NCBI RefSeq assembly: GCF_026229185.1
Contig: NZ_JAGGJA010000001.1
Location: forward strand, 62,001-126,000
Direction: 5' to 3'
Length of the DNA: 64,000 nt
Source: Fodinibius salsisoli
GTDB lineage: Bacteria > Bacteroidota > Rhodothermia > Balneolales > Balneolaceae
A program made the translations under genes and the position numbers. Positions 1 through 64,000 of this stretch are shown here, one piece after another (the stretch's first letter is position 1; every line of letters starts with the position of its first letter). The notes beneath the pieces are model-generated. The model was given only the letters and a program-made list of their open reading frames with translations, did no database searches and was not told the DNA's origin.

Positions 1-1249
1 CCGCCGTGTAAAACTCAGCCGTTACCCGCGATTCGCTTTTGTTTTTACCCCAGGCAATCATCCCTAATCCCGGGATCAAAATAACCGTGGGGTTGGGATC
101 TCGCATATCCGGCGAATCCTCGTCGCGATGCGTATTGTAGTAGTCGGCATAATCTTCGCGGTACCCCTGCAAGCCCTCTTTAATGGTGGCTTTCAGATCC
201 TCAACGGAACCTTCCTGGGGATTCCAATCCACATACAGCGGCTTAATTTTGGTGCGCAGAAAGTGATCCGGGCAGGAAGTTCCCAACTCCGCCAGCCGCG
301 GCGCATCCTCAGAGTTAATGAACTGCAGAGTTACGTCATCATCCTGTATGGTTCCTATAAATTGATTTTCCTGGCTTACTTGTCCCCGCAAATAAGGAAG
401 AACTTCGGTAAGCACTTCGCGCCGTTCTTTCTTATCCAGCGACTGAAATTTGGCTCCGCCGTAGGAATCTTCCCCCAGCTCATGATCTGAAAGATAATCG
501 GCCGCTTTGTTGATTAGTTCAATACTCAGCTCATAGCACTCCTTGTCGTCATCCGCCCAATTAATTAGTCCATGGCCTCCAAGAATAATGCCTTTGATGC
601 CGGGATTCTGCTCGATTGTCTCCTGGAGCTTGAGCCCCAGCTCAAAACCGGGACGCATCCAGTCGACCCATGCTACTTCGTCGCCGTAAATTTCCTTCAT
701 CAGTTCAGGACCGTTATCAGCGGTAGCGATGGCAATGACCGGCACCGGATGGGTGTGATCTACAAACTTAAAAGGGATAAAACTGTGCAACGGCGTGTCG
801 ATAGACGGAGCACGTGGATTCAAGTTAAAGGTGCAGTGCGCATACATCTCCGTCATGGAATCTTCGGCCGGCGTTTTTAGCCCGGTATTTTCCATATCGT
901 GATAGATATCCTGCAGCTGTAGCAATTTCTGCTGGTACAGTGAGGCAAAGTTGGGTTTGGTTGCGGTGCGTAAATCACCACCGGACCCTTTAACCCAGAG
1001 CACCTCAGCCTCTTCCCCTGTAATTGGATCTTCTTCCATCACTTTACTGGAGGTATTTCCGCCCCCCGTATTATTGATATACGAATCGCTGCCCAACAAG
1101 TTTGACCGATAGACCAGTCTGCTTAACAGGTCTTCTCCTTCAACGTGCTGGTCATCCCATTTACTTTCCACTTGTCTGAAATAGGATTTCGTAGTACTTG
1201 TTTCTTTCTTTTTTGCAATATCCACTTCAATCTCGTTTTGATTCGTCAT
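1..1249 (-). CDS. rhaEW: Bifunctional rhamnulose-1-phosphate aldolase / lactaldehyde dehydrogenase, 3' part cut off by window edge
   Basis: The reading frame starts at an ATG at 1247-1249 and stays open to the window edge, giving about 416 residues of a protein that is normally near 690-700. The visible part is the class II aldolase half: an early segment with SYINNTGGGNTSSK, a GSGGDLRT segment, a THPVPVIAIA metal-ligand region and a GGHGLINW segment. It then runs into IPGLGMIAWGKNKSESR, the usual link to the C-terminal short-chain dehydrogenase half. In this family the aldolase splits L-rhamnulose 1-phosphate into DHAP and L-lactaldehyde, and the dehydrogenase half oxidises the lactaldehyde. 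It lies 47 bp downstream of the permease gene and fits the two rhamnosidases in the window. Rhamnose isomerase and kinase genes may lie just outside. Confidence 0.9.
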   Translation of the reverse strand, partial: MTNQNEIEVDIAKKKETSTTKSYFRQVESKWDDQHVEGEDLLSRLVYRSNLLGSDSYINNTGGGNTSSKVMEEDPITGEEAEVLWVKGSGGDLRTATKPNFASLYQQKLLQLQDIYHDMENTGLKTPAEDSMTEMYAHCTFNLNPRAPSIDTPLHSFIPFKFVDHTHPVPVIAIATADNGPELMKEIYGDEVAWVDWMRPGFELGLKLQETIEQNPGIKGIILGGHGLINWADDDKECYELSIELINKAADYLSDHELGEDSYGGAKFQSLDKKERREVLTEVLPYLRGQVSQENQFIGTIQDDDVTLQFINSEDAPRLAELGTSCPDHFLRTKIKPLYVDWNPQEGSVEDLKATIKEGLQGYREDYADYYNTHRDEDSPDMRDPNPTVILIPGLGMIAWGKNKSESRVTAEFYTA

Positions 1250-1296
1250 TTAGTTTAAAAACATATTTTGAAATTTCAGTTGTTACTCACCTTATA

Positions 1297-2703
1297 TTAT
1301 CCTGCAACACTCTGGACGGCAGCTTCTTGTCTGCGTTGATAAAAAATGCTTAAGCCTATGTACAGTAATACGGCTATAAACCATCCTGGTAATCCCAGGA
1401 AAAATATCTCAATTCCCATATAAAAGTTAATAAAAACGCAAAGGATTAGTGTAATAAACCATGTCAATCCTGCTGCCCAGTTAAAGTCCGATCCACTTGC
1501 CTCCGCAAAGTTGCTCTGGAGGTTCATTTTTTTAAACACCATTACATCTAAAAAGATCACTGCGCCCATTGGCATGAGCACCAAGCCATACAGAGCTACA
1601 AAATCCAACAGCTTCATCACCAGTGCCGGGAAGCAGGCTGCTATGGATGTTACCAATCCGGTAAAGAGGGTCACTTTCCAGCGCTTCCAGTCTGGGGTTA
1701 CCGACTGGAAGGCCAAGCCCGCCCTGTAAATTGTAGGGTTGGCTGTTGTCCACCCTGCAATAACCACACAAATGGCGCCTGCAATACCTGCACTGTTATA
1801 TGCAATGATTCCGGGAGCGATGGCCCCTGCAGCTGCGGCTGTTAGAATACCCGATGCCATCCAGGCGATAAAATGTCCAAAAAACATTCCTGTAGCCGAT
1901 GAGAAGCCATGCTGCCATTTTTCGGCGAAGCGTAATATGGACATATCTGCCATCCCAATGTGCATTGCCATATTGGCGAACCATGCAAAAAACATAACGT
2001 GCCAAAAGGTAAATTTGCTTTGTCCTTCCGCCGGTATGCCCGTCCATATTTTCTCCTGTGCCACTGTCCAAAAATCTGAAATAGACGTAACGCCCAGCTG
2101 AGGTAAGACCGCCAGTGCTGCAGCTATGAATACTAAAATCATCCATGGGAAAGCAATATTGGCAAAGCGCGCCACATAATCGTATCCCAAAATAGCTACA
2201 ACCGTGATGACCGCCCCCACAAGAAAGACGGTAAGAATCCACCCAAGACTGGTGGGGAGCCAATCCCCAAGCGATGGCATTGCTATACCAAAGGGTAATC
2301 CCACCGCTGTCGCTGACACGGCAATCATAGATCCCGCTAAGAAACAAAACATCAGGGCGTTGACGATGTTATAGATCAGGGCAAGCTTGTCACCGCATAT
2401 TTTCTTCATCTGCCAGTACAGCGTAAGCTTGGTTTTTACGGCCACAGGTGCGCACAAAAAAGCCCAGCTTAATACCGCTAAAATATTACCGACAATGAGT
2501 CCCCAGATTAAGTCATAGGCAGCTACGCCATGAGCGACAAATAAGGGACCAATAACAAATTCGGTACCGGCGGTGTGCTCACCAGCGTACATTCCAAGAA
2601 AGCCCTTCCATCCTTTTCGTTTACTATCAGGAACGGGTTCGCGCTCATATTCATCAATAGCATCGAGCCGGGTGTCTAACCGCTCTAAAATACTTTTTTG
2701 CAT
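1297..2703 (-). CDS. NCS1-family permease (cytosine/purine permease-like)
   Basis: A 468-residue polytopic membrane protein with about 12 hydrophobic segments. After a charged N-terminal tail of about 35 residues it has the KGWKGFLGMYAGEHTAGTEF region typical of nucleobase:cation symporter-1 (codB-like) proteins. The family normally carries nucleobases, hydantoins or related small solutes with a cation. Here it sits directly before the rhamnulose-phosphate aldolase gene and after a solute-binding-like gene, so a sugar or sugar-acid substrate is possible; that is inference from position only. Family assignment is firm, substrate unknown. Confidence 0.8.
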   Translation of the reverse strand: MQKSILERLDTRLDAIDEYEREPVPDSKRKGWKGFLGMYAGEHTAGTEFVIGPLFVAHGVAAYDLIWGLIVGNILAVLSWAFLCAPVAVKTKLTLYWQMKKICGDKLALIYNIVNALMFCFLAGSMIAVSATAVGLPFGIAMPSLGDWLPTSLGWILTVFLVGAVITVVAILGYDYVARFANIAFPWMILVFIAAALAVLPQLGVTSISDFWTVAQEKIWTGIPAEGQSKFTFWHVMFFAWFANMAMHIGMADMSILRFAEKWQHGFSSATGMFFGHFIAWMASGILTAAAAGAIAPGIIAYNSAGIAGAICVVIAGWTTANPTIYRAGLAFQSVTPDWKRWKVTLFTGLVTSIAACFPALVMKLLDFVALYGLVLMPMGAVIFLDVMVFKKMNLQSNFAEASGSDFNWAAGLTWFITLILCVFINFYMGIEIFFLGLPGWFIAVLLYIGLSIFYQRRQEAAVQSVAG

Positions 2704-2883
2704 TCTAATCGCTCTTTAAAAAATTCTGCTGTTTCTCCGTTTAGTACTTCTGAATACTTAGCGGTTTTTTACTAATTTCATCTTAAGAGAGACATCCATA
2801 CTATATATCTACTCGAAGGTTTTTGAAATTAACAGCAATCTTGATGAATTCTTATTTTTTAAATAGATGCATCGTTCAACTTA

Positions 2884-4044
2884 CTATTCAGCAATAGCAT
2901 TTAGGCTATCTTTATATAATTGATTTACCTTATTCAACAAAGCTTCGGCCTCTCCCCCGTTTTTGAAATAATCCCACATAATGGGACCGGCCTGATCCTG
3001 GAAGGAAATATATCTGCTATACCGAGGCCGCAAAAAAGCTCTCTCAAGTGTTGGGAGTGTATTCTTTAAAAAGTCACCACATAAATTATTGGCATCTTGA
3101 CCTTCCCATGCTTTTCTGTGTGCTGGCTGTCCACCACTTTCTGTGTAGATTGAAGCCTGGATGGAAGCAGAGGCAACATATTCAGTATAATCGCAGGCTG
3201 CCTCAACATGATTGCTTCGTGCCGAAACCGCCAATCCGGTTCCTCCCAGTGTAGTTACCAGCCGGTTATCTTTAAACTTGACTACATCGTGAAATTCTAA
3301 TGCCTTTCGAGCGTAATTTTTTCGGGCATAATTAATATAGCCATAAGCAAAAGGGCAGTAGCCTACCTCATCGCTCTGGGTCATTATCTCATAAATTTTG
3401 ATAGGATTCCTTTCAAAGCAGGCCGGATCAATTTTGCCAATCAGTTGTTTCAATAGCTGTAAGGCTCTTGCTCCAACAGCCTGACTAACGACTTGTTCCC
3501 GCCCGGAAAATGGAGGCTCTCCCAAAGCGGAACAAAACATATAAAAGTTCATCAAGGTGTCGATAGGAATAGCCGGAAAAGCGACAAGCCCAAGGTCAAC
3601 CAGATTCAGCAGGTCCTCAAAGGTCTCCGGTCGCTCCACTTCTGCCTGTCTCAACAGATCGGGACGGCTGGAAGCCACTGGCGCTGCCGCATCAATAGGT
3701 AAGGCCCACTGGCGTGAGTCCCAGGAATAGCTTTCGTAGGATTTACCAACGCTGTTTGAGGCCTGATCTTCAAGAAATGAAGTTGACAAATACTCATCGA
3801 GAGGGACCAAAATTCCCGTTTCTGCAACGTATCCTACCCACGGATGATCAATTACCAGTAAATCATATTCCCCGATCAAATCATCCAACGGCTTATCTGC
3901 AAATTCCTGTAATGAACGTACCCTCCACTCAATATCGATCTGAGGGTGCAACTCGCTGTAACGCTGGGCCGTCGCAACCATGGGGATTAACCCTCTGCTA
4001 TGATTCCATGTGATGCCCTTTAGTTGAATTTCTTTAATTGTCAT
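2884..4044 (-). CDS. Extracellular solute-binding-protein-like protein without a signal peptide
   Basis: The 386-residue protein has the fold signature of family 1 carbohydrate-binding proteins of ABC importers. Visible segments are an early GITWNHSRG, a DLLVIDHPWVG strand, a VPLDEYL segment and a WALPIDAAAP segment. It begins MTIKEIQLKGITW, with no hydrophobic signal and no lipobox, and the AT-rich upstream DNA offers no longer start. No ABC permease or ATPase gene is in the window. It therefore looks cytoplasmic, and could sense a ligand or act with an enzyme rather than feed a transporter. A second member of the family lies at the right end of the window beside a dehydrogenase and a MaoC-like gene. 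It is divergent from the IclR gene. Confidence 0.7.
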   Translation of the reverse strand: MTIKEIQLKGITWNHSRGLIPMVATAQRYSELHPQIDIEWRVRSLQEFADKPLDDLIGEYDLLVIDHPWVGYVAETGILVPLDEYLSTSFLEDQASNSVGKSYESYSWDSRQWALPIDAAAPVASSRPDLLRQAEVERPETFEDLLNLVDLGLVAFPAIPIDTLMNFYMFCSALGEPPFSGREQVVSQAVGARALQLLKQLIGKIDPACFERNPIKIYEIMTQSDEVGYCPFAYGYINYARKNYARKALEFHDVVKFKDNRLVTTLGGTGLAVSARSNHVEAACDYTEYVASASIQASIYTESGGQPAHRKAWEGQDANNLCGDFLKNTLPTLERAFLRPRYSRYISFQDQAGPIMWDYFKNGGEAEALLNKVNQLYKDSLNAIAE

Positions 4045-4210
4045 ACGATCTTTTTATTTAAAAATAAATTTAAATTTCATAAATAAAAAAATACTCTTTT
4101 ATTCTATCTATAGACTGATTGGCCGGACTATCCTTTGGGATAGGATTTATGTATAATTAGCCTGCTATAAAGCCCAGTTAATTCGAACTGACAAGAGATA
4201 CAACCAGAAA
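4045..4210. promoter_or_regulatory. Divergent promoter region with a perfect inverted repeat
   Basis: This 166-bp AT-rich spacer separates the solute-binding-like gene (minus) from the iclR-type gene (plus). It contains CTATCC (4128-4133), a 4-base spacer, and GGATAG (4138-4143), a perfect 6-bp dyad. A TATAAT-like box lies at 4152-4157, upstream of the regulator. The dyad is a reasonable candidate operator for the adjacent IclR protein, but no binding data or second copy supports it. Confidence 0.4.
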
Positions 4211-4990
4211 ATGGCGAAGAAAAAGAAGAATAGCTACCAGGCTCCTGCTCTTGAAAAGGGATTGGATATACTTGAACATCTATCATTAGAAGGGGCTTCA
4301 CTTTCACAAACTGAAATTGCCAATGGAATAGGCAGAAGCACGAATGAAATTTACCGGATGCTCGTAAGCCTGGAAGAACGGGGCTACCTGATTAGAGAGG
4401 AAGTTTCCGGGAAATACCGACTTTCGCTAAAACTATTCAACCTGTCACACCGACATTCACCGGTCGATGAAATTCGCAGGGTTTCTGAATATCCCATGCA
4501 GGAACTTTCGGAAATCACTAAACAATCGTGCCACCTTAGTATCATCTATCTCGATCAGTTAATGGTTATTTACCAATCAAAAAGTCCAGGACCAATTTCA
4601 CTTTCTGTTGAGGAGGGAAGCCTTTTTCCACTCTTATTGACAGCTTCCGGACGAACACTTCTGGCTTTTATGGATGAAGAACGGCGACAAAATATACTCG
4701 ATCGAAGTACAGAATTCCAAGAGTATTCTTCTAAAGAGCAAAAAGACTTTATCGATTCACTGACACAAATCCGTAAACAGGGATATTATGCCAAGCAGAG
4801 TGATGTATCACAGGGGGTAACGGATGTCGTTGTACCCATAGGTAACAGCGATACAAAGCTCTTTGCCTCACTTGCCGTATCGATTTTTACCACACAGCTT
4901 GATGACGTCATTTCTATGGATGAAATTATTTCCGCTTCTCAAAAAACCTCCTCCAAAATTTTACAGCGATTAGGCATGGAAACTGATTAG
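4211..4990 (+). CDS. IclR-family transcriptional regulator
   Basis: The 259-residue protein has a winged helix-turn-helix at about residues 12-75 (APALEKGLDILEHL opening, helix around EIANGIGRSTNEIYRML) followed by the IclR effector-binding domain. That domain shows segments such as HLSIIYLDQLMVIYQ, PLLLTASGRTLLA and QGVTDVVVPIG. IclR proteins bind small carboxylates or sugar-derived metabolites and switch a nearby operon. It is the only recognisable transcription factor in the window. It is divergent from the solute-binding/permease/rhaEW genes and ends 16 bp from the convergent GH29 gene. Likely targets are the rhamnose-side operon and perhaps the flanking glycosidase block. Confidence 0.9.
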   Translation: MAKKKKNSYQAPALEKGLDILEHLSLEGASLSQTEIANGIGRSTNEIYRMLVSLEERGYLIREEVSGKYRLSLKLFNLSHRHSPVDEIRRVSEYPMQELSEITKQSCHLSIIYLDQLMVIYQSKSPGPISLSVEEGSLFPLLLTASGRTLLAFMDEERRQNILDRSTEFQEYSSKEQKDFIDSLTQIRKQGYYAKQSDVSQGVTDVVVPIGNSDTKLFASLAVSIFTTQLDDVISMDEIISASQKTSSKILQRLGMETD

Positions 4991-5006
4991 TTCCTCAGAT
5001 ACATTA

Positions 5007-6509
5007 TTAAACCTGAATTTTTAGGACTGTTGCCATTGTTTCAGTTCTCTTTTCAGGAATCATAACAGATAATCCATTACTTTCTTGCTGCCAGGAAAGT
5101 TCTTGAGCAGATCCCAGCAAGGATACATTCGTTACCTTGGATTCTTGCACTGCATTTTTTTCAGCAAAAGCTTCCAGCAAGATCTCGTCATTTAATTTCG
5201 GCTGCCCCAGCAAGATGGCATAGACAGTATTTCCCTTGGTCGTATAACGGACGTCTTTTACCGAATATCTTCGTTCGTGATACTCTTCTTCAGAATCTTT
5301 GTCCTTATTTTGGTCTTGTCGATAACGAGGTCCCTCCCCATACCGGTACCATGGGCGCGTTCCGTAGATTGCTTCCCCATAGCTATTCAACCAGTCGCCC
5401 ATTTTTAACAAGATCGACCGTTGATCCGCCGGAATCGTCCCATCCGCTTTCGGAGAAATGTTCAGAAGATACACCCCATTTTTACTGACGACATCAATCA
5501 AGCTATGCAGGATATCTTTGGCAGGGCGCAGCTCCATATCCCGGGTGTAGCTCCAGCTAAAGGTTGTAATGGGTTCCTCGGTCTGCCAGACCTTCTCTCC
5601 TATTTGATTTATACGTGACTTCTCATGATTTTGGACGCTCACTTCTGTCGGCAGATCGTTATCCTTATGAAGAATCACCCCCTTTTTCTCCATTCCTCTT
5701 GCTTCATTATTGCGGCGAAAATGCTCCACTATTTCTTTACGATATGACTCTTCAATATGTCCCAACCGAGTATCAAAATAGATCATATCCGGGTTATAAC
5801 CATCGATTACTTCGTGTACTTTATCAGCCCAGAATCTGCAAAAAGCCTCGTTAGGTTTAGCGGCCGACTCTTTATGACGCCAGGCTTCCTCGGACACTTC
5901 CGGACCATAGAGTTCCGAATACGCCGGATTCCCTGCATCCACGACTGATGTATCCTTGAAAGTAGGATACCATCCCCAATGCCACTGGTGATGAAAGGTA
6001 GTGACAAACTTAAGGTCTTCTTTTCTTATGGCCTGCTCCATTGCCCCAACGACATCAACCTCGGGACCCCGGTCTTTGGCATTCCAGCTGTTAACCTTAC
6101 TCTCCCACATCGAAAATCCATCAGCATGCTCAGCAACCGGACCTGCAAAACGAGCGCCGGCTTTGGCAAAAAGAGAGGCCCATGCGCCAGGATCAAACTT
6201 TGGGGCCTTAAACTTAGGCACAAAGTCTTTATAACCGAACTTGTCCAAGGGACCATAGTTCTTGAGATGATAATCATTGGCTTTACTGCCCGGGAAATAC
6301 ATATTCCTGGAATACCACTCGCTGTGATAGGCCGGCACATTATAAACTCCCCAGTGGAAGTAGATTCCAAATTTAGCATCCTTAAACCATTGGGGAGTAC
6401 TATTCTCAAGTTCTGTCCAACTTTTTGTCTTCGTTTCTGAACTGCTATTGCACCCTAAAAGCAGGGTGACCAACAGCAGCGTCAGCAAATTAATCCTCTT
6501 AGGTCTCAT
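5007..6509 (-). CDS. GH29 alpha-L-fucosidase lipoprotein
   Basis: The 500-residue protein starts with a lipoprotein signal (LLLGC, Cys20). The GH29 core follows at once: WFKDAKFGIYFHWGVY at 41-56, SEWYSRNMY at 63-71, and a FHHQWHWGWYP region near 172-182. The MIYFDTRLG segment at 242-250 places the likely nucleophile at Asp246. Family members release alpha-L-fucose by a retaining mechanism; some act on galactosides. The C-terminal part is a small beta-domain. It is the last gene after SusC and SusD in this block, 107 bp downstream of SusD. Probable location is the periplasm or outer membrane, acting on fucosylated pectin side chains. Confidence 0.9.
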   Translation of the reverse strand: MRPKRINLLTLLLVTLLLGCNSSSETKTKSWTELENSTPQWFKDAKFGIYFHWGVYNVPAYHSEWYSRNMYFPGSKANDYHLKNYGPLDKFGYKDFVPKFKAPKFDPGAWASLFAKAGARFAGPVAEHADGFSMWESKVNSWNAKDRGPEVDVVGAMEQAIRKEDLKFVTTFHHQWHWGWYPTFKDTSVVDAGNPAYSELYGPEVSEEAWRHKESAAKPNEAFCRFWADKVHEVIDGYNPDMIYFDTRLGHIEESYRKEIVEHFRRNNEARGMEKKGVILHKDNDLPTEVSVQNHEKSRINQIGEKVWQTEEPITTFSWSYTRDMELRPAKDILHSLIDVVSKNGVYLLNISPKADGTIPADQRSILLKMGDWLNSYGEAIYGTRPWYRYGEGPRYRQDQNKDKDSEEEYHERRYSVKDVRYTTKGNTVYAILLGQPKLNDEILLEAFAEKNAVQESKVTNVSLLGSAQELSWQQESNGLSVMIPEKRTETMATVLKIQV

Positions 6510-6616
6510 TTTAATAATTTAGAGTTATAAGGCGTCGCAGTTGAAGCTCGCTGTAGTGATTTAATGGCCTAAGCATATAACAACTTCGCTTTTCATCCAA
6601 AAATAAAGCGGTATGA

Positions 6617-8161
6617 CTAATAGCCGGGATTCTGCTCCAGGTTTGGATTTGAGTTTATCTGTTGCTGGGGAATTGGGAAGATGTTCCTGGTCTCATCGAC
6701 CGGACTTTTAAACGTCCATGATCCTGAGGCGAATTCATCAAACCGCACCAAGTCGTTACGCCTCCAGGCCTCTCCGGCAAGTTCCCACCCACGTTCTGCA
6801 AGCAGTGTATCCATGGTCAGTGATCCTGTAGAGTACATATGCTCACCCGGGTTATCAAAGGCCCTGCTCCGAACTTCATTAACCAATGTGACCGCTTCAC
6901 TCGTGGCATTACCCCCATTTTGTCTCATGAGGACCTCGGCCTTCATCAGTAAGATATCCGCATAACGATAAATGGCGTAGTCGTTATCCAGCGACCATTC
7001 CTGTGCTCCCGTGTAGTCATATTTCATCAGGCGAGCACCTTCATTCTTGTGGGCATTTTCCAGTGAACTGATACTTTCAGTATATACTAAAGCGGAATCT
7101 GAAGGAAGCTCCTGATTGTTATAGAGCGTATCCCCTGCGGGAGTGGTTTGCACGCCCGTCAGCCAAATATCCTTTCTTTCATCCGCATCATCGTATGACT
7201 GGACGAATTCAGGTCCGCCGGCAAAACCTCCCCAGGCCCCATACTGCATATTTACTGCCTGATTTCCTACAAAATGAAGGGTCCAGAAATGGGGCTGGTG
7301 CATCGATCCCCATTCGGTGGTGTAGGTATGGTCGTAGGGTATCACAAATATATTTTCGGACGAGCCCTGGTTTTCTACCGCAAAATTGGCAAAATAGTTG
7401 TCTTCCAGCGAGTAGTTACCTGAATCGATAATCGCATTCAGGGCTGATAACGCATCCCCATAGCGAGGAGAACCGGTATAGACTTCCGCATTCAGATACA
7501 ACTTGGCCAACGTTGCATAGGCAGCCCAACGATGAAACCGACCGTAGGTATTACTATTTACCTCGGAACTGAGATTGGGAATGACCGACGTCAGCTCTTC
7601 TTCAACAAAATTAAACACTTCTTGCCGACTGTTGGTAGCCGGGGCGGCATCAGCCTCTTCATAACTTGTGACGAGAGGAACGTTACCGAACATATCCAAC
7701 GCCAGGAAATACCAGAAAGCACGGAGCCCTCTTAATTCGTAAGTAATAAGCTCCAGGGCTTCACTCTTTTCTTCGATTTCTCCAAACTGATGCAACAGGC
7801 GATTGGTAGTATTAATACCGCTGAAAATATCATTCCATGCGATATTGGTATTACCTTCCTCGGCATGCCAGGTGTGGCGCTGATAGCGCTGATACATCCC
7901 GTCGTTATACCAATGCTGACCGCGAGTGGGCAACACTGTTTCGTCTGTGGTTAGCTCCTGTACCCCCCAAATTCCTGCAATCTGGGTATACGTACGCAGA
8001 CCTGAATATGCCGGGCCTGCCGCCGCCAGAACCTGGCGTTCGGTTTCATAGAAATTTTGCTCGGCAATGTCACTGTGCACATTTTGAGAAAGGTCGTTAC
8101 AAGAGCTGAATACAAGCAGAATACTTAAAAAGGTCGATATAGTGAGAAGTAATTTCTTCAT
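6617..8161 (-). CDS. SusD/RagB-family outer-membrane glycan-binding lipoprotein (first SusC/D pair)
   Basis: I chose the ATG at 8159-8161, which gives MKKLLLTISTFLSILLVFSSC, a clean lipoprotein signal; an in-frame TTG lies nine bases upstream. The mature protein of about 495 residues has the helical SusD layout: an N-terminal ERQVLAAAGPAYSGLR helix, an ELRGLRAFWYFLALDMFGNVPLV segment typical of the family, and a C-terminal LAERGWELAGEAWRRNDLVRF segment before a PIPQQQINSNPNLEQNPGY tail. SusD proteins sit on top of the SusC barrel and hand over oligosaccharides. The gene follows SusC after 17 bp. Confidence 0.93.
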   Translation of the reverse strand: MKKLLLTISTFLSILLVFSSCNDLSQNVHSDIAEQNFYETERQVLAAAGPAYSGLRTYTQIAGIWGVQELTTDETVLPTRGQHWYNDGMYQRYQRHTWHAEEGNTNIAWNDIFSGINTTNRLLHQFGEIEEKSEALELITYELRGLRAFWYFLALDMFGNVPLVTSYEEADAAPATNSRQEVFNFVEEELTSVIPNLSSEVNSNTYGRFHRWAAYATLAKLYLNAEVYTGSPRYGDALSALNAIIDSGNYSLEDNYFANFAVENQGSSENIFVIPYDHTYTTEWGSMHQPHFWTLHFVGNQAVNMQYGAWGGFAGGPEFVQSYDDADERKDIWLTGVQTTPAGDTLYNNQELPSDSALVYTESISSLENAHKNEGARLMKYDYTGAQEWSLDNDYAIYRYADILLMKAEVLMRQNGGNATSEAVTLVNEVRSRAFDNPGEHMYSTGSLTMDTLLAERGWELAGEAWRRNDLVRFDEFASGSWTFKSPVDETRNIFPIPQQQINSNPNLEQNPGY

Positions 8162-8178
8162 GATATTCAAAATATGTT

Positions 8179-11169
8179 TTAGAATGACAAATTAACGCCC
8201 AGCGTAAAGGTGCGGGTGCTTGGATAATCCTGCCTGTCGTCAAGCCCCGGTGTCAATCCCCCGGTAGCCACTTCCGGATCAAGCCCCGAATAGCCTGTTA
8301 TCAGCAACAGGTTTGTTCCGGTCAGGAAGACCCGGGCATCACGGAAACCGATCTGCTCGGCCGGTAGCGTATACCCCAGCGTCAGGTTATCAAGCTTTAC
8401 AAAATCAGCATCTTCGACCTGGAGACTCGAAAACCGTGGATCATCCCTGATCTCGGAATCCATGGCCGACACCATGATATTATTGGGCAGGGTGGTCGGA
8501 TTGTCGTACCAGATACGTTTGTGATTGATCACCTGGTGACCAAACATGCCCCTGAACATCACGGTCATATCCCAATTTTTGTAATTTAACCTGCTTGTCA
8601 GACCAGCAAAGAAATCGGGCACCCCGTTACCGATGTAGGTTCGATCTTCAGGCGTGTACTGGTCGTCATCATTCAAATCTGAAAATATCCATTCCCCGTC
8701 TTCGGTCAGTCCTTCGTATCGGTAGCCATGAATACTTCCGATCGACCGCCCGGGTTCGTACCGGTGGCTCCATGCCTCAATACCGGGCGAACCTATAGCT
8801 CCCTCATTGCGATACTCCAGCTGATATTGATCATTGGATAGCGTTAGCAATTCATTCTTGCGGTGCTCTATATTAAAATCGACCACCCAGTTTAATTCCC
8901 TCGTCTGAACCGGTACGGTATTCAGTGACACTTCAAAGCCGCTATTGCGCATGGATCCTACATTAGCCCAGGTCGTTTCATAAAGGTTCGGGGGTACTGG
9001 CACATCGTATTCATGTAACAGGTCTTTGGTATCGCGCCGGTAATACTCTATGGCCCCTCCCAGGCGTCCGCTGGCCAGGGTCCAGTCAATACCGACATTG
9101 AGCTCCTCCTTGGTTTCCCACTGCAGGTTAGGATTGGGATTGCTGACTGGTTCATATCCCGGAATAAACTCTCCCTGGTAATAGAAATATCCGCTGGCAT
9201 TCAAACGCTGGAGCGGGATATACGGATCTATTCCCTGGTTCCCCGTGATACCGAAACCCACCCTGAGTTTAAACAGATCAAACTGTTCTGAAAGTCCGGT
9301 AAATTCTTCATTCGATAAGTCCCAGGCAGCTGAAACAGCCGGAAAGAAGCCCCATTTATTGTTCTCGCCAAATTTGGAAGACCCTTCGTAGCGACCACTG
9401 GCACTCAAGAAGTACCTCTGATCAAAATTATAGGTCAGACGAGAAAAGTAACCGACAAGCTTACTTTCCGTTTTATATGACCCCATTCCGGCCTGGCCTT
9501 CTTCCAGATAACTTCCGGATCCGAGATTATTATAGGAAAAGCCATCAGTAATGAATTCAGTATTTTCAGCATCGAAGCCTTCATCAGTAAACTTCTGATA
9601 AGAATATCCCCCAATCAGATCTACAGAGTGTGAGCTGATATCGCGGGACCATTCGATGGTTGATTCAAAGGTATTCGTCGTCGTACGCCCGGCTGCTCTT
9701 GAAGCCGTACCGTGGGTTCCGTTTACTTCCTGTGGATAGGAGTAACTGGGTTCATAATAGCCGTTGAGCCACTTATTAGACTGCATACCCGCCTGTGCCG
9801 TAACCTCCAGGTTGTTCAGAACTTTTAAGGAGGCCGCCAGGTCTCCATGAAATCGGGTCGTTCCATCATCGGTTGTCCGTTCCGTCAACACACCGACCGG
9901 ATTTTGATACTGCCAGGCCCCAAGCTTCTCATTCAATTCCCCACTTTCATTATACACAGGTTCCGTCGGATTCCATTTTATAGATTGCCGTATTGCGTCA
10001 TAGTCCACTGTATTCTCCTGCAGATCTGAAACACCGAGCCTCAGGTCAAGCTGCAGGCGGCCATCCAGGTTGGACTGCTGTAAATTTATGTTACCTCGGT
10101 ACTCATTCTGACCAGAGCTCAGCATAACTCCCTGTTGATTCGCATAATAAAGGGAAGCTCGATAGGTAGTATTCTCCATCCCTCCGCTCAGGGCCAAGCT
10201 GTGTATATTGCTGACAGGATTACGGGTAACTTCATTGAACCAGTCTGTGGACGCCCCGTAGTCAGTCATGCTGGAAGCGATGTCGGGATCGGACTCGGAT
10301 AGACGACTTTTGAGCGTTCGGTACTGCTCTGCACTCAGCACATCAATACTGCGCTGGATCTGCTGCGTCTGAACCTTCCCGGAATATTCCACTTGCACAC
10401 TTCCAGCATTTCCCTTCTTGGTAGTCACCAAGATCACCCCGTTGGTCCCGCGCGTACCGTAGATTGCAGCAGCCGATCCATCCTTTAAGATATCAATAGA
10501 TTCTATGTCATTGGGATTAAGCTGATTGAGATCACCGCCCGGTATACCATCAATAACTACCAACGGCTCAGAACTCGCATTCAAACTGGATGATCCACGT
10601 AACCTTACTTCAAAGTCAGATGTCGGATCGCCCCCATTTGTGTTCACCACCGATAATCCCGCCACTTTACCCTGAAGCAGCTGCATGGGATTACTAACCG
10701 CTCCTTCATTAAAATCTTCTGGAGTGACCGAACTCACCGATCCCGAAATTTCCCTCCGGGTTTGAGTACCATATCCTACTACAACTAATTCTTCGCCACT
10801 AATCGCTTGCGGTTGCAGGGTAATATCGATCGTTCTGCGTCCTGCGATAGTAACTTCCTGCGTTTGGAATCCCACAAATGAAACCACCAGCGTATCTTGC
10901 AGAGAGGGGACGGTAACTTCGTAACTCCCATCGGTATTCGAACTGGTGCCCACAGACGTACCTTTTACCAGAATATTCACCCCGGGAAGAGGCTCCCCGG
11001 TTGAAGCATCCGATACAATGCCTTCAATAGTCTCTTTACCCTGTCCCTGAGCAAAAACATGATCTACTGTCATGGATAACAGTAAAAATACAAGGCCACC
11101 CATAAAGAGGGCATTTACTAACTTACGGTTCCTGAACTGCCTGTAACCAACAATCTGTCTTTTCCCCAT
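8179..11169 (-). CDS. SusC/RagA-family TonB-dependent outer-membrane transporter (first pair)
   Basis: The 996-residue protein has a signal peptide ending near VFAQ (residue 41). A carboxypeptidase-regulatory-like domain follows (about 42-120, GIVSDASTGEPLPGVNILVKG), then the plug domain starting at EELVVVGYGTQTRREISGSV and including a PLVVIDGIPGG loop, and finally the 22-strand barrel. No STN signalling domain is present, so it is probably not directly tied to an anti-sigma factor. It imports oligosaccharides with energy from TonB. The 306-bp upstream region suggests its own promoter. Neighbouring rhamnosidases, a pectate lyase and a fucosidase point to a rhamnose-rich pectin fragment as cargo. 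Confidence 0.94.
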   Translation of the reverse strand: MGKRQIVGYRQFRNRKLVNALFMGGLVFLLLSMTVDHVFAQGQGKETIEGIVSDASTGEPLPGVNILVKGTSVGTSSNTDGSYEVTVPSLQDTLVVSFVGFQTQEVTIAGRRTIDITLQPQAISGEELVVVGYGTQTRREISGSVSSVTPEDFNEGAVSNPMQLLQGKVAGLSVVNTNGGDPTSDFEVRLRGSSSLNASSEPLVVIDGIPGGDLNQLNPNDIESIDILKDGSAAAIYGTRGTNGVILVTTKKGNAGSVQVEYSGKVQTQQIQRSIDVLSAEQYRTLKSRLSESDPDIASSMTDYGASTDWFNEVTRNPVSNIHSLALSGGMENTTYRASLYYANQQGVMLSSGQNEYRGNINLQQSNLDGRLQLDLRLGVSDLQENTVDYDAIRQSIKWNPTEPVYNESGELNEKLGAWQYQNPVGVLTERTTDDGTTRFHGDLAASLKVLNNLEVTAQAGMQSNKWLNGYYEPSYSYPQEVNGTHGTASRAAGRTTTNTFESTIEWSRDISSHSVDLIGGYSYQKFTDEGFDAENTEFITDGFSYNNLGSGSYLEEGQAGMGSYKTESKLVGYFSRLTYNFDQRYFLSASGRYEGSSKFGENNKWGFFPAVSAAWDLSNEEFTGLSEQFDLFKLRVGFGITGNQGIDPYIPLQRLNASGYFYYQGEFIPGYEPVSNPNPNLQWETKEELNVGIDWTLASGRLGGAIEYYRRDTKDLLHEYDVPVPPNLYETTWANVGSMRNSGFEVSLNTVPVQTRELNWVVDFNIEHRKNELLTLSNDQYQLEYRNEGAIGSPGIEAWSHRYEPGRSIGSIHGYRYEGLTEDGEWIFSDLNDDDQYTPEDRTYIGNGVPDFFAGLTSRLNYKNWDMTVMFRGMFGHQVINHKRIWYDNPTTLPNNIMVSAMDSEIRDDPRFSSLQVEDADFVKLDNLTLGYTLPAEQIGFRDARVFLTGTNLLLITGYSGLDPEVATGGLTPGLDDRQDYPSTRTFTLGVNLSF

Positions 11170-11475
11170 AATCTTTATATTTATATTTGAAATTATATTT
11201 TATATAGAAAATAATTTATTCCTTTGCAAGATTTTACGCAACTTATTTCCTCTTACTCCAAATATTTATTCATGCTTTGGTCAGTATATGGAGTCTAACA
11301 CGAACTACTATCGTTAGTTAAGGTATTGGCCTGTAGTAATTACAGACCGACAGGTGGCCATATTCCGGAAATAATGTGCATGAGGCCTTATATAAAACTT
11401 GATGAGAAGATCTGGGGTATTAAGAATCCTCTTTTTGATGAATATTCCTCATCCAAACCAACAAAATACCAGTAA
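11170..11475. promoter_or_regulatory. Intergenic region upstream of the first SusC gene, with imperfect dyad
   Basis: These 306 bp between the GH106 stop and SusC start hold no convincing gene. The part near SusC is very AT-rich, as expected of a promoter. Around 11327-11360 there is an imperfect dyad, TGGCCTGT against ACAGGTGGCCA, enclosing a smaller repeat CTGTA (11331-11335) and TACAG (11341-11345). It could be an operator or an mRNA structure. I see no strong terminator after GH106. Confidence 0.3.
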
Positions 11476-14400
11476 CTATTCCATTTGCAGGGTTACCGGG
11501 CCTAGCAATCCGGATTGGACGAGCGGCTCTCCCTCCAACAAATAGGGAACGGGATCTGTTAAAAACGAAACCTGCTCATCCTCAGGCAGGTTGTGATCAC
11601 GAATAATGCGATTTCTCCAGGTGTTGGTAACTGCAATCTTTATACTGTTCTTTCCTTTCCCGAGCGCCTTCGTAACATCCACCCGATATGGCGGTGTCCA
11701 TGCCACGCCGCAGTCTTGCCCGTTGACCGTTACCCGAGCGATATTTGCCACTTTTCCCAGATCAAGCCAAACTCGTTTGTTTTTTGATTGAGCCTTATCC
11801 CACTCAAATGAATTGTGGTACTCAGCGGTACCAGAATAGTAACGGATGCTGGAATCCTGCCGGTTAACCCAATCGGTAAGGTTGCGAAATGATATGGTAT
11901 CTGCCGGACCACCCTCCGCTGGATCAAATGTAACCTTCCATGTCCCTTCAATTTCTTTGACAGACCTAAGCGTCAACCAATTTTCACCCTTGCTATTATC
12001 CTGCTCTGCCTGTTTTCGCAAAATAATAAATATGGACCCGTTGGGAGGCAGTTTTAAAGGCAATTGGGTGCGTCCATTTTCAATCGACCACTTTTCCGCC
12101 GGACGTAACTCTCCCGTTACAGCGTTATAGATCTCGGGAACACGTCCACCTGCTCGAAGTGACAAGCGAAATTCTCGGGTTCTAGATCGCTGGTTGGAAA
12201 TAAAATAGACATCCATATTCTTCGCCCTGTCCGCCCGGTGGGTCCAGGCAAAATCATCGAGATAGCGATTGGAGGAATCGGTGATTTCTACATCGCGACT
12301 TATGCCCAGGCGGTCAAATGTATCGGCCTTATAAGGTCCTTTTACTATTTTGCCTTTGCCAACTTTCCAGGTCGACATGGGCTGGAGGTCTTCCGGAGCC
12401 CCCTTCCATAATTCCCGCATTATATTCTGTACTTTTTTATCACTTGCTGGATAATCCTGCAGACCCGGAGCCTGAAGAGCCTGTTCACCGATCAGCAGGG
12501 TTGCCCCCTCTTTCACCAGCTCAAGAGTCCGCTGCGCAATCTCAGGGGTCATCAATTCCGCGTGGAGCGACATTCTCCTCGATCCGGGCAGCACCAGCAA
12601 CTTATAACGGGCACCGCCGGGCAATACAATTTGCCCATTGCGGACGGTGGCCAAATTCAACAGAGCATCGCGATTAATGGAATCATAGGTGTATCCGCGC
12701 AGCGGATCGGTCCAATCGGGGGCCTCGGCTATATTGGCAGAGTTATCAACTCCTACCGGGATTTCCTGCTGTGGCTGTCCCTGGTTTGCCAGGCGCCCTT
12801 TCTGTTGCTGGACCACCTTTTTCCCAAAAATACCCGGCAGGGTTGGCACCAATCGGTTAGGTAATAATGATCGTCGAGGCACTTCCTCCCCGGTAAATAC
12901 AGCCACATCCGCCACAGGCTTTCCCTGCTGTAATAAGGCCTGCGAACGGTGAGCATAGTCGACCCACGCCTGGCCCGGCTCCCACCAGGTTTGTCCGGGT
13001 TGGAAGAGAAGTCCCACTCCACTGAGCGTCATACCAGGCCCGCGTTCCGGCCAGGGGTTATGGGTAAATACGTGATATACAAACCGATTGATGCCAAGCG
13101 CGTAGTTCCGGTCACCAAGTGCTTTAAGCATGGCTGGATGTTCATCCCATTCCATCCTCACTTCCGTAAAGGCTTCCGCCTGGATGATAGGCTTTCCATA
13201 CACATGTCCCGCAGAAATGGCATCCAGCATATCGTTTGGCTTGTCATGTGTGGGGCTGCGCAGCCAGAACTCTCCCATAGGGATGTCAACTGTCTTGAAA
13301 TGGAGCATACCATCGCTGGTCATAGTAGGGGATACACTTTCAGCGCTGAACATCTTATTTTCATTGTGCACCTGTCTCGCCACCACCTCAAAAAATACAT
13401 CGTTAACCAGTTCGGCGATAGTCTTTCGTATATCGTAGAGAAACCGTTCAGACACCTCTGCGCTTTCCACGGGTATCCCGGCCATAGCCGGAAGATACGT
13501 CAACGGGTCATACCCACGACGCTTCCTGAACTCTTCCCGAAATACGGGAGACCAATTTTGACTGCCGGCTTCCCAGCTGTCGATATGAAAAATTTTCAAC
13601 ACTTCGGAGGCAAGTTCAGGGCCTACCTGGCGGATGGCTTCCCCATACCATCGATCGAACTGTTTGCGGATGGGATCCGGGTTGAATTTATCAACCTCCA
13701 ATCCTTCTCCGCCTCCTCCGGTAGAATTCGTATGACCGGTTGAGGTATGTCCCATCCGTAAGATCGTCCATGCGCCTTCAGGGACTTTCCAATCCAATGT
13801 GCCGTCTCTGTTTAAATATTCGGTGATGTTGATCATCTTGTCCAACGGAACAGATAGGGAATCAGGCACCTGGCCAGAAGTGGTTTGTTCACTCACGCGC
13901 CATACTGCCCCGGTCTTTCCCTCGAACTGGTGAATCCGGGGAGCTCCCGACAATTCTATGCCCAGTACTTCCAGATCCGGACTCCACTTGGCGTCGTCAA
14001 GGTCTTCGGCCCCGGGCTCCGATCCTTTGGGATCATACACAAACCGAAAATACCGGGCGGTCGTCGCCTCCAAGGCGTGGGCCACCGGGGCATCCCAATC
14101 CAGCCAGCCGTGCCGGGGTGGCTGTAATTGCCCGATTGACCGAAAATGCTGCCCGTCGTCACTAACCTGGATTCGCAAGCGATTGGGCTGATAGTTACTT
14201 CCCCCCGTATGAATCGTCAGAGAACGTGCCGTAAAGGGCTTTTCAAATTCATACTGGATCCAACACCGCTCCTCGCATTCAAACTCCTCTTCATTGCCTT
14301 TCGTAGTCAAGAGCTGGGGATCGGTTTCGGGCTTCTCCCGGCTGCTTGTAACCATTACCTGTCGGGCATAGCTATTTTGCCGAGCGCCCTCCGGTGTGGG

Positions 14401-14967
14401 GTATGCATACACCGCAATATCCTTATAATACCCTTCATTTGTTTCCGGCTGACTCAGCGTATCGGAAATAATCTTTCCTCCTTCCGGATACGTTTTACTC
14501 CAGACCACTTTCTGCATCGACTCTTCCGGCTTGATCCAGGGACCCCCGGCCGTGGCAAAGCCATCGCTGACATGCATGGCCAGCTCCAAATCCAATCGCT
14601 TGGCCTCTTTCATCGCGTAGGTTACCATCTCCCACCATTCGGGACTAAGCTGCTCAATGGCAGGCTTATAAAGCGGGGGATCCTGCGGACCTTCGATCGG
14701 CATCAGGTAGGCGCCCCCAATACCCGCCTCTTTCATGCCCTCTAAGTCAGCCGTGATGCCCTCTTTTGAATAACTTCCATACATCCAGTACCAAAAGACC
14801 CACGGCTTGGCCAAGTTTGATGGATTTTGAATCGCTTGGCTGATATCTGTTCTGAAGGAGATATCCTGTGCATTAACCCGATTAACTATCGCAAATAGGG
14901 TGATCACACAAAAAAGTAATATAGTTCTTATAAGTGTGGCCCAATACTTCCTCATGAGCATTTGCAT
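11476..14967 (-). CDS. GH106 alpha-L-rhamnosidase
   Basis: The 1163-residue secreted protein has a signal peptide ending near residue 33 (VNAQ). Another ATG four codons in (14955) may be the true start. It opens with the family-typical PWVFWYWMYGSYSKEGI and GIGGAYLMPIEG segments. Next come a galactose-binding-like insert near residues 230-340, the catalytic region with IFHIDSWEAG and PIIQAEAFTE, whose Glu residues are the likely catalytic pair, and a C-terminal beta-sandwich (VWLDLGKVANIARVTVNGQ). GH106 enzymes are calcium-dependent inverting rhamnosidases, and a Bacteroides member acts on RG-II. It lies in a block with GH78 and a PL1 lyase. Confidence 0.92.
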   Translation of the reverse strand: MQMLMRKYWATLIRTILLFCVITLFAIVNRVNAQDISFRTDISQAIQNPSNLAKPWVFWYWMYGSYSKEGITADLEGMKEAGIGGAYLMPIEGPQDPPLYKPAIEQLSPEWWEMVTYAMKEAKRLDLELAMHVSDGFATAGGPWIKPEESMQKVVWSKTYPEGGKIISDTLSQPETNEGYYKDIAVYAYPTPEGARQNSYARQVMVTSSREKPETDPQLLTTKGNEEEFECEERCWIQYEFEKPFTARSLTIHTGGSNYQPNRLRIQVSDDGQHFRSIGQLQPPRHGWLDWDAPVAHALEATTARYFRFVYDPKGSEPGAEDLDDAKWSPDLEVLGIELSGAPRIHQFEGKTGAVWRVSEQTTSGQVPDSLSVPLDKMINITEYLNRDGTLDWKVPEGAWTILRMGHTSTGHTNSTGGGGEGLEVDKFNPDPIRKQFDRWYGEAIRQVGPELASEVLKIFHIDSWEAGSQNWSPVFREEFRKRRGYDPLTYLPAMAGIPVESAEVSERFLYDIRKTIAELVNDVFFEVVARQVHNENKMFSAESVSPTMTSDGMLHFKTVDIPMGEFWLRSPTHDKPNDMLDAISAGHVYGKPIIQAEAFTEVRMEWDEHPAMLKALGDRNYALGINRFVYHVFTHNPWPERGPGMTLSGVGLLFQPGQTWWEPGQAWVDYAHRSQALLQQGKPVADVAVFTGEEVPRRSLLPNRLVPTLPGIFGKKVVQQQKGRLANQGQPQQEIPVGVDNSANIAEAPDWTDPLRGYTYDSINRDALLNLATVRNGQIVLPGGARYKLLVLPGSRRMSLHAELMTPEIAQRTLELVKEGATLLIGEQALQAPGLQDYPASDKKVQNIMRELWKGAPEDLQPMSTWKVGKGKIVKGPYKADTFDRLGISRDVEITDSSNRYLDDFAWTHRADRAKNMDVYFISNQRSRTREFRLSLRAGGRVPEIYNAVTGELRPAEKWSIENGRTQLPLKLPPNGSIFIILRKQAEQDNSKGENWLTLRSVKEIEGTWKVTFDPAEGGPADTISFRNLTDWVNRQDSSIRYYSGTAEYHNSFEWDKAQSKNKRVWLDLGKVANIARVTVNGQDCGVAWTPPYRVDVTKALGKGKNSIKIAVTNTWRNRIIRDHNLPEDEQVSFLTDPVPYLLEGEPLVQSGLLGPVTLQME

Positions 14968-15022
14968 AACAACTGATCTTTTATCCCTGGCTTCAATCCT
15001 TCTTTTCTAATTAAGGAACAGG

Positions 15023-17539
15023 CTAAAATTTGACATCGTATCCACTCACAATATTTACGGTCCGGGTCATTGAATCGCCGTGTTTGTCAGTGACGGTAAA
15101 CTGGAATGATCCCAACCCTTTACCTTCAGGCTTAAACTCAGCTACTCCTTCTGTAACCGTCGCCGTTCCGTTAGCAGTCTTTGATATAGTGAAGGTAGGA
15201 GCATTCGTGTAGCCCCGAGCCAATTTTTCCAGGTTAATTTCAATCTTGGTCCCTGAAGGAGTACTGTAATGCGGCTCGGCCATCCACGCGAGGTAGTGAT
15301 CCAAATTTGTGAAACCGTCCCGGTCATCGTCGGTATTGGCATCCGAAAACTCGCCTTTGTCTGAATGGGGGTCTAAGCCGTGGATCGTTTCCCACCAGTT
15401 TGGCAAGCCATCGTCATCGCTATCCCAATTCTGATCCCGATGGACTTCAGGATAAGTTTCGTATCCTCCTACATCTTTTTCATGATCGGGAAAGCCGGGC
15501 TCCCCGCTCACACTTCCCTCCACTGAATAGGTTCCCTTCAGCGTTTCTTTTATCATCCGCTGGTCATGCTGGTCCAGCATGGACTGGTTGCTTCCCACAT
15601 CCGACAAGACGTTCTTGTAAGTAGCTTTTGCTGACTGTGTCGTGACATGGGGCGGGAAAAAGCGATGATCCACAAAAGTTTCGTACTCTACATCTTTCCC
15701 GGCTATCTTTTGCCCCTTTTCCTGATTATTCACCCCAAAGTGGCCTGGCATGACGTTCCCCTTCATATAATACTGCTGTTTGCCTCCGCCATAATTTTCA
15801 TGATCAGCTTTGAGGGCATGAAATACCTTGGTGCCCGGACCGGGCTTGTAATAATTGCTCACAAAATTGACTTCATGGGCACCGCCATCGGTAGTCCTTG
15901 TCCCCCAGTTATACACCACGTTGTTGCGGATATCAAGCTTCCCAATATACCGGCCATTTCCATTAACCCCGCCAGCCATGCTCCAGTTGCGTCCATAGTT
16001 ATGCGCTAACAGATTGTGATGAAAACTTCCGATGCTTCCCCCGATACTTGCCGCATAGCCATGCGCCGTTCCCGGTGGATATTTATCATGTCCGGCTATA
16101 TTCAGTGCTTCGGATATTAAAGTACGCTGCAGGGTAATATTCTTGGCACCACGAGAACTGAATGCTTCGTCCATCGTCCAGCTAATAGAGCAGTGATCCA
16201 TAATACTGTGATTATTCCCGGTTAGCCCCATACCGCCATAGGCCACATTATCCGCCCCCAGGCGAACCCGCAAGAATCGTATGATGACGTCGTTCCCGGT
16301 GACCCCGAAGGTCGCATGTTTCATGGCGATGCCTTTTCCAGGAGCCGTCTGACCCGCAACGGTGATATAAGGTTTGTCAACATTCAGTGTAGAATCCAGA
16401 TGAATCATTCCGGACACTTCAAAGATGATGGTCCGCGGACCAATATCTTTGTTTACGGCCTCTCTCAGACTTCCCGGACCGCTGTCGTTCAAATTTGTCA
16501 CCTTTACTACTTTTCCGCCGCGACCACCTCGGGCAAACCGACCGTAGCCTTCCGCTCCGGGGAATGCAAGCTGAGCGGTACGAAAACTCCATACATCGCC
16601 CTGTGTTCTGCTGCCATCCGAGACTTCATCCACCCGCCAGTAATAGGTGTCCATGCTGTATAAGCTATCCACCTGGAAGGTCGTATCCTGATAATTTCCT
16701 TTGAACTGTGAGGAAGCATGACTGGCCGATGCCACGGCACTGGAGTCTGTTCCAAAATACAGATCGTGCGAATCGGCATTGTCAGCGCCCGACCACTGCA
16801 AGGTAAATTCGTCACTATCTGCCTCTACATGTTCATTCCCGTTTACAGGAACCGGTAATCGCGCCTGATTTTTAATATTAGGAGTATTCAGCTCAAAGCC
16901 GTTGATCATAACATTCTTCACTGCGGCTGTAGCTCCTTCATCTGCGCCAAAAATAATGGTATTCGTCTGGTTCTCTTTGGCTGTGATCTGCAGGTAGGCC
17001 GTTTCTCCATTGATGTCGTTCAGCTCGCGATTACTGGGCCTCATCCCCTTGACCTGTAATTCCCCATCTACCGTAATGTTGATGGGGCTGAATGTGTTAT
17101 TTTCGGGATTCTGCACTGTATTATGATACGTTAGCAACGTATGCCTCCCGGGAGGGAGACCCGTAATTTCCATTTTTATCTTCCCTCCCTGATCACCCTC
17201 CTGAACAGTCAGCCCGTCATTTATCAACTGGGCGTAATTGGGAGCCTGGATACCTACCTTGTACCAATGGGAGCCAAGCACCGTCCCAGCATTCCCTGCA
17301 CGACTGAAGGTGATCGCAACGTCGCCAAAAGTTCTGCTGTGCTCTTCTGCTTCATTAATAGCCCAGCTTTGGTATCCCAATTTATTCACCTCTTTAGCCG
17401 GACGACCGAACTGATCTAAATCCACCTTAAAAGAGGGTTCTTGTGCAAAGAGAATACACGGCATAATGGATAGCAAGCCAACAAGGGAAAACAGTCTTGC
17501 AGTGCAGCTGTATAAATTTCTATCTAATGTAGATAACAT
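15023..17539 (-). CDS. Modular PL1-like pectate lyase with N-terminal binding domains and C-terminal calcium motif
   Basis: The 838-residue secreted protein has a signal peptide to about residue 33. Residues 35-220 form a malectin/jelly-roll-like domain, and 230-322 a fibronectin-type-III-like domain ending WSFRT. The right-handed beta-helix starts at AFPGAEGYGRFARGGRGG (325-342). It shows the PL1 segments VTNLNDSGPGSLREAV, ITVAGQTAPGKG and IMDHCSISWTMDEAFSSRG. Near the C-terminus are acidic DSDDDGLPNWWE and DDDRDGF motifs of the thrombospondin-3/dockerin-like type, then an Ig-like domain. The family cleaves polygalacturonate by beta-elimination with calcium. It is much longer than the two other PL1 proteins here and lies between GH78 and GH106. 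Confidence 0.88.
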   Translation of the reverse strand: MLSTLDRNLYSCTARLFSLVGLLSIMPCILFAQEPSFKVDLDQFGRPAKEVNKLGYQSWAINEAEEHSRTFGDVAITFSRAGNAGTVLGSHWYKVGIQAPNYAQLINDGLTVQEGDQGGKIKMEITGLPPGRHTLLTYHNTVQNPENNTFSPINITVDGELQVKGMRPSNRELNDINGETAYLQITAKENQTNTIIFGADEGATAAVKNVMINGFELNTPNIKNQARLPVPVNGNEHVEADSDEFTLQWSGADNADSHDLYFGTDSSAVASASHASSQFKGNYQDTTFQVDSLYSMDTYYWRVDEVSDGSRTQGDVWSFRTAQLAFPGAEGYGRFARGGRGGKVVKVTNLNDSGPGSLREAVNKDIGPRTIIFEVSGMIHLDSTLNVDKPYITVAGQTAPGKGIAMKHATFGVTGNDVIIRFLRVRLGADNVAYGGMGLTGNNHSIMDHCSISWTMDEAFSSRGAKNITLQRTLISEALNIAGHDKYPPGTAHGYAASIGGSIGSFHHNLLAHNYGRNWSMAGGVNGNGRYIGKLDIRNNVVYNWGTRTTDGGAHEVNFVSNYYKPGPGTKVFHALKADHENYGGGKQQYYMKGNVMPGHFGVNNQEKGQKIAGKDVEYETFVDHRFFPPHVTTQSAKATYKNVLSDVGSNQSMLDQHDQRMIKETLKGTYSVEGSVSGEPGFPDHEKDVGGYETYPEVHRDQNWDSDDDGLPNWWETIHGLDPHSDKGEFSDANTDDDRDGFTNLDHYLAWMAEPHYSTPSGTKIEINLEKLARGYTNAPTFTISKTANGTATVTEGVAEFKPEGKGLGSFQFTVTDKHGDSMTRTVNIVSGYDVKF

Positions 17540-17658
17540 GGTATCGAGTTTAATTTCCGGTAAAATTTAGTTTCTGTACATCCTGCTAAATAGATCAGCG
17601 CCAAAGCTATGATAGCCATTCAGAAGTGCCGACCTATAAGTTTTATATATTATAACAC

Positions 17659-20484
17659 CTAACGGTCTTGCAGTCTTTTAAATTGAAAATTATAGGTCCC
17701 TGAACCCAGCCGGATACGAGTTGTAGAATTTGCCTCGCTCACCTTCTGTACTTCTATATCGTCATGATTTTCCACTGGTATTCCCGATTCTGTGGTCTGT
17801 CCAACATCAGCAGAAGGTATAACCACTGTGGCCGTAGCATTGACAGGAATAGTCACATTAATTTCACCATGATCTTCTGACTGTTCCCATGCTGATTTTA
17901 TCCGCCCATTGGGAGAATCGTACCAGGCTTTGGTCCATTCTATTTTGCCCACCATATCCGGTTCAATAAGAATATGCTCATATGCCTTTGAATCCTCTGT
18001 CTGCTGGATCCCTCCCAGGCCACTATAGAACCACTCCATAATATGGCCCAGCATCAGGTGATTATTGGAGACCCGCTTCAGGGCCGCCCACGACTCGGTA
18101 AGAGCCGTAGCTCCTTTTTTAAGCTGAAATCCGTACCCCGGCACATCATCCCGCGCATTCATCTCATACAAAAGCTGAGAAGCTCCTCCCTGTTCCAGTG
18201 CTTTAACCAGATAATTGAATCCTACATCGCCGGCGGTAAGTGCCTTATCATTTGCCCGGATGGAATCGGTGAGGTTCTTAAAGACCTGCTTTTGATCCAG
18301 GCTATCAGCCAATCCAACAACCAGCGGCATGGCCATGGACGTCTGGCTGCCGGTTGCATAGACGCCACTTTCTCCATTATAGAATCTTTTGTTGAAGGCT
18401 TGTTTTATATCTTCAGCTCGGGCACTGTAACTTTCAGCCTGGTCAGCCTTTCTCAGCGTTTCAGCCATTTCACCCAGCAATTTCACATCATAATAGTAGA
18501 TAGCGGTGGCCGTGAGAGCTTTGGGCGTGAGTTGTGCCAAGCCCGGTGGCTCGGGACCATGATCATACCAGTCACCCAGCCCGTGTGACACGATGTGATT
18601 ATCCACCTTGCTCTGCAGGTAGTCGACATATTTGGTCATCATCGGCCAGGCTTCTTCCATGATCTGTGTGTCGCCGTACCACTTGTAGATCATCCACGGA
18701 AGAATAACGGAAGCACTGCCCCATTCCGGGGAATCACGAAAGCCAATGCCCCAGTTGAATTCAACGTATTCCGGGGCAATATTGGGAACCAACCCCTCCT
18801 CTGTTTGAGCGTCCATCATATCAAACACCAGTTTTTTATACAGGTGATAGAGGTGATAGTTGTAGTGGATAGATCCGCCCATCAGATGAGTTTGCTCCAT
18901 CCATCCCAACTTTTCGCGATGGGGACAATCGGTAACCACACTCTGGATGTTGCTCTTTATAGCCCAGTTGATCAACGAGTAAATGTTATTGAACAATTCG
19001 TAAGAGGTTTCAAAATGTCCGGTTCGGGGAGCGGAGCTGCGCGTATGCAGAAATTTAAGGTCTGACACTTTGGGTTTAATCTCTTGCTCTACGGAATCGG
19101 GAGCAGCGCCTTCTACCTGTATATAACGGAAGCCGTAATAAGTAAACTTGGGCTGCCAGGTTTCCGTACCCTCGCCCTTCAACGTATATTTGTAATAATG
19201 GGGACTGCCAGTGGCATCCTGGTTGGCCAAACCCTCATCAGACAGGAGTTCAGCAGGTCGTAAAATCACCTCCTCTCCTTTCTTCCCTTTAACTTCCAAC
19301 TGCATAATACCGGACGCATTCTGTCCAAAATCATAAATATATTTTCCCGGTTCCGGCTCCAGGATACGCTTTACCTCCAGGGTATCCATGATTTTCACAG
19401 GATAATTAATTTGTGCTTCAAGCTGACCGCCCGGCGCATCTAAAGCCAAGGCCGATTTCCAGTCTTCATCAGTATTGAAATCCGGGCTATCCCACCCCGG
19501 CTGTTCCAAACGGGCGTCATAGTTCTCCCCCCCGTATATGCTGGAATAAGTAATGGGCGAGGGCGACGTTTTCCAGCCGGAGTCTGTAACAATATTCCGA
19601 ACCGAGCCATCTTCAAATACGATCTTCAGCCGGCTGATCATCCTGGGCATGCCGTAGTTAATCACGAGCTTCCGGTACCGCTCCCGATTTACATTGTGGA
19701 AACCGTTGCCGACAGTAGCGCCCAACACATTTTCGCCCTGACTTAATTGGTCAGTCAAATCATACGTATTGTAAAAAACAGTTTCTTGGTAGTCGGTCCA
19801 CCCCGGAGCCAGGAAACGATCGCCTATTTTTTGTCCATTGAGACGAGCCTCATAATGCCCAAGCCCGGAAATAAAAAGCAGGGCCTCTTTGACCGGCTTG
19901 TCAATAGAAAAAAACTTTCGAAATTGAGGAATAACCGGACGTTTTTGCCCTTTTTCTCCAAGATCATCACCCGAACCGTGAACCCCGGGAACAACCTGCA
20001 TTGAGTCTGGCAATCTTTCGTAGCCGATCCATTCAGCACCCTTCCAACCACCGGAATCAGGCAGTGCGGTATAAAAGGTACCGGGACTACTCCAGTCAGA
20101 AACTGCCCCATTTTCATCCCAGACTCTTACTTTCCATACATTTTTTTGGGCGGGCTGAAGTGAAGTTCCACCATAAGGGATCCTCGTGTTGTTCGTATCT
20201 TCCTGTTTAGCAGAATCCCAAACGTAATCTCCACTTTCCAGCTCTTCCACTGAAGCAGCGACTATGATCTGCCGGGCGGTTTGATACTGGTTTCGTTTGG
20301 CCGAACTCATCTCCCAGCTAAAAGAAAGGGTTTCCGATAATACTCCCCGGGAAACCGTCTTGCCGTTACTTTGGACCGAGACGACCTGTATGGAAGCTTC
20401 CTGACTGCAACCCATACTGGAAAAAGCAACCAGTAAGCAGAATGTCACAAGAAAATATGAATCAGAAGGTAGCCTTAGCCGCAT
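17659..20484 (-). CDS. GH78 alpha-L-rhamnosidase lipoprotein
   Basis: The 941-residue protein has a lipobox SSMGC (Cys26). Its domain order is typical: an N-terminal beta-domain (about 35-140), a Bac_rhamnosid_N sandwich (about 195-360), a second sandwich (about 365-475), an (alpha/alpha)6 barrel (about 480-830) and a C-terminal beta-domain. The catalytic segment TDCPHREKLGWMEQ at 518-531 carries Glu530 where many GH78 enzymes have GD; the EQ form is, as I recall, one recognised branch. A second acidic segment, SPEWGS, lies at 585-590. It should remove terminal alpha-L-rhamnose by inversion. It lies 44 bp downstream of a BNR propeller gene and 119 bp before the modular PL1. Confidence 0.93.
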   Translation of the reverse strand: MRLRLPSDSYFLVTFCLLVAFSSMGCSQEASIQVVSVQSNGKTVSRGVLSETLSFSWEMSSAKRNQYQTARQIIVAASVEELESGDYVWDSAKQEDTNNTRIPYGGTSLQPAQKNVWKVRVWDENGAVSDWSSPGTFYTALPDSGGWKGAEWIGYERLPDSMQVVPGVHGSGDDLGEKGQKRPVIPQFRKFFSIDKPVKEALLFISGLGHYEARLNGQKIGDRFLAPGWTDYQETVFYNTYDLTDQLSQGENVLGATVGNGFHNVNRERYRKLVINYGMPRMISRLKIVFEDGSVRNIVTDSGWKTSPSPITYSSIYGGENYDARLEQPGWDSPDFNTDEDWKSALALDAPGGQLEAQINYPVKIMDTLEVKRILEPEPGKYIYDFGQNASGIMQLEVKGKKGEEVILRPAELLSDEGLANQDATGSPHYYKYTLKGEGTETWQPKFTYYGFRYIQVEGAAPDSVEQEIKPKVSDLKFLHTRSSAPRTGHFETSYELFNNIYSLINWAIKSNIQSVVTDCPHREKLGWMEQTHLMGGSIHYNYHLYHLYKKLVFDMMDAQTEEGLVPNIAPEYVEFNWGIGFRDSPEWGSASVILPWMIYKWYGDTQIMEEAWPMMTKYVDYLQSKVDNHIVSHGLGDWYDHGPEPPGLAQLTPKALTATAIYYYDVKLLGEMAETLRKADQAESYSARAEDIKQAFNKRFYNGESGVYATGSQTSMAMPLVVGLADSLDQKQVFKNLTDSIRANDKALTAGDVGFNYLVKALEQGGASQLLYEMNARDDVPGYGFQLKKGATALTESWAALKRVSNNHLMLGHIMEWFYSGLGGIQQTEDSKAYEHILIEPDMVGKIEWTKAWYDSPNGRIKSAWEQSEDHGEINVTIPVNATATVVIPSADVGQTTESGIPVENHDDIEVQKVSEANSTTRIRLGSGTYNFQFKRLQDR

Positions 20485-20528
20485 ATCGCTTTTATGGAAA
20501 TACTTAATATTCGTCTCATATCTGGCCG

Positions 20529-21869
20529 CTATTCACTTTTAATCCATGCCTCATTAAACGTAGCATACTTTATCGTTTTCTTTGCATCGGACTTTGACTT
20601 AGGACGACGAAAACTGTAGGTAGCATGGAGCGTTCCGTCCTCTCCCTGAATGATGGCCGGATAGGCAGCATACACAGAGGTTGTATCACTGGGATTATAT
20701 TCTATTTTCTTTTTCCAGGGCCAGGTTTTGCCTCCATCTTCCGATAGCGCCACGGCCAGGCTATGGCGCTCTTCAATCGTGTCATTATAGAGCATCACCC
20801 AGTGACCATTATCCAAAGTAACGATATCGGCCGCGGAACTGGGATTTGGAAAGTCAGTATCCTTCACGGTACTCCAGCTTTGCCCGTCATCCGTTGATCG
20901 GCTAACCATCAGTTGCTTCGGTTCCGGACCACTGTCGCGCATGTAGGCGACAAGTTCCCCAGAAGCGGTCTCAGCAATGGTAGGCTGTAAATTTCCAAAA
21001 CCCACAAGCGGATCGCTAAAATTCCAGCTCTCTCCCTGGTTATCCGTATAGGCCATCATCGAAAAACTGAATCCATCCGAATAAAGCGGAAGAATGATTC
21101 TCCCGGAGGAAGTAACCACCGGCTTGCTGCGGGTCTGCCACCCCATTCGGCGAAAGTATGGATAACCCAGTTGGGCCGGCTTGTACTCCTTATCAACCAA
21201 CAAACCATCCTTGACCATATCTTTTCCGGCTGATTTTGAAATCAGCTCTTCCGATTCTTCTTCCCAGTTGGTGACAGTTTGCTGGTTGGCGTGCTGCTTA
21301 ACATACGTCTTATATTCCGCAACCTGCTCCTCAACCGAAGCTACAAAAGCATCGTTGGGCTGGATGCCCCACTCCGCCTTGTCTCCCGGCTTAACGTGCA
21401 GGTCCGCCTGCCATTTCCATTCGGGAGCCCCATCTGTGTTCGTATAGTCTTCGCTGATGCGGTATTTTAGCAGAGAGGTCTTCCATTGGTTGGCAATCAC
21501 CGTATACCAGAATAACCAAAGCCGGTCCTTTTTATCCACAAATAACACCGGGTTGATATCCGGGAACCCTTCTACGTCAGCCATCAAGAATGGCTGACTC
21601 CAGCTTGTACTTCCGGCCTTCTTGCGGGCCCCCATGATTCGCACATCATCAGCCCATCGCTCACCACTACCGTGAAACCAGCTCGCCAGTAAGTCTCCAT
21701 TGGAAAGCTCAACGATGGTCGATCCGTGCAAATGCTGCTCCTGAAATGGGACGATCAACTCAGCATTAAATTCCGGATTTTGCCCGTAAGCATACGGTCC
21801 GAAAAGACCGATTATAAAAACTGTAACGACACTAAATTTTATTGCAGCTAATCCCTTATTAATTTTCAT
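20529..21869 (-). CDS. Sialidase-like BNR beta-propeller exo-hydrolase
   Basis: The 446-residue protein has a signal peptide (cleavage near YAYGQ, residue 30). At least three Asp-box-like repeats are visible: TDNQGESWNF, STDDGQSWST and SEDGGKTWPW. The opening QEQHLHGSTIVELSNGDLLASWF and the DDVRIMGARK segment are the usual first blade of bacterial sialidase-like proteins. Relative to the shorter BNR protein at 36724-37815 it carries an extra stretch of roughly 80 residues in the middle. True sialic acid is unlikely as a substrate in a pectin locus. Related GH33 proteins in RG-II loci act on keto-deoxy acids such as Dha, but the specificity here cannot be read from the sequence. It is the first gene of its block. 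Confidence 0.75.
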   Translation of the reverse strand: MKINKGLAAIKFSVVTVFIIGLFGPYAYGQNPEFNAELIVPFQEQHLHGSTIVELSNGDLLASWFHGSGERWADDVRIMGARKKAGSTSWSQPFLMADVEGFPDINPVLFVDKKDRLWLFWYTVIANQWKTSLLKYRISEDYTNTDGAPEWKWQADLHVKPGDKAEWGIQPNDAFVASVEEQVAEYKTYVKQHANQQTVTNWEEESEELISKSAGKDMVKDGLLVDKEYKPAQLGYPYFRRMGWQTRSKPVVTSSGRIILPLYSDGFSFSMMAYTDNQGESWNFSDPLVGFGNLQPTIAETASGELVAYMRDSGPEPKQLMVSRSTDDGQSWSTVKDTDFPNPSSAADIVTLDNGHWVMLYNDTIEERHSLAVALSEDGGKTWPWKKKIEYNPSDTTSVYAAYPAIIQGEDGTLHATYSFRRPKSKSDAKKTIKYATFNEAWIKSE

Positions 21870-22105
21870 GGCACTACCTGTATTGATACAAAATTTGCAT
21901 TTAACAACCTTTTCCCCTCATCATTTACTCAGACTATCTCAACCAAAGATTCAAAAACCTCCGTGCCCCTCGGGATCGGGAACCATGAATCTAATAATTT
22001 AAATCTTTTTTTACTAATGAAAATAGATTTTGTTTATAAAAAAATATATTTTGTCTGAGCGTCATCTTTGTTAAAAAATAATTTCAGCGAGCAAATTATT
22101 TACCT
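21870..22105. promoter_or_regulatory. Divergent promoter region between BNR gene and GH95 gene
   Basis: This 236-bp spacer separates the start of the minus-strand BNR/GH78/PL1/GH106 block from the plus-strand GH95 gene. The half next to GH95 is very AT-rich (about 21995-22080) and is a likely promoter area. I see no coding sequence and no clear long dyad. Shared control of both directions from here is plausible. Confidence 0.4.
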
Positions 22106-24994
22106 ATGATTGGGGACAACCAGGGATTCACCAACATTTTTTGCTATGCATCGACTTGGATCGGGATATGCATCTTATTTCAATTCCTCATCGGCTGCAA
22201 TAATAATAGTCAGACAGAAGAGAAATTAATCCTGTGGTATGAGCAACCTGCTACTACATGGACCGAAGCGCTTCCTATCGGGAATGGCCGGCTTGGCGCC
22301 ATGATCTACGGCGATCCATCTGAAGAACATATTCAGTTTAATGAAGAAACGTTATGGACCGGGGAACCACGGGCCTACCATCGCGAGGGCGCCTCTAAAT
22401 ACCTTTCCGAAATACGCGCCTTGCTTTTCCAGGACAACCAAGATGAGGCTGAGGCTCTTGCCCAAGAAGAATTCATGGGACGCAAATACCATGAAGAAAC
22501 CTATGGCCAATTGAAAGAGGAGTGGCTGCAAAAAGTTCGAGAACGTGTAGTAGCCCCCGAAAACCCATCCAATAAGAACTATGATGACAGCAACTGGGAC
22601 ACGATGACGGTGCCCATGGAAGACGGCTGGAGAAACGCCGGACTTGAAGGACGGGATGGGGCCGTTTGGTTTCGAACCCATTTTGAGCTTCCACAAGATT
22701 GGAACGGACAAGATCTCACCCTAAAGCTGGGACACATTCGGGACCAGGATTTCACCTACGTGAATGGACAACAAATTGGATCCACCCAGGGAAAAGACCA
22801 ACACCGAAGTTACACTATTCCCGCTTCTCATTTGACACCGGGTACAAACACTATTGCGGTCCAGATTATCAATTACTTTGATAAAGGAGGCTTTACCGGC
22901 TTCGGGGACAGTGATCAATCACTGATGGTGTATCCCAAAGAAGCCGACCCAAAAGAAGGGATATCGCTCAATAAAAAATGGAGCTACAAACCTCAGGATC
23001 TCCAGCCCCCGGGCTATCCCGACTACATGGCCAAATACCAGCCCTTCGGAGATCTCCACATCGAGTTTGATGGGCACGATCAGGTTACAGACTACCGACG
23101 GGAACTTGATCTTGCCAATGCCACGGCTAAAACTGCCTACACTGTTGATGGCACCCGGTACACCCGCGAATACTTTGCCAGTGCCCCGGACCAGACGATC
23201 GCGATTCATTTGTCCGCTGACCAGGCCGGCAAGATTAGTTTCCAGGCTGACATGACAAGCCCACACTTTGGCTTCACCACCCAAAAAATTAATGAGAATA
23301 CGCTTGGACTGTCAGTAGAAGTCCGCAACAGCGTGGTCAAAGGACGAAGCTATCTGAATATCCAGTCTGATGGGGGCAGCATAAAAGTATCTGACAATGA
23401 GATTACCGTTGAAGGAGCAGATGAGGCGACTCTTTATCTCTCAGCGGGAACTAATTTCAAAAACTATAAAGACGTATCCGGTGACCCCGAAGTAATCTCT
23501 GCTCGTGTCATGCAGGGAATCACCGACAACAGTTATGATGAAATAAAATCCAGGCATATCGACGACTATCAACAGTATTTTAATACTTTGAGTATTGACT
23601 TGGGCAATTCTCCCAATGCCAGCCTGCCTACCGACGAGCGCATCCAACAATTTGCCCAATCCAAAGATCCCAGCCTGGTGGCCCTGCATATGCAATACGG
23701 TCGGTACCTGTTGATCTCCAGTTCTCGTCCCGGTACTCAGCCGGCGAACCTGCAGGGCATCTGGAATGATAAGTTATCTCCGCCCTGGGAAAGCAAGTAC
23801 ACAACGAATATAAATGTAGAGATGAATTACTGGCCGGCTGAGCTGCTAAACCTGCCGGACCTCCACAAGCCTTTGATTAAGATGACCGAAGAGTTGGCAC
23901 AGGCCGGCAAGCAAACAGCCCGAGAACACTATGATGCCCGAGGATGGGTGCTGCATCACAATACGGATATTTGGCGCGGCACGGCCCCGGTCAATGCCTC
24001 CAATCATGGCATTTGGGTCACCGGAGGTGCCTGGCTTAGTCACCAGCTCTGGAACCGGTTTCAGTTTAACCAGGATACCCTGTACCTGGAAAAAATCTCC
24101 TACCCGATCATGAAAGAAGCAGCTAAATTTTTTGTGGACTTCCTGGTTGAAGACCCTGATACAGGCTGGTTGATCAGTACGCCTTCAAACTCTCCTGAAA
24201 TCGGGGGACTGGTAGCGGGGCCAACTATGGATCATCAGCTTATCCGGGATCTTTTTCAAAATTCTATAGCAGCCAGTAAAATACTTGATGTCGATCCGGC
24301 CTTCAGAGACACTTTACAGCGAAAGTATGAACGTATTGCGCCGAACCAAATCGGTAAACACGGGCAGTTGCAAGAGTGGCTTGAAGATAAAGACGATCCC
24401 GAAGAAACACATCGCCACGTCTCTCACCTGTGGGGACTGCATCCTGGGAATGAAATTAACTGGAAAGAAACCCCAGAACTTTACGACGCTGCCCGCCAGT
24501 CGCTTCTTTTCAGGGGCGATGGCGGAACCGGATGGAGTCTTGCATGGAAAATTAATTTCTGGGCTCGTTTCCGGGATGGTGACCATGCATACAAACTGGT
24601 CAAAAAGATGTTAAGCCCGGTCGATAATCCCAACAGTGATATCGAAGGAGCATCCTATCCCAATATGTTTGATGCCCATCCTCCTTTCCAAATCGACGGC
24701 AACTTTGGAGGAGCGGCTGGTGTCGCTGAAATGCTTGTCCAAAGTCATATCGATCATACCATTGACATCCTGCCGGCCCTGCCCTCTGCTCTTTCTCAGG
24801 GGAGCATCAAAGGTATTCGGGCCCGGGGTAGTTTTGAGCTGGAGATGAGCTGGTCAGAAGGTGACCTCCAATCCCTGACCGTAATCTCAAAGGCCGGCAA
24901 AAAATGTACTCTCAGATATGATGGAAAAATAACAAGCTTCAAAACGGAGAAAGGGGAACAGTATCAATTAGGTGGGGATCTGAATCTTCTTTAA
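22106..24994 (+). CDS. GH95 alpha-L-fucosidase/alpha-L-galactosidase with inserted beta-sandwich domain
   Basis: The 962-residue lipoprotein (FLIGC, Cys31) starts its GH95 domain at LWYEQPATTWTEALPIGNGRLGAMIYGD. After EEFMGRKYHEETYG (about 122-134) the family sequence is interrupted by about 160 residues. The insert resembles the sugar-binding domain of GH2 enzymes (WFRTHFELP, YVNGQQIGSTQG, NTIAVQIIN). GH95 resumes at KYQPFGDLHIEFDGH (about 310). The (alpha/alpha)6 catalytic part includes NLQGIWNDKLSPPWESKYT, EMNYWPAELLNL and SHLWGLHPG. The family inverts alpha-1,2-fucosides, and a Bacteroides member removes alpha-L-galactose from RG-II. It is the only glycosidase on the plus strand and has no operon partner. 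Confidence 0.92.
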   Translation: MIGDNQGFTNIFCYASTWIGICILFQFLIGCNNNSQTEEKLILWYEQPATTWTEALPIGNGRLGAMIYGDPSEEHIQFNEETLWTGEPRAYHREGASKYLSEIRALLFQDNQDEAEALAQEEFMGRKYHEETYGQLKEEWLQKVRERVVAPENPSNKNYDDSNWDTMTVPMEDGWRNAGLEGRDGAVWFRTHFELPQDWNGQDLTLKLGHIRDQDFTYVNGQQIGSTQGKDQHRSYTIPASHLTPGTNTIAVQIINYFDKGGFTGFGDSDQSLMVYPKEADPKEGISLNKKWSYKPQDLQPPGYPDYMAKYQPFGDLHIEFDGHDQVTDYRRELDLANATAKTAYTVDGTRYTREYFASAPDQTIAIHLSADQAGKISFQADMTSPHFGFTTQKINENTLGLSVEVRNSVVKGRSYLNIQSDGGSIKVSDNEITVEGADEATLYLSAGTNFKNYKDVSGDPEVISARVMQGITDNSYDEIKSRHIDDYQQYFNTLSIDLGNSPNASLPTDERIQQFAQSKDPSLVALHMQYGRYLLISSSRPGTQPANLQGIWNDKLSPPWESKYTTNINVEMNYWPAELLNLPDLHKPLIKMTEELAQAGKQTAREHYDARGWVLHHNTDIWRGTAPVNASNHGIWVTGGAWLSHQLWNRFQFNQDTLYLEKISYPIMKEAAKFFVDFLVEDPDTGWLISTPSNSPEIGGLVAGPTMDHQLIRDLFQNSIAASKILDVDPAFRDTLQRKYERIAPNQIGKHGQLQEWLEDKDDPEETHRHVSHLWGLHPGNEINWKETPELYDAARQSLLFRGDGGTGWSLAWKINFWARFRDGDHAYKLVKKMLSPVDNPNSDIEGASYPNMFDAHPPFQIDGNFGGAAGVAEMLVQSHIDHTIDILPALPSALSQGSIKGIRARGSFELEMSWSEGDLQSLTVISKAGKKCTLRYDGKITSFKTEKGEQYQLGGDLNLL

Positions 24995-25155
24995 TAAAGA
25001 ATTAGAGGTACTAAGATTAGCTGTCAGTTTATAATACTGAAAGTTCCATTGGGGTTTATTCATCTGCTTACGCGATAGAAGACCGATGACACCGTTGGAC
25101 AGATCAGCACGAATAACAATATTGTATCCCGGGCCCATCTGTTGAATCCGCAAAA
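24995..25155. other. Convergent intergenic region
   Basis: These 161 bp lie between the ends of two convergent genes. A perfect 7-bp palindrome, TTCTTTA/TAAAGAA, straddles the GH95 stop codon at 24987-25001. I see no GC-rich hairpin with a T-run that would make a standard terminator. The minus strand stays open across part of the region, but the translation resembles no family I know. Confidence 0.35.
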
Positions 25156-26886
25156 TCAGTGTTCCAAGTTCCCTGATTCCAAATTCTGTCTCATCTGCTC
25201 TGTGCGGTGCCGGAGAACCTCTCGGTTCAGCTGGAACTTCACCATCCCCAGCGGGTGGAAACGCTTGTCGTTGTCGATGGCCGCGTAGACCACCGTATAT
25301 ATGCCATGGCCCTCCGGGATCAGCCCCATGGGCGTACGCATGATGTCCCACCATTGGTCCACCTTGGTTCGGATGGGAAAGTAGTGGCTTTCGGTCCAGT
25401 GGAGCCCATCCAGCGACAGGGAGTAGCCGAACATATTCGGCAGGTGCAGCCCCCAGCCGTCCGGCCCACCGTCATAAATGGCAATATAGACGCCATTGGG
25501 AAGCTGGCTCACGATCGGATTCTCAATAAACCACGGGTGCATGCTGGTAATCGGGTTCACCGTCGTATCCATGCGGGCCCACGGTCCCTCCAGCGAGTCG
25601 GCTTTGGCTAAGCCTACGTACCACCCTTGCTGCGTGCTGTCGGGATAGTTACTCCACTGTCCCCAGGGAAAACCGCCTCCGTAAAAGGCGTGCCAGCCGC
25701 CCTCCACTTTGAAGGGAAAAAAAGACTGTACGGCCTGGCGGCCTTCCCAGAGTTGTGAATTGAGGCCGGGTTCCATGATAATTCCCCGGTCCTCATAAGG
25801 ACCTCCAATGCCTTCCTTTCCCTTTTGGACAGACTGCGCCTGCCAGATGCGGCCAAACGAGTGGTTGGGTTCAATCGTCCGGTGGGTGGTATACCCCACA
25901 TAGGTAGCGAGCCACCGGTTTTCTTTTTCGCTAAAGGTTGGCATAAACGACCACAGGGCGCTGCGCCGGTCATTAGCCGGATTATCGGTATCCGTCACCG
26001 CATAGTCGCCACTGGATTCGTATAAGGTGGACTGCCGGGTCCAGTGGACCGCATCTTTGCTGGTCCAGTGGGCAATACGGGTTTTGACGCGGTCCTGGTA
26101 GGAGCCGATCCCCTCTTCTCCAATGCGTTCGGTCGGGAACATGTGATAGGTATCATCAATCTTCACCAGGCGACCGCCTTCGAACCCGCCGCGGTTGCCC
26201 TCGGTGCCGGGCATGCCTTTGTCAACTACCGGCTGGTCTTTACCACCCACAATATCAAAGAGGGCCGCCTTTTCCGAAAAGCCTTCCACAATGAACGTAT
26301 CCCACTCGCAGCCATCCATCCGCCCGGCGTTGCGGGGCGTGATGGGCTGTTCTGCCTCAATAACCCCTACGACAGAGAAGAGACCATTGCGTTGTGGCTG
26401 GATGGTGTGCTTCCCCGCTTCCAGCGGCAGGGCATAGATATCCACCGGCGGAAGCCCGGTAAAGGTCAGCCCGTTCTCCAGGATTGGTTGTGCAGAGAGC
26501 GGCCCGTCAAAATCTGATGGCTCCAGATATTTCCCCTCATCCTCCGCCTGAAACAGGGCTAACAGCACTTTGGCCGGTTGGTCAAACTCGATAGTGATGG
26601 CAACAGGCTGCTGCCCTTCTATGCTTTGGGCTGGTATCCTGATGCCTTTTAATCCCTTAATCTCCGGAGCCACCCGCACCACGCAGTGCTCTCGTCCGGC
26701 ATAAGGATGCCCCAGATCATCCACTTGGAATGGGGGATATCCAGCAGATAATATCTCAAACGGCGCCTCCCGCCAAGCGGAACTATCTGTTTGCATAACC
26801 GATGGATTGGCGATAACGGTATTGAAGCTCAAAAAAACGAGCGAAGAACTGAGAAATAAGTATTGAAAATTTTGAAAGCTATTCAT
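25156..26886 (-). CDS. Secreted GH43/GH32-like five-bladed propeller protein, family uncertain
   Basis: I chose the ATG at 26884-26886 because the following residues form a normal signal peptide (MNSFQNFQYLFLSSSLVFLSF); the frame is open 19 codons further. About 170 residues of N-terminal beta-structure, with VAPEIKGLKGIRIPAQ, precede a propeller. The propeller shows repeats such as RIAHWTSKDAVHWTRQ, WLATYVGYTTHR, GWYVGLAKADSLEGPW, NPIVSQLPNGVYIAIYDGG and SLDGLHWTES. This alternation of short strands with W-rich turns is usual for GH43, GH32 and GH117-like hydrolases. I cannot assign a family. It ends the long enzyme operon and probably acts on a pectin-derived sugar. Confidence 0.65.
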   Translation of the reverse strand: MNSFQNFQYLFLSSSLVFLSFNTVIANPSVMQTDSSAWREAPFEILSAGYPPFQVDDLGHPYAGREHCVVRVAPEIKGLKGIRIPAQSIEGQQPVAITIEFDQPAKVLLALFQAEDEGKYLEPSDFDGPLSAQPILENGLTFTGLPPVDIYALPLEAGKHTIQPQRNGLFSVVGVIEAEQPITPRNAGRMDGCEWDTFIVEGFSEKAALFDIVGGKDQPVVDKGMPGTEGNRGGFEGGRLVKIDDTYHMFPTERIGEEGIGSYQDRVKTRIAHWTSKDAVHWTRQSTLYESSGDYAVTDTDNPANDRRSALWSFMPTFSEKENRWLATYVGYTTHRTIEPNHSFGRIWQAQSVQKGKEGIGGPYEDRGIIMEPGLNSQLWEGRQAVQSFFPFKVEGGWHAFYGGGFPWGQWSNYPDSTQQGWYVGLAKADSLEGPWARMDTTVNPITSMHPWFIENPIVSQLPNGVYIAIYDGGPDGWGLHLPNMFGYSLSLDGLHWTESHYFPIRTKVDQWWDIMRTPMGLIPEGHGIYTVVYAAIDNDKRFHPLGMVKFQLNREVLRHRTEQMRQNLESGNLEH

Positions 26887-27025
26887 CGCTGACTTGGTTA
26901 AAATTGTAAATCGTATTATCCTTTTAAACTTTAGCTTATTCACCTCTTACGGTTTGCTATTCGGAAATCAACTACAATCCAATGATTATCAGATAGAGGT
27001 AACATATTTGAACGACTCTATCTTA

Positions 27026-28480
27026 CTAAGGTTCTACCACTTCTAAGAAAGCCACATACGATTCATTACCGGGCGTCGTGAGCCGTACACTTCCCCGGTG
27101 TCCCCATTCCTGAATACCTCCTTCCCACTCCATCGAAACCGTTTCTGGCTCCGACCAGGTACCCTCATCAATATTCAGCCATTTAATCTGCAATTCCCTT
27201 GCAAATATCCAGGGATCCAGATCAACCGTATAGCGGCCTTCTGGAAAATAGACGGCATACTGTTCACCAATATTCGCCAGGCAATATGCTTCCATAGCGG
27301 AAGGAACAGAAGTTACATAAGATGATAATAGATCGTTATGGGGAACGGATTCGAAAATATTGAACTCCTCCAGCAGCATCGACATGGCTTTGATGTTGGT
27401 TTGAGCATGCTCCTCTAAGCCAATACCCCAGCCTCCTTCCGGGCGGTGAAATCGACTTGATGCGCTCCCCGCAAAGATATTTTTCCAGAATCGGGCTACT
27501 GCTTCTTTCCGGGATCCGGCAGAATAATTATCCCCTATACCCGAACCGTAAACCTTAACATTATTCATGGGCATCGGATCCGACTGAAGTTTATCTCTCC
27601 AGTTAGTAATATTGGCATAATGTGCCGGTCCCCGGGCACCGCGGGAGTCCTGATTATTTTGTGCGATTTCCGCATAAGAGTATAAATCGCGATAGGTCAT
27701 CACATGCCTGACCGAGCTGGAAGGATCAAATATCATACTCGTCACATAAATCTCTTTGTCTTGCTTTTTTGCTTCCTCACTGATGTACGATGCCCAGTAA
27801 TTGTCCCATACTTTACGCTGACTACCTTCATTATTGATATTGTATAAGACATTTCCATATTGAAGTGTAATGGAAAGCAATTTGTCGATATACTTTTGCT
27901 GATAGGCTATAATTTCTTTGTTGTCATCATAGACGGATCCCCCGTAAAAATCTTCCTCTCCTTCGAGAACCCCTGCTTCAAAAGTTATATTATTCGCTGG
28001 ATTCCAGGGATGCTTTTCCCAATTTCCGCCGCTCATATCGAAATGGTCCCACAGGGTAAGCTGAACGATTATTTCCCTCCTGCTGGTTTCCTGCAGAAAG
28101 AATTCCAACCTATCCCAGTACTCTTCATTCCATTGATCGAGATCATACTTCCCACTTTCAAGCTTTTTGAAAGCGTAGGCATCTCCATCATCACGGTCAG
28201 ACATCGTATTTCGCACATAGTTGCCTCCCAGCGAGACAAGAAGATCCAGATGATCGGTCAGTTTGCTGCCTGTCCATTGAAACAAATTATCATTATTAGA
28301 TCCACCAATCAGTACTAACGGCTTTCCCTCATATTGCCAATACCAAGGGTTCTCACTATACGGTTGGATAACAGCCTCACCAGCATCATCTTGAGCATGA
28401 ACTTTTTCGACTGATTGTACTAATCCAACGCATGCAACCAATAGCAGTACAAATAAGCGGATGGTTATTTTTGAAGACAT
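27026..28480 (-). CDS. Secreted GH-A-clan TIM-barrel glycosidase, distantly apiosidase-like
   Basis: The 484-residue protein has a signal peptide to about VHAQ (residue 30). It then shows a TIM-barrel pattern seen in GH5- and GH140-like enzymes: GKPLVLIGGSNNDNLFQW at 52-69, LGGNYVRNTM at 84-93, a VQLTLWDHFDM strand at 139-149 and NVLYNINNEGS at 210-220. The Asn-Glu at 218-219 is in the right place for a clan-A acid/base. A later GGWGIGLEEHAQ and a C-terminal small beta-domain complete it. It shares layout with the GH140-type protein at 40945-42342 but is clearly divergent. It follows the BASS transporter gene after 45 bp. Activity unknown. Confidence 0.65.
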   Translation of the reverse strand: MSSKITIRLFVLLLVACVGLVQSVEKVHAQDDAGEAVIQPYSENPWYWQYEGKPLVLIGGSNNDNLFQWTGSKLTDHLDLLVSLGGNYVRNTMSDRDDGDAYAFKKLESGKYDLDQWNEEYWDRLEFFLQETSRREIIVQLTLWDHFDMSGGNWEKHPWNPANNITFEAGVLEGEEDFYGGSVYDDNKEIIAYQQKYIDKLLSITLQYGNVLYNINNEGSQRKVWDNYWASYISEEAKKQDKEIYVTSMIFDPSSSVRHVMTYRDLYSYAEIAQNNQDSRGARGPAHYANITNWRDKLQSDPMPMNNVKVYGSGIGDNYSAGSRKEAVARFWKNIFAGSASSRFHRPEGGWGIGLEEHAQTNIKAMSMLLEEFNIFESVPHNDLLSSYVTSVPSAMEAYCLANIGEQYAVYFPEGRYTVDLDPWIFARELQIKWLNIDEGTWSEPETVSMEWEGGIQEWGHRGSVRLTTPGNESYVAFLEVVEP

Positions 28481-28525
28481 AGTGATACTTTTATTAATTA
28501 TAAATGGTTATATATTCTGATCCTG

Positions 28526-29851
28526 TTACACTTTTGAAGCATAGGCTTCTTGCTTCTGTTCGACCGTCAGATCTGATTCTTCGTCAGCCAGTTGCTGTTT
28601 TCTCCAGTAGTTGGCCAAAATAGAGCCGGTAATATTCATCCAGGGGCTGAATACCGCGGAAGCCAAGCCAACCGTCCCCAGCTTGCCCATACTGCCTGCC
28701 AAACCGGAGGCCATGCCGCCGTTCTGCATCCCCACTTCAAAAGCGATCGCCCGCGCCGAATTTTTATCCAATCCCGATAAGCGGGCCAATCCGTAACCAA
28801 ATACATAGCCGGCCGTGTTGTGGATAATCGCTGCCGCAAACAGTAAAAGACCTATCGTGAGCAGATGCTCACGACCGGCAGCAGTCGTCACGGTGGTAAA
28901 ATAGACGATACCAAACATCGATATATAGGGCATAATCTCATCTGTCTTTGGGAATCGAACTGTGAGCCAATAATAGCCCACACCGGCCAGAATAGCGCTT
29001 CCTACAAAGCCCACCATCCCGGCTGATTGAAGCAATGCAGGCGGTAGAATACCTGATAACACATTCCATAAACCCAACGGCAGTGCGCTCAACCAAACGG
29101 CACTAATCCAAGACAATATCTTCACTATTCGCCAACCTTTACCAGAAGCTTTTTTCAGGTAATCATACAGCAGGGCCGCTCCGATGGGAATGATCACAAT
29201 CTTGATGATCTGCATCATCATGTCGACGAATAAAACCTCGATCAACGTACCGGAAAGAAGTTTCATCAACAAAGGGGTCATGAAAGGAGCCACGAGGGTG
29301 GACATAGCTGTCATGGTCACCGATAGCACCAGGTTGGATCGGGCCAGGTAGACCATCACGTTGGAGGCCAGTCCGCCTGAGCAGGAACCAATTAATATGA
29401 CGCCGGCTGCAATTTCTGGGTCGAAGCCAAATAATTGCGTTAACCCAAATCCCACCAGCGGCATAACCGAGAAATGTGCCAGTAATCCAATCAGTACGCC
29501 CCGACCCGATGTTGCCAGGCCCGAAAAATCATCCACGCTCATTTGGGTGCCCATCCCAAACATCACCAGCTGTACGACAATCAATATGACCCAAGGGTGT
29601 CGCAAGTCAAAGCTGCCCCATTCCAGAAATGCCGAGGGATAAATCATTCCGCATACCACTGCGGTGACGATCCAGCCGGTGTATTGATAGTTTTGCAGCG
29701 CCGGGATGGCCCCCATCCCAACTGAAAAACTAACCGCCAATCCCACCGCCGCTGCCTGCCACAGTCCTGCAGTACTGCCTAATAGTCCAACTATCAGCAG
29801 CAAAAGGCTACCACCGGTTACCCCCAGGCAAAGTTTGCGAAATAATTGCAT
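28526..29851 (-). CDS. BASS-family sodium symporter (bile acid:sodium symporter-like)
   Basis: The 441-residue membrane protein has about ten or more hydrophobic segments. It carries the family hallmarks VMFGMGTQMSVDDFSG and GVILIGSCSGGLASNVMVYLARSN; the GSCSGGLASN stretch forms the crossover region of these carriers. BASS proteins move organic anions such as bile acids, pyruvate and pantoate with sodium. Its place right behind the racemase-like, kinase and RuBisCO-like genes, with an 8-bp gap, suggests uptake of a sugar acid used by that module, for example apionate or aceric acid. The substrate is inference. Confidence 0.85.
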   Translation of the reverse strand: MQLFRKLCLGVTGGSLLLLIVGLLGSTAGLWQAAAVGLAVSFSVGMGAIPALQNYQYTGWIVTAVVCGMIYPSAFLEWGSFDLRHPWVILIVVQLVMFGMGTQMSVDDFSGLATSGRGVLIGLLAHFSVMPLVGFGLTQLFGFDPEIAAGVILIGSCSGGLASNVMVYLARSNLVLSVTMTAMSTLVAPFMTPLLMKLLSGTLIEVLFVDMMMQIIKIVIIPIGAALLYDYLKKASGKGWRIVKILSWISAVWLSALPLGLWNVLSGILPPALLQSAGMVGFVGSAILAGVGYYWLTVRFPKTDEIMPYISMFGIVYFTTVTTAAGREHLLTIGLLLFAAAIIHNTAGYVFGYGLARLSGLDKNSARAIAFEVGMQNGGMASGLAGSMGKLGTVGLASAVFSPWMNITGSILANYWRKQQLADEESDLTVEQKQEAYASKV

Positions 29852-29860
29852 AATGGTTTA

Positions 29861-30520
29861 TTAAAGTACGGAAGCCAGGTATTCTACAGCAGTTGGGGGA
29901 CTGGCAAGGATCGGAACGGTCTTTTCGGATTCATCCAGCTGGTCAACGACCCGTGCCATCGATGCCTGGGCCAGCAAAATTACTTCGACCTGGTCCGAAA
30001 GCTCTTTCAGCGCTTCTGCCACCATAGCATCGTGTTTCTCAGGATTACCGCCCATCAGGGCATCAAAGGCGCCCTCGCATAGTCTGGATGTCAGTTCGAT
30101 CTCTTTTCCTGCTTTGGCAGCTCTTCGCTCAACGAGATCACTCGTCGGATTAAGAGTAGTGGGCAAAGTGGCAATGACGCCAATCTCCTGACCCGTTTTT
30201 ACCGCTTTATCGGCCATCGGCTGATCGACACGAAGCACCGGCACATTACTCAGGGTATCGGCGGTTTCCACAGCCGAACCGATGGATGAACAGGTCACCA
30301 GGATATAATCGGCTCCGGCATCTTCCGCGGATCCTACATACTCTACGACTCTCCGGGCCGTTGACGGGGTCAGCTCACCTTCTTCAATACAGATACTGAT
30401 CAGGCTGTCATCAACGATGTTAAATCGATCGATACCATCCAGATGCTCATTACAAAGTTCTTCAAAAATCGGTACAAGCGTTGCCGAAGTATGGATGAGT
30501 CCTAAGGTTTTGTTGCTCAT
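29861..30520 (-). CDS. Asp/Glu/hydantoin racemase-superfamily protein with a single catalytic-type cysteine
   Basis: The 219-residue protein has the two-lobed racemase fold. The first catalytic segment is intact (ILVTCSSIG, Cys77). At the expected second site it reads LLAQASMAR (residues 183-190), without a cysteine. True racemases use two cysteines, while arylmalonate decarboxylase, maleate isomerase and related members vary, so an isomerase or decarboxylase-like role is possible. The gene is 19 bp behind the DUF1537 kinase and 9 bp before the BASS transporter, so it is almost certainly part of the same cytoplasmic sugar-acid pathway. I do not recognise it as a named enzyme. Confidence 0.75.
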   Translation of the reverse strand: MSNKTLGLIHTSATLVPIFEELCNEHLDGIDRFNIVDDSLISICIEEGELTPSTARRVVEYVGSAEDAGADYILVTCSSIGSAVETADTLSNVPVLRVDQPMADKAVKTGQEIGVIATLPTTLNPTSDLVERRAAKAGKEIELTSRLCEGAFDALMGGNPEKHDAMVAEALKELSDQVEVILLAQASMARVVDQLDESEKTVPILASPPTAVEYLASVL

Positions 30521-30539
30521 AATGCTATATCATTTGTTA

Positions 30540-31946
30540 TTAAAAATTGTGATGACTCTTTCCTTCCAATACCATTCCAAAATACTCTTTGGGTCCCACC
30601 TGCCCCCCTTTGATATTCACTTCGAGCCCATCCAGTGATTCTTTTGAGGCCGAGATTTTACACAGCGGTGCCCCTGGGACAATGGGGGCTATCATTTTCA
30701 ATGCTTCGATATCCAACGCATGGGCGGCAAAGCTGGAGGTATCCCCACCGGCAAAGACCACACGCTGTAGATCGAATTGCTCCGATGCCTCTCCCACGAT
30801 TTTGCCCAGCGCGGTGCCAAACAATTGAGCTGTGCGGGTACGGATCTCGTAATTGCTCAGTCCCTGCTGATCAAACACCGCTTTTGTAGCATTGATCCGT
30901 GAATCATCAGCCCCGAAACTGGTATGCACGATGACATTTTCTCCTTTTCTCAGTAGTTCTACTACCTCTGCAACATGCTGGTGATGGATTGAAGGTATAT
31001 TCCCTTTCTTCGCAAGAGCTTCCGTATCCAGGGACACTTCTTCAAAACCATTCACAAGCGCCCATTCGATCTGTTTTGACGTTACCGGCGACCGACTTCC
31101 GGAAACCACCAGCATGGGCGCTGCTTTTCCCGGGCTATCCCAGGTTTCTCGGGGCCGCAACCTTTCTTCTTTTATCCAGTGATTGCCCAGTACCATTTCG
31201 ATGCCGGACGACCCTACCGAAAAAAGGGGATCGTTGGGTGACCCATATTCGTCAATCAGGCTTCCAATCCGAGTCATATGTTTCTCTTCCAGCGCATCAA
31301 AAAGGACTACGTCCGCACCTTCCCGGACAGTTTCTTCAAGGATTCGACGGGTTTCCTCCCCTTCTTTGGCAACCTCAAGCAGGTTAAGCAAGCCAACCTC
31401 CTTTGCCGTCTGTCGGCCGAGATGTAACCGAAGATCACTTTCATCGGCCGGTGTAATCGGATGATCTTTCATGGAGGGATGGCGGTCCAGCCGAAAAATA
31501 TCGCCGTCACTTCCGATGCCCATCCGGGCAAACAGGTTGCCGAAGGTACAATATCTTCCTAAGGCAGGAGCCGCCACCAGCAAAGGAATGAAGCTGGAAT
31601 CAAAAATATCTGCGGCGATATCAATCACTTTGCCGATACTTCCAATAGTCGGAGACGAATCGAAGGTCGAACAGACCTTATAATGGATGTGCCTGGCCTT
31701 TAACTCTTTCATCGCTTTTAAAGCACGGGGAAGCTCCTGCTCCATTTCTTCCGGCGTCATCGCCCGACTTCTGCCGGCTACCCCGATCGCATCCAACTGC
31801 TCATACTCGGCAAGCTGATCGGGTGTGGGCGGCTCCATGAAGAGTATGGATTGGGCTCCAACCCGGCTCATAAATTCAAGAGCATCGGTCGAGCCGGTAA
31901 AATCATCACCATAAAAAGCCAATAAAGGGTCAGAGTTGCCGGCCAT
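30540..31946 (-). CDS. DUF1537 four-carbon/branched sugar-acid kinase
   Basis: The 468-residue protein has both DUF1537 halves. The N-terminal substrate domain starts LLAFYGDDFTGSTDALEF. The C-terminal nucleotide domain carries VFAGGDTSSFAAHAL and the VNIKGGQVGPKEYF loop. Kinases of this family phosphorylate 3-oxo-tetronates or, when paired with RuBisCO-like proteins, 3-oxo-isoapionate (OiaK) in D-apiose breakdown. Its ATG shares one base with the stop codon of the upstream RuBisCO-like gene (TAATG at 31944-31948), so the two are probably translationally coupled. A GH140-type apiosidase in the same gene run supports a branched-sugar role; the exact substrate is not settled. Confidence 0.88.
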   Translation of the reverse strand: MAGNSDPLLAFYGDDFTGSTDALEFMSRVGAQSILFMEPPTPDQLAEYEQLDAIGVAGRSRAMTPEEMEQELPRALKAMKELKARHIHYKVCSTFDSSPTIGSIGKVIDIAADIFDSSFIPLLVAAPALGRYCTFGNLFARMGIGSDGDIFRLDRHPSMKDHPITPADESDLRLHLGRQTAKEVGLLNLLEVAKEGEETRRILEETVREGADVVLFDALEEKHMTRIGSLIDEYGSPNDPLFSVGSSGIEMVLGNHWIKEERLRPRETWDSPGKAAPMLVVSGSRSPVTSKQIEWALVNGFEEVSLDTEALAKKGNIPSIHHQHVAEVVELLRKGENVIVHTSFGADDSRINATKAVFDQQGLSNYEIRTRTAQLFGTALGKIVGEASEQFDLQRVVFAGGDTSSFAAHALDIEALKMIAPIVPGAPLCKISASKESLDGLEVNIKGGQVGPKEYFGMVLEGKSHHNF

Positions 31947-33199
31947 TACTGATTTCCTCCAAATTTTTGAACAGACTTTGCAAATTCCGGGTACTTATCG
32001 GCCGTCTCTTCCACCGACTTGCCTTCAACAGTCCCTTCCCAGGCTTGCTTCAGCGCCTTTACGCCCTCAGCCGGTCCCCCGGGATGCCCGAGGATACCTC
32101 CACCGGCCATATAGAGCAGGTCCGTTGTGCCCGTACGGCGATAAGTCTCGGGAGCTTGCCCTCCCCACTGTCCCGATGAAACCACCGGCAGTATTGAATA
32201 ACCGCCAAGCAGGGGTTTCAGACAGGATTTAATGGATTTGACTACGGAATCATCCGACTCCCAGAATTTATTCTGAATGCCATTCACATGAATTTGGTCA
32301 ACTCCTGCCAGCCGCCACAATTTTTGATAAGCAGGAAACTCAATGCCCAACAGAGGATGCCTGTTCAGCATGCCCCAGCCGTTGCGATGGCCATGGATCA
32401 CCAATTCGCCCTGGTCACAAATTTTCTTAGCGGCGGAAAGTCCTATGCTGTTAAGACTGAGCATGGCACAGGTGCCTCCCGATTTCACAATTTGTTCATA
32501 TCGACGCAGCATATCATCCATCTCGCCGCTGATATTGAAGGCATACATCACTTTTTTACCGGTCCTGTCCGCATGCCTGTTGATCACCTTCATCACGGCC
32601 TCCAGTCGCTTCTCAAATGGAGAATTAGCCGTCGATCCCATCAATTCATCATCTTTTATAAAATCGATGCCGGTGTCCACCAATGTATCCACAAGTTCGG
32701 CGGTCTGCCCGGGCGACATGCCAACACTGGGCTTGATGATCGTTCCTATCAGGGGCCGGTCCTGTACTTGGGCCGCCTGCCGACTCCCTTCAATACCAAA
32801 ATTCGGTCCATTGAAATAATCGCTAAACGAAGGGGGCACTTCCAGATTCATGAGTTTAAGTCCCGTAAACTGACGAAGCTCGTACAGATTTCCCTGCAGG
32901 GTGGAGATCATTACCGGCAGATTATATCCAAAATTTTCTATCGACCAGGATACTTCTACATTCGCTCGCTGATATGAATGCCCCTTCGAATCCACACTCA
33001 CACCGGGCAAGCTGGGGTTTTGCACGGTATCCAGCGGCTCTATGGATTCCACACGGGCTGCAAAACGTTCTTTAAGCTCCTCGGTCTCCCCCGGCACATC
33101 GGTAAAAGTCCCTGAAGACTGTTCCCCAGCCAATACTTCGGCGGCCTGTTCAATTGCCAGCGGGGTCTCAATGTAGTACTGTGCGGTAATACGTTCCAT
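31946..33199 (-). CDS. RuBisCO-like protein (form IV), probable sugar-acid-phosphate decarboxylase or transcarboxylase
   Basis: The 417-residue protein keeps the RuBisCO large-subunit layout. By eye I can place N104 (QGN), K156 (GTIIKP), the metal/carbamate motif K182-D184-E185 (DFIKDDE), H269 and H271-R272 (HGHR), H304, a loop-6-position Lys (K311, seven after H304), S342-G343 and the glycine-rich phosphate loop AGGGILGHPGG. RuBisCO-like proteins next to DUF1537 kinases act in D-apiose pathways as 3-oxo-isoapionate-4-phosphate decarboxylase (OiaX) or transcarboxylase/hydrolase (OiaT). It sits 26 bp after the GH127 gene and is coupled to the kinase gene. A role on D-apiose or aceric acid derived from pectin is inferred. 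Confidence 0.88.
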   Translation of the reverse strand: MERITAQYYIETPLAIEQAAEVLAGEQSSGTFTDVPGETEELKERFAARVESIEPLDTVQNPSLPGVSVDSKGHSYQRANVEVSWSIENFGYNLPVMISTLQGNLYELRQFTGLKLMNLEVPPSFSDYFNGPNFGIEGSRQAAQVQDRPLIGTIIKPSVGMSPGQTAELVDTLVDTGIDFIKDDELMGSTANSPFEKRLEAVMKVINRHADRTGKKVMYAFNISGEMDDMLRRYEQIVKSGGTCAMLSLNSIGLSAAKKICDQGELVIHGHRNGWGMLNRHPLLGIEFPAYQKLWRLAGVDQIHVNGIQNKFWESDDSVVKSIKSCLKPLLGGYSILPVVSSGQWGGQAPETYRRTGTTDLLYMAGGGILGHPGGPAEGVKALKQAWEGTVEGKSVEETADKYPEFAKSVQKFGGNQ

Positions 33200-33225
33200 A
33201 AACTGAGAAAGAATAGAATTTCAAT

Positions 33226-35268
33226 TCACCTGATAACCGGCATCCAAACGGTCATATTGGTCTCACTTCCGCGGTTGCCCCAGGCGTAGTAGGGCATCAG
33301 TTGGATGCCAACCGGAGTAGGTTCTTTTGCAGATACCTCCCGGTAAAGTTGTCCTTCCCATTCCGGATCCTGTACCAGCTTGGCCTGCCCTTTCAGGGCC
33401 ACCACTTCACTTGATCCAATCTGCTTGCGCACTTTTTCAAATTTGATGTCCGATGGAATGGCAATATCAAAGATTGACTCGCTTTTGGGTACATCCACCG
33501 ATTCCATGCTGTACACGATGGGGCCGCGCTTCACGGCCACTTGATTACGGTTGGCCTCTACCAACGGGTTGGCTTCCAGCAGCTTCACTTCCATCGGCAG
33601 GTCCAGCGTTACCTGATCTCCGGCCGACCAGCTTCGGTTAATCTCAGCATACGTACCGGGTTCAGCCTCAGTATCAATGACCTTGCCATTAACCTTGATA
33701 TTCGCATTATCCGCCCAGCCCGGGATGCGAAAAAAGACTGAAAACTTATCGCTCGGCACTTTCTCCATAGTCAGATTGATCGTCCCTTCCCACGGATAAT
33801 CGGTTTTCTGGATTATGCTAAGGTCACCGCCCTCGCTGCCCAGAGAGGTTGACAGTGTATTGCTGCCATAAATATTGACATACAAGCCTTCCTCCGATAA
33901 GCTATAGGCAAAATTTTGAACCTCCGCTACGGTCCGTATTAAATTAGGCGGACAACAGTTTGAAAGACTGATGTATTCCTCTCGCTCTTTGGACCATCGC
34001 AGATTATAGGGAAGGTCCTGATCGACCCGTAATGGATTGGTGTAGCAATAACGGCGGCCATCCAGGCTTACTCCCGAGAGCACACTGTTATGGAGGGCCA
34101 GCTCCACGATATCGGCATACTTGGCTTTTCCCGTAGCCAACAGCATCCGCCAGTTCCAGAGCATATGACCAATGTTAGCACAGGTTTCGTTATGCGCTGT
34201 CATATTGGGTAACTCATAGGCATTTCCATAGGCCTGGTGCACCTGCTGGATTTCCGATGGATTGTAGCTTATGCCATCCGGCGAGACCCCGTCATAGAGG
34301 GCACCGGTAGCTCCCGTCACATACATCTTTGTCTGTATCACATCTTTCCAAATCTCCTGCAGCGGTTCCAGCAAGGTTTCATCGCCTGTTTCCATATACA
34401 AATCTGTCACTCCCGCATATAGGTAATTTGCGCGGACCGCATGTCCCACCGCCTTGGTTTGTTTTCGAAATGGCTTGTGGTCCTGGTTGTGAAAGGTGCC
34501 CTTTTCAACTTTATCCCGTAGTGTGATCAACCCTTTGGCCAGCTCAAGATATTTGGGACCTCCGGTAGTCCGGTACATTTCTACCACGCCCATATAGTGC
34601 GAAGGACAGATGGCATTACTCACCAGTTTAGACGGCTCATTTTTATAGACCTCATATAGAAAATCAGTGGCACGTATCGCTATATCCAGTAACGACCGCT
34701 TACCGGTAGCACGGTAATGGACTGCCGCAGCGGTCTGCAAATGACCAATATTGTACGTTTCAAAATCGCGGTCCAGCGGCTGGGCCTCTTCATCACCATT
34801 CTGGCGGGCAATGGTCAGAGCCGTAAAAATATAACCATCCGGTCGCTGCGCCTTGCCAATCACATCTACAATGCGATCCATCGCCTGCGCCAGGGTGTCC
34901 TCTTTAGTGACGGCATAAACGGCGGCCAGCCCTTCAAACCATTTGTAGAAGTCGCCATCATGAAAGGTGGGTCCTTCGTGGGTTCCCTCTTTCAAACCTG
35001 CTGCAATTTCAAAATTTCGATAAGCATGACTAATTTCCGGATCCTGGTACATGTCTCCCATGTGCGGCACCATCGACTCCCGCGCTACCCGGAAACGCTC
35101 GCCCCAGAAGCCCTCGGTCCATTTTACCGCATCCATATCAACGCTGTGCATGGCAGCATGTCGACTTTCAGCCGTATTGACCAACCCCCGCTGCTGGGCT
35201 GTCGCAGTAACGGTTGAAATCAGAAACCCCAGCATTACACCAGTAAAAAGACCTGTCCGTGTTTTCAT
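33226..35268 (-). CDS. GH127-family glycosidase (beta-L-arabinofuranosidase / aceric acid hydrolase type)
   Basis: The 680-residue protein has a signal peptide to about TATAQ (residue 25) and an (alpha/alpha)6 barrel. The zinc/cysteine centre of the family is present: ETC with Glu361 and Cys363, and a Cys438-Cys439 pair in SNCCPPN. In the characterised arabinofuranosidase HypBA1 the acid/base Glu lies 16 residues before the ETC Glu; here that position is Gln345 (VHQAYG). A GH127 enzyme of Bacteroides removes aceric acid in RG-II breakdown, and this variant may belong to that branch. It is followed 26 bp later by the RuBisCO-like gene and preceded by an esterase gene. Confidence 0.88.
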   Translation of the reverse strand: MKTRTGLFTGVMLGFLISTVTATAQQRGLVNTAESRHAAMHSVDMDAVKWTEGFWGERFRVARESMVPHMGDMYQDPEISHAYRNFEIAAGLKEGTHEGPTFHDGDFYKWFEGLAAVYAVTKEDTLAQAMDRIVDVIGKAQRPDGYIFTALTIARQNGDEEAQPLDRDFETYNIGHLQTAAAVHYRATGKRSLLDIAIRATDFLYEVYKNEPSKLVSNAICPSHYMGVVEMYRTTGGPKYLELAKGLITLRDKVEKGTFHNQDHKPFRKQTKAVGHAVRANYLYAGVTDLYMETGDETLLEPLQEIWKDVIQTKMYVTGATGALYDGVSPDGISYNPSEIQQVHQAYGNAYELPNMTAHNETCANIGHMLWNWRMLLATGKAKYADIVELALHNSVLSGVSLDGRRYCYTNPLRVDQDLPYNLRWSKEREEYISLSNCCPPNLIRTVAEVQNFAYSLSEEGLYVNIYGSNTLSTSLGSEGGDLSIIQKTDYPWEGTINLTMEKVPSDKFSVFFRIPGWADNANIKVNGKVIDTEAEPGTYAEINRSWSAGDQVTLDLPMEVKLLEANPLVEANRNQVAVKRGPIVYSMESVDVPKSESIFDIAIPSDIKFEKVRKQIGSSEVVALKGQAKLVQDPEWEGQLYREVSAKEPTPVGIQLMPYYAWGNRGSETNMTVWMPVIR

Positions 35269-35304
35269 AATGTTGTATCAAATGTTAAAGGCAATCGTCG
35301 TTTA

Positions 35305-36702
35305 TTAATTGCTGAAATATTTTGCGGCTATTTTCTGCAGGGCCTCGAAACTGCAAATTGCCTGCTCGGGAAGCCGACTACCATCTTCTCCAAAGACATA
35401 CAGCTCAGATTCGTCCTCCACTCTGACAGCCGATTCGTCAATATTCCCTTTTTCATTGGTAACAGCCTCCAAATTCAATCCCAGGTACCGAGCCAGAAAG
35501 GGGTACATAGCTACTCGTTTGGATGGTCCGTAATCATGGCCTTCAGTAGGGAAGTGTTTATTCTCAACCCGCGACTCTTTACCATAAAACCTATATATCT
35601 TCTGCACATACGGAAAAGCGATTTCCGGCACATCCGCCGTCCAGTCATTGCCATCCGAAATGATGAGCTGCGGACGCGGAGCAGCCATGGCTGCTATTTC
35701 AACATTGTTGGTCCCGCCGCCACACAGGTGTACCGGCCGACCGCTTTCGCAGAGGCATCCCCCGTTGAAGTAAGAAGAAAGCATCACTACCGGTACGCTT
35801 ACATCGATGCGATTATCCAGTGCTGTCAGCAGCATAGTCTGGCTGCCTCCGCCTGAACCGCCGGTAATGCCAATCCGGGTGGAATCAGCATGTTGCAAGC
35901 CGGTTAAAAAATCTACAATTCGCATGCCGTTGAGAATCTGTATCGTCATGGCCAGGGGCGTTCGGTGGGCCTTTGAATCAACCTGAAGCTGAGATTCGCC
36001 CCACCCAAACAAATCATAACTAAATACCATCGCTCCCATCCGCGCAAGGGTCGCCATCCGTAGCTGCTGATCTTCCCGGTATCGCCCCCCGTTAAAATGT
36101 CCATTGGGACTGAGAATCACCGGCACTTTCCCCTGCATCTTGGAAGGCCGATAGAGGGAGCCCGCCACATAAAGACCGGGTACAGTTTCGATGGCTACAT
36201 TTTCTACCGTATAGCCATCGTATGTGCGCTTGTTAGTAATAATGGGATCAGAATTGGGATTTGGTGGAAGCGGCGAGAGTTTCAATGATTGTAACATACA
36301 CTGGCGCAGCAACTCACTTCTTTGCTCCCAGCTTTGGCGATCATCATATCGATGAGACAAGTATTCAAGCTGTGCTTTGCCTTCTTCCGGCGACCTGCGG
36401 TCCACCTCAAACTTTTTGATCACATACTGCTTTTCCCCCGCTTTGCTAAACATCAGATAATGAGGAGACAACAAGCTGATCAGGCTTTCTTGCAACTCTT
36501 CTCCCTGCCAATCTTTATCAGAGACCCAAAGGTCTTTTACCAACCCCCCTTCATATCGTAGATCGACGTTATACTCAGCCTCGATCTGTTCAAACGCTGC
36601 CGGTAACCGATCGCCGGTTTCCTGGGCCCATAGTTTCCCTTCCACTCCTGTTGCAAGCAGAAGTATAGCTAAGAGGCTATATTTTGTTAGAATCTCTTTC
36701 AT
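35305..36702 (-). CDS. Secreted alpha/beta-hydrolase esterase with N-terminal STN-like domain (pectin or acetyl esterase)
   Basis: The 465-residue protein starts with a signal peptide (to about LWAQ, residue 27). Residues 33-98 match the short N-terminal STN domain pattern normally found in TonB transporters and secretins: LPAAFEQIEAEYNVDLRY, then LQESLISLLSPHYL and a final YVIKK strand. From about 165 on it is an alpha/beta hydrolase with the nucleophile segment GITGGSGGGSQT (Ser283), a DLFGWGES strand and a late EGHDYGP His. The nearest known type is the acetylxylan-esterase-like group that includes the RG-II-linked pectin methylesterase BT1017 (CE19, from memory). The STN fusion is unusual. 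It lies 36 bp upstream of GH127. Confidence 0.72.
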   Translation of the reverse strand: MKEILTKYSLLAILLLATGVEGKLWAQETGDRLPAAFEQIEAEYNVDLRYEGGLVKDLWVSDKDWQGEELQESLISLLSPHYLMFSKAGEKQYVIKKFEVDRRSPEEGKAQLEYLSHRYDDRQSWEQRSELLRQCMLQSLKLSPLPPNPNSDPIITNKRTYDGYTVENVAIETVPGLYVAGSLYRPSKMQGKVPVILSPNGHFNGGRYREDQQLRMATLARMGAMVFSYDLFGWGESQLQVDSKAHRTPLAMTIQILNGMRIVDFLTGLQHADSTRIGITGGSGGGSQTMLLTALDNRIDVSVPVVMLSSYFNGGCLCESGRPVHLCGGGTNNVEIAAMAAPRPQLIISDGNDWTADVPEIAFPYVQKIYRFYGKESRVENKHFPTEGHDYGPSKRVAMYPFLARYLGLNLEAVTNEKGNIDESAVRVEDESELYVFGEDGSRLPEQAICSFEALQKIAAKYFSN

Positions 36703-36723
36703 TTTTATCCTGATTCACTGCAC

Positions 36724-37815
36724 CTAATCGGGCCAGTGCCCTTGTTCCATAGCGTGAAGATCAAGCTTTGACGGATCCACTTTGACATACTTAATGCGCT
36801 CGCGCCGCCAGGTATAGACGATATGTACCATCCCATCTTTCGATTGAATAACCGAAGGATAGGAATACTGGCTGATTTTTGAGTCTTCCAATACTAATGC
36901 TGCACTCCATGCTTCGCCATCCTCAGAAACAGCCACATTCAAGGGCGTTCGTTCCGCTTTCCCCCGCTCGGCTCCTTCGGGCGGCCGCACGTGATTATAG
37001 ACGAGCAAATGCCGTCCATCATCCAGAGTTACCGCATCGAGTCCGGAGTTGTTATTGGGAAGAGTACTCTTTTTCATAGGCGACCAGCTTTGGCCATAAT
37101 CTTGTGACCATGATTCTACGATGGCCCGGCTCTGGCTGCGGGCAAGGATCTGCAGGGTACCGTCCCCGTGGCTCAATATCGTTGGTTGTATAATCTGAAA
37201 TTCATCCCCTTCGTTTAAGGGACCAACCTTGGTCCATGTCTCCCCGAAATCGGGACTTAGTTCCATATGCACCTTCCAGCCATTGTCTTCGGTACTGGAA
37301 CCGGCAAGCAAGTCTCCGTTTTCCAATAGAACCGGCTTATTCTTTATTGGTCCTAAGATACTCTCCGACAATTTTTCAGGCTTCGACCAGGTTTCTCCGC
37401 CGTCATCTGAAGTTATCACCATGCCCCACCACGTAGAAGGGCTGGGGCCCACTTTATAAAAAAGCTTGGTCTGTCCGTTGGGCGTGTGATAGAGGACCGG
37501 ATTCCAGCTGGGATACTGCTTTCCTTCATCCTCCACGCTGGTAACCACTTCCTCAGGGGCCGTCCATGCGCCATCTTGAAGCCGGCTTATCCAAATGCCT
37601 ACATCGTCATCGCCTTCATCGGTCCCCCCAAACCAGGCCGCAATCAATCCCTGCTCCGTTTCTTCTATCGTAGCTGCATGAGCCGAGGGGAAGGGAGCCT
37701 CTTTATAAATAAATTCTTCTTCAACGATACCTTCCTTCCATTGGTCCGATTGGGCCCAAAGCTCACCTATCCCAATCAAAGACAGCATCAATACTGTTAT
37801 TGCTAACTTTTTCAT
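36724..37815 (-). CDS. Sialidase-like BNR beta-propeller protein, short form
   Basis: The 363-residue protein has a signal peptide (cleavage near LWAQ, residue 22) and four Asp-box repeats: SDDGGETWS, SPDFGETWT, SQDYGQSWS and a degenerate SEDGEAWS. The opening APFPSAHAATIEETEQGLIAAWFGG and the WISRLQDGAW strand match the GH33-like exo-hydrolases that recur in polysaccharide loci. It is a paralogue of the 446-residue protein at 20529-21869 but lacks that protein's central extra stretch. Substrate unknown; in RG-II context a keto-deoxy-sugar linkage is conceivable. It sits between the two-domain propeller gene (46 bp) and the esterase gene (21 bp). Confidence 0.75.
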   Translation of the reverse strand: MKKLAITVLMLSLIGIGELWAQSDQWKEGIVEEEFIYKEAPFPSAHAATIEETEQGLIAAWFGGTDEGDDDVGIWISRLQDGAWTAPEEVVTSVEDEGKQYPSWNPVLYHTPNGQTKLFYKVGPSPSTWWGMVITSDDGGETWSKPEKLSESILGPIKNKPVLLENGDLLAGSSTEDNGWKVHMELSPDFGETWTKVGPLNEGDEFQIIQPTILSHGDGTLQILARSQSRAIVESWSQDYGQSWSPMKKSTLPNNNSGLDAVTLDDGRHLLVYNHVRPPEGAERGKAERTPLNVAVSEDGEAWSAALVLEDSKISQYSYPSVIQSKDGMVHIVYTWRRERIKYVKVDPSKLDLHAMEQGHWPD

Positions 37816-37861
37816 TTGTCTATCTTTTCTTTTAGTAGTTAGTTTCTTGTTAATCCCTTCC

Positions 37862-39712
37862 TCAAAATCCTTCGAATTGTTCTGTTTTCAGGGAATGAAG
37901 ATAGTATACAGCTTCTTCAACCGGTTTCCCGGCCTTTTCCAGGTCAGCCCCCTTCTTTTCCATCGTATCAATAGTCGGGAAATAGCGACGATCACCCGTG
38001 CGAAATACTACGCGACTTAAATCATCAACGGCCACATAGAACCGGCGGAAGGTTACTCGCTCTCCGTTCAGGTAGAGGGCATATTCCCAATTTTCAGCAT
38101 CATATTCGATGCAAAACTGATACTCTTCACCGGCTTCATATTCCAGCAAGTCATTATTTTTGGGCCCCACCTTTAGCTTTAGTATCCCATCTTCATCAAA
38201 GATGATTCGAACAGCCCCCGTCCCCTTGGCATCCTGCATTTCAATCTCAAGAGTCCCATAGTCGGACTGCCCTGGAGTTACGGTGAATTCGGTCGCCAAT
38301 CGTTTAGATTCAGGAAAAAGACGATCCACCCGCGCGTAATCGTAACGGTCACGGTCTGTCAATGTCAATGCTTTAGTCCCACTGTCATTTTCAGAAATGT
38401 TAACAGCCGCCCACAGCGGACTATATATGTTCCATTTTTGAAGATCCTTGATAGAAGTGATGCCTTCAAAATCCTGGTCCACCTGCTTTTCGGCCCCGCC
38501 CTTTATAGGTATCGGGACAGAAGCGACCCAAATATCTTCTTTATTCATGCTGTAGGTCAACCACATATTGTCATCCGGCGGACTCCCATTCCCCTCCAGT
38601 ATACCCCGAACATATTGTGGTCCAAACGATTTGTACGCGCCGATATATCTCCGGGGAGGTATTTCTCCGGTAATGAGCCATAAATTATGGTAATCCAACC
38701 CATTTTCGCTGGTGGAAACAGCCAATGGCCAGCGGTATTCCTCAGCCGGATTGTACACCATCGCATATCGACCATCCGAGGTTCGCTGTGCCCACTGTTT
38801 GGCATTGGCCGTTACAAAGCCGGGGGAACGAACAGGATGGTATTCCCAGCTTTCTCCATCATCTTGGCTAATAGACGTCAACGCATGTTTCCAAAATCCG
38901 ATTACTCGACCATTGGGAAGATGATAGTAACTCAAAGCCTTAAATTGATCTTGCAGGGGAATAATCGGGTCATCCCGATCCGCCTCTTCCACCCACTGTT
39001 GTACCATCAGTGGCGTATCTCTCAGTTCGTTGCAGGCTTCAACAAAAGCTTCATTGTCACTTGAGGTATAATAGGGATAGGAAGTGTTATCCTCATCCCA
39101 TCCGTCATTATAATTAATGAAATGGATAGGACCGTAGCTGCCGTCTTTTTTTACCTCCCGTACGACCCGGCCGATGCCCTCTCCATCATTGGGATCCCCC
39201 TCCTCGGATATTGCTATTCCGTGGTAAGCAAGGGTAAGCATCGTACCATTTTCGGCCACATAGAACCCCATGCGTTGGTGCATAAGGGAGCTGTCATTGT
39301 GAGCGACCGCTCCATTTTTTTCTGTCCCGTCAGGTATAGGATAAGGTGCGAATACCACTTCCGGCGTAGACCAGTTGTATCCGTCGTTGGAGGTCGCAAT
39401 CAGTGTTTGTCCGGGAGGCTCGTGTTCTCCCACGGGGTTGCTTAAATACTGAACATAATAAGTCCCATTCCAGTAGGCCATATTGGGCGCATGATTATAG
39501 GTCCAGCCCGTTCCTTCAGCGCGATCCGGGAATTCCCGATTTGCACGTAGTATCTGGATATTATGAACCCCCATGACCGGCGGCAACTGCCCGTGATGAT
39601 AATCCATGTTAGGCAGGATCTTTCCATGAAATCGAGCAGTATCCGGTGCCTGTGCGCCTGCGGAAACATACCACAGGAAGCAACAAATAACTGTTATACT
39701 TTTCTTCAACAT
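37862..39712 (-). CDS. Two-domain secreted protein: BNR-type propeller plus C-terminal jelly roll
   Basis: The 616-residue protein has a signal peptide to about SAGAQ (residue 21). The first 420 residues form a propeller, with MGVHNIQILRANREF, WTYNHAPNMAYWNGTYYVQ, LIATSNDGYNWSTPEVVF, DDGESWEYHP and WLTYSMNKEDIWVASVPIP. A C-terminal beta-sandwich of the concanavalin/LamG type follows (from about QDFEGITSIKDLQKWN, including YALYLNGERVTFRRF). The propeller resembles enzymes annotated as exo-sialidases and the L-rhamnose-glucuronate lyases of the PL27/PL42 type; I hold that link weakly. It is in tight order with GH43 (17 bp) and the BNR protein (46 bp). Confidence 0.6.
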   Translation of the reverse strand: MLKKSITVICCFLWYVSAGAQAPDTARFHGKILPNMDYHHGQLPPVMGVHNIQILRANREFPDRAEGTGWTYNHAPNMAYWNGTYYVQYLSNPVGEHEPPGQTLIATSNDGYNWSTPEVVFAPYPIPDGTEKNGAVAHNDSSLMHQRMGFYVAENGTMLTLAYHGIAISEEGDPNDGEGIGRVVREVKKDGSYGPIHFINYNDGWDEDNTSYPYYTSSDNEAFVEACNELRDTPLMVQQWVEEADRDDPIIPLQDQFKALSYYHLPNGRVIGFWKHALTSISQDDGESWEYHPVRSPGFVTANAKQWAQRTSDGRYAMVYNPAEEYRWPLAVSTSENGLDYHNLWLITGEIPPRRYIGAYKSFGPQYVRGILEGNGSPPDDNMWLTYSMNKEDIWVASVPIPIKGGAEKQVDQDFEGITSIKDLQKWNIYSPLWAAVNISENDSGTKALTLTDRDRYDYARVDRLFPESKRLATEFTVTPGQSDYGTLEIEMQDAKGTGAVRIIFDEDGILKLKVGPKNNDLLEYEAGEEYQFCIEYDAENWEYALYLNGERVTFRRFYVAVDDLSRVVFRTGDRRYFPTIDTMEKKGADLEKAGKPVEEAVYYLHSLKTEQFEGF

Positions 39713-39729
39713 TACGTTAAACCTGATTT

Positions 39730-40632
39730 TTAATTTTCCTGAGATCGAATTTCTTGTGCCTTATTCTTCAAATGCTCCAACACTGTTTCACTGGCTTTGA
39801 CAATCGTACCGTGCTTGTGTCCTTCCGGTATCTGCACCTCACCAGAAACATCTTCGAATGACTTAAACTCTTTAGTTTCGACCGCCAGGTATTCCTTATC
39901 TTCATAGGCATCATAATAAATGATCCAAGAATTTTGCTTCTCGATGACGGTCGGCCCTTCGGTAAACTTTTTCGTGAAAGGCTCAGAATAATTTTCGTAT
40001 GGCCCTAATGGATCATCACTGAATGCCACGCTTAGATTTCGCTCGGGACGCGTATTGTCTTTGAGCACGAGCACATAATCATCTTTGGCTCGTTTTACGA
40101 TCGTGGCATCGATCACACTGAATCCCGGGTCAAGAAATAACTTGGTCTCTGAAAACACCTCAAAATCTTTCGTCGTGGTGTAATACATGCGGTGGTTATT
40201 GTCTTCAGCCTCTTGTCCTTTTGGAAAACGATGGGGAATGGTCGAGGCCCATAGGATTATATATCGGTCCTTTTCATCATCATAAAATAACTCCGGGGCC
40301 CAGACATTTACCGTTGTAGGCTCATGTTCCATGGCAGGGATAAATTGCTGTTTGGACCAATTCACAAGGTCTTCAGATGAAGCATATCCAAACCCCCGAT
40401 CTCCTTTCCAACCGGTCGTCCACACCATATGGAAGGTACCATCAGGTCCACGTTCAATAGAGGGATCACGCATAAGATGGCTGTCTCCAACTTTGGGTTC
40501 CAAATAGGGGCCGCCCAGGTTCTTCCAATGGTAGCCATCATAGCTGTACAGCAAATATAACCCCTCCGTGCCGGGTTCACGGAAGGAGCTGAAGATATAC
40601 ACCTCATCCGATTTGGAGCTGCACGACGCCAA
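39730..40632 (-). CDS. GH43-like five-bladed propeller glycosidase, lipoprotein with unclear start
   Basis: The catalytic domain of about 295 residues has GH43 features: MRDPSIERGPDGTFHMVWTTG with the base Asp, VWAPELFYDD, FSVIDATIVK with the central Asp, and KKFTEGPTVIEK with the likely acid Glu. GH43 enzymes typically remove arabinose, xylose or galactose. The only standard start in frame is the TTG at 40632, but it falls inside a lipobox (LASC). The frame continues upstream to a stop at 40699, encoding FKKYIVLILCSAFLASC, a good lipoprotein signal without ATG, GTG or TTG. An ATG one base out of frame precedes it. The real start lies in 40650-40698, or a one-base error or mutation is present. 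Confidence 0.75.
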   Translation of the reverse strand: MASCSSKSDEVYIFSSFREPGTEGLYLLYSYDGYHWKNLGGPYLEPKVGDSHLMRDPSIERGPDGTFHMVWTTGWKGDRGFGYASSEDLVNWSKQQFIPAMEHEPTTVNVWAPELFYDDEKDRYIILWASTIPHRFPKGQEAEDNNHRMYYTTTKDFEVFSETKLFLDPGFSVIDATIVKRAKDDYVLVLKDNTRPERNLSVAFSDDPLGPYENYSEPFTKKFTEGPTVIEKQNSWIIYYDAYEDKEYLAVETKEFKSFEDVSGEVQIPEGHKHGTIVKASETVLEHLKNKAQEIRSQEN

Positions 40633-40698
40633 GAATGCTGAACATAAAATGAGTACTATGTATTTTTTGAAACCGATTGTATTGTCTTCTTTTTCAAT

Positions 40699-40944
40699 TC
40701 ATATTTTAACTAACTCCAAAGAGCCTTGATTTATAGTCCACCGATTCAGTATAGAAGCAAAAATTTCATTCAAATGAACATAACCGATTTTTGTCGTCCT
40801 CCCAGAGGATTCGGAGATCCAGGATTCTGAAAAGTTGAAAGCCGTTAATTTTGGCTGAGATTTGTTTCAATGCTCATTGCCTCAAGAGATCCTGAAACCA
40901 GTTCAGGATGACAAGGTTCATTTTCTTAATCGGTATACGGGTTT
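40699..40944. repeat. Intergenic region with short interspersed palindromic repeat
   Basis: These 246 bp between the GH140 stop and the GH43 gene hold no gene. ATCCTGAA (40889-40896) and TTCAGGAT (40902-40909) form a perfect 8-bp hairpin with a 5-base loop, within a CCTGAAACCAGTTCAGGATGAC-type element that looks like the common short interspersed repeats of this bacterial group. A smaller dyad TTCATT/AATGAA lies at 40765-40778, upstream of GH43, and could be regulatory. A degraded repeat-like stretch is seen near 40795-40830. Confidence 0.5.
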
Positions 40945-42342
40945 TCATACACTGTCTAAAATTAACACCCAGTCGTTGCCATTCTTTTTCTCGCCCGGCG
41001 GATCAAATTCACGGGTCCCTTCATTGGCATACGTTCCAATCTCTTTTTCACTCCCGTCCCGGGGACTGTACCACGTGGCTTTGACCTCCTTTCCATCGAT
41101 CTTCCCCATGGCGATATTCATCTCTCGGCCGTTATAGGTGTAGATAAAGGCATAATCGCTACCCCGTGTGGCCGCCAAATAGTCGTTCCGCTCCCCTTGC
41201 TCAACTACCAATGAAGCGTCCGGCATCCGTTCCAGGAACGGACGGGAAAGCATCAATTCTTTCAAGTGAATCATTTGTTCCGCTCCCGGATCATCAATTG
41301 CATTATACCAAGCTTTCCTGACTCCAAAAGCGCCTTCAACGCCCGGCTCATGCATCTGCATAACTGCATTATGACCATAGGTGTATCCAAAGGCACCGGC
41401 AAAAACGGACCAGTAACCATACCGGCGCACATGCCGGGCCTTCCAGCGGGGCTCTTCGGGATTATGCAAACCCTGCGGAATCTCTTCATAGGAGGGCTCG
41501 GCATCAATCGTGGGTTTTACCGGCTTTTTCTCGTAATCCATCTTCACATACCGCCAGTTATCTTCCCCAAAATTAAGCTCCGTGTCATCCTGGTCATACC
41601 GACGATGCCCCGACTGTATCATGTTGAAGTCCAGCCACGGCTCCGTATGAAACCACATGGATGACATTTTTCTTCCACGCGGATGAAAAGTGATCAGGTG
41701 ATTGGGATCTTTTTCATTCAACGTATTCCCGATGATCTTCCACGTAGCTGTGGAATCGCTGCCAAAGGTATCTCCGCCGTTGAGCCAGACAATGTTGGGT
41801 TTGTCTTTATACCGGTTGGCCATGAATGCTGCATACTTCCCGGCCTCTTCCCGGCTCACATTACCCGACTTCACATTGTTGCCCCAAACGGGGACCAACG
41901 CCATATATAAATCCCGCTCGGCAGCTTCTTCTACCAGGTAATCCACATGATCCCAGTAGTCGTAGGCAGTGGAATCATCGAACTCAGTTCCCTCGGTTAT
42001 TCGGGGTTGACCGACACTCTTTGAGGTAAAGGCACTGTCTCCGTACACATTCGCGGATTCCACGGACGGTATGGCCATCACCTGAATGACATTAAACCCT
42101 TTATCTTTTCGATTGTCCAGGTATTTTAGTGCATCCTCTCTGTTCAGCTTGGTAAAGAGTAGCCAAGCCGTATCGCCCAGCCAGAAAAAAGGTTCTCCCT
42201 GTCCGTCGACCAGGTACCGATTATTTTCCGAGACTTTCAACTCGCTCATCTTCTCATCCTTCTTATTCTTTTCCGGCGTATCTGTTGAACAGGCTGCCAG
42301 AGACATCCCAATGAGAAAACAGAGACTATAATATCGTAGCAT
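40945..42342 (-). CDS. GH140-type D-apiosidase lipoprotein
   Basis: The 465-residue protein is a lipoprotein (SLAAC, Cys18). It matches the apiosidase-like catalytic domain (DUF4038): NRYLVDGQGEPFFWLGDTAW at 41-60, KGFNVIQVMAIPS, MALVPVWGNNV at 147-157, NIVWLNGGD at 183-191 and PTIDAEPSYE at 277-286. A C-terminal small beta-domain completes it (YTYNGREMNIAMGKIDG). Asp191 and Glu282 fall at the positions of the catalytic acid/base and nucleophile of the Bacteroides RG-II apiosidase. The expected activity is release of D-apiose from RG-II or apiogalacturonan. It follows the beta-helix fusion gene after 28 bp. With the RuBisCO-like/kinase module downstream it gives the locus an apiose theme. Confidence 0.85.
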   Translation of the reverse strand: MLRYYSLCFLIGMSLAACSTDTPEKNKKDEKMSELKVSENNRYLVDGQGEPFFWLGDTAWLLFTKLNREDALKYLDNRKDKGFNVIQVMAIPSVESANVYGDSAFTSKSVGQPRITEGTEFDDSTAYDYWDHVDYLVEEAAERDLYMALVPVWGNNVKSGNVSREEAGKYAAFMANRYKDKPNIVWLNGGDTFGSDSTATWKIIGNTLNEKDPNHLITFHPRGRKMSSMWFHTEPWLDFNMIQSGHRRYDQDDTELNFGEDNWRYVKMDYEKKPVKPTIDAEPSYEEIPQGLHNPEEPRWKARHVRRYGYWSVFAGAFGYTYGHNAVMQMHEPGVEGAFGVRKAWYNAIDDPGAEQMIHLKELMLSRPFLERMPDASLVVEQGERNDYLAATRGSDYAFIYTYNGREMNIAMGKIDGKEVKATWYSPRDGSEKEIGTYANEGTREFDPPGEKKNGNDWVLILDSV

Positions 42343-42370
42343 AAATAATTTAGTTGATTTTAGGTCATTC

Positions 42371-45300
42371 TTAATTTATATCGCTATCTATCCATATTAT
42401 GGAGGGTGATGACGGGGCCTTGTCCAATTTCAGCGTTCCATCTTTCACCAAAGTTTCTTGCTCTTTCAGTATCTCTCCATTCTCAGGATCGATCCAGCTA
42501 ATCGTGACTGACTCCACACTTGGATCTACCTCCAGCTGCCGGATACCCCGCGTTCGACTGTAAATAATGTATTCCTGTTTATCCCGGCTTAAAGCCCACT
42601 GCTGGTTTCCAAACTGCTGAACCGGCTGCATCGTAGCGGTATCGGTTAAAAATTCCTTGTTCTCCACTTCCGGGATAGAGGCCAGCGATCCGCCTGCCAT
42701 AAACACCGCCCAGCCGAGATCAGGGTCTTTCCTCGCTGAATAGGTGACCGGTTTCTGTGGAAATTGTTGTCGGTATTCGGAAACCGCCCGGTAGACCTGT
42801 TCAAACGAAGTTGATCCGTATTCCACCAGCCGGGCATGCTGCCGGGGTGCCAAAAACTGTCCGCCTTTCGGAGCATATAAGCTGCCATCCTTGCGGTAGT
42901 GCCAGCGCCGAATATCAATCAGGTCAACGGTTTTGGCACGTTCCTTGTCGGCTAAAATGGCATCCTGAACGTCTTTGGTGACGCTTAACCCGATAAAGGC
43001 ATCGTTCCCGGTCGCTTCTTCCCATTCCTGAATCGTATCAATCCAGAACTGAACAAAATGGAGCGGACCGGTGTATTCAGCACCAATAAACTGGATCACG
43101 TTGCTGTTTCCGGTAAAATTGGAAAGAGATTTTTTTATGTACGACTGGTGAAGGCTTCGCCGCTTGGGATGGGTAACATCATAAAACTGTTTGGACATAA
43201 AAATACGCTTATCGCCCGCGTAGTTCGGAGGCTCAGGGAAACCGGTATCGTTAATATTGTTGGCCGTTCGCCACGGGAAATCGGCCCAGTGGGCTCCGGC
43301 CTCCAGAATATTATGCTGAAAATAGTTCTGGTGGATCAGCATAATCCCTTCCCGCTCTGCCATATCTGCAAACTGATCGAGGCGATCCCAATACCAAGGA
43401 TTGTATTTCGTTAGGTCGTACTTGCTGAGTCCATCCCAGGCTGTACCCTTTCCGCTGCGGGCAAAAGGCTGTTCATAAAAAGGAGCCCAGACATCCCCAT
43501 CCATGCGCCGTACCCGCTGGTGATCGTCGCGGCGGCGCTCGTACCAAAGTCCATAATTATGATCCAGGGCCGCAACATTTTGCCGGTCAAATGTTTCTAC
43601 AACCTGTTGCAGGCTGTCGGTAAGTCCGTACCCATAGTGACCCGGCACATAACGGGTTACATGAGGCGTCGCTTCCTTGGTCGCAAATGGACGCATTCCG
43701 CCCCGCCACCAGCGCACACCTTCCCTTCTCCCCATTAACACCTGTCCGTTCTGAACTAACCAGCCGTTTTTGACGGTAACTTTGGGAGCAGGAGGGTTCT
43801 TATCAGGGGCAGCCACATCCGATGGTTCTAATCTTTTCACTCCTGTGGCAGTTGTCGGAATAGGATTGCGTTCCGAAGCGTTGTCAATCCAGTCCTCCAA
43901 CTGTGGAGCCGTCTCCATGGCAGCTGCAATTTGTTCAGCTGCCTGCTTTTTTGTGGGGCTTGTGTAAGATTTTGTGGTAATCGGCAGTAAATCCGCTCGA
44001 CTCATGACCTGTTCTCCCAGCCGCTCCGAAAGCTGGGCATAATACAAACTGCGAGGATCCACATGATCATTGACATTTCCCCAGTAGCCGGAACCAGAAT
44101 ACTGTGACCACACTCCTATGGCCCAATTTTCAGCCGTGGGAGGCTTGGCGCAAGCAATCATTGCGGCGCTGCATTGCCAAACCATGCTGTTGGCGGCCGT
44201 CCAACCTGCTCCCCGGGCACCCTGACCGCGATTAGCCAGCCGCAGAGCATTACCTTTCACATTCACAATATCAAAAAGAGCTCCTGAAGCCCAGCTGTTG
44301 ATCGTACCGCTAAAACTGTGGGGATGCATGGATGTTGCCTGAACAAAAGCGTTGAGTGTCGAAAGGTAACCGACTGCAAAATCATGGTAGCCATTTTCAG
44401 CATACAGGCGCTGAAAAAGCGTCTGCTGTCCCTTGGTCCAAAAGGTGTATCGTCGCTGACCACCTATCTCGGAGACAGGGTTCAGTGACTTGCTGTCTTC
44501 CACCGTGATACTTCGTCCGCTGCGGCGGACCAGCACCGCCGAACCCGCGAAGTGCTCAAATACGACCTGTCGCACCCAGGCATCCGCTACATTCTCCATC
44601 GTGATAGCCATCCAGCGGTGCGATTCATCTTTGGGATTATCCTTATCATAAGAAGAAACCAGTCGTATATTTTCAATGCCGACCTGGCGAATCCGTCCGG
44701 GCCAGAAATATTGGGCAATTGTTCCACCTCCGTAGGTGGAATCCAAGGCCGTGGTAATGGGGGCATCGATGAAAACGGTATCATCGTTAATCTTCGTAAC
44801 TTTTCGATCCCAGACGATATCCCGTTCTCCGGGTTTCCAGCCAATCCAGTCTATATTACCGCCGAACTCCGCCATTCCCAGCTCCTCGATCCACTTTGCT
44901 GTGCTCGGGCGCCGAATTACAACCTGATCTCCTTCCTGGAACAGCTCCGGCTTTTCTACCGCAAATTGCATGGCATTGACCGGCACATACGGCTGAGAAA
45001 CATCTACTTCCGTTCCTAATTTCCGATCTCCTTTTCCAACAATCCGAATCAATTCTTTTCGATCCTGACCGGCAGCCTCTATCACCGTCCCTTCCTTACT
45101 CATTCCGCTCCCTCTCAGTATTACACCAGAAGTTCTCAGAACAAGTTGTCCGGAAACCGAATAGGTGCCCTTTTCAAGCAAAACTGCTCCTCTCAGCCCC
45201 CTGTCATCAGCCGGGAGTGAGGCTACATAATCCAGGGCCGATTGGATACGCCGGGTATCATCTCCTTTCTTAAGCGGAACCACTATTTTGACAGGGGCAT

Positions 45301-45535
45301 CGGGTATCGGCTCATTTCCTGCCATATATCCGGCATAGGAAAAGTCGGGCACCCGGTTGCCCTGGTCATCACGAGCGTACCCCAGTTCTCCATTCTCTTT
45401 GGAGAATACGGGGCTTTCTTGCTCCTGTGCTGATACCAACACGACATTTCCGAATACGAGTAGCCCGACCGCCAATGCAACAGGAAGCCATCCCGCAAAA
45501 TATGATTTAATGGCTAATTTATATCTGACATTCAT
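42371..45535 (-). CDS. Large secreted fusion: right-handed beta-helix plus TIM-barrel-like domain (DUF6298-like)
   Basis: I use the ATG at 45533-45535; an in-frame TTG precedes it. The protein of about 1054 residues has a signal peptide ending near VSAQ (about 37). Residues roughly 80-540 look like a pectin-lyase-type beta-helix: DDTRRIQSALDYV, GAVLLEKGTYSVSGQLVL, GVILRGSGMSKEGTVI, then repeated short strands. From about 590 on comes a second enzyme-like domain: NGWLVQNGQVLMGRREGVRW, VAALDHNYGLWYERRRDD, WYWDRLDQFADMAEREGIML, a NVIQFIGAEYTGP strand, and a C-terminal beta-domain with YIIYSRTRGI. This half resembles GH-A-like barrels. Activity unknown; it heads the operon that contains the apiosidase. 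Confidence 0.65.
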   Translation of the reverse strand: MNVRYKLAIKSYFAGWLPVALAVGLLVFGNVVLVSAQEQESPVFSKENGELGYARDDQGNRVPDFSYAGYMAGNEPIPDAPVKIVVPLKKGDDTRRIQSALDYVASLPADDRGLRGAVLLEKGTYSVSGQLVLRTSGVILRGSGMSKEGTVIEAAGQDRKELIRIVGKGDRKLGTEVDVSQPYVPVNAMQFAVEKPELFQEGDQVVIRRPSTAKWIEELGMAEFGGNIDWIGWKPGERDIVWDRKVTKINDDTVFIDAPITTALDSTYGGGTIAQYFWPGRIRQVGIENIRLVSSYDKDNPKDESHRWMAITMENVADAWVRQVVFEHFAGSAVLVRRSGRSITVEDSKSLNPVSEIGGQRRYTFWTKGQQTLFQRLYAENGYHDFAVGYLSTLNAFVQATSMHPHSFSGTINSWASGALFDIVNVKGNALRLANRGQGARGAGWTAANSMVWQCSAAMIACAKPPTAENWAIGVWSQYSGSGYWGNVNDHVDPRSLYYAQLSERLGEQVMSRADLLPITTKSYTSPTKKQAAEQIAAAMETAPQLEDWIDNASERNPIPTTATGVKRLEPSDVAAPDKNPPAPKVTVKNGWLVQNGQVLMGRREGVRWWRGGMRPFATKEATPHVTRYVPGHYGYGLTDSLQQVVETFDRQNVAALDHNYGLWYERRRDDHQRVRRMDGDVWAPFYEQPFARSGKGTAWDGLSKYDLTKYNPWYWDRLDQFADMAEREGIMLIHQNYFQHNILEAGAHWADFPWRTANNINDTGFPEPPNYAGDKRIFMSKQFYDVTHPKRRSLHQSYIKKSLSNFTGNSNVIQFIGAEYTGPLHFVQFWIDTIQEWEEATGNDAFIGLSVTKDVQDAILADKERAKTVDLIDIRRWHYRKDGSLYAPKGGQFLAPRQHARLVEYGSTSFEQVYRAVSEYRQQFPQKPVTYSARKDPDLGWAVFMAGGSLASIPEVENKEFLTDTATMQPVQQFGNQQWALSRDKQEYIIYSRTRGIRQLEVDPSVESVTISWIDPENGEILKEQETLVKDGTLKLDKAPSSPSIIWIDSDIN

Positions 45536-45538
45536 CAA

Positions 45539-45771
45539 AATTTAATCTCTTTGTAAACTGCTAATCCTGTAATTAAACGGACTTTGCAAAACCTAACTGT
45601 CATCCTGTCCGCCGGAGAAGGATCTCCCCTAAGAAGCTTTAGCCGTTATTTGGCCCCGAAAAATCGGGATCGGCAAGTGACAGCCTACGTAGCCACAGCT
45701 ACTTCGGCGCAGTGGGCCTCAGAGCGACAAATTCGGTAGTTTGGCAAAGCCTTCATTAAGCGAGCGGCGTT
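45539..45771. repeat. Intergenic region rich in short inverted repeats
   Basis: This region lies between a PL1 gene and the beta-helix fusion gene and has no gene. It holds an element of the form GTCATCCT...AGGATCTC at 45599-45626 with ATCCT/AGGAT arms, similar to short repeats scattered through Bacteroidota-type genomes. It also holds CCCGA (45655-45659)/TCGGG (45664-45668) and GTAGC (45689-45693)/GCTAC (45698-45702). The cluster may end the pectate-lyase operon and separates two expression units. Confidence 0.5.
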
Positions 45772-47463
45772 TTAATTTCCCATGAGCTTGCCCTTCTCGG
45801 CCAGGGTATCATAATTATTATCCGGGTCCGTCCAGTCCACTTTTTTAGTGGGATCAATACCATTGATGTATTTCTCAATATTAGTATAGCCGTCGCCATT
45901 TATGTCACTGGTTGCATCGGACGGGTCATTGGGATCCAGACCGTACTTCTCTTCCCAATCGTCCGGCATCCCGTCGCTGTCTGAATCTGTATATGGCTCT
46001 CCGGTGTATTCCGGATATCCACCGACCTGGCTGATGTCCATGATGATCCCTTTCTTATAGGAGTCAGCCGGCAGGCGACGGTCAACAAACTCGCTTCCGG
46101 TATCCACGACCTTTCCTTCGGTATTGTTGATTTCTCCTGTTCGCACTTGCCTGACTATACGCTGGTCCACTTCATCTCTGCGGGGCAGGGTCGCTCCAGC
46201 ATTTTCTAACACAAACTGATAGGCTTTCTCAGCCGGCATGACGGTCATATTCTCTGGCATCGGGAACGGCTTTTCCCGTTTCAAATAGGGAAAATACTTT
46301 TGGGCTTCTTCATACGACATATCATCCAACTGAACACCGCCTGCCCAGTTATTCTGGCTGACCTTCTCGTTACCGACAACGCGATTTCCATGCACATAGG
46401 CCCGTCCCCATACCAGGGAGTCGATATTTCCTCGTTCCGGTTCAATAATCCGATGCCGTACCGGATCATCTTCAGGCGTAATGGGACCGGGTTTATAATA
46501 ATTGTTGACGATGTTGAACATCGAACGGTAATCTCCGCCATCAACAGAACGGTTCCACCAGTTAAAGAGCACATTATTCACAAAATTAAAATCGCCATGC
46601 ATGCCTACCGAAGGGTTACGGCCTACGTTGTTGGCCCAGAGATTCCGCATGAACGTACTGTTATGTCCGCCAATCGTGCTTCCAAAAGCATGATTATAGG
46701 TATCAAGCCCCTCGGCTGAAATGGTATTTTGAATGGTAATATTGACGGTAGGCAGCTTTTTCCGTTCATGGCCAGTGTGAAAAATATTCCGATAAATAGA
46801 GAGGTTTTCGTCAAGTCCCCAGCTGGCCGACACATGATCAATCATAATATTGCCCACCGCGGGTCCTCCCAGTGCATCATCCCGACGGGTGACTTCGGTT
46901 TTACCTCTCCTGAATCGCATATGGCGGACGATCACATCGTGGGTATTAATTTTAACTGATTCCCCTGCAATACAAACACCATCACCCGGCGCTGACTGAC
47001 CCGCAATAGTAAGATAAGGAGCTCGAATGTAGATCGGGCTTTTGAGCTTAATAATGCCGGAAACATTAAACACCACGATACGAGCTCCACCTGCTTCCAC
47101 TGCTTCTCGGAAAGTCCCCGGACCACTATCCTTTAAACTTGTGACTACATAAACCTTTCCGCCTCGACCTCCCAGCGTGTACGCTCCCCCGCCTTCAGCA
47201 CCGGGAAAAGCAGGTATTTCGGCCTGGGGAAGATGACTGGGCATCGAAGCATAAGGAAGGTAGGGCCTTCCATTCAACGCTTGGTCCATAACGGTGGGAA
47301 GCACTTCCTGCCAAATGCTATCCGAACGGCTTTCGACCTTCTCCATTTTGGCACCGGCCCGGGCTTCATGATCTTCAGGAATGGATGGATATTGCGCCTT
47401 AGCGGGTGGTCCTAAACTCACTATTCCAAAGAATAAGAGAACAGAAATAAAAAAGTATTTCAT
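45772..47463 (-). CDS. PL1-family pectate lyase, copy A, with C-terminal calcium motif
   Basis: I chose the ATG at 47461-47463, which gives a standard signal peptide (MKYFFISVLLFFGIVSLG, cleavage near AKAQ); the frame is open 14 codons further. The 563-residue protein has the PL1 beta-helix from IPAFPGAEGGGAYTLGGRGG, with VTSLKDSGPGTFREAVE, LTIAGQSAPGDGVCIAG, VIVRHMRFRRGKTEV and MIDHVSASWGLDENLS. The C-terminus has DSDSDGMPDDWEEKYGLDP and DINGDGYTNIEKY, thrombospondin-3-like calcium motifs. The expected reaction is beta-elimination in polygalacturonate. It is a close paralogue of the copy at 49283-51034 and the last gene of its operon. Confidence 0.9.
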   Translation of the reverse strand: MKYFFISVLLFFGIVSLGPPAKAQYPSIPEDHEARAGAKMEKVESRSDSIWQEVLPTVMDQALNGRPYLPYASMPSHLPQAEIPAFPGAEGGGAYTLGGRGGKVYVVTSLKDSGPGTFREAVEAGGARIVVFNVSGIIKLKSPIYIRAPYLTIAGQSAPGDGVCIAGESVKINTHDVIVRHMRFRRGKTEVTRRDDALGGPAVGNIMIDHVSASWGLDENLSIYRNIFHTGHERKKLPTVNITIQNTISAEGLDTYNHAFGSTIGGHNSTFMRNLWANNVGRNPSVGMHGDFNFVNNVLFNWWNRSVDGGDYRSMFNIVNNYYKPGPITPEDDPVRHRIIEPERGNIDSLVWGRAYVHGNRVVGNEKVSQNNWAGGVQLDDMSYEEAQKYFPYLKREKPFPMPENMTVMPAEKAYQFVLENAGATLPRRDEVDQRIVRQVRTGEINNTEGKVVDTGSEFVDRRLPADSYKKGIIMDISQVGGYPEYTGEPYTDSDSDGMPDDWEEKYGLDPNDPSDATSDINGDGYTNIEKYINGIDPTKKVDWTDPDNNYDTLAEKGKLMGN

Positions 47464-47511
47464 TGTGATCCGGTACGATTTCACTTTTAATTTTATCATT
47501 AACATTTCTGT

Positions 47512-48453
47512 TTAAATATCCGACTGAAATACAGATTTCATGTAAGCTGCATTTGCTCCATAATTCCCTTGTATATCATGAGGGTCATCTGCATTCCTGG
47601 AACGCTCCAACACCAGCCAACCGCTCCATCCCATATCATCAAGCGTCTTTTTAACTTTTTGCATGTTCAAACGCTGATTGTTCTCTAACAACACACCATC
47701 CTTATCGGTACAATGGATTTGACAAATACGGTCTTTGCCCAAAGTTCTAAGCTCCTTATGCAGATCTCTGCCCGCCTGTAGGGCATTGGCAAAATTGAAG
47801 TAGCTTTGGATAGCTGAAGACCCGATATCTTCCAACAATTCCACTTCCCTCTGCGCATCATAAGCGGTCTCAATACCAATGATTACCCCCGCTTTTTCTG
47901 CCTTTTCGGCTACTTTCTTTAACCTGTCAACAACCTTGGGTCGCAACTCCGGGTTCTTCACTAAATTACTTTGTACGCCCAGCGGTAAAAAAGCGACTTT
48001 GACTCCCATGGCCGTCATCGTATCAATGCAGTCCTGCACCATGCGCATGACGGTAGGTCGCTCTGCAAATGACTGTGCATAAAATCCGGACATGGCAATG
48101 GAGGAGATTTCCAAATCCAGGCTGGCAGCGGTATCTAAAAATTCCTTTCGCTTGGAAGCTTTGTCCAATTCGCTGTCAAATGTTTTGCGATCTCCCAGTC
48201 CACCCATATCCACTTCAACACCATTTACTCCAATCTTGTCGGCTATCGGGAAGGCATCTAAATCCTGTCGCTGGAGAATCATCCAGTCGCACACACCAAT
48301 TTTATAGCGATAATCGGTACCAGACTGGTAAGGTCGGATCCCGGCCTGTGACCAACCGGGTATGGCTACCATTGATCCGGCTACTGAAAATGCAGCTGTT
48401 TTCAAAAAATCACTGCGGCTGATATTCCTTGCTTGCTTATCGTCTGTTCCCAT
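47512..48453 (-). CDS. Secreted sugar isomerase/epimerase-like TIM barrel (AP-endonuclease-2 family)
   Basis: The 313-residue protein begins with an ISRSDFLKTAAFSVAGS segment that resembles a Tat-type export signal with only one arginine, so it is probably exported. The mature part is a xylose-isomerase-like barrel: YKIGVCDWMI, NGVEVDMGGLG, VAFLPLGVQSN, GVIIGIETAYDA, QIHCTDKDG and WLVLERSRN. The Glu, His and Glu of the usual metal site are visible, while the Asp-bearing segment reads YFNFANAL. The family interconverts sugars or sugar acids. Its place between a DUF3826 gene and a pectate lyase suggests work on pectin products in the periplasm; substrate unknown. Confidence 0.75.
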   Translation of the reverse strand: MGTDDKQARNISRSDFLKTAAFSVAGSMVAIPGWSQAGIRPYQSGTDYRYKIGVCDWMILQRQDLDAFPIADKIGVNGVEVDMGGLGDRKTFDSELDKASKRKEFLDTAASLDLEISSIAMSGFYAQSFAERPTVMRMVQDCIDTMTAMGVKVAFLPLGVQSNLVKNPELRPKVVDRLKKVAEKAEKAGVIIGIETAYDAQREVELLEDIGSSAIQSYFNFANALQAGRDLHKELRTLGKDRICQIHCTDKDGVLLENNQRLNMQKVKKTLDDMGWSGWLVLERSRNADDPHDIQGNYGANAAYMKSVFQSDI

Positions 48454-48491
48454 GTTGCAAAATCTTAAAATTCAGGAGTAAAAGTGTATGG

Positions 48492-49133
48492 TTAGTCAAG
48501 GGTGTAGCCCTCGGCAGATAAATAATTGTTGATTTTCCCCTTATAGTCGTTAAAAATGTGGTGCTTCTGGTCAGATGAACCGGCATCCATGGCATATTCG
48601 CGCGCTTCAATGAGCCAGGCTTTTATTTTTGCCTCTTGTTTTGCCTCCAGATCCGGCAACTGCTCTAAATAGGCGTTGTAGGTTCTTTCAACCACATTGT
48701 AGGTCATACCATCCTTTACTTCATTGACCTGTTCAGCTGAAATTTCAGCGGTCAACTTTGCAAAAAACTGATTGTGTAGTGCATTTGTCTGCCGCTCCGC
48801 CTTAAGCCTGATTTCCCTACTCAACTGCTCGATCGTAGCTTGGTTTGCAAATTTATCTTCAATCATTTTGATTTGTGCATCCCGTGTATCCTGGATGGCA
48901 CTTAAATCACGGTATTGCTGCGCTACGATTTGTATAACTTGTTGCTTCTTGTCTTTGGTCAAATCCATTTCTTTTACAATTCCGGCTGCTCGCTCTTCCG
49001 TAACTTTCACATATTCTTTGGGAAAGGTCTTTTCAGGAACGATCGTCTCTAATTCTTGAGCCATTACAGGGTAGGCCATAAGAACCAACAGTACTATAAG
49101 CAAAGAGTAAAATTTATGTTCGTGCTTCATCAT
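48492..49133 (-). CDS. DUF3826 secreted protein
   Basis: The 213-residue protein has a signal peptide (cleavage near VMAQE, residue 27). The rest is mainly helical and charged, with a VTEERAAGIVKEMDLTKDKK segment, an IVAQQYRDLSAIQ helix and a C-terminal KIKAWLIEAREYAMDAG helix. It fits the DUF3826 family, known mostly as a neighbour of pectate lyases in Bacteroidota. The pattern of charged helices with LT-D-KK-QQV recalls Spy/CpxP-type periplasmic chaperones, as does the small gene at 51091-51459. No enzymatic residues can be proposed. Confidence 0.75.
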   Translation of the reverse strand: MMKHEHKFYSLLIVLLVLMAYPVMAQELETIVPEKTFPKEYVKVTEERAAGIVKEMDLTKDKKQQVIQIVAQQYRDLSAIQDTRDAQIKMIEDKFANQATIEQLSREIRLKAERQTNALHNQFFAKLTAEISAEQVNEVKDGMTYNVVERTYNAYLEQLPDLEAKQEAKIKAWLIEAREYAMDAGSSDQKHHIFNDYKGKINNYLSAEGYTLD

Positions 49134-49178
49134 CAGTGACTATTCTTTAGTTTCTCAGTTAAAAAATGTTTTAAAAAT

Positions 49179-49218
49179 GGGGCAACCGGAAGCCCAGGAT
49201 CAAAGCACCAGTTGCCCC
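49179..49218 (-). terminator. Hairpin followed by T-run downstream of pectate lyase copy B
   Basis: GGGGCAAC (49179-49186) pairs perfectly with GTTGCCCC (49211-49218). Read on the minus strand, the stem is directly followed by ATTTTTAAAACATTTTTT, so it looks like an intrinsic terminator or attenuator after the PL1 gene. A second imperfect stem, GTCATG (49227-49232)/CATGAC (49257-49262), precedes it. The genes behind it may therefore be expressed at a lower level. Confidence 0.6.
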
Positions 49219-49282
49219 TTGAAAAAGTCATGAAGCTAAACCATTTATTGGCTTGTCATGACTGTGATCGTAAGGCTCAATA

Positions 49283-51034
49283 TCAATCCATATGGCCTAA
49301 AAGCCCTCCATTTTCTTCCTTATCAGCCAGCGTGTCAAAGTTGTTGGAAGGCTTGGTCCAGTCTTTTTTTGTTTCCGGGTTAATTCCGTTGATATACATT
49401 TCGATATTTGTATATCCGTCTCCATTTATATCCCCGTTGGCATCTGATGGATCATTGGGATCAAGTCCATATTTCTCTTCCCAGGCATCAGGCATGCCAT
49501 CGCTGTCAGAGTCGGTGTAAGACTCTCCCTCATATTCAGAATATCCGCCCACCTGCCGGATGTCTGTGATAATTCCTTTTTTGTAAGATTCGGGGCCTAA
49601 CCGACGATGTTCAAACTGGTAAAACTCGTCGGGATTGAGCCCTTCCTGGTATTCTATTTCACCGGTTCTGACCTGCCGGATAATACGCTGATCCACTTCA
49701 TCCCTGCGGGGCAGGGTTGCTCCAGCATTATCGAGCACATACTTGTAGGCTTTTCGGGCCGGCAGTACGTTGACAGGAGCCATCGGGAACGGGCTTTTAG
49801 CCCGGATATTGGGGAAATAGGCCGTGGATTCCCAGTAGGTCATCAGCTCGCCGTCTTTACCTTCAATCTGAACACCTCCATCCCAATTATTTTCTGTAAC
49901 GCCTTCATATCCTTCCATAACATTCCCGGAAACGTATGCACGTCCAAAGGTCATGTAATCAAGATCACTGCGTCCCGCTTCGGGCTTAAGAATACGATGG
50001 CCGACTGGCTCATCCGACGGAGTAACAGGACCCGGTTTATAATAATTATTTATAATGTTGAAGGTGGCCTTATAGTCTCCGCCGTCCGTCGTTCGGTGCC
50101 TCCAGTTGAAAACGACATTATTGACGAAGTTAAATAGTCCATTCCAGCCAATCGATGGATTACGTCCCGCATTGGAGGCCCATAAATTGCGTACAAAAGT
50201 ACAATTTTCGCCCCCCAGGGTACTACCCAAAGAATGGTTGTAGGTATCAAGGGCTTCGGCAAAAATACTGTTCTGGATGGTTATATTTACGGTGGGCAAC
50301 TTTTCTTCATCATAACCAGCCCCAGGCAAATAATTATGTCTATACATCGACATATTTTCATCCAGTCCCCAGCTAGCAGATACATGATCAATCATAATGT
50401 TCCCAATAGGATTTCCTCCAATAGAATCATCGCGCCGGCCTACGTCGGTTTCTCCCCGACGAAAACGCATGTGACGGATGACCACATCGTGGGTATTGAC
50501 CCAAACCGTTTCTCCAGCGACGACAACGCCATCTCCGGGAGCCGTTTGACCGGCGATGGTTACATAAGGGGCTTTAACGATTAAGGGTTTCTCCAGGCGA
50601 ATGATACCCGAAACATTAAAGACCACAATGCGGGGCCCCACGGCTTCAAGCGCCTCCCGTAAGGTACCCGGACCGCTATCTTTGAGGCTAGTTACCGTAT
50701 ACACCTCTCCGCCGCGACCGCCAAAAGAATAGGCGCCCCCACCTTCTGCTCCCGGAAATGCAGGAATTTCAGCTTGGGATAAATCATTGGGATCGGACGC
50801 CCAAGGAATAAAAGGCTTTCCATTAGCCTCCAGACTATCTCTGAGTTCTTTTGCCGCTTCCCATTTGGCATTCACGCTGGCCCATGCTTCCTGCTTGGCC
50901 CGCTCTGCCCTTTCCCGCGCTTCACTCGGCACATCAGGATATTGGCCATAAGCAGGTTCCGTAAAACTGACCATACTTAAGGCTAAAAAAAATAATATGA
51001 ACCCACACTTACTTCGGATATCTGCTAAAAACAT
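49283..51034 (-). CDS. PL1-family pectate lyase, copy B, with C-terminal calcium motif
   Basis: The 583-residue protein has a signal peptide (to about AYGQ, residue 31) and a short charged helix (ARERAERAKQEAW). The PL1 beta-helix starts at IPAFPGAEGGGAYSFGGRGG. It shows VTSLKDSGPGTLREALE, VTIAGQTAPGDGVVVAG, VIRHMRFRRGETDVGRRDD and MIDHVSASWGLDENMS. The C-terminus has DSDSDGMPDAWEEKYGLDP and DINGDGYTNIEMYINGI. Overall similarity to copy A is high along the full length, which indicates duplication within the locus. Likely secreted or periplasmic calcium-dependent polygalacturonate lyase. Confidence 0.9.
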   Translation of the reverse strand: MFLADIRSKCGFILFFLALSMVSFTEPAYGQYPDVPSEARERAERAKQEAWASVNAKWEAAKELRDSLEANGKPFIPWASDPNDLSQAEIPAFPGAEGGGAYSFGGRGGEVYTVTSLKDSGPGTLREALEAVGPRIVVFNVSGIIRLEKPLIVKAPYVTIAGQTAPGDGVVVAGETVWVNTHDVVIRHMRFRRGETDVGRRDDSIGGNPIGNIMIDHVSASWGLDENMSMYRHNYLPGAGYDEEKLPTVNITIQNSIFAEALDTYNHSLGSTLGGENCTFVRNLWASNAGRNPSIGWNGLFNFVNNVVFNWRHRTTDGGDYKATFNIINNYYKPGPVTPSDEPVGHRILKPEAGRSDLDYMTFGRAYVSGNVMEGYEGVTENNWDGGVQIEGKDGELMTYWESTAYFPNIRAKSPFPMAPVNVLPARKAYKYVLDNAGATLPRRDEVDQRIIRQVRTGEIEYQEGLNPDEFYQFEHRRLGPESYKKGIITDIRQVGGYSEYEGESYTDSDSDGMPDAWEEKYGLDPNDPSDANGDINGDGYTNIEMYINGINPETKKDWTKPSNNFDTLADKEENGGLLGHMD

Positions 51035-51090
51035 GAATAAATCTATCCTTAAACCGGTTTATTTTTGGATGTAACTTCTTCGCTCTTCTA

Positions 51091-51459
51091 TCAGTTATTG
51101 CCTGTATTTCTTATACGATTATTAAGAGCATTAAACTTTTGAAACTGCTGCTCATTCAAAATTCCTTCCAGTTTTTGGGCCCTTGCCCTGGTGAGCTCCT
51201 TCATTTTTTCGACCCTGTCGAAAAAGCCCAGATCCTCATTTTCCAGCAGCTCTTTTTCTTTCTTGGCCAATCGTACATTTAAGTCTAATACCTTTTGCTT
51301 CTGTTCCTCAGATAAATCAAGCCGTTCTGCCATAACATTACTCATACGTTGAGCCTGCCGCTCCGGGGTAGGTACATCTGCTAACTGCCCAAAAGCAACG
51401 CCGACATTCAAAGCCAGCATTATTAAGAGGAAAGACAGTGTTCTTTTAATCTTTTTCAT
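51091..51459 (-). CDS. Small Spy/CpxP-like periplasmic protein
   Basis: I chose the ATG at 51457-51459 because it starts a clear signal peptide (MKKIKRTLSFLLIMLALNVG, cleavage near AFGQ). The mature part of about 98 residues is helical, with ERQAQRMSNVMAERLDLSEEQ and LNEQQFQKFNALNNRI. These two LT-E-Q-like repeats are typical of the Spy/CpxP periplasmic family. It is the first gene after the hairpin behind SusD and precedes a pectate lyase by 56 bp. A role in folding or stabilising secreted lyases is possible but unproven. Confidence 0.65.
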   Translation of the reverse strand: MKKIKRTLSFLLIMLALNVGVAFGQLADVPTPERQAQRMSNVMAERLDLSEEQKQKVLDLNVRLAKKEKELLENEDLGFFDRVEKMKELTRARAQKLEGILNEQQFQKFNALNNRIRNTGNN

Positions 51460-51590
51460 TTTACTATAAACTGTGATCATTTTTCTACTTAGAACCAGCA
51501 ACGCTTCGCAGTTCTGCCTCAATTAATGTGGATTTATCCCATTATGAAACTTTCATCTGATACTGATGATGTTTATCTGATCAGCAAAGA

Positions 51591-51622
51591 GTTCGGCAAG
51601 CAGTAATGTAGGCTTGCCGAAC
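51591..51622 (-). terminator. Perfect 11-bp hairpin between SusD and downstream genes
   Basis: GTTCGGCAAGC (51591-51601) and GCTTGCCGAAC (51612-51622) form a perfect stem with a 10-base loop, about 75 bp after the SusD stop. The T-run after it on the minus strand is weak (TCTTTGC). It may be an attenuator or an mRNA-stabilising element that lets SusC/SusD be made in excess over the downstream lyase genes. Confidence 0.6.
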
Positions 51623-51697
51623 CTTAATTTGCTGTATTGTCTCTTTAACATCAGGATTAAATTATTCTCTACCTTCAATGGCAGCTGAGCCTTTTCC

Positions 51698-53653
51698 CTA
51701 TTGTTCAGCGAGGGGGTCAAAGGTTCCACCCCAGCCTTCAGTCTGTTCTAAATACGGGTTAGTATCCATCAATTCCTGATAAATGCCCAGGAAATAAAAC
51801 TCATTATACCATTGGAAAGTCCAGTTGTTGTCCGTAGGATCCAGATCGTCACGAACGGCAACACGGAAATAATTATCCCGTAACCATTCCGAATATTCAT
51901 CCTGATTGTTAATCCCTTCAGGGTATTCATCGGGCTCACGGCTTACTACCGGCGCATTTTCGCCCTCAAACGGATCATCAGAACCCACATAATCATTACC
52001 TTCGCCATCTTGGGCAATAAAGTAGAAACCGGTTCTTCGAGTACCTTGGATAGGTTCGATTCCCAGACGACTGCAGGTTCCAAAGTCATCATTGAACAGC
52101 ATCCACCGTTTTAGTGTGTAATACCGCTTATTCCTTTCATAGGCAAACTCTACTTGTCGTTCTTTTACAACGGCACCTAACAAACCATCCCGAGAATTTA
52201 CATTGGCCAGCCCGTAGCTACCGTCCATATTCTCTATACCGGCACGTTCACGGATGTCCATAATCCCCTGCTTTCCCTCTTGCAGTTTTCCTGCACCAAT
52301 GGCGGATTCTGCGAGATTCAGTACCACTTCGGCGAAGCGTAACTCGATATAGTCATTACCAGAGGCTGTGAAAAAGTCGTCATTAGAAGAGTTTGCTGTG
52401 GTCATCTTTTTGACATAGAAACCACTATTATTTGCAGCATCACCCGTATTTTCATTCGGTGCTTCTAAGCCTTCTTCACCAAACCAGGTATAATTCCAGG
52501 AGCGGTACTCTGGATCTTGCTCGTACGCAAATTCATCTCCGGTAAAAACAAAAGTAGCATAAAAGCGTGGATCCCGGTCCTTATAAAAGGTTTGCAAATC
52601 GTATTCATAATTTGGAGACTCGCCCGGCTGCCTCCCGTCTTTCATCGGGAATGCATCTACCGTTTGCTTTGTAGGTTTTAACTGGTTAAAAGAATTTTGA
52701 TCACTGGGTCGTGTAACCGTCTCCCAACCGCTGTTCATCTGTATCTGGTCCTGGGTATTATTATTAAAACCCCATACCCAAACAGCTTCCGGATTATTTA
52801 CTTCTTCGCTCCAGATATCTCCCCAGTCGCCCTGATATAACCCAAATCCATTAGCCTCCAAAATTTCTTTCGCTTCTTTATTAGCCTCGTAGGCCGCTTC
52901 CCACCTTGCCCGATCGTCGTTTCGGTTAAATTGCGGACTTGCCCACAACAAGGCAGCGCGTCCTTTTAAAGCCGCTGCCGTTCCGCTGGTTACGCGGCCC
53001 CAGTCCGATGCATCTTCCCATCTTCCCGGAAGCAGCTCCTTGGCTTTATCCAAATCCGACATTGCCTGCTCTAAGGTTTCTTTTGCAGAGCTTCTGGGCG
53101 TTTCTCCCGCGGGATCTACAATCGGATTTTTGGGTTCCAACTCAATGGGCACCCCACCATACCAGCTTGCCAAATCGAAATACTGAAATCCTCTCCAAAA
53201 ATACATCTGTCCCTTCAGGCGATTTTTTGTTTCCTCATCCATCGTATCGTATTTGTCGACATTGGTGAGGAACAGGTTAATTTGACGTATCCGGGTGTAC
53301 GTAGTATTTCGAACCCTGTTTTCCATCTTGCGACCAATATAATCCCAGGCATGGTACTCACTCGGTGAGATCTCTGCCCACTCTTGATTCCACCGGCTTT
53401 CTCCATAGGCTTCATCACTGGTTTGCATTAAATCATCATTATGTGAATGAATATAAAACCATTGCGGCGCATTCCCATCCGAAGGAAGGAACTGACCATA
53501 TATATAATCCACATAGGCTGTGGCCCGTAAAGGATCTTTAAAGACTTCTTCGTTTGAGCCCGTATAGTCTTCTTTTGCTGACAGAAAGCTGTCATCACAA
53601 GACATCACTGCTACTAATGAGACCAATAAAAGTACTATATTAAATTTTTTCAT
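51698..53653 (-). CDS. SusD/RagB-family outer-membrane glycan-binding lipoprotein (second pair)
   Basis: The start is the ATG at 53651-53653, giving MKKFNIVLLLVSLVAVMSC, a lipoprotein signal; the longer open frame would overlap SusC. The protein of about 651 residues is longer than the first SusD (about 514). It has the family segments KGQMYFWRGFQYFDLASWYGGVPI, TSGTAAALKGRAALLWASPQFN and, near the C-terminus, VVKERQVEFAYERNKRYYTLKRW. It follows SusC after 20 bp. The larger size may reflect a larger ligand. Pectin fragments made by the adjacent PL1 lyases are the likely cargo. Confidence 0.93.
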   Translation of the reverse strand: MKKFNIVLLLVSLVAVMSCDDSFLSAKEDYTGSNEEVFKDPLRATAYVDYIYGQFLPSDGNAPQWFYIHSHNDDLMQTSDEAYGESRWNQEWAEISPSEYHAWDYIGRKMENRVRNTTYTRIRQINLFLTNVDKYDTMDEETKNRLKGQMYFWRGFQYFDLASWYGGVPIELEPKNPIVDPAGETPRSSAKETLEQAMSDLDKAKELLPGRWEDASDWGRVTSGTAAALKGRAALLWASPQFNRNDDRARWEAAYEANKEAKEILEANGFGLYQGDWGDIWSEEVNNPEAVWVWGFNNNTQDQIQMNSGWETVTRPSDQNSFNQLKPTKQTVDAFPMKDGRQPGESPNYEYDLQTFYKDRDPRFYATFVFTGDEFAYEQDPEYRSWNYTWFGEEGLEAPNENTGDAANNSGFYVKKMTTANSSNDDFFTASGNDYIELRFAEVVLNLAESAIGAGKLQEGKQGIMDIRERAGIENMDGSYGLANVNSRDGLLGAVVKERQVEFAYERNKRYYTLKRWMLFNDDFGTCSRLGIEPIQGTRRTGFYFIAQDGEGNDYVGSDDPFEGENAPVVSREPDEYPEGINNQDEYSEWLRDNYFRVAVRDDLDPTDNNWTFQWYNEFYFLGIYQELMDTNPYLEQTEGWGGTFDPLAEQ

Positions 53654-53673
53654 TGTTCTGATATTTGTATGTA

Positions 53674-56600
53674 TTAAGGTCGAAGAGTTATGCCAAGAGA
53701 AAAGGTTCTCAAAGTAGGATAGTTTTCCCATGATCCACTTGCACCTTTATAAGAATACGGATTTACAAAGTTGATTGGGTTTAGCCCTGTTAAATTCACT
53801 TTAAGGCTTGACAGGTTCAGCTTTTCTGCGGTTTCCGTTGGCATTGAATAGCTCAAGTTGAAGTTTCGCACTCCAAATCGGAAACTACTCACTCGCCAAA
53901 AATCTGATGGTCTATTATAGATATTGTCATAATATGGATTGGGCATAGTACCATCCGGGTTCAGTTCCGGGTCATAGACATCGTTCCATATTTTAGGTAC
54001 ACTTTGAAAGTTTTGACGGATATCTGATTCTAAACGGGCGTCTCTGGCATCGATATCATCAAAGCCACCCCATGAAATCCCCATATTCGCATTAAAGCTC
54101 AGGTTCTTGTAAGCAAATTTTACGGTTGTCCCAATACCAACACTACTGTTGGGACTTTCTAACTGAACCTGGTCATTTCGATCAATAATGCCATCGGGAC
54201 CGGCGAATTCACCGTCACCCAAATGTTCTCCCCGCACATCCCGGTAATAGAGCATGCCCGGCTTTAAGTTATCTGCTGTTACACCAAATACTTGCTCAAT
54301 ATTATATTTGCTAACATACTCATCAATATCACTTTGGTTTTTAAACATACCCAGGTAATCATAGCCCCAGGTACCAACATCACTGGACTGACCGGGACCT
54401 GCTCTCCAGGGAAGGACAGAATTTTCATCAAAGTCGCCAACAAGTACTTTGTTGGTACTCCATCCTGTCTGTAAATCAATGCCATAAGAGATATCATTTC
54501 CTACGGCTCCTTCCCAGCCTACAGAAATGTCACCGCCCCAGAAGTTTGCTTCTCCATAATTTTCAGCCGCTACCGAGCCTCCAATCGAAAATGGGACAGC
54601 TCCTGTTCGCTCAAGAAGCATATTTCTTCCTTTATTGTAGAAGGCATTGATGCTTACAGATAATCGGTCATCTAAAAAGCGCGCATCGATCCCGAGGTTG
54701 TTTTTATAATCATCGCTCCAGGTAGCATCACGATTGGGTGATACTTCCATCTTCATACCGTCAGAGGTACGGTTATTGCCTCCAAATACAGCTCCTTGTC
54801 CTTTTTGGAAGGTAAATCGTTGCCGCCATTGCCAGGGACGGGTATCATCCTTCCCTAATTTACCGTGCGAGTAGCGAATCTTTAAAAAGTCAATCACATC
54901 AGAGTTGAAAAAGGATTCGTTGGATATAATCCAACCACCCGAAATGGAGTAGAAATGTCCCCAGTAGTTTTCCGGTGCAAACTTTGTAGAGGCGTCGGTT
55001 CGATATAAAAATTCGGCTAAATATCGCTCATTATATTGATAATTCACTCGTCCTACATAAGAAAGCGATCCTGACTCATAACCAAAGGTATAACCATCGA
55101 TGTTTCCAAAAGCTGTATTGAAGTGACCATTAGAACCCGGAGCCACTTCTTCTTTTCTAACTCGTTCTCTTGAGCTTTCAGACTCCGCTCTTTCTATAGT
55201 TGCTAATGCACTAAAATTATGTCTTCCCAATGTTTTCTCATAAGTCCCAGTGAAGTTATACTGTTCAGATAAATTGTTTGAATTCGAATAAAAAATTCGA
55301 TTGCCATTGCTCACTTCTTCACTCCCGATCATCTCGGCATTCTCATCATATATGTGCCCGTTTTCTCCAGATTGAGCAAAGTCGTACACGGAATACACTT
55401 GACCTAACTGACTTCCTCTTCCACTGCCCATACTTCGTCCATATGAACCTTTAAGCCGTAATCCATCAATAAAAGGAACTTCATATTCGGCACTTACATT
55501 AACAGCTATATTTTGGCCTTTATCTTTTGCATAGTTATTCATATTCCGGATTGCAAAATAATGATAGCCTGCCAGGCGATCGTTTCCAGGCAACTGTACC
55601 GGTAACCCTTGGATATGTGTAGGTATGTATCGTGGGGCTCTCAGCAGATTATTATAATCATCCTCCTGATCTTCACCGGCTACCTTGTTGAAAGTGGTTG
55701 ACTGGTTTGAATAGTTACCAGAAACTTGCAGATTTGCCCTTAATCCACTGGCTACTGTTATGTTGCTTCCAGCCCGAAACGTCCACTTATCGTAATTGAC
55801 CTCGCTTAAGTTTCCTGTCTGCTTGTAATAAGAGACTCCACCGAAATAGGTTGCTCTCTGTGATCCACCACTTACATTTAATGAGTGTCGTTGCGTAGTA
55901 GACGCGGACCAAGCCTTATCAAGCCAGTCATAATCAATGGTTCCAAAGTGAGAAATCTCATCATCTGAGAAGAAATAATTGTCACTGCCTGAGACGCCCC
56001 GCTCCTGATTTGCTCCATTAGGACCGTTCATGATATTAATATATCGGGCAAATTCAGCAGCATTCAGCATTTTTGTTCGCTCCTGTTCATCGCTTATCCC
56101 ATAGGAACCACTATAGGTAAACCGTGGCGCTCCTTCATGGCCTTGCTTTGTTTCAATCACGACTACTCCATTAGCAGCCCGCGAACCATAGACAGCAGCA
56201 GCTGCATCTTTTAAGATACTCACGCTTTCGACCTCAGAGGGATCTAATGAATTAAACAAACTATTGTCATTTCTTCCCTGCGAATCAATTTGCAGAATTC
56301 CATCAATCACATATAACGGCTGGTTATTCCCCCCATCCTTTGACATGGACATGGGGTTCCTAATTGTCATGATTGGTTTTGAACCCGGCCTTGCTGAACC
56401 TCCGGAAAAGTTTACTCCCGGCAACCTTCCCTGTATGGCAGTCGCCAAGTCACCTACCGGCAGCTCATTGACCTCATTCATGTCTATTGTTTCGACTGCA
56501 CCGGTCAAATGTTCTTGTTTTTGCTCGGCATAACCAACAACAACCATCTCGTCTTCGGAAAGTACCTGAGGTTGCAGTCCCACACTGATCTCTGTTCGGC

Positions 56601-56883
56601 CATTAAGAGGTACCTCCCTTGTTTCATAACCGATATACGAAAAGATAAGAGTATCGCTAGAAGAGGGAACATTCTCTATAAAATTACCAGAGGCATCGCT
56701 GCTGGTTCCTATATTTGTACCCTTCACTAATATATTAACTCCTGCTAACACATCATTGGTTTCAGAATCGTATACGTTTCCGGAAACCGTCACATCCTGA
56801 GCACTTAGCTTTGGGGTCAGTACCATAAAACCCAAAAACAAAACCAAGCATCCCTTTATTACTATTTGGCTTAATCTATCCAT
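53674..56883 (-). CDS. SusC/RagA-family TonB-dependent outer-membrane transporter (second pair)
   Basis: The 1069-residue protein has a signal peptide to about LSAQ (residue 29). A carboxypeptidase-regulatory-like domain follows (about 30-110, GNVYDSETNDVLAGVNILVKG), then the plug with DEMVVVGYAEQKQEHLTGAV and QPLYVIDGILQID, and the barrel ending TLRTFSLGITLRP. It is distinct in sequence from the first SusC, so it should carry a different fragment. No STN domain. A 445-bp non-coding region lies upstream. With SusD and two PL1 lyases it forms a classic pectin-uptake unit. Confidence 0.94.
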   Translation of the reverse strand: MDRLSQIVIKGCLVLFLGFMVLTPKLSAQDVTVSGNVYDSETNDVLAGVNILVKGTNIGTSSDASGNFIENVPSSSDTLIFSYIGYETREVPLNGRTEISVGLQPQVLSEDEMVVVGYAEQKQEHLTGAVETIDMNEVNELPVGDLATAIQGRLPGVNFSGGSARPGSKPIMTIRNPMSMSKDGGNNQPLYVIDGILQIDSQGRNDNSLFNSLDPSEVESVSILKDAAAAVYGSRAANGVVVIETKQGHEGAPRFTYSGSYGISDEQERTKMLNAAEFARYINIMNGPNGANQERGVSGSDNYFFSDDEISHFGTIDYDWLDKAWSASTTQRHSLNVSGGSQRATYFGGVSYYKQTGNLSEVNYDKWTFRAGSNITVASGLRANLQVSGNYSNQSTTFNKVAGEDQEDDYNNLLRAPRYIPTHIQGLPVQLPGNDRLAGYHYFAIRNMNNYAKDKGQNIAVNVSAEYEVPFIDGLRLKGSYGRSMGSGRGSQLGQVYSVYDFAQSGENGHIYDENAEMIGSEEVSNGNRIFYSNSNNLSEQYNFTGTYEKTLGRHNFSALATIERAESESSRERVRKEEVAPGSNGHFNTAFGNIDGYTFGYESGSLSYVGRVNYQYNERYLAEFLYRTDASTKFAPENYWGHFYSISGGWIISNESFFNSDVIDFLKIRYSHGKLGKDDTRPWQWRQRFTFQKGQGAVFGGNNRTSDGMKMEVSPNRDATWSDDYKNNLGIDARFLDDRLSVSINAFYNKGRNMLLERTGAVPFSIGGSVAAENYGEANFWGGDISVGWEGAVGNDISYGIDLQTGWSTNKVLVGDFDENSVLPWRAGPGQSSDVGTWGYDYLGMFKNQSDIDEYVSKYNIEQVFGVTADNLKPGMLYYRDVRGEHLGDGEFAGPDGIIDRNDQVQLESPNSSVGIGTTVKFAYKNLSFNANMGISWGGFDDIDARDARLESDIRQNFQSVPKIWNDVYDPELNPDGTMPNPYYDNIYNRPSDFWRVSSFRFGVRNFNLSYSMPTETAEKLNLSSLKVNLTGLNPINFVNPYSYKGASGSWENYPTLRTFSLGITLRP

Positions 56884-57328
56884 ATTTAAACTCCCATTAT
56901 TTACAACTAACAGATTTAATTTTAATGTGCAATCGTTTGCACTACTGCTTAAAAAAAATCCCTTTCTTTAATAAAAAGAAGAAAATTATTTCATCTGTTT
57001 TCAATAAAATGGAAATCATTTTAAATATCAAATTTTTATTTATATATAAATTTATGCGCATAATCCTTTCCTAATACCAGTAATCTGGGAAATAAAATAT
57101 CTGAAAGGAGCAGTAGAACGATGTATTGGCCCCATTAAAGCCAATACTTTGCTACGAATTGTTCCGACACGGGTTTTCCCACCGCCTATACTAAAATCGA
57201 TCGATGGAAAAAATTTACTTAATATTGGATGACCTTTACCCTTTTCATAAAAGTCACCCAAAAGTCTATTATGCTAAAATTTACGTTGGGCTTCAAAGTT
57301 TACGCTGCATAAGCTCTCCCTATTCTTT
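56884..57328. promoter_or_regulatory. Long upstream region of second SusC gene with two perfect inverted repeats
   Basis: These 445 bp lie between the aldolase stop and the SusC start. AAAATG (57006-57011) and CATTTT (57017-57022) form a dyad in very AT-rich DNA, 123 bp from the SusC start, and resemble the AT-rich operator style of IclR or LacI-type regulators. TATTGGC (57124-57130) and GCCAATA (57140-57146) form a second perfect 7-bp stem with a 9-base loop, which could end the upstream operon. A short open frame at 57052-57261 on the minus strand resembles no known protein. Confidence 0.4.
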
Positions 57329-58231
57329 CTATGCATATTCTGACAAAAACTGCTTAATTTTTCCGGCCTTTTCATCAGAAACCTTCATCAATGGTTTTTC
57401 AACATATTCTTCACAAACATTTAGACAAGACAATGCTTTTTTGATTCCACTAATTACGTTACCCGAGCTATTATCACTTCCACTATAAACCACACTACTC
57501 AATTTCATTATCCTTTCGTGTAATTTTGATGCTTCGTCCAAATTTCCTTCTTGGATGTTCTTGTAAAGGCCCACGTAAAGCTCTGGAAAAATATTGGCTC
57601 CACCAGAGACGCCCCCTTGTCCTCCCATCACCAGTGATTTCATTAGAAGCTCCTCGGGCCCAATCAATAAAGGCAAACCCTTGTTATTTACCAGCTGTCT
57701 GACCCTGTTAAAATAGTCCATATCCCCAGAACTGTCTTTAACGCCTATCACTCCGGGCAACTCCAGCAATTTAGCTAACGTATCCAGCCCAAAATGGGTC
57801 TTGGTCAAGCCTGGATAATTATATAAAAATACCGGAAGAGAAACTTCATTGACCAGCTGCTGCATATGACGATAAAGCTCTTCCTGGGTTATTTGGAGGT
57901 AAAAAGGAGGAGCCGCCACAACCGCCTCAGCTCCATATTCCCGGGACTTTTCCGCTATGTAAACGGATTGATCGTAAGAAGAATCCGAAATACCGACTAA
58001 TACAGGAACTCTTCCATCCACCTGCCTGCAAACGCGCTTAATGAGTTCCTCTCGCAGATGGTAAGACAGGCTTGGACCTTCGCCTGTGGTTCCCAATATA
58101 AACAAACCGTTTACTCCTCCTTCAATAAGGTGATTCAGGAGCTTTTCCAGTCCCCGCACATCCAGTTTGCCATTTTTTTGCAATGGGGTAACCATCGGCG
58201 GAATTATGCCTTCAAACTTATTTACTTTCAT
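57329..58231 (-). CDS. DapA/NanA-family aldolase (dihydrodipicolinate synthase superfamily)
   Basis: The 300-residue protein is a full-length class I aldolase of this family. GTTGE is at 47-51, FLYNYPGL at 135-142 holds the catalytic Tyr, and the Schiff-base Lys is Lys165 in GVIGVKDSSGD. Members include dihydrodipicolinate synthase, N-acetylneuraminate lyase and 2-keto-3-deoxy-sugar-acid aldolases or dehydratases. Beside a sodium symporter and a glycosidase-like gene, a catabolic keto-deoxy acid is more likely than lysine synthesis. A KDG-type, Kdo-type or Dha-type product of pectin is possible. It is the last gene of its operon. Confidence 0.85.
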   Translation of the reverse strand: MKVNKFEGIIPPMVTPLQKNGKLDVRGLEKLLNHLIEGGVNGLFILGTTGEGPSLSYHLREELIKRVCRQVDGRVPVLVGISDSSYDQSVYIAEKSREYGAEAVVAAPPFYLQITQEELYRHMQQLVNEVSLPVFLYNYPGLTKTHFGLDTLAKLLELPGVIGVKDSSGDMDYFNRVRQLVNNKGLPLLIGPEELLMKSLVMGGQGGVSGGANIFPELYVGLYKNIQEGNLDEASKLHERIMKLSSVVYSGSDNSSGNVISGIKKALSCLNVCEEYVEKPLMKVSDEKAGKIKQFLSEYA

Positions 58232-58296
58232 CGATTGTTGACTTCTTCAGTTGTGTTACGATTCCTTCTTATGCTAACTTAATAAATGGGATAACC

Positions 58297-59772
58297 TCAC
58301 TTTTTGCTAAAAGACCTTCTCATTCGGCTGACAAATATCCCAACCAATAAAATGACCAACGTTCCGATCACAATAACCAGAAAGGTATGGAAAGGACTGC
58401 TAAACGCAGCGAGGTTGCCAGTCCAGCTTTTCGAGACCGACATCCAGAGAATAACCAGCATGCCGCAGCAGACCCCGGTTATGGCTGCCGGGTTCCGGGC
58501 ACGAGATATCAGACCAAGCAAGAACAGTCCCAACATGCCCCCGCTGAAAATACTGGCGTACTCCCACCAGATATCAAGAGCACTCTGCGCCCCTATCATC
58601 AGAAGAGCCATCCCTGTTCCAATGATTCCCCAAACAAGAGTAGCTGTATATAGAACCCTCATGGCTTCTTTATCGCTGGCATTGGGACGCACATAGCGTT
58701 TATAGATATCCTCCAAAATCAGGGTAGCAGAACTATTGAGGCTGGAGTCCACCGTACTCATTGCCGCCGCAAAAATAGCAGCAATAATAATCCCGGTTAT
58801 ACCGACCGGTAATTCAGAAACTATAAAGTAGGGAAAAACCGAATCGCCCTCAATCCCGGCAGGAAGCAATTCAGGCTGCGCCGAATAAAAAACAAAAAGA
58901 GCCGTACCGATAAAAAAGAAGGTTGCGGATATCGGAATATAAGACAGAGCGCCTATCCAGACACTCATTTGGGCATCCTTATCAGAACGGGCGGTGATAT
59001 ATCGCTGAATATATCCTTGATCAATTCCAAAATTCTGCAAGTTTATCGCCATACCATAAACCAATACCACCCAAAAGGTTGGTTCGGATAAACTGCTTCC
59101 AAAACTTCCAAGACTAAATTTGTTGCTTTCCATAGCTACAGTAAAGAGCTGAGATATCCCTCCGGGCATATTAACCAAAAGGACTACAATGGTAATAATG
59201 GCTCCAAAAACCAGTACAACGGTCTGTACGGCATCTGTCCAAATAACGGCTTCAATCCCTCCCAATAGCGTATAGATAATTACAAGCACCCCTGTAATAA
59301 TGATGATGGTCTGAATGCTAACGCCCAAAAACGTGGTCATGGTCAACGCAACCAGGTATAGAATGGTGCCAACCCGGGCCATTTGCGTTAATAAATACAT
59401 AACTACGGCATAGGTTCTGGCCCAGGGCCCAAACCGATTTTCCAAATGATGGTAGGCCGATACTTCTCCAACCTTCCGGTAGAAAGGCACAAAATATCGG
59501 ATGGCTATCCAACCGGCAATGGGTAAGGCAAAACTGAATACCAAAGGATTCCAGTTTGCCATATAGGATTTACCGGGATTGGCCAAAAAACTGATGCTAC
59601 TGATATAGGTACCCACAATCGATAATCCAACGACCCAGCCCGACAACGAACGATTAGCGGCCATAAAAGCATCTGGCGTACGATTTTTACGGACAAACCA
59701 CGACCCGAGAATAACAATTCCGAGCAAGTACACAATCAAAATTACGTAATCTACAACAGGTAGCTCTAACAT
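58297..59772 (-). CDS. Sodium/solute symporter (SSS family)
   Basis: The 491-residue membrane protein has about 13 hydrophobic segments with the SSS hallmarks. These are an early [30 protein letters not shown], a [18 protein letters not shown] segment, [23 protein letters not shown] and the [21 protein letters not shown] signature. The family carries sugars, sialic acid, amino acids or vitamins with sodium. It lies 65 bp before the aldolase gene and 73 bp after a glycosidase-like lipoprotein gene, suggesting uptake into the cytoplasm of the monosaccharide or sugar acid these enzymes handle. Confidence 0.9.
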
Positions 59773-59845
59773 CCCTTATTTTTTAATAAAAATTTCTTCC
59801 AATCCCCTTTATTGATCTGAAAGCGAGTAATTTCTTATTGCACCA

Positions 59846-61450
59846 TTATTTCATCCCAACTTGCTGAACCGGATGGGCATCGGATGCTCCGGGTAGCTCA
59901 CAAGTAGCTGGTTTTAACGTATCCGATTGATAGATCTGCTCTCCATCTGCAAAAATTCTCAATCCTTGTCCATTACCATACTTTTCTCCGGTCTTATCCC
60001 ATTGAATAATCAGGATTCGGTCGTGGTATTTCACATTGTCCAACAAGAACCAGTCCCATTTTCCTTCAGGTATCAATGGCTTGACCACAACCGAATCTCC
60101 GGGCTGTGGTTTCAGTCCTATCAAATCATTGATAATCAAATCCGCAAAACCCGAATGGTTGTAATATCGACTCCGCGGGTTATCTCCTTTCAACCATTCA
60201 CCGGTTTTCCCATCGAGATACTCGCCGATATAGGGCTTACCATTCTTTTCATGCGAGTTCGCATAGGTTTTCAGAACTTCAAAATAGTCTTCTTTTTGGA
60301 CCGAATGATTGGAATAGCCAGTCAACAGCTTGGCCATTCCTTTCAGCGTTTGCGTCGTGGCAAAAGGCCATACGGCTCCATCCCACTCACATTCACCGGT
60401 ACCATGCGTCCTGAATTCGGGATGTCTTCTTTCCGCTGTAGTCAATCCACAGGGTGCTAAAAATCCCTGGGGATCTTCTAACTGATCCCATGCCCGGGCA
60501 AAATTCTCTTTGTCGGCGGGCAAATCAAAATACCAGGGAATGAAACCTATTGCTTCGCGGGCGTCTGAGAGGGTACCATCCTCGAGCTGTGCCTTGAAGA
60601 ACTGAGCATCCGAATCCCAAAGCTCTTCCCGGACCAATTGTTTCAGCCTGGATGCCTTATTTTGATAGGCCTCTTGGAGACTGTCACGGCCAATAAGGTC
60701 GGACAAATTCGCTAATGCCACCGCATTGCCGTACATATAGCTGTTAATAGTGGGGCGTGCATTCTTATCGGTTCGAGATCCACTGATCGATTCCTCCATG
60801 CCATCCCTGACATCGTACTGCCAGTACAACCCATTCGACAATCCTTTTTCCCGGTGCCATTGCCTATAATCCTGGTTCAGCTCATCGACCAGCGAAGACA
60901 CAAACACTTCATCTTTATTGACCAGGTATCGATGGTATACTGCATCAGCCAGCCAACTGCTATATTTGTGAGCCTGCGGATTTTCTGCATACTGATCCCG
61001 AATAAGCCAGAATAGGATATATTCATCGATAAATTTATCATCGTGGAGCCATCGCCCCTCGTAAACATGATGCCCCAGGGCACAGCTAACGGTATTATAC
61101 TTGCCGGCATGACTGACCGGCCTGATGAATTCAGTAAATACAAATCCTTCCGGGGTTTTCTTCAGATGCTTCCGGAAGGTCCACCAACGATAATAGTAGG
61201 TCTGCTCCAGGGTAGAGTCCGGGGCTTCAAAAAGCGGGATATTTTTTTCCAGCCAGCTATAGGATTCTTCATTTGATATATGATTGACTACGCCCTCCTC
61301 TTCCATTTGGTTAAAGTAAGACACGTACTCCTTTAGAGTACCCGTGGCGTCGTAAGACTCTTCCTTCGGAGCGTTACAACCCAAAAAAAGTACCAACATC
61401 CCAAATAAAAGAACATTTGAAAATAGATTCTGAGTTTTTTGATTTGTCAT
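59846..61450 (-). CDS. Six-hairpin glycosidase-like lipoprotein (MGH1/GH63-like)
   Basis: I chose the ATG at 61448-61450; a GTG start 7 codons upstream is also open. The signal ends in LFLGC (lipoprotein). The body of about 510 residues is an (alpha/alpha)6 barrel of the type called MGH1-like or trehalase/GH63-like. It shows YYYRWWTFRKHL, SCALGHHVYEGRWLHDDKFIDEY, a YWQYDVRDGMEESISGSR segment, PTINSYMYGNAVALANL, GTGECEWDGAVWPFATTQTL and NHSGFADLIINDLIGL. Acidic residues in DVRDGMEES and ECEWDGAVW are likely catalytic. A C-terminal beta-domain follows. Substrate unknown. Confidence 0.75.
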   Translation of the reverse strand: MTNQKTQNLFSNVLLFGMLVLFLGCNAPKEESYDATGTLKEYVSYFNQMEEEGVVNHISNEESYSWLEKNIPLFEAPDSTLEQTYYYRWWTFRKHLKKTPEGFVFTEFIRPVSHAGKYNTVSCALGHHVYEGRWLHDDKFIDEYILFWLIRDQYAENPQAHKYSSWLADAVYHRYLVNKDEVFVSSLVDELNQDYRQWHREKGLSNGLYWQYDVRDGMEESISGSRTDKNARPTINSYMYGNAVALANLSDLIGRDSLQEAYQNKASRLKQLVREELWDSDAQFFKAQLEDGTLSDAREAIGFIPWYFDLPADKENFARAWDQLEDPQGFLAPCGLTTAERRHPEFRTHGTGECEWDGAVWPFATTQTLKGMAKLLTGYSNHSVQKEDYFEVLKTYANSHEKNGKPYIGEYLDGKTGEWLKGDNPRSRYYNHSGFADLIINDLIGLKPQPGDSVVVKPLIPEGKWDWFLLDNVKYHDRILIIQWDKTGEKYGNGQGLRIFADGEQIYQSDTLKPATCELPGASDAHPVQQVGMK

Positions 61451-61550
61451 AGCAAATAGATTATCAATCACTTTTTATAAGTTATAATTGCGGCTTATAG
61501 TGAAACTGCCGCATAAACATTTAAAACGGTACCAGCACGGTGGGCAAACA

Positions 61551-62000
61551 TCAGTTGGTATTCTTTCGGTTGACCAGTAACAGGTGATCGCAGGCCAGCA
61601 CTATATCATCTTTTTGATTATAGACTTCGACATGCTCGGTTACCTGCCCCAATTCTGGTCGCTTGTAGTCCGATTTATCGGCAATCGTAATGACCGATCG
61701 GATTGTATCTCCGATATAAACCGGTTTTATAAACCGAAGCTGATCATATCCCTTCGAGAACGCTTCGGGATTTATCTCGTTAGCCGTCAGGCCAATGCCA
61801 ATACTAAAGATTAGGGTGCCATGTGCAATTCGTTTCTTGAAAGGCTGGTCTTTACACCACTCTTTGTCCATGTGGTGAGGGAAAAAATCACCGGTTTGGC
61901 CCGCATGCATGACAATATCTGATTCTGTAATGGTACGTCCGAATGTTTCCCGGCTGTCATCCAACTGGTAATCCTCAAAAAAAATCGCTTTTTCACTCAT
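61551..62000 (-). CDS. MaoC-like dehydratase (hot-dog fold)
   Basis: The 149-residue protein is a single hot-dog domain. The hydratase motif is visible as [17 protein letters not shown], with Asp38 and His43 in the usual catalytic positions, followed by [15 protein letters not shown]. MaoC proteins hydrate or dehydrate acyl-CoA-like compounds. Standalone members also occur in sugar-acid gene clusters of Bacteroidota, where their reaction is not established. It sits 35 bp after the Gfo/Idh/MocA gene. It is therefore probably part of the same pathway as the dehydrogenase and the solute-binding-like protein. Confidence 0.85.
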
Positions 62001-62035
62001 CGCTTCCGTAATTATATTCTGGGTTCTCTTTTAGG

Positions 62036-63112
62036 TCATATTTTACTTCGATCCTCAATCCATGCTCCGCCGCGGTTATTGGAAATATATGCGCTCTCAG
62101 CTGCGGCCATGGTTTCCAGGGCATCATCTACACAGGTTGGAAGTGTGGGTGAGGAACCTTCCACAAATCTCATCAGGCTTGCCATCGTGCCAATAAACGC
62201 ATCGGGAAACCAGCTTGTATCCAGCTTCTGAGTTTGCCACCGGGGTTCTTTGTCCTCTTCCAGTAAGCAGTATTCAAATTTGTCTGGCTTTCCCTTGGGA
62301 TAGTCCAGCAGCAGTCCCATCTTTGCCTTAATTGCACCTTTGGTTCCTTCCCATTTGATAAAACTTTCCTGATTCTCAGGACCAAACTCATGGTCATGAT
62401 TCGTATTGATAACCGCGTGGAGAGTATCTCCATAGTCAAATAAAAGGGTGGTTCTTGTGGAAGAAATTTCTTTAGCCGGATGCCTGAGCGTTTTAGCCAT
62501 CACGCCCTTTGGTGTCCCCAGGAAAGAGCGAATCAAATCGATATAATGAATGCTGTGATACATAATTTCCAGGCGCGGATGGTCCATCAGGCTGGGAAAT
62601 ATTTCCCACGGAGTATGAGTTGTCAGTCGTACTTCCATGTCATAAATCTCACCAATCAACCCCTGATCGATAACCTGGCGGGCTGCACTTACAAAAGGAG
62701 CATACCGAAGCTGAAAATTAACGGCTGCGGTTAAGTTCTTGCTTTTACAAATCTGGTGTATCTCTTTCGCTTCATTATAAGAGTCGCCCATCGGCTTTTG
62801 AATCAAAACCGGAGCCCCATCCGGCAACTGTTTCAAGACCTTTCTTGATTGATCGGCCACCAGCGCAAGATCATAGACTGCATTTGACGGGGCCGCTGCT
62901 ACGGCTTCGGCAGCGGAACTAAACACATGAGGAATATCATATTTCTCCGCAAGTTTTTGCGCTTTATCGACGGCAATATCAGCCAATCCATATACTTCAA
63001 AACCCGCTTTGCTGTAGGCCGGCAGGTGAGCATCTTTTACAATACCTCCAGCCCCGATAATAACTATTGGGGGCGGACCATCAGGCAACGGGGGCTTATA
63101 GTTTAGTTTCAT
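62036..63112 (-). CDS. Gfo/Idh/MocA-family NAD(P)-dependent oxidoreductase
   Basis: The start is the ATG at 63110-63112, overlapping the stop of the upstream gene (ATGA); the longer open frame would overlap that gene widely. The 358-residue protein has the Rossmann motif VIIGAGGIVKDAHLPAY at about 17-33 and the catalytic-Lys segment VLIQKPMGDS. There the usual EKP reads QKP. The C-terminal alpha/beta domain includes a YHSIHYIDLIRSFLG segment. Members oxidise or reduce sugars, inositols and amino sugars; D-apiose dehydrogenase is one known member. No signal peptide, so cytoplasmic. Substrate unknown. Confidence 0.85.
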   Translation of the reverse strand: MKLNYKPPLPDGPPPIVIIGAGGIVKDAHLPAYSKAGFEVYGLADIAVDKAQKLAEKYDIPHVFSSAAEAVAAAPSNAVYDLALVADQSRKVLKQLPDGAPVLIQKPMGDSYNEAKEIHQICKSKNLTAAVNFQLRYAPFVSAARQVIDQGLIGEIYDMEVRLTTHTPWEIFPSLMDHPRLEIMYHSIHYIDLIRSFLGTPKGVMAKTLRHPAKEISSTRTTLLFDYGDTLHAVINTNHDHEFGPENQESFIKWEGTKGAIKAKMGLLLDYPKGKPDKFEYCLLEEDKEPRWQTQKLDTSWFPDAFIGTMASLMRFVEGSSPTLPTCVDDALETMAAAESAYISNNRGGAWIEDRSKI

Positions 63113-64000
63113 GATCTCTGAGTAGCTGATATTTTCGAAATTGATTCTTGTGCCTCTTCCAGGATCCCCCTGACCGGGCGACTTGTATTCATCGTCTGCA
63201 AGACGGCCTCGTCGATCACTCCGGCCATTGCTGACCAATTGGTTTTACGGGGCAGCGTTTTTGCATTTTGATGCAAGGCTTCCAGCCGGTGGTAATAAGG
63301 TACTTCTTGATTCACTTCCGGATCATGCCAGGTTGAAAGGCGACAGCCGATGCCTCCCTTCATCGTAAGCAATTTGTCATTTCCCCTGGTTACTGCATAT
63401 CGCAAGAACTCATATCCAATTTTTTTGTGTTGACTCCCCTTCCCCAACACATACAGCCAATACACATTCAGGGATACTTTTGTGCCGCCAGAACTACGGG
63501 GGATGGATGTTATGTTTACATTACCTTTCGTTTTTGATTCTTCGTGGAATTCACAAAGCGAGGCAAAACCAAACCAGTTCACCATCATCGCCACTTCTCC
63601 CCGGGCAAAAGCCATACCCGCTTTCACGGAATCGAAATCAGCACATTGCGGATGCACCGCCTGTCGATCCTGTAACAGTTTGCGGTAAAATTCCATACCC
63701 TCTACTGCTGCTGAAGTGTTAAGAACAACTTCGCCATTCGCGTTTGTAAGCTCCCCACCTCTTGTCCATACCTGCAAGGCAAAATCAAAAACGGTATTAT
63801 GTCCATCCGGATAAGCCGCCCAGACTGATCCGTACAAATTGTCTTCGGGGCGGTGAAAGAAATGGGCGATATCTACGAAATCTTCCCATGTCTCCGGCGG
63901 TTTAAGTTCTTTTCTATACTCTTCTTTAAACTTTTGCTGTTCGTCAGGATCCTCAAAAAGATCAGTACGATAAATTAGGCACTCCGGTCCGTCATGAAAT
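63109..64000 (-). CDS. Extracellular solute-binding-protein-like protein, 5' part cut off by window edge
   Basis: The frame is open from the stop at 63109-63111 to the window edge, giving about 297 residues of the C-terminal part. It has family 1 carbohydrate-binding features: PPETWEDFVDIAHFF, LQVWTRGGELTNANGE, a GMAFARGEVAMMVNWFG segment, NVYWLYVLGKGSQHKK and a GILEEAQESISKI tail. Whether a signal peptide is present cannot be seen. No ABC permease is found downstream. Instead a dehydrogenase gene overlaps its stop by two bases, and a MaoC-like gene follows. It resembles the signal-less protein at 2884-4044 in kind. Confidence 0.8.
   Translation of the reverse strand, partial: FHDGPECLIYRTDLFEDPDEQQKFKEEYRKELKPPETWEDFVDIAHFFHRPEDNLYGSVWAAYPDGHNTVFDFALQVWTRGGELTNANGEVVLNTSAAVEGMEFYRKLLQDRQAVHPQCADFDSVKAGMAFARGEVAMMVNWFGFASLCEFHEESKTKGNVNITSIPRSSGGTKVSLNVYWLYVLGKGSQHKKIGYEFLRYAVTRGNDKLLTMKGGIGCRLSTWHDPEVNQEVPYYHRLEALHQNAKTLPRKTNWSAMAGVIDEAVLQTMNTSRPVRGILEEAQESISKISATQRS

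Follow-up and report, generated by a model that had tools for sequence, protein, structure and literature searches.

Organization of the RG-II locus

The window analyzed here, a stretch of 64,000 nucleotides from Fodinibius salsisoli, contains an RG-II locus with five tightly packed genes on the minus strand. The first gene of the run encodes a GH127 protein (33226..35268), followed by genes encoding a RuBisCO-like protein (RLP; 31946..33199), a DUF1537 kinase of the four-carbon acid sugar kinase family (30540..31946), an Asp/Glu-racemase-fold protein (29861..30520) and a BASS-family sodium symporter (28526..29851). Gaps of 26, 19, and 9 bp separate GH127 from the RLP, the kinase from the racemase-like gene, and this one from the BASS gene, respectively, while the RLP and kinase genes overlap by 1 bp in a TAATG junction. 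This run, with its open reading frames, gaps and TAATG coupling, had been described in a first-pass annotation and is confirmed here, and the protein families were assigned according to Pfam: PF07944, PF00016/PF02788, PF07005/PF17042, PF01177 and PF01758, in gene order. The GH140 gene claimed upstream is also real: it is found at 40945-42342, 5.7 kb upstream of the GH127 gene, and matches PF13204 with 388 bits. The window also holds a BT1020-like gene, a GH106 gene and SusC/SusD genes, as well as a DHDPS-family gene at 57329-58231.

Conservation of the four-gene cassette

Cassette loci were collected using the RLP sequence as the sole query. The RLP, kinase, racemase-like and BASS genes are consecutive and on the same strand in 66 of the 83 loci, which argues that the arrangement is not due to chance, although the loci are phylogenetically related and their counts are not independent. 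The full set of four genes is present in 71/83 loci, and several of the remaining ones are cut by contig ends. The cassette was seen in Bacteroidota, Verrucomicrobia and Planctomycetes.

Analysis of the cassette proteins

By its sequence, the RLP is a member of the RuBisCO superfamily (Pfam RuBisCO large, 228 bits; PF00016 and PF02788 both over cut-off). Its best NCBIfam model is OiaX (NF042437), with 501 bits against an equivalog cut-off of 700; this is the highest OiaX-model score in its order, where no protein is over the cut-off. The phylogenetic tree places the RLP in a clade of its own (support 99/95), outside the OiaX clade and sister to annotated OiaX (99/94). RLP phylogeny had been set beforehand as a possible refutation, and the protein groups with OiaX and not with methionine-salvage enolases. 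Assignment to the DK-MTP 1-phosphate enolase MtnW was rejected (TIGR03332, 139 bits and a cut-off of 513.6; PRK09549, 184 and 409), as was assignment to carbon-fixing RuBisCO, whose scores are far below cut-offs. Residues K156, K182, D184, E185, H271, R272, H304, and K311 are invariant in the RLP clade; among them, the carbamylated lysine and the Asp/Glu metal ligands (K182, D184 and E185) are invariant in 39/39 sequences. However, three active-site positions are unlike those of OiaX: H304 instead of Q, N104 instead of G and S158 instead of A.

The kinase, with PF07005 and PF17042 domains, scores 408 bits with the OiaK model NF042436 (cut-off 700) and 190 bits with NF043035 (OxoTetrKin), the model of the 3-oxo-tetronate kinase OtnK (cut-off 350), and reaches neither cut-off. 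In the kinase tree, the cassette kinases are outside the group of OiaX-partnered kinases, and their own group is poorly resolved, so that the tree shows OiaK-type affinity alone. Activity on 3-oxo-tetronates alone had been named beforehand as a second possible refutation; model scores and tree agree in placing the protein with the OiaK type and not with the 3-oxo-tetronate kinases.

The racemase-like protein matches PF01177 with 84 bits, and its AF2 model (pLDDT 95) shows the aspartate racemase fold with a Z of 21.9. Cys77 is the single catalytic-type cysteine: it is kept in 76/76 racemase-like proteins, while the position of the second catalytic cysteine is occupied by an invariant Gln185. 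The protein thus does not have the two catalytic cysteines of two-base racemases, and loss of the second makes two-base racemisation unlikely. We predict that it may be an aldose-ketose isomerase; to our knowledge, racemase-fold enzymes are not known to isomerise sugars.

The product of the last cassette gene shows an SBF domain (PF01758, 121 bits; gathering cut-off 24) and scores 196 bits with TIGR00841, below the model cut-off. Organic anions are the usual substrates of BASS proteins; an acid sugar would fit this pattern and the neutral apiose would not, and we propose this symporter as an importer of aceric acid.

Association of the cassette with aceric acid hydrolase

RG-II is a domain of pectin that occurs throughout the plants, and its branched acid sugar is L-aceric acid (3-C-carboxy-5-deoxy-L-xylose). 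The GH127 protein of the window, with catalytic, middle and C domains according to Pfam, scores 1056 bits with NCBIfam NF049879 (AcerHdlse), over the curated cut-off of 950, and is therefore a putative aceric acid hydrolase. BT1003 has been described as an aceric acid hydrolase (PMC10850190).

Among 394 Bacteroidota genomes sampled evenly, seven have the RLP, and exactly the same seven have the racemase-like gene. AcerHdlse is over cut-off in 7/7 RLP genomes and in 12 of the 387 others, which have the hydrolase without the cassette. The co-occurrence is significant (Fisher 3.8e-9, window genome left out), although AcerHdlse is also a general marker of RG-II use, so that co-occurrence by itself cannot distinguish aceric acid from the other sugars of RG-II. 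Furthermore, all 48 named cassette genomes have a gene of the aceric acid hydrolase type: 44 over the cut-off of 950 and four at 885-943 bits.

An AcerHdlse-type GH127 is located within 10 kb of the RLP in 42 loci, about half of the cassettes, while GH140 is found at this distance in two and a BT1020-like gene in six. GH127 is directly upstream of the RLP in 25/80 loci, and the next most frequent family in five. In the other half of the loci the hydrolase sits elsewhere, 27-55 kb away in four sampled genomes. An RLP beside a GH127-like gene on a Croceibacterium plasmid was considered as an independent case and rejected: the GH127 only reaches 87 bits for AcerHdlse and the RLP falls in another clade. 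A 50% homologue of the racemase-like protein on the same plasmid is suggestive only.

Alternative substrates and routes

The first-pass annotation had proposed D-apiose or aceric acid as the substrate. For D-apiose, 3-oxo-isoapionate would be the substrate of the RLP and kinase as diverged forms of OiaX and OiaK, with the missing steps carried out by unlinked genes; both are the best NCBIfam models for these proteins, and a GH140 gene lies in the window. However, both scores are far under the equivalog cut-offs, and the RLP departs from OiaX in its active site. Apionate oxidoisomerase makes the substrate of OiaK/OiaX, and it was detected in 0/48 cassette genomes (positive control, 7.8e-92). 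As had been noted earlier, the apiose lactonase and oxidoisomerase are missing from the window, and the oxidoisomerase is missing from the whole genome too. A GH140-like match in 45/48 cassette genomes agrees with apiose use, but means that GH140 presence per genome hardly separates apiose from aceric acid; among nine weak cases checked, one genome lacks any PF13204 gene. The isomerase of the alternative apiose route was not found in the window genome, in keeping with the OiaK/OiaX route; however, an apsI-like isomerase is found in 27/48 genomes, and in some loci its neighbors are split transketolase genes and a sugar kinase gene, which correspond to this other route (named in PMC13001218). 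With sub-cut-off scores, no oxidoisomerase and rare GH140 linkage, the OiaK/OiaX route was set aside as improbable, and of the two proposed substrates aceric acid is favored.

A different acid sugar, either Dha or Kdo from RG-II or a plant sugar acid with no relation to it, for example hamamelonate, would make the GH127 linkage a consequence of general clustering in RG-II loci. RLP/DUF1537 pairs have several substrates, the window has a BT1020-like gene, and an RLP is reported in a D-hamamelose pathway, as cited in PMC8914248. Against it, BT1020-like genes are near six loci only and the aceric-type GH127 is the sole hydrolase that repeatedly adjoins the RLP. Furthermore, an aldolase of the KDO/KDG type is able to cleave Dha and Kdo with no need for an RLP, and the window contains a DHDPS-family gene; we consider such a substrate very unlikely. 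Aceric acid could also be converted to a beta-keto acid by an unlinked dehydrogenase (oxidation at C4 or C2, or at C1 first), with the racemase-fold protein epimerising an intermediate or acting later. This shares the association with aceric acid hydrolase, follows the oxidation suggested in the first-pass annotation, and agrees with the SDR and Gfo/Idh/MocA oxidoreductases found near some cassettes. However, none of the dehydrogenase families accompanies the cassette consistently: the most frequent ones are present in 9 to 13 loci out of about 85. The racemase-like gene, in turn, is obligatory, with a second catalytic cysteine lost and two-base racemisation thus unlikely. Since the cassette has no dehydrogenase, isomerisation is judged likelier than oxidation, which seems rather unlikely; the beta-keto acid itself is kept in our proposal.

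Proposed pathway for aceric acid utilization

Genomic association makes aceric acid the likely substrate of the cassette, which probably serves its import and breakdown. GH127 would free aceric acid from RG-II, and the BASS symporter would couple uptake of the anion to that of Na+. On the open-chain aldose, the racemase-fold protein would transfer a C2 proton to C1, giving the 2-ketulose HOCH2-CO-C(OH)(COOH)-CHOH-CH3, which by chemical reasoning would be a homologue of 3-oxo-isoapionate with CHOH-CH3 replacing one CH2OH. The kinase is predicted to phosphorylate the 1-OH of this 3-C-carboxy-5-deoxy-pentulose, and the RLP, the proposed decarboxylase of its 1-phosphate, would convert the beta-keto acid phosphate to 5-deoxy-pentulose 1-phosphate, with loss of CO2 via a RuBisCO-type enediolate. 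A presumed unlinked aldolase would then yield dihydroxyacetone phosphate and acetaldehyde.

Phosphorylation of aceric acid as a keto acid followed by RLP decarboxylation is reasonably probable, while the exact order of steps, isomerase included, is tentative. Equally tentative is a complete dedicated pathway in which the one-cysteine racemase-fold protein would be a new kind of sugar isomerase, the RLP the decarboxylase, and dihydroxyacetone phosphate and acetaldehyde the cleavage products. A search for a downstream aldolase (PF00596) found none conserved with the cassette, and class II aldolase is missing from 1/34 cassette genomes. The window genome shows no candidate rhamnose isomerase. In the open-licence literature searched, release by GH127 is described but no catabolic route for aceric acid, in agreement with the first-pass annotation.

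If the proposal is true, aceric acid utilization would add a substrate to the RuBisCO-like proteins, through a protein close to OiaX with another active site, and a racemase-fold subfamily that lost one catalytic cysteine would gain a function. The cassette would also serve as a marker in the genomes of bacteria possibly able to use RG-II completely, and, being defined by four genes, makes the question of aceric acid use testable.

Comparison with known systems

The cassette resembles the OiaK/OiaX branch of D-apiose catabolism (3-oxo-isoapionate kinase and 3-oxo-isoapionate-4-phosphate decarboxylase) in its two families, coupled RLP-kinase order, sister relationship of the RLPs and RuBisCO-type catalytic residues; the proposed logic, phosphorylation and then decarboxylation of a 2-hydroxy-3-oxo acid, would also be shared. 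It differs in scores below both equivalog cut-offs, in active-site residues and in linkage to aceric acid hydrolase; furthermore, ApnO and ABC/TRAP transporters are replaced by a one-cysteine racemase-fold protein and a BASS symporter. The apulose route of D-apiose (apsI, aplK, aptA/aptB), which probably adjoins some cassettes (loci L149 and L097), is also RG-II derived and uses an isomerase and then a kinase, but has a transketolase and an FGGY kinase and no RLP. In relation to the PF01177 Asp/Glu/hydantoin racemase superfamily, the cassette protein shares the fold and first catalytic cysteine, while Gln185 replaces the second and identity to solved members is about 15-19%. Finally, the window shares with Bacteroides RG-II loci (BT1003 GH127, GH140, BT1020) a BT1003-kind GH127, GH140, BT1020-like, GH106 and SusC/SusD genes; the Bacteroides ihuae control genome matches AcerHdlse and has no match in the RuBisCO-family control, whereas the window adds an intracellular four-gene module.

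Organization of the locus

In the 4.85 Mb draft genome (43 contigs), a five-gene run extends on the minus strand from 35268 to 28526, and its ORFs are nearly gapless, as the first-pass annotation had described. According to Pfam and NCBIfam, the run encodes a GH127 (33226-35268), a RuBisCO-like protein (RLP, 31946-33199), a DUF1537-type kinase (30540-31946), an Asp/Glu-racemase-family protein (29861-30520) and a BASS symporter (28526-29851); the last four genes form the cassette. The GH127 scores 1056 bits against the NCBIfam aceric acid hydrolase equivalog (cut-off 950 bits), and its sequence thus assigns it to this type rather than to the generic members. BT1003 is a characterised aceric acid hydrolase (PMC10850190).

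The neighbourhood is a rhamnogalacturonan-II (RG-II) utilisation locus, with a GH140 apiosidase (40945-42342), a BT1020-like protein (37862-39712), GH106, GH78, GH95 and pectate-lyase-like proteins, and two SusC/SusD pairs. As called, one SusD-like ORF shares 58 bases with its SusC-like neighbour (51698-56883), and the true SusD start therefore probably lies deeper within the ORF. DUF6298, an uncharacterised domain, occurs in a gene on each side of the region, at 42371-45538 and at 27026-28480, the latter match covering part of the model only. Upstream of the SusC gene, a DHDPS/KDG-type aldolase gene precedes an SSF symporter (57329-59772), a pair that may serve the breakdown of Dha or Kdo from RG-II; three further cassette loci have homologues of this aldolase nearby. 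In the same gene run as this pair, a xylose-isomerase-like TIM barrel (47512-48453) is a second candidate isomerase or epimerase, with homologues within 10 kb of nine other cassette loci. No rhamnose isomerase RhaA was found in the whole genome, despite the GH106 and GH78 rhamnosidases of the locus.

Analysis of the cassette proteins

The RLP and the kinase score 501 and 408 bits against the NCBIfam models of OiaX (3-oxo-isoapionate-4-phosphate decarboxylase) and OiaK (3-oxo-isoapionate kinase), both under the 700-bit cut-offs, which classes them by sequence as OiaX-like and OiaK-like, neither being OiaX or OiaK proper. Phylogeny agreed with a kinship to these enzymes. All cassette RLPs fall into a single clade (99/95) of a 58-row tree, sister to annotated OiaX (99/94), with other RLP-kinase systems, from Pseudomonadota and haloarchaea, branching outside this grouping. 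The kinase groups with OiaK-type kinases, distant from 3-oxo-tetronate kinase. The genome encodes a second RLP (G000:C39:326204-326710; L069:9363-10469) that shares 29.6% identity with the first and is remote from the cassette clade; RLPs of this second type are common across the order. The RuBisCO-type catalytic positions, mapped from motifs (K156, K182, D184, E185, H271, R272, H304 and K311), are invariant in cassette RLPs; at positions H304, N104 and S158, in contrast, OiaX shows Gln, Gly and Ala, respectively.

The AlphaFold2 model of the racemase-like protein (pLDDT 95) matched the aspartate racemase fold with a Z of 21.9 (2.4 Å over 205 residues). The first catalytic cysteine, Cys77, is invariant in 76 of 76 sequences, but the second is replaced by an invariant Gln185; two-base racemisation is therefore unlikely, while these residues would make a one-base proton shift possible.

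Distribution of the cassette

A scan using an alignment of seven RLPs as query, with RLP sequence as the sole criterion, found at least 80 RLP loci in Bacteroidota, Verrucomicrobia and Planctomycetes. Among the matches listed, 66 of 83 loci have the four genes in an unbroken row with a common orientation, and 71 of 83 have all four, with median gaps of -1, 18 and 11.5 bp; short contigs account for some of the loci without a full consecutive cassette. Within its order, only this genome shows the cassette RLP, which suggests that the cassette was probably acquired by horizontal transfer. Across 394 evenly sampled Bacteroidota genomes, the RLP was found in seven, and the racemase-like gene in exactly the same seven, which points to a protein dedicated to the cassette.

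Substrate of the cassette

In the even sample, aceric acid hydrolase over the cut-off was found in all seven RLP genomes and in 12 of the 387 others (Fisher 3.8e-9, window genome left out). All 48 cassette genomes that we selected, mostly isolates on long contigs, carry a gene of this type: 44 over the cut-off, and four (Planctomycetes, Verrucomicrobia) at 885-943 bits. Among the matches listed, the aceric-acid-type GH127 lies within 10 kb of RLP in 42 loci and the BT1020-like gene in six, and the immediate upstream gene is a GH127 in 25 of 80 loci.

That the cassette serves apiose catabolism instead is improbable, although apiose keeps some standing, since most cassette genomes contain a GH140 and the window genome lacks the apsI-like isomerase of the other apiose route. 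Linkage of GH140 to RLP (two loci within 10 kb, among the matches listed) is, however, far below that of GH127. The apionate oxidoisomerase that makes 3-oxo-isoapionate, which we take to be the proteins annotated 'phosphogluconate dehydrogenase C-terminal domain', was found in none of the 48 cassette genomes (positive control 7.8e-92); a putative one was found beside proteobacterial RLP-kinase pairs. Furthermore, at one cassette locus (L149), the four genes are immediately preceded by genes for an isomerase, a split transketolase and an FGGY kinase (5165-9944), which resemble apsI/aplK/aptAB of an apiose route (PMC13001218) and probably constitute the apulose route; as 27 of the 48 genomes contain such an isomerase, a separate apiose pathway is indicated in them. 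Co-occurrence, linkage and the missing apiose steps are thus three tests that distinguish aceric acid from apiose, and the module probably acts on a new substrate, with aceric acid favoured.

Proposed pathway and comparison with known systems

3-Oxo-isoapionate is HOCH2-CO-C(OH)(COOH)-CH2OH. Aceric acid (3-C-carboxy-5-deoxy-L-xylose), if isomerised from aldose to ketose, would give HOCH2-CO-C(OH)(COOH)-CHOH-CH3, identical except that CHOH-CH3 replaces one CH2OH; as this is already a beta-keto acid, the oxidation assumed in the first-pass annotation would be unnecessary. The racemase-like protein is the best candidate isomerase, being the only cassette enzyme left without a role, although we know of no sugar isomerase of aspartate racemase fold. 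BASS proteins usually carry organic anions, a cargo that would fit an acid sugar. Phosphorylation by the kinase would fall on the hydroxyl that OiaK also uses, and the RLP would decarboxylate the product in the OiaX manner to a 5-deoxy-pentulose 1-phosphate, which an aldolase could split into dihydroxyacetone phosphate and acetaldehyde; an equivalent cleavage was proposed for 5-deoxyribulose 1-phosphate (PMC6302742). No aldolase conserved with the cassette was found in the cassette loci and genomes examined.

The open-licence literature describes the sugar and its hydrolase, and no description of aceric acid catabolism was found there. On a Croceibacterium plasmid (NZ_CP156083.1; loci L152 and L183), an RLP-kinase pair adjoins a GH127-like gene, and a 50% identical racemase homologue is found elsewhere on it with an MFS transporter; a similar pathway may thus have been assembled independently in Pseudomonadota. 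The phosphorylate-and-decarboxylate module of RLP and DUF1537 kinase is already known; what is new here is its partner protein and, probably, its substrate.
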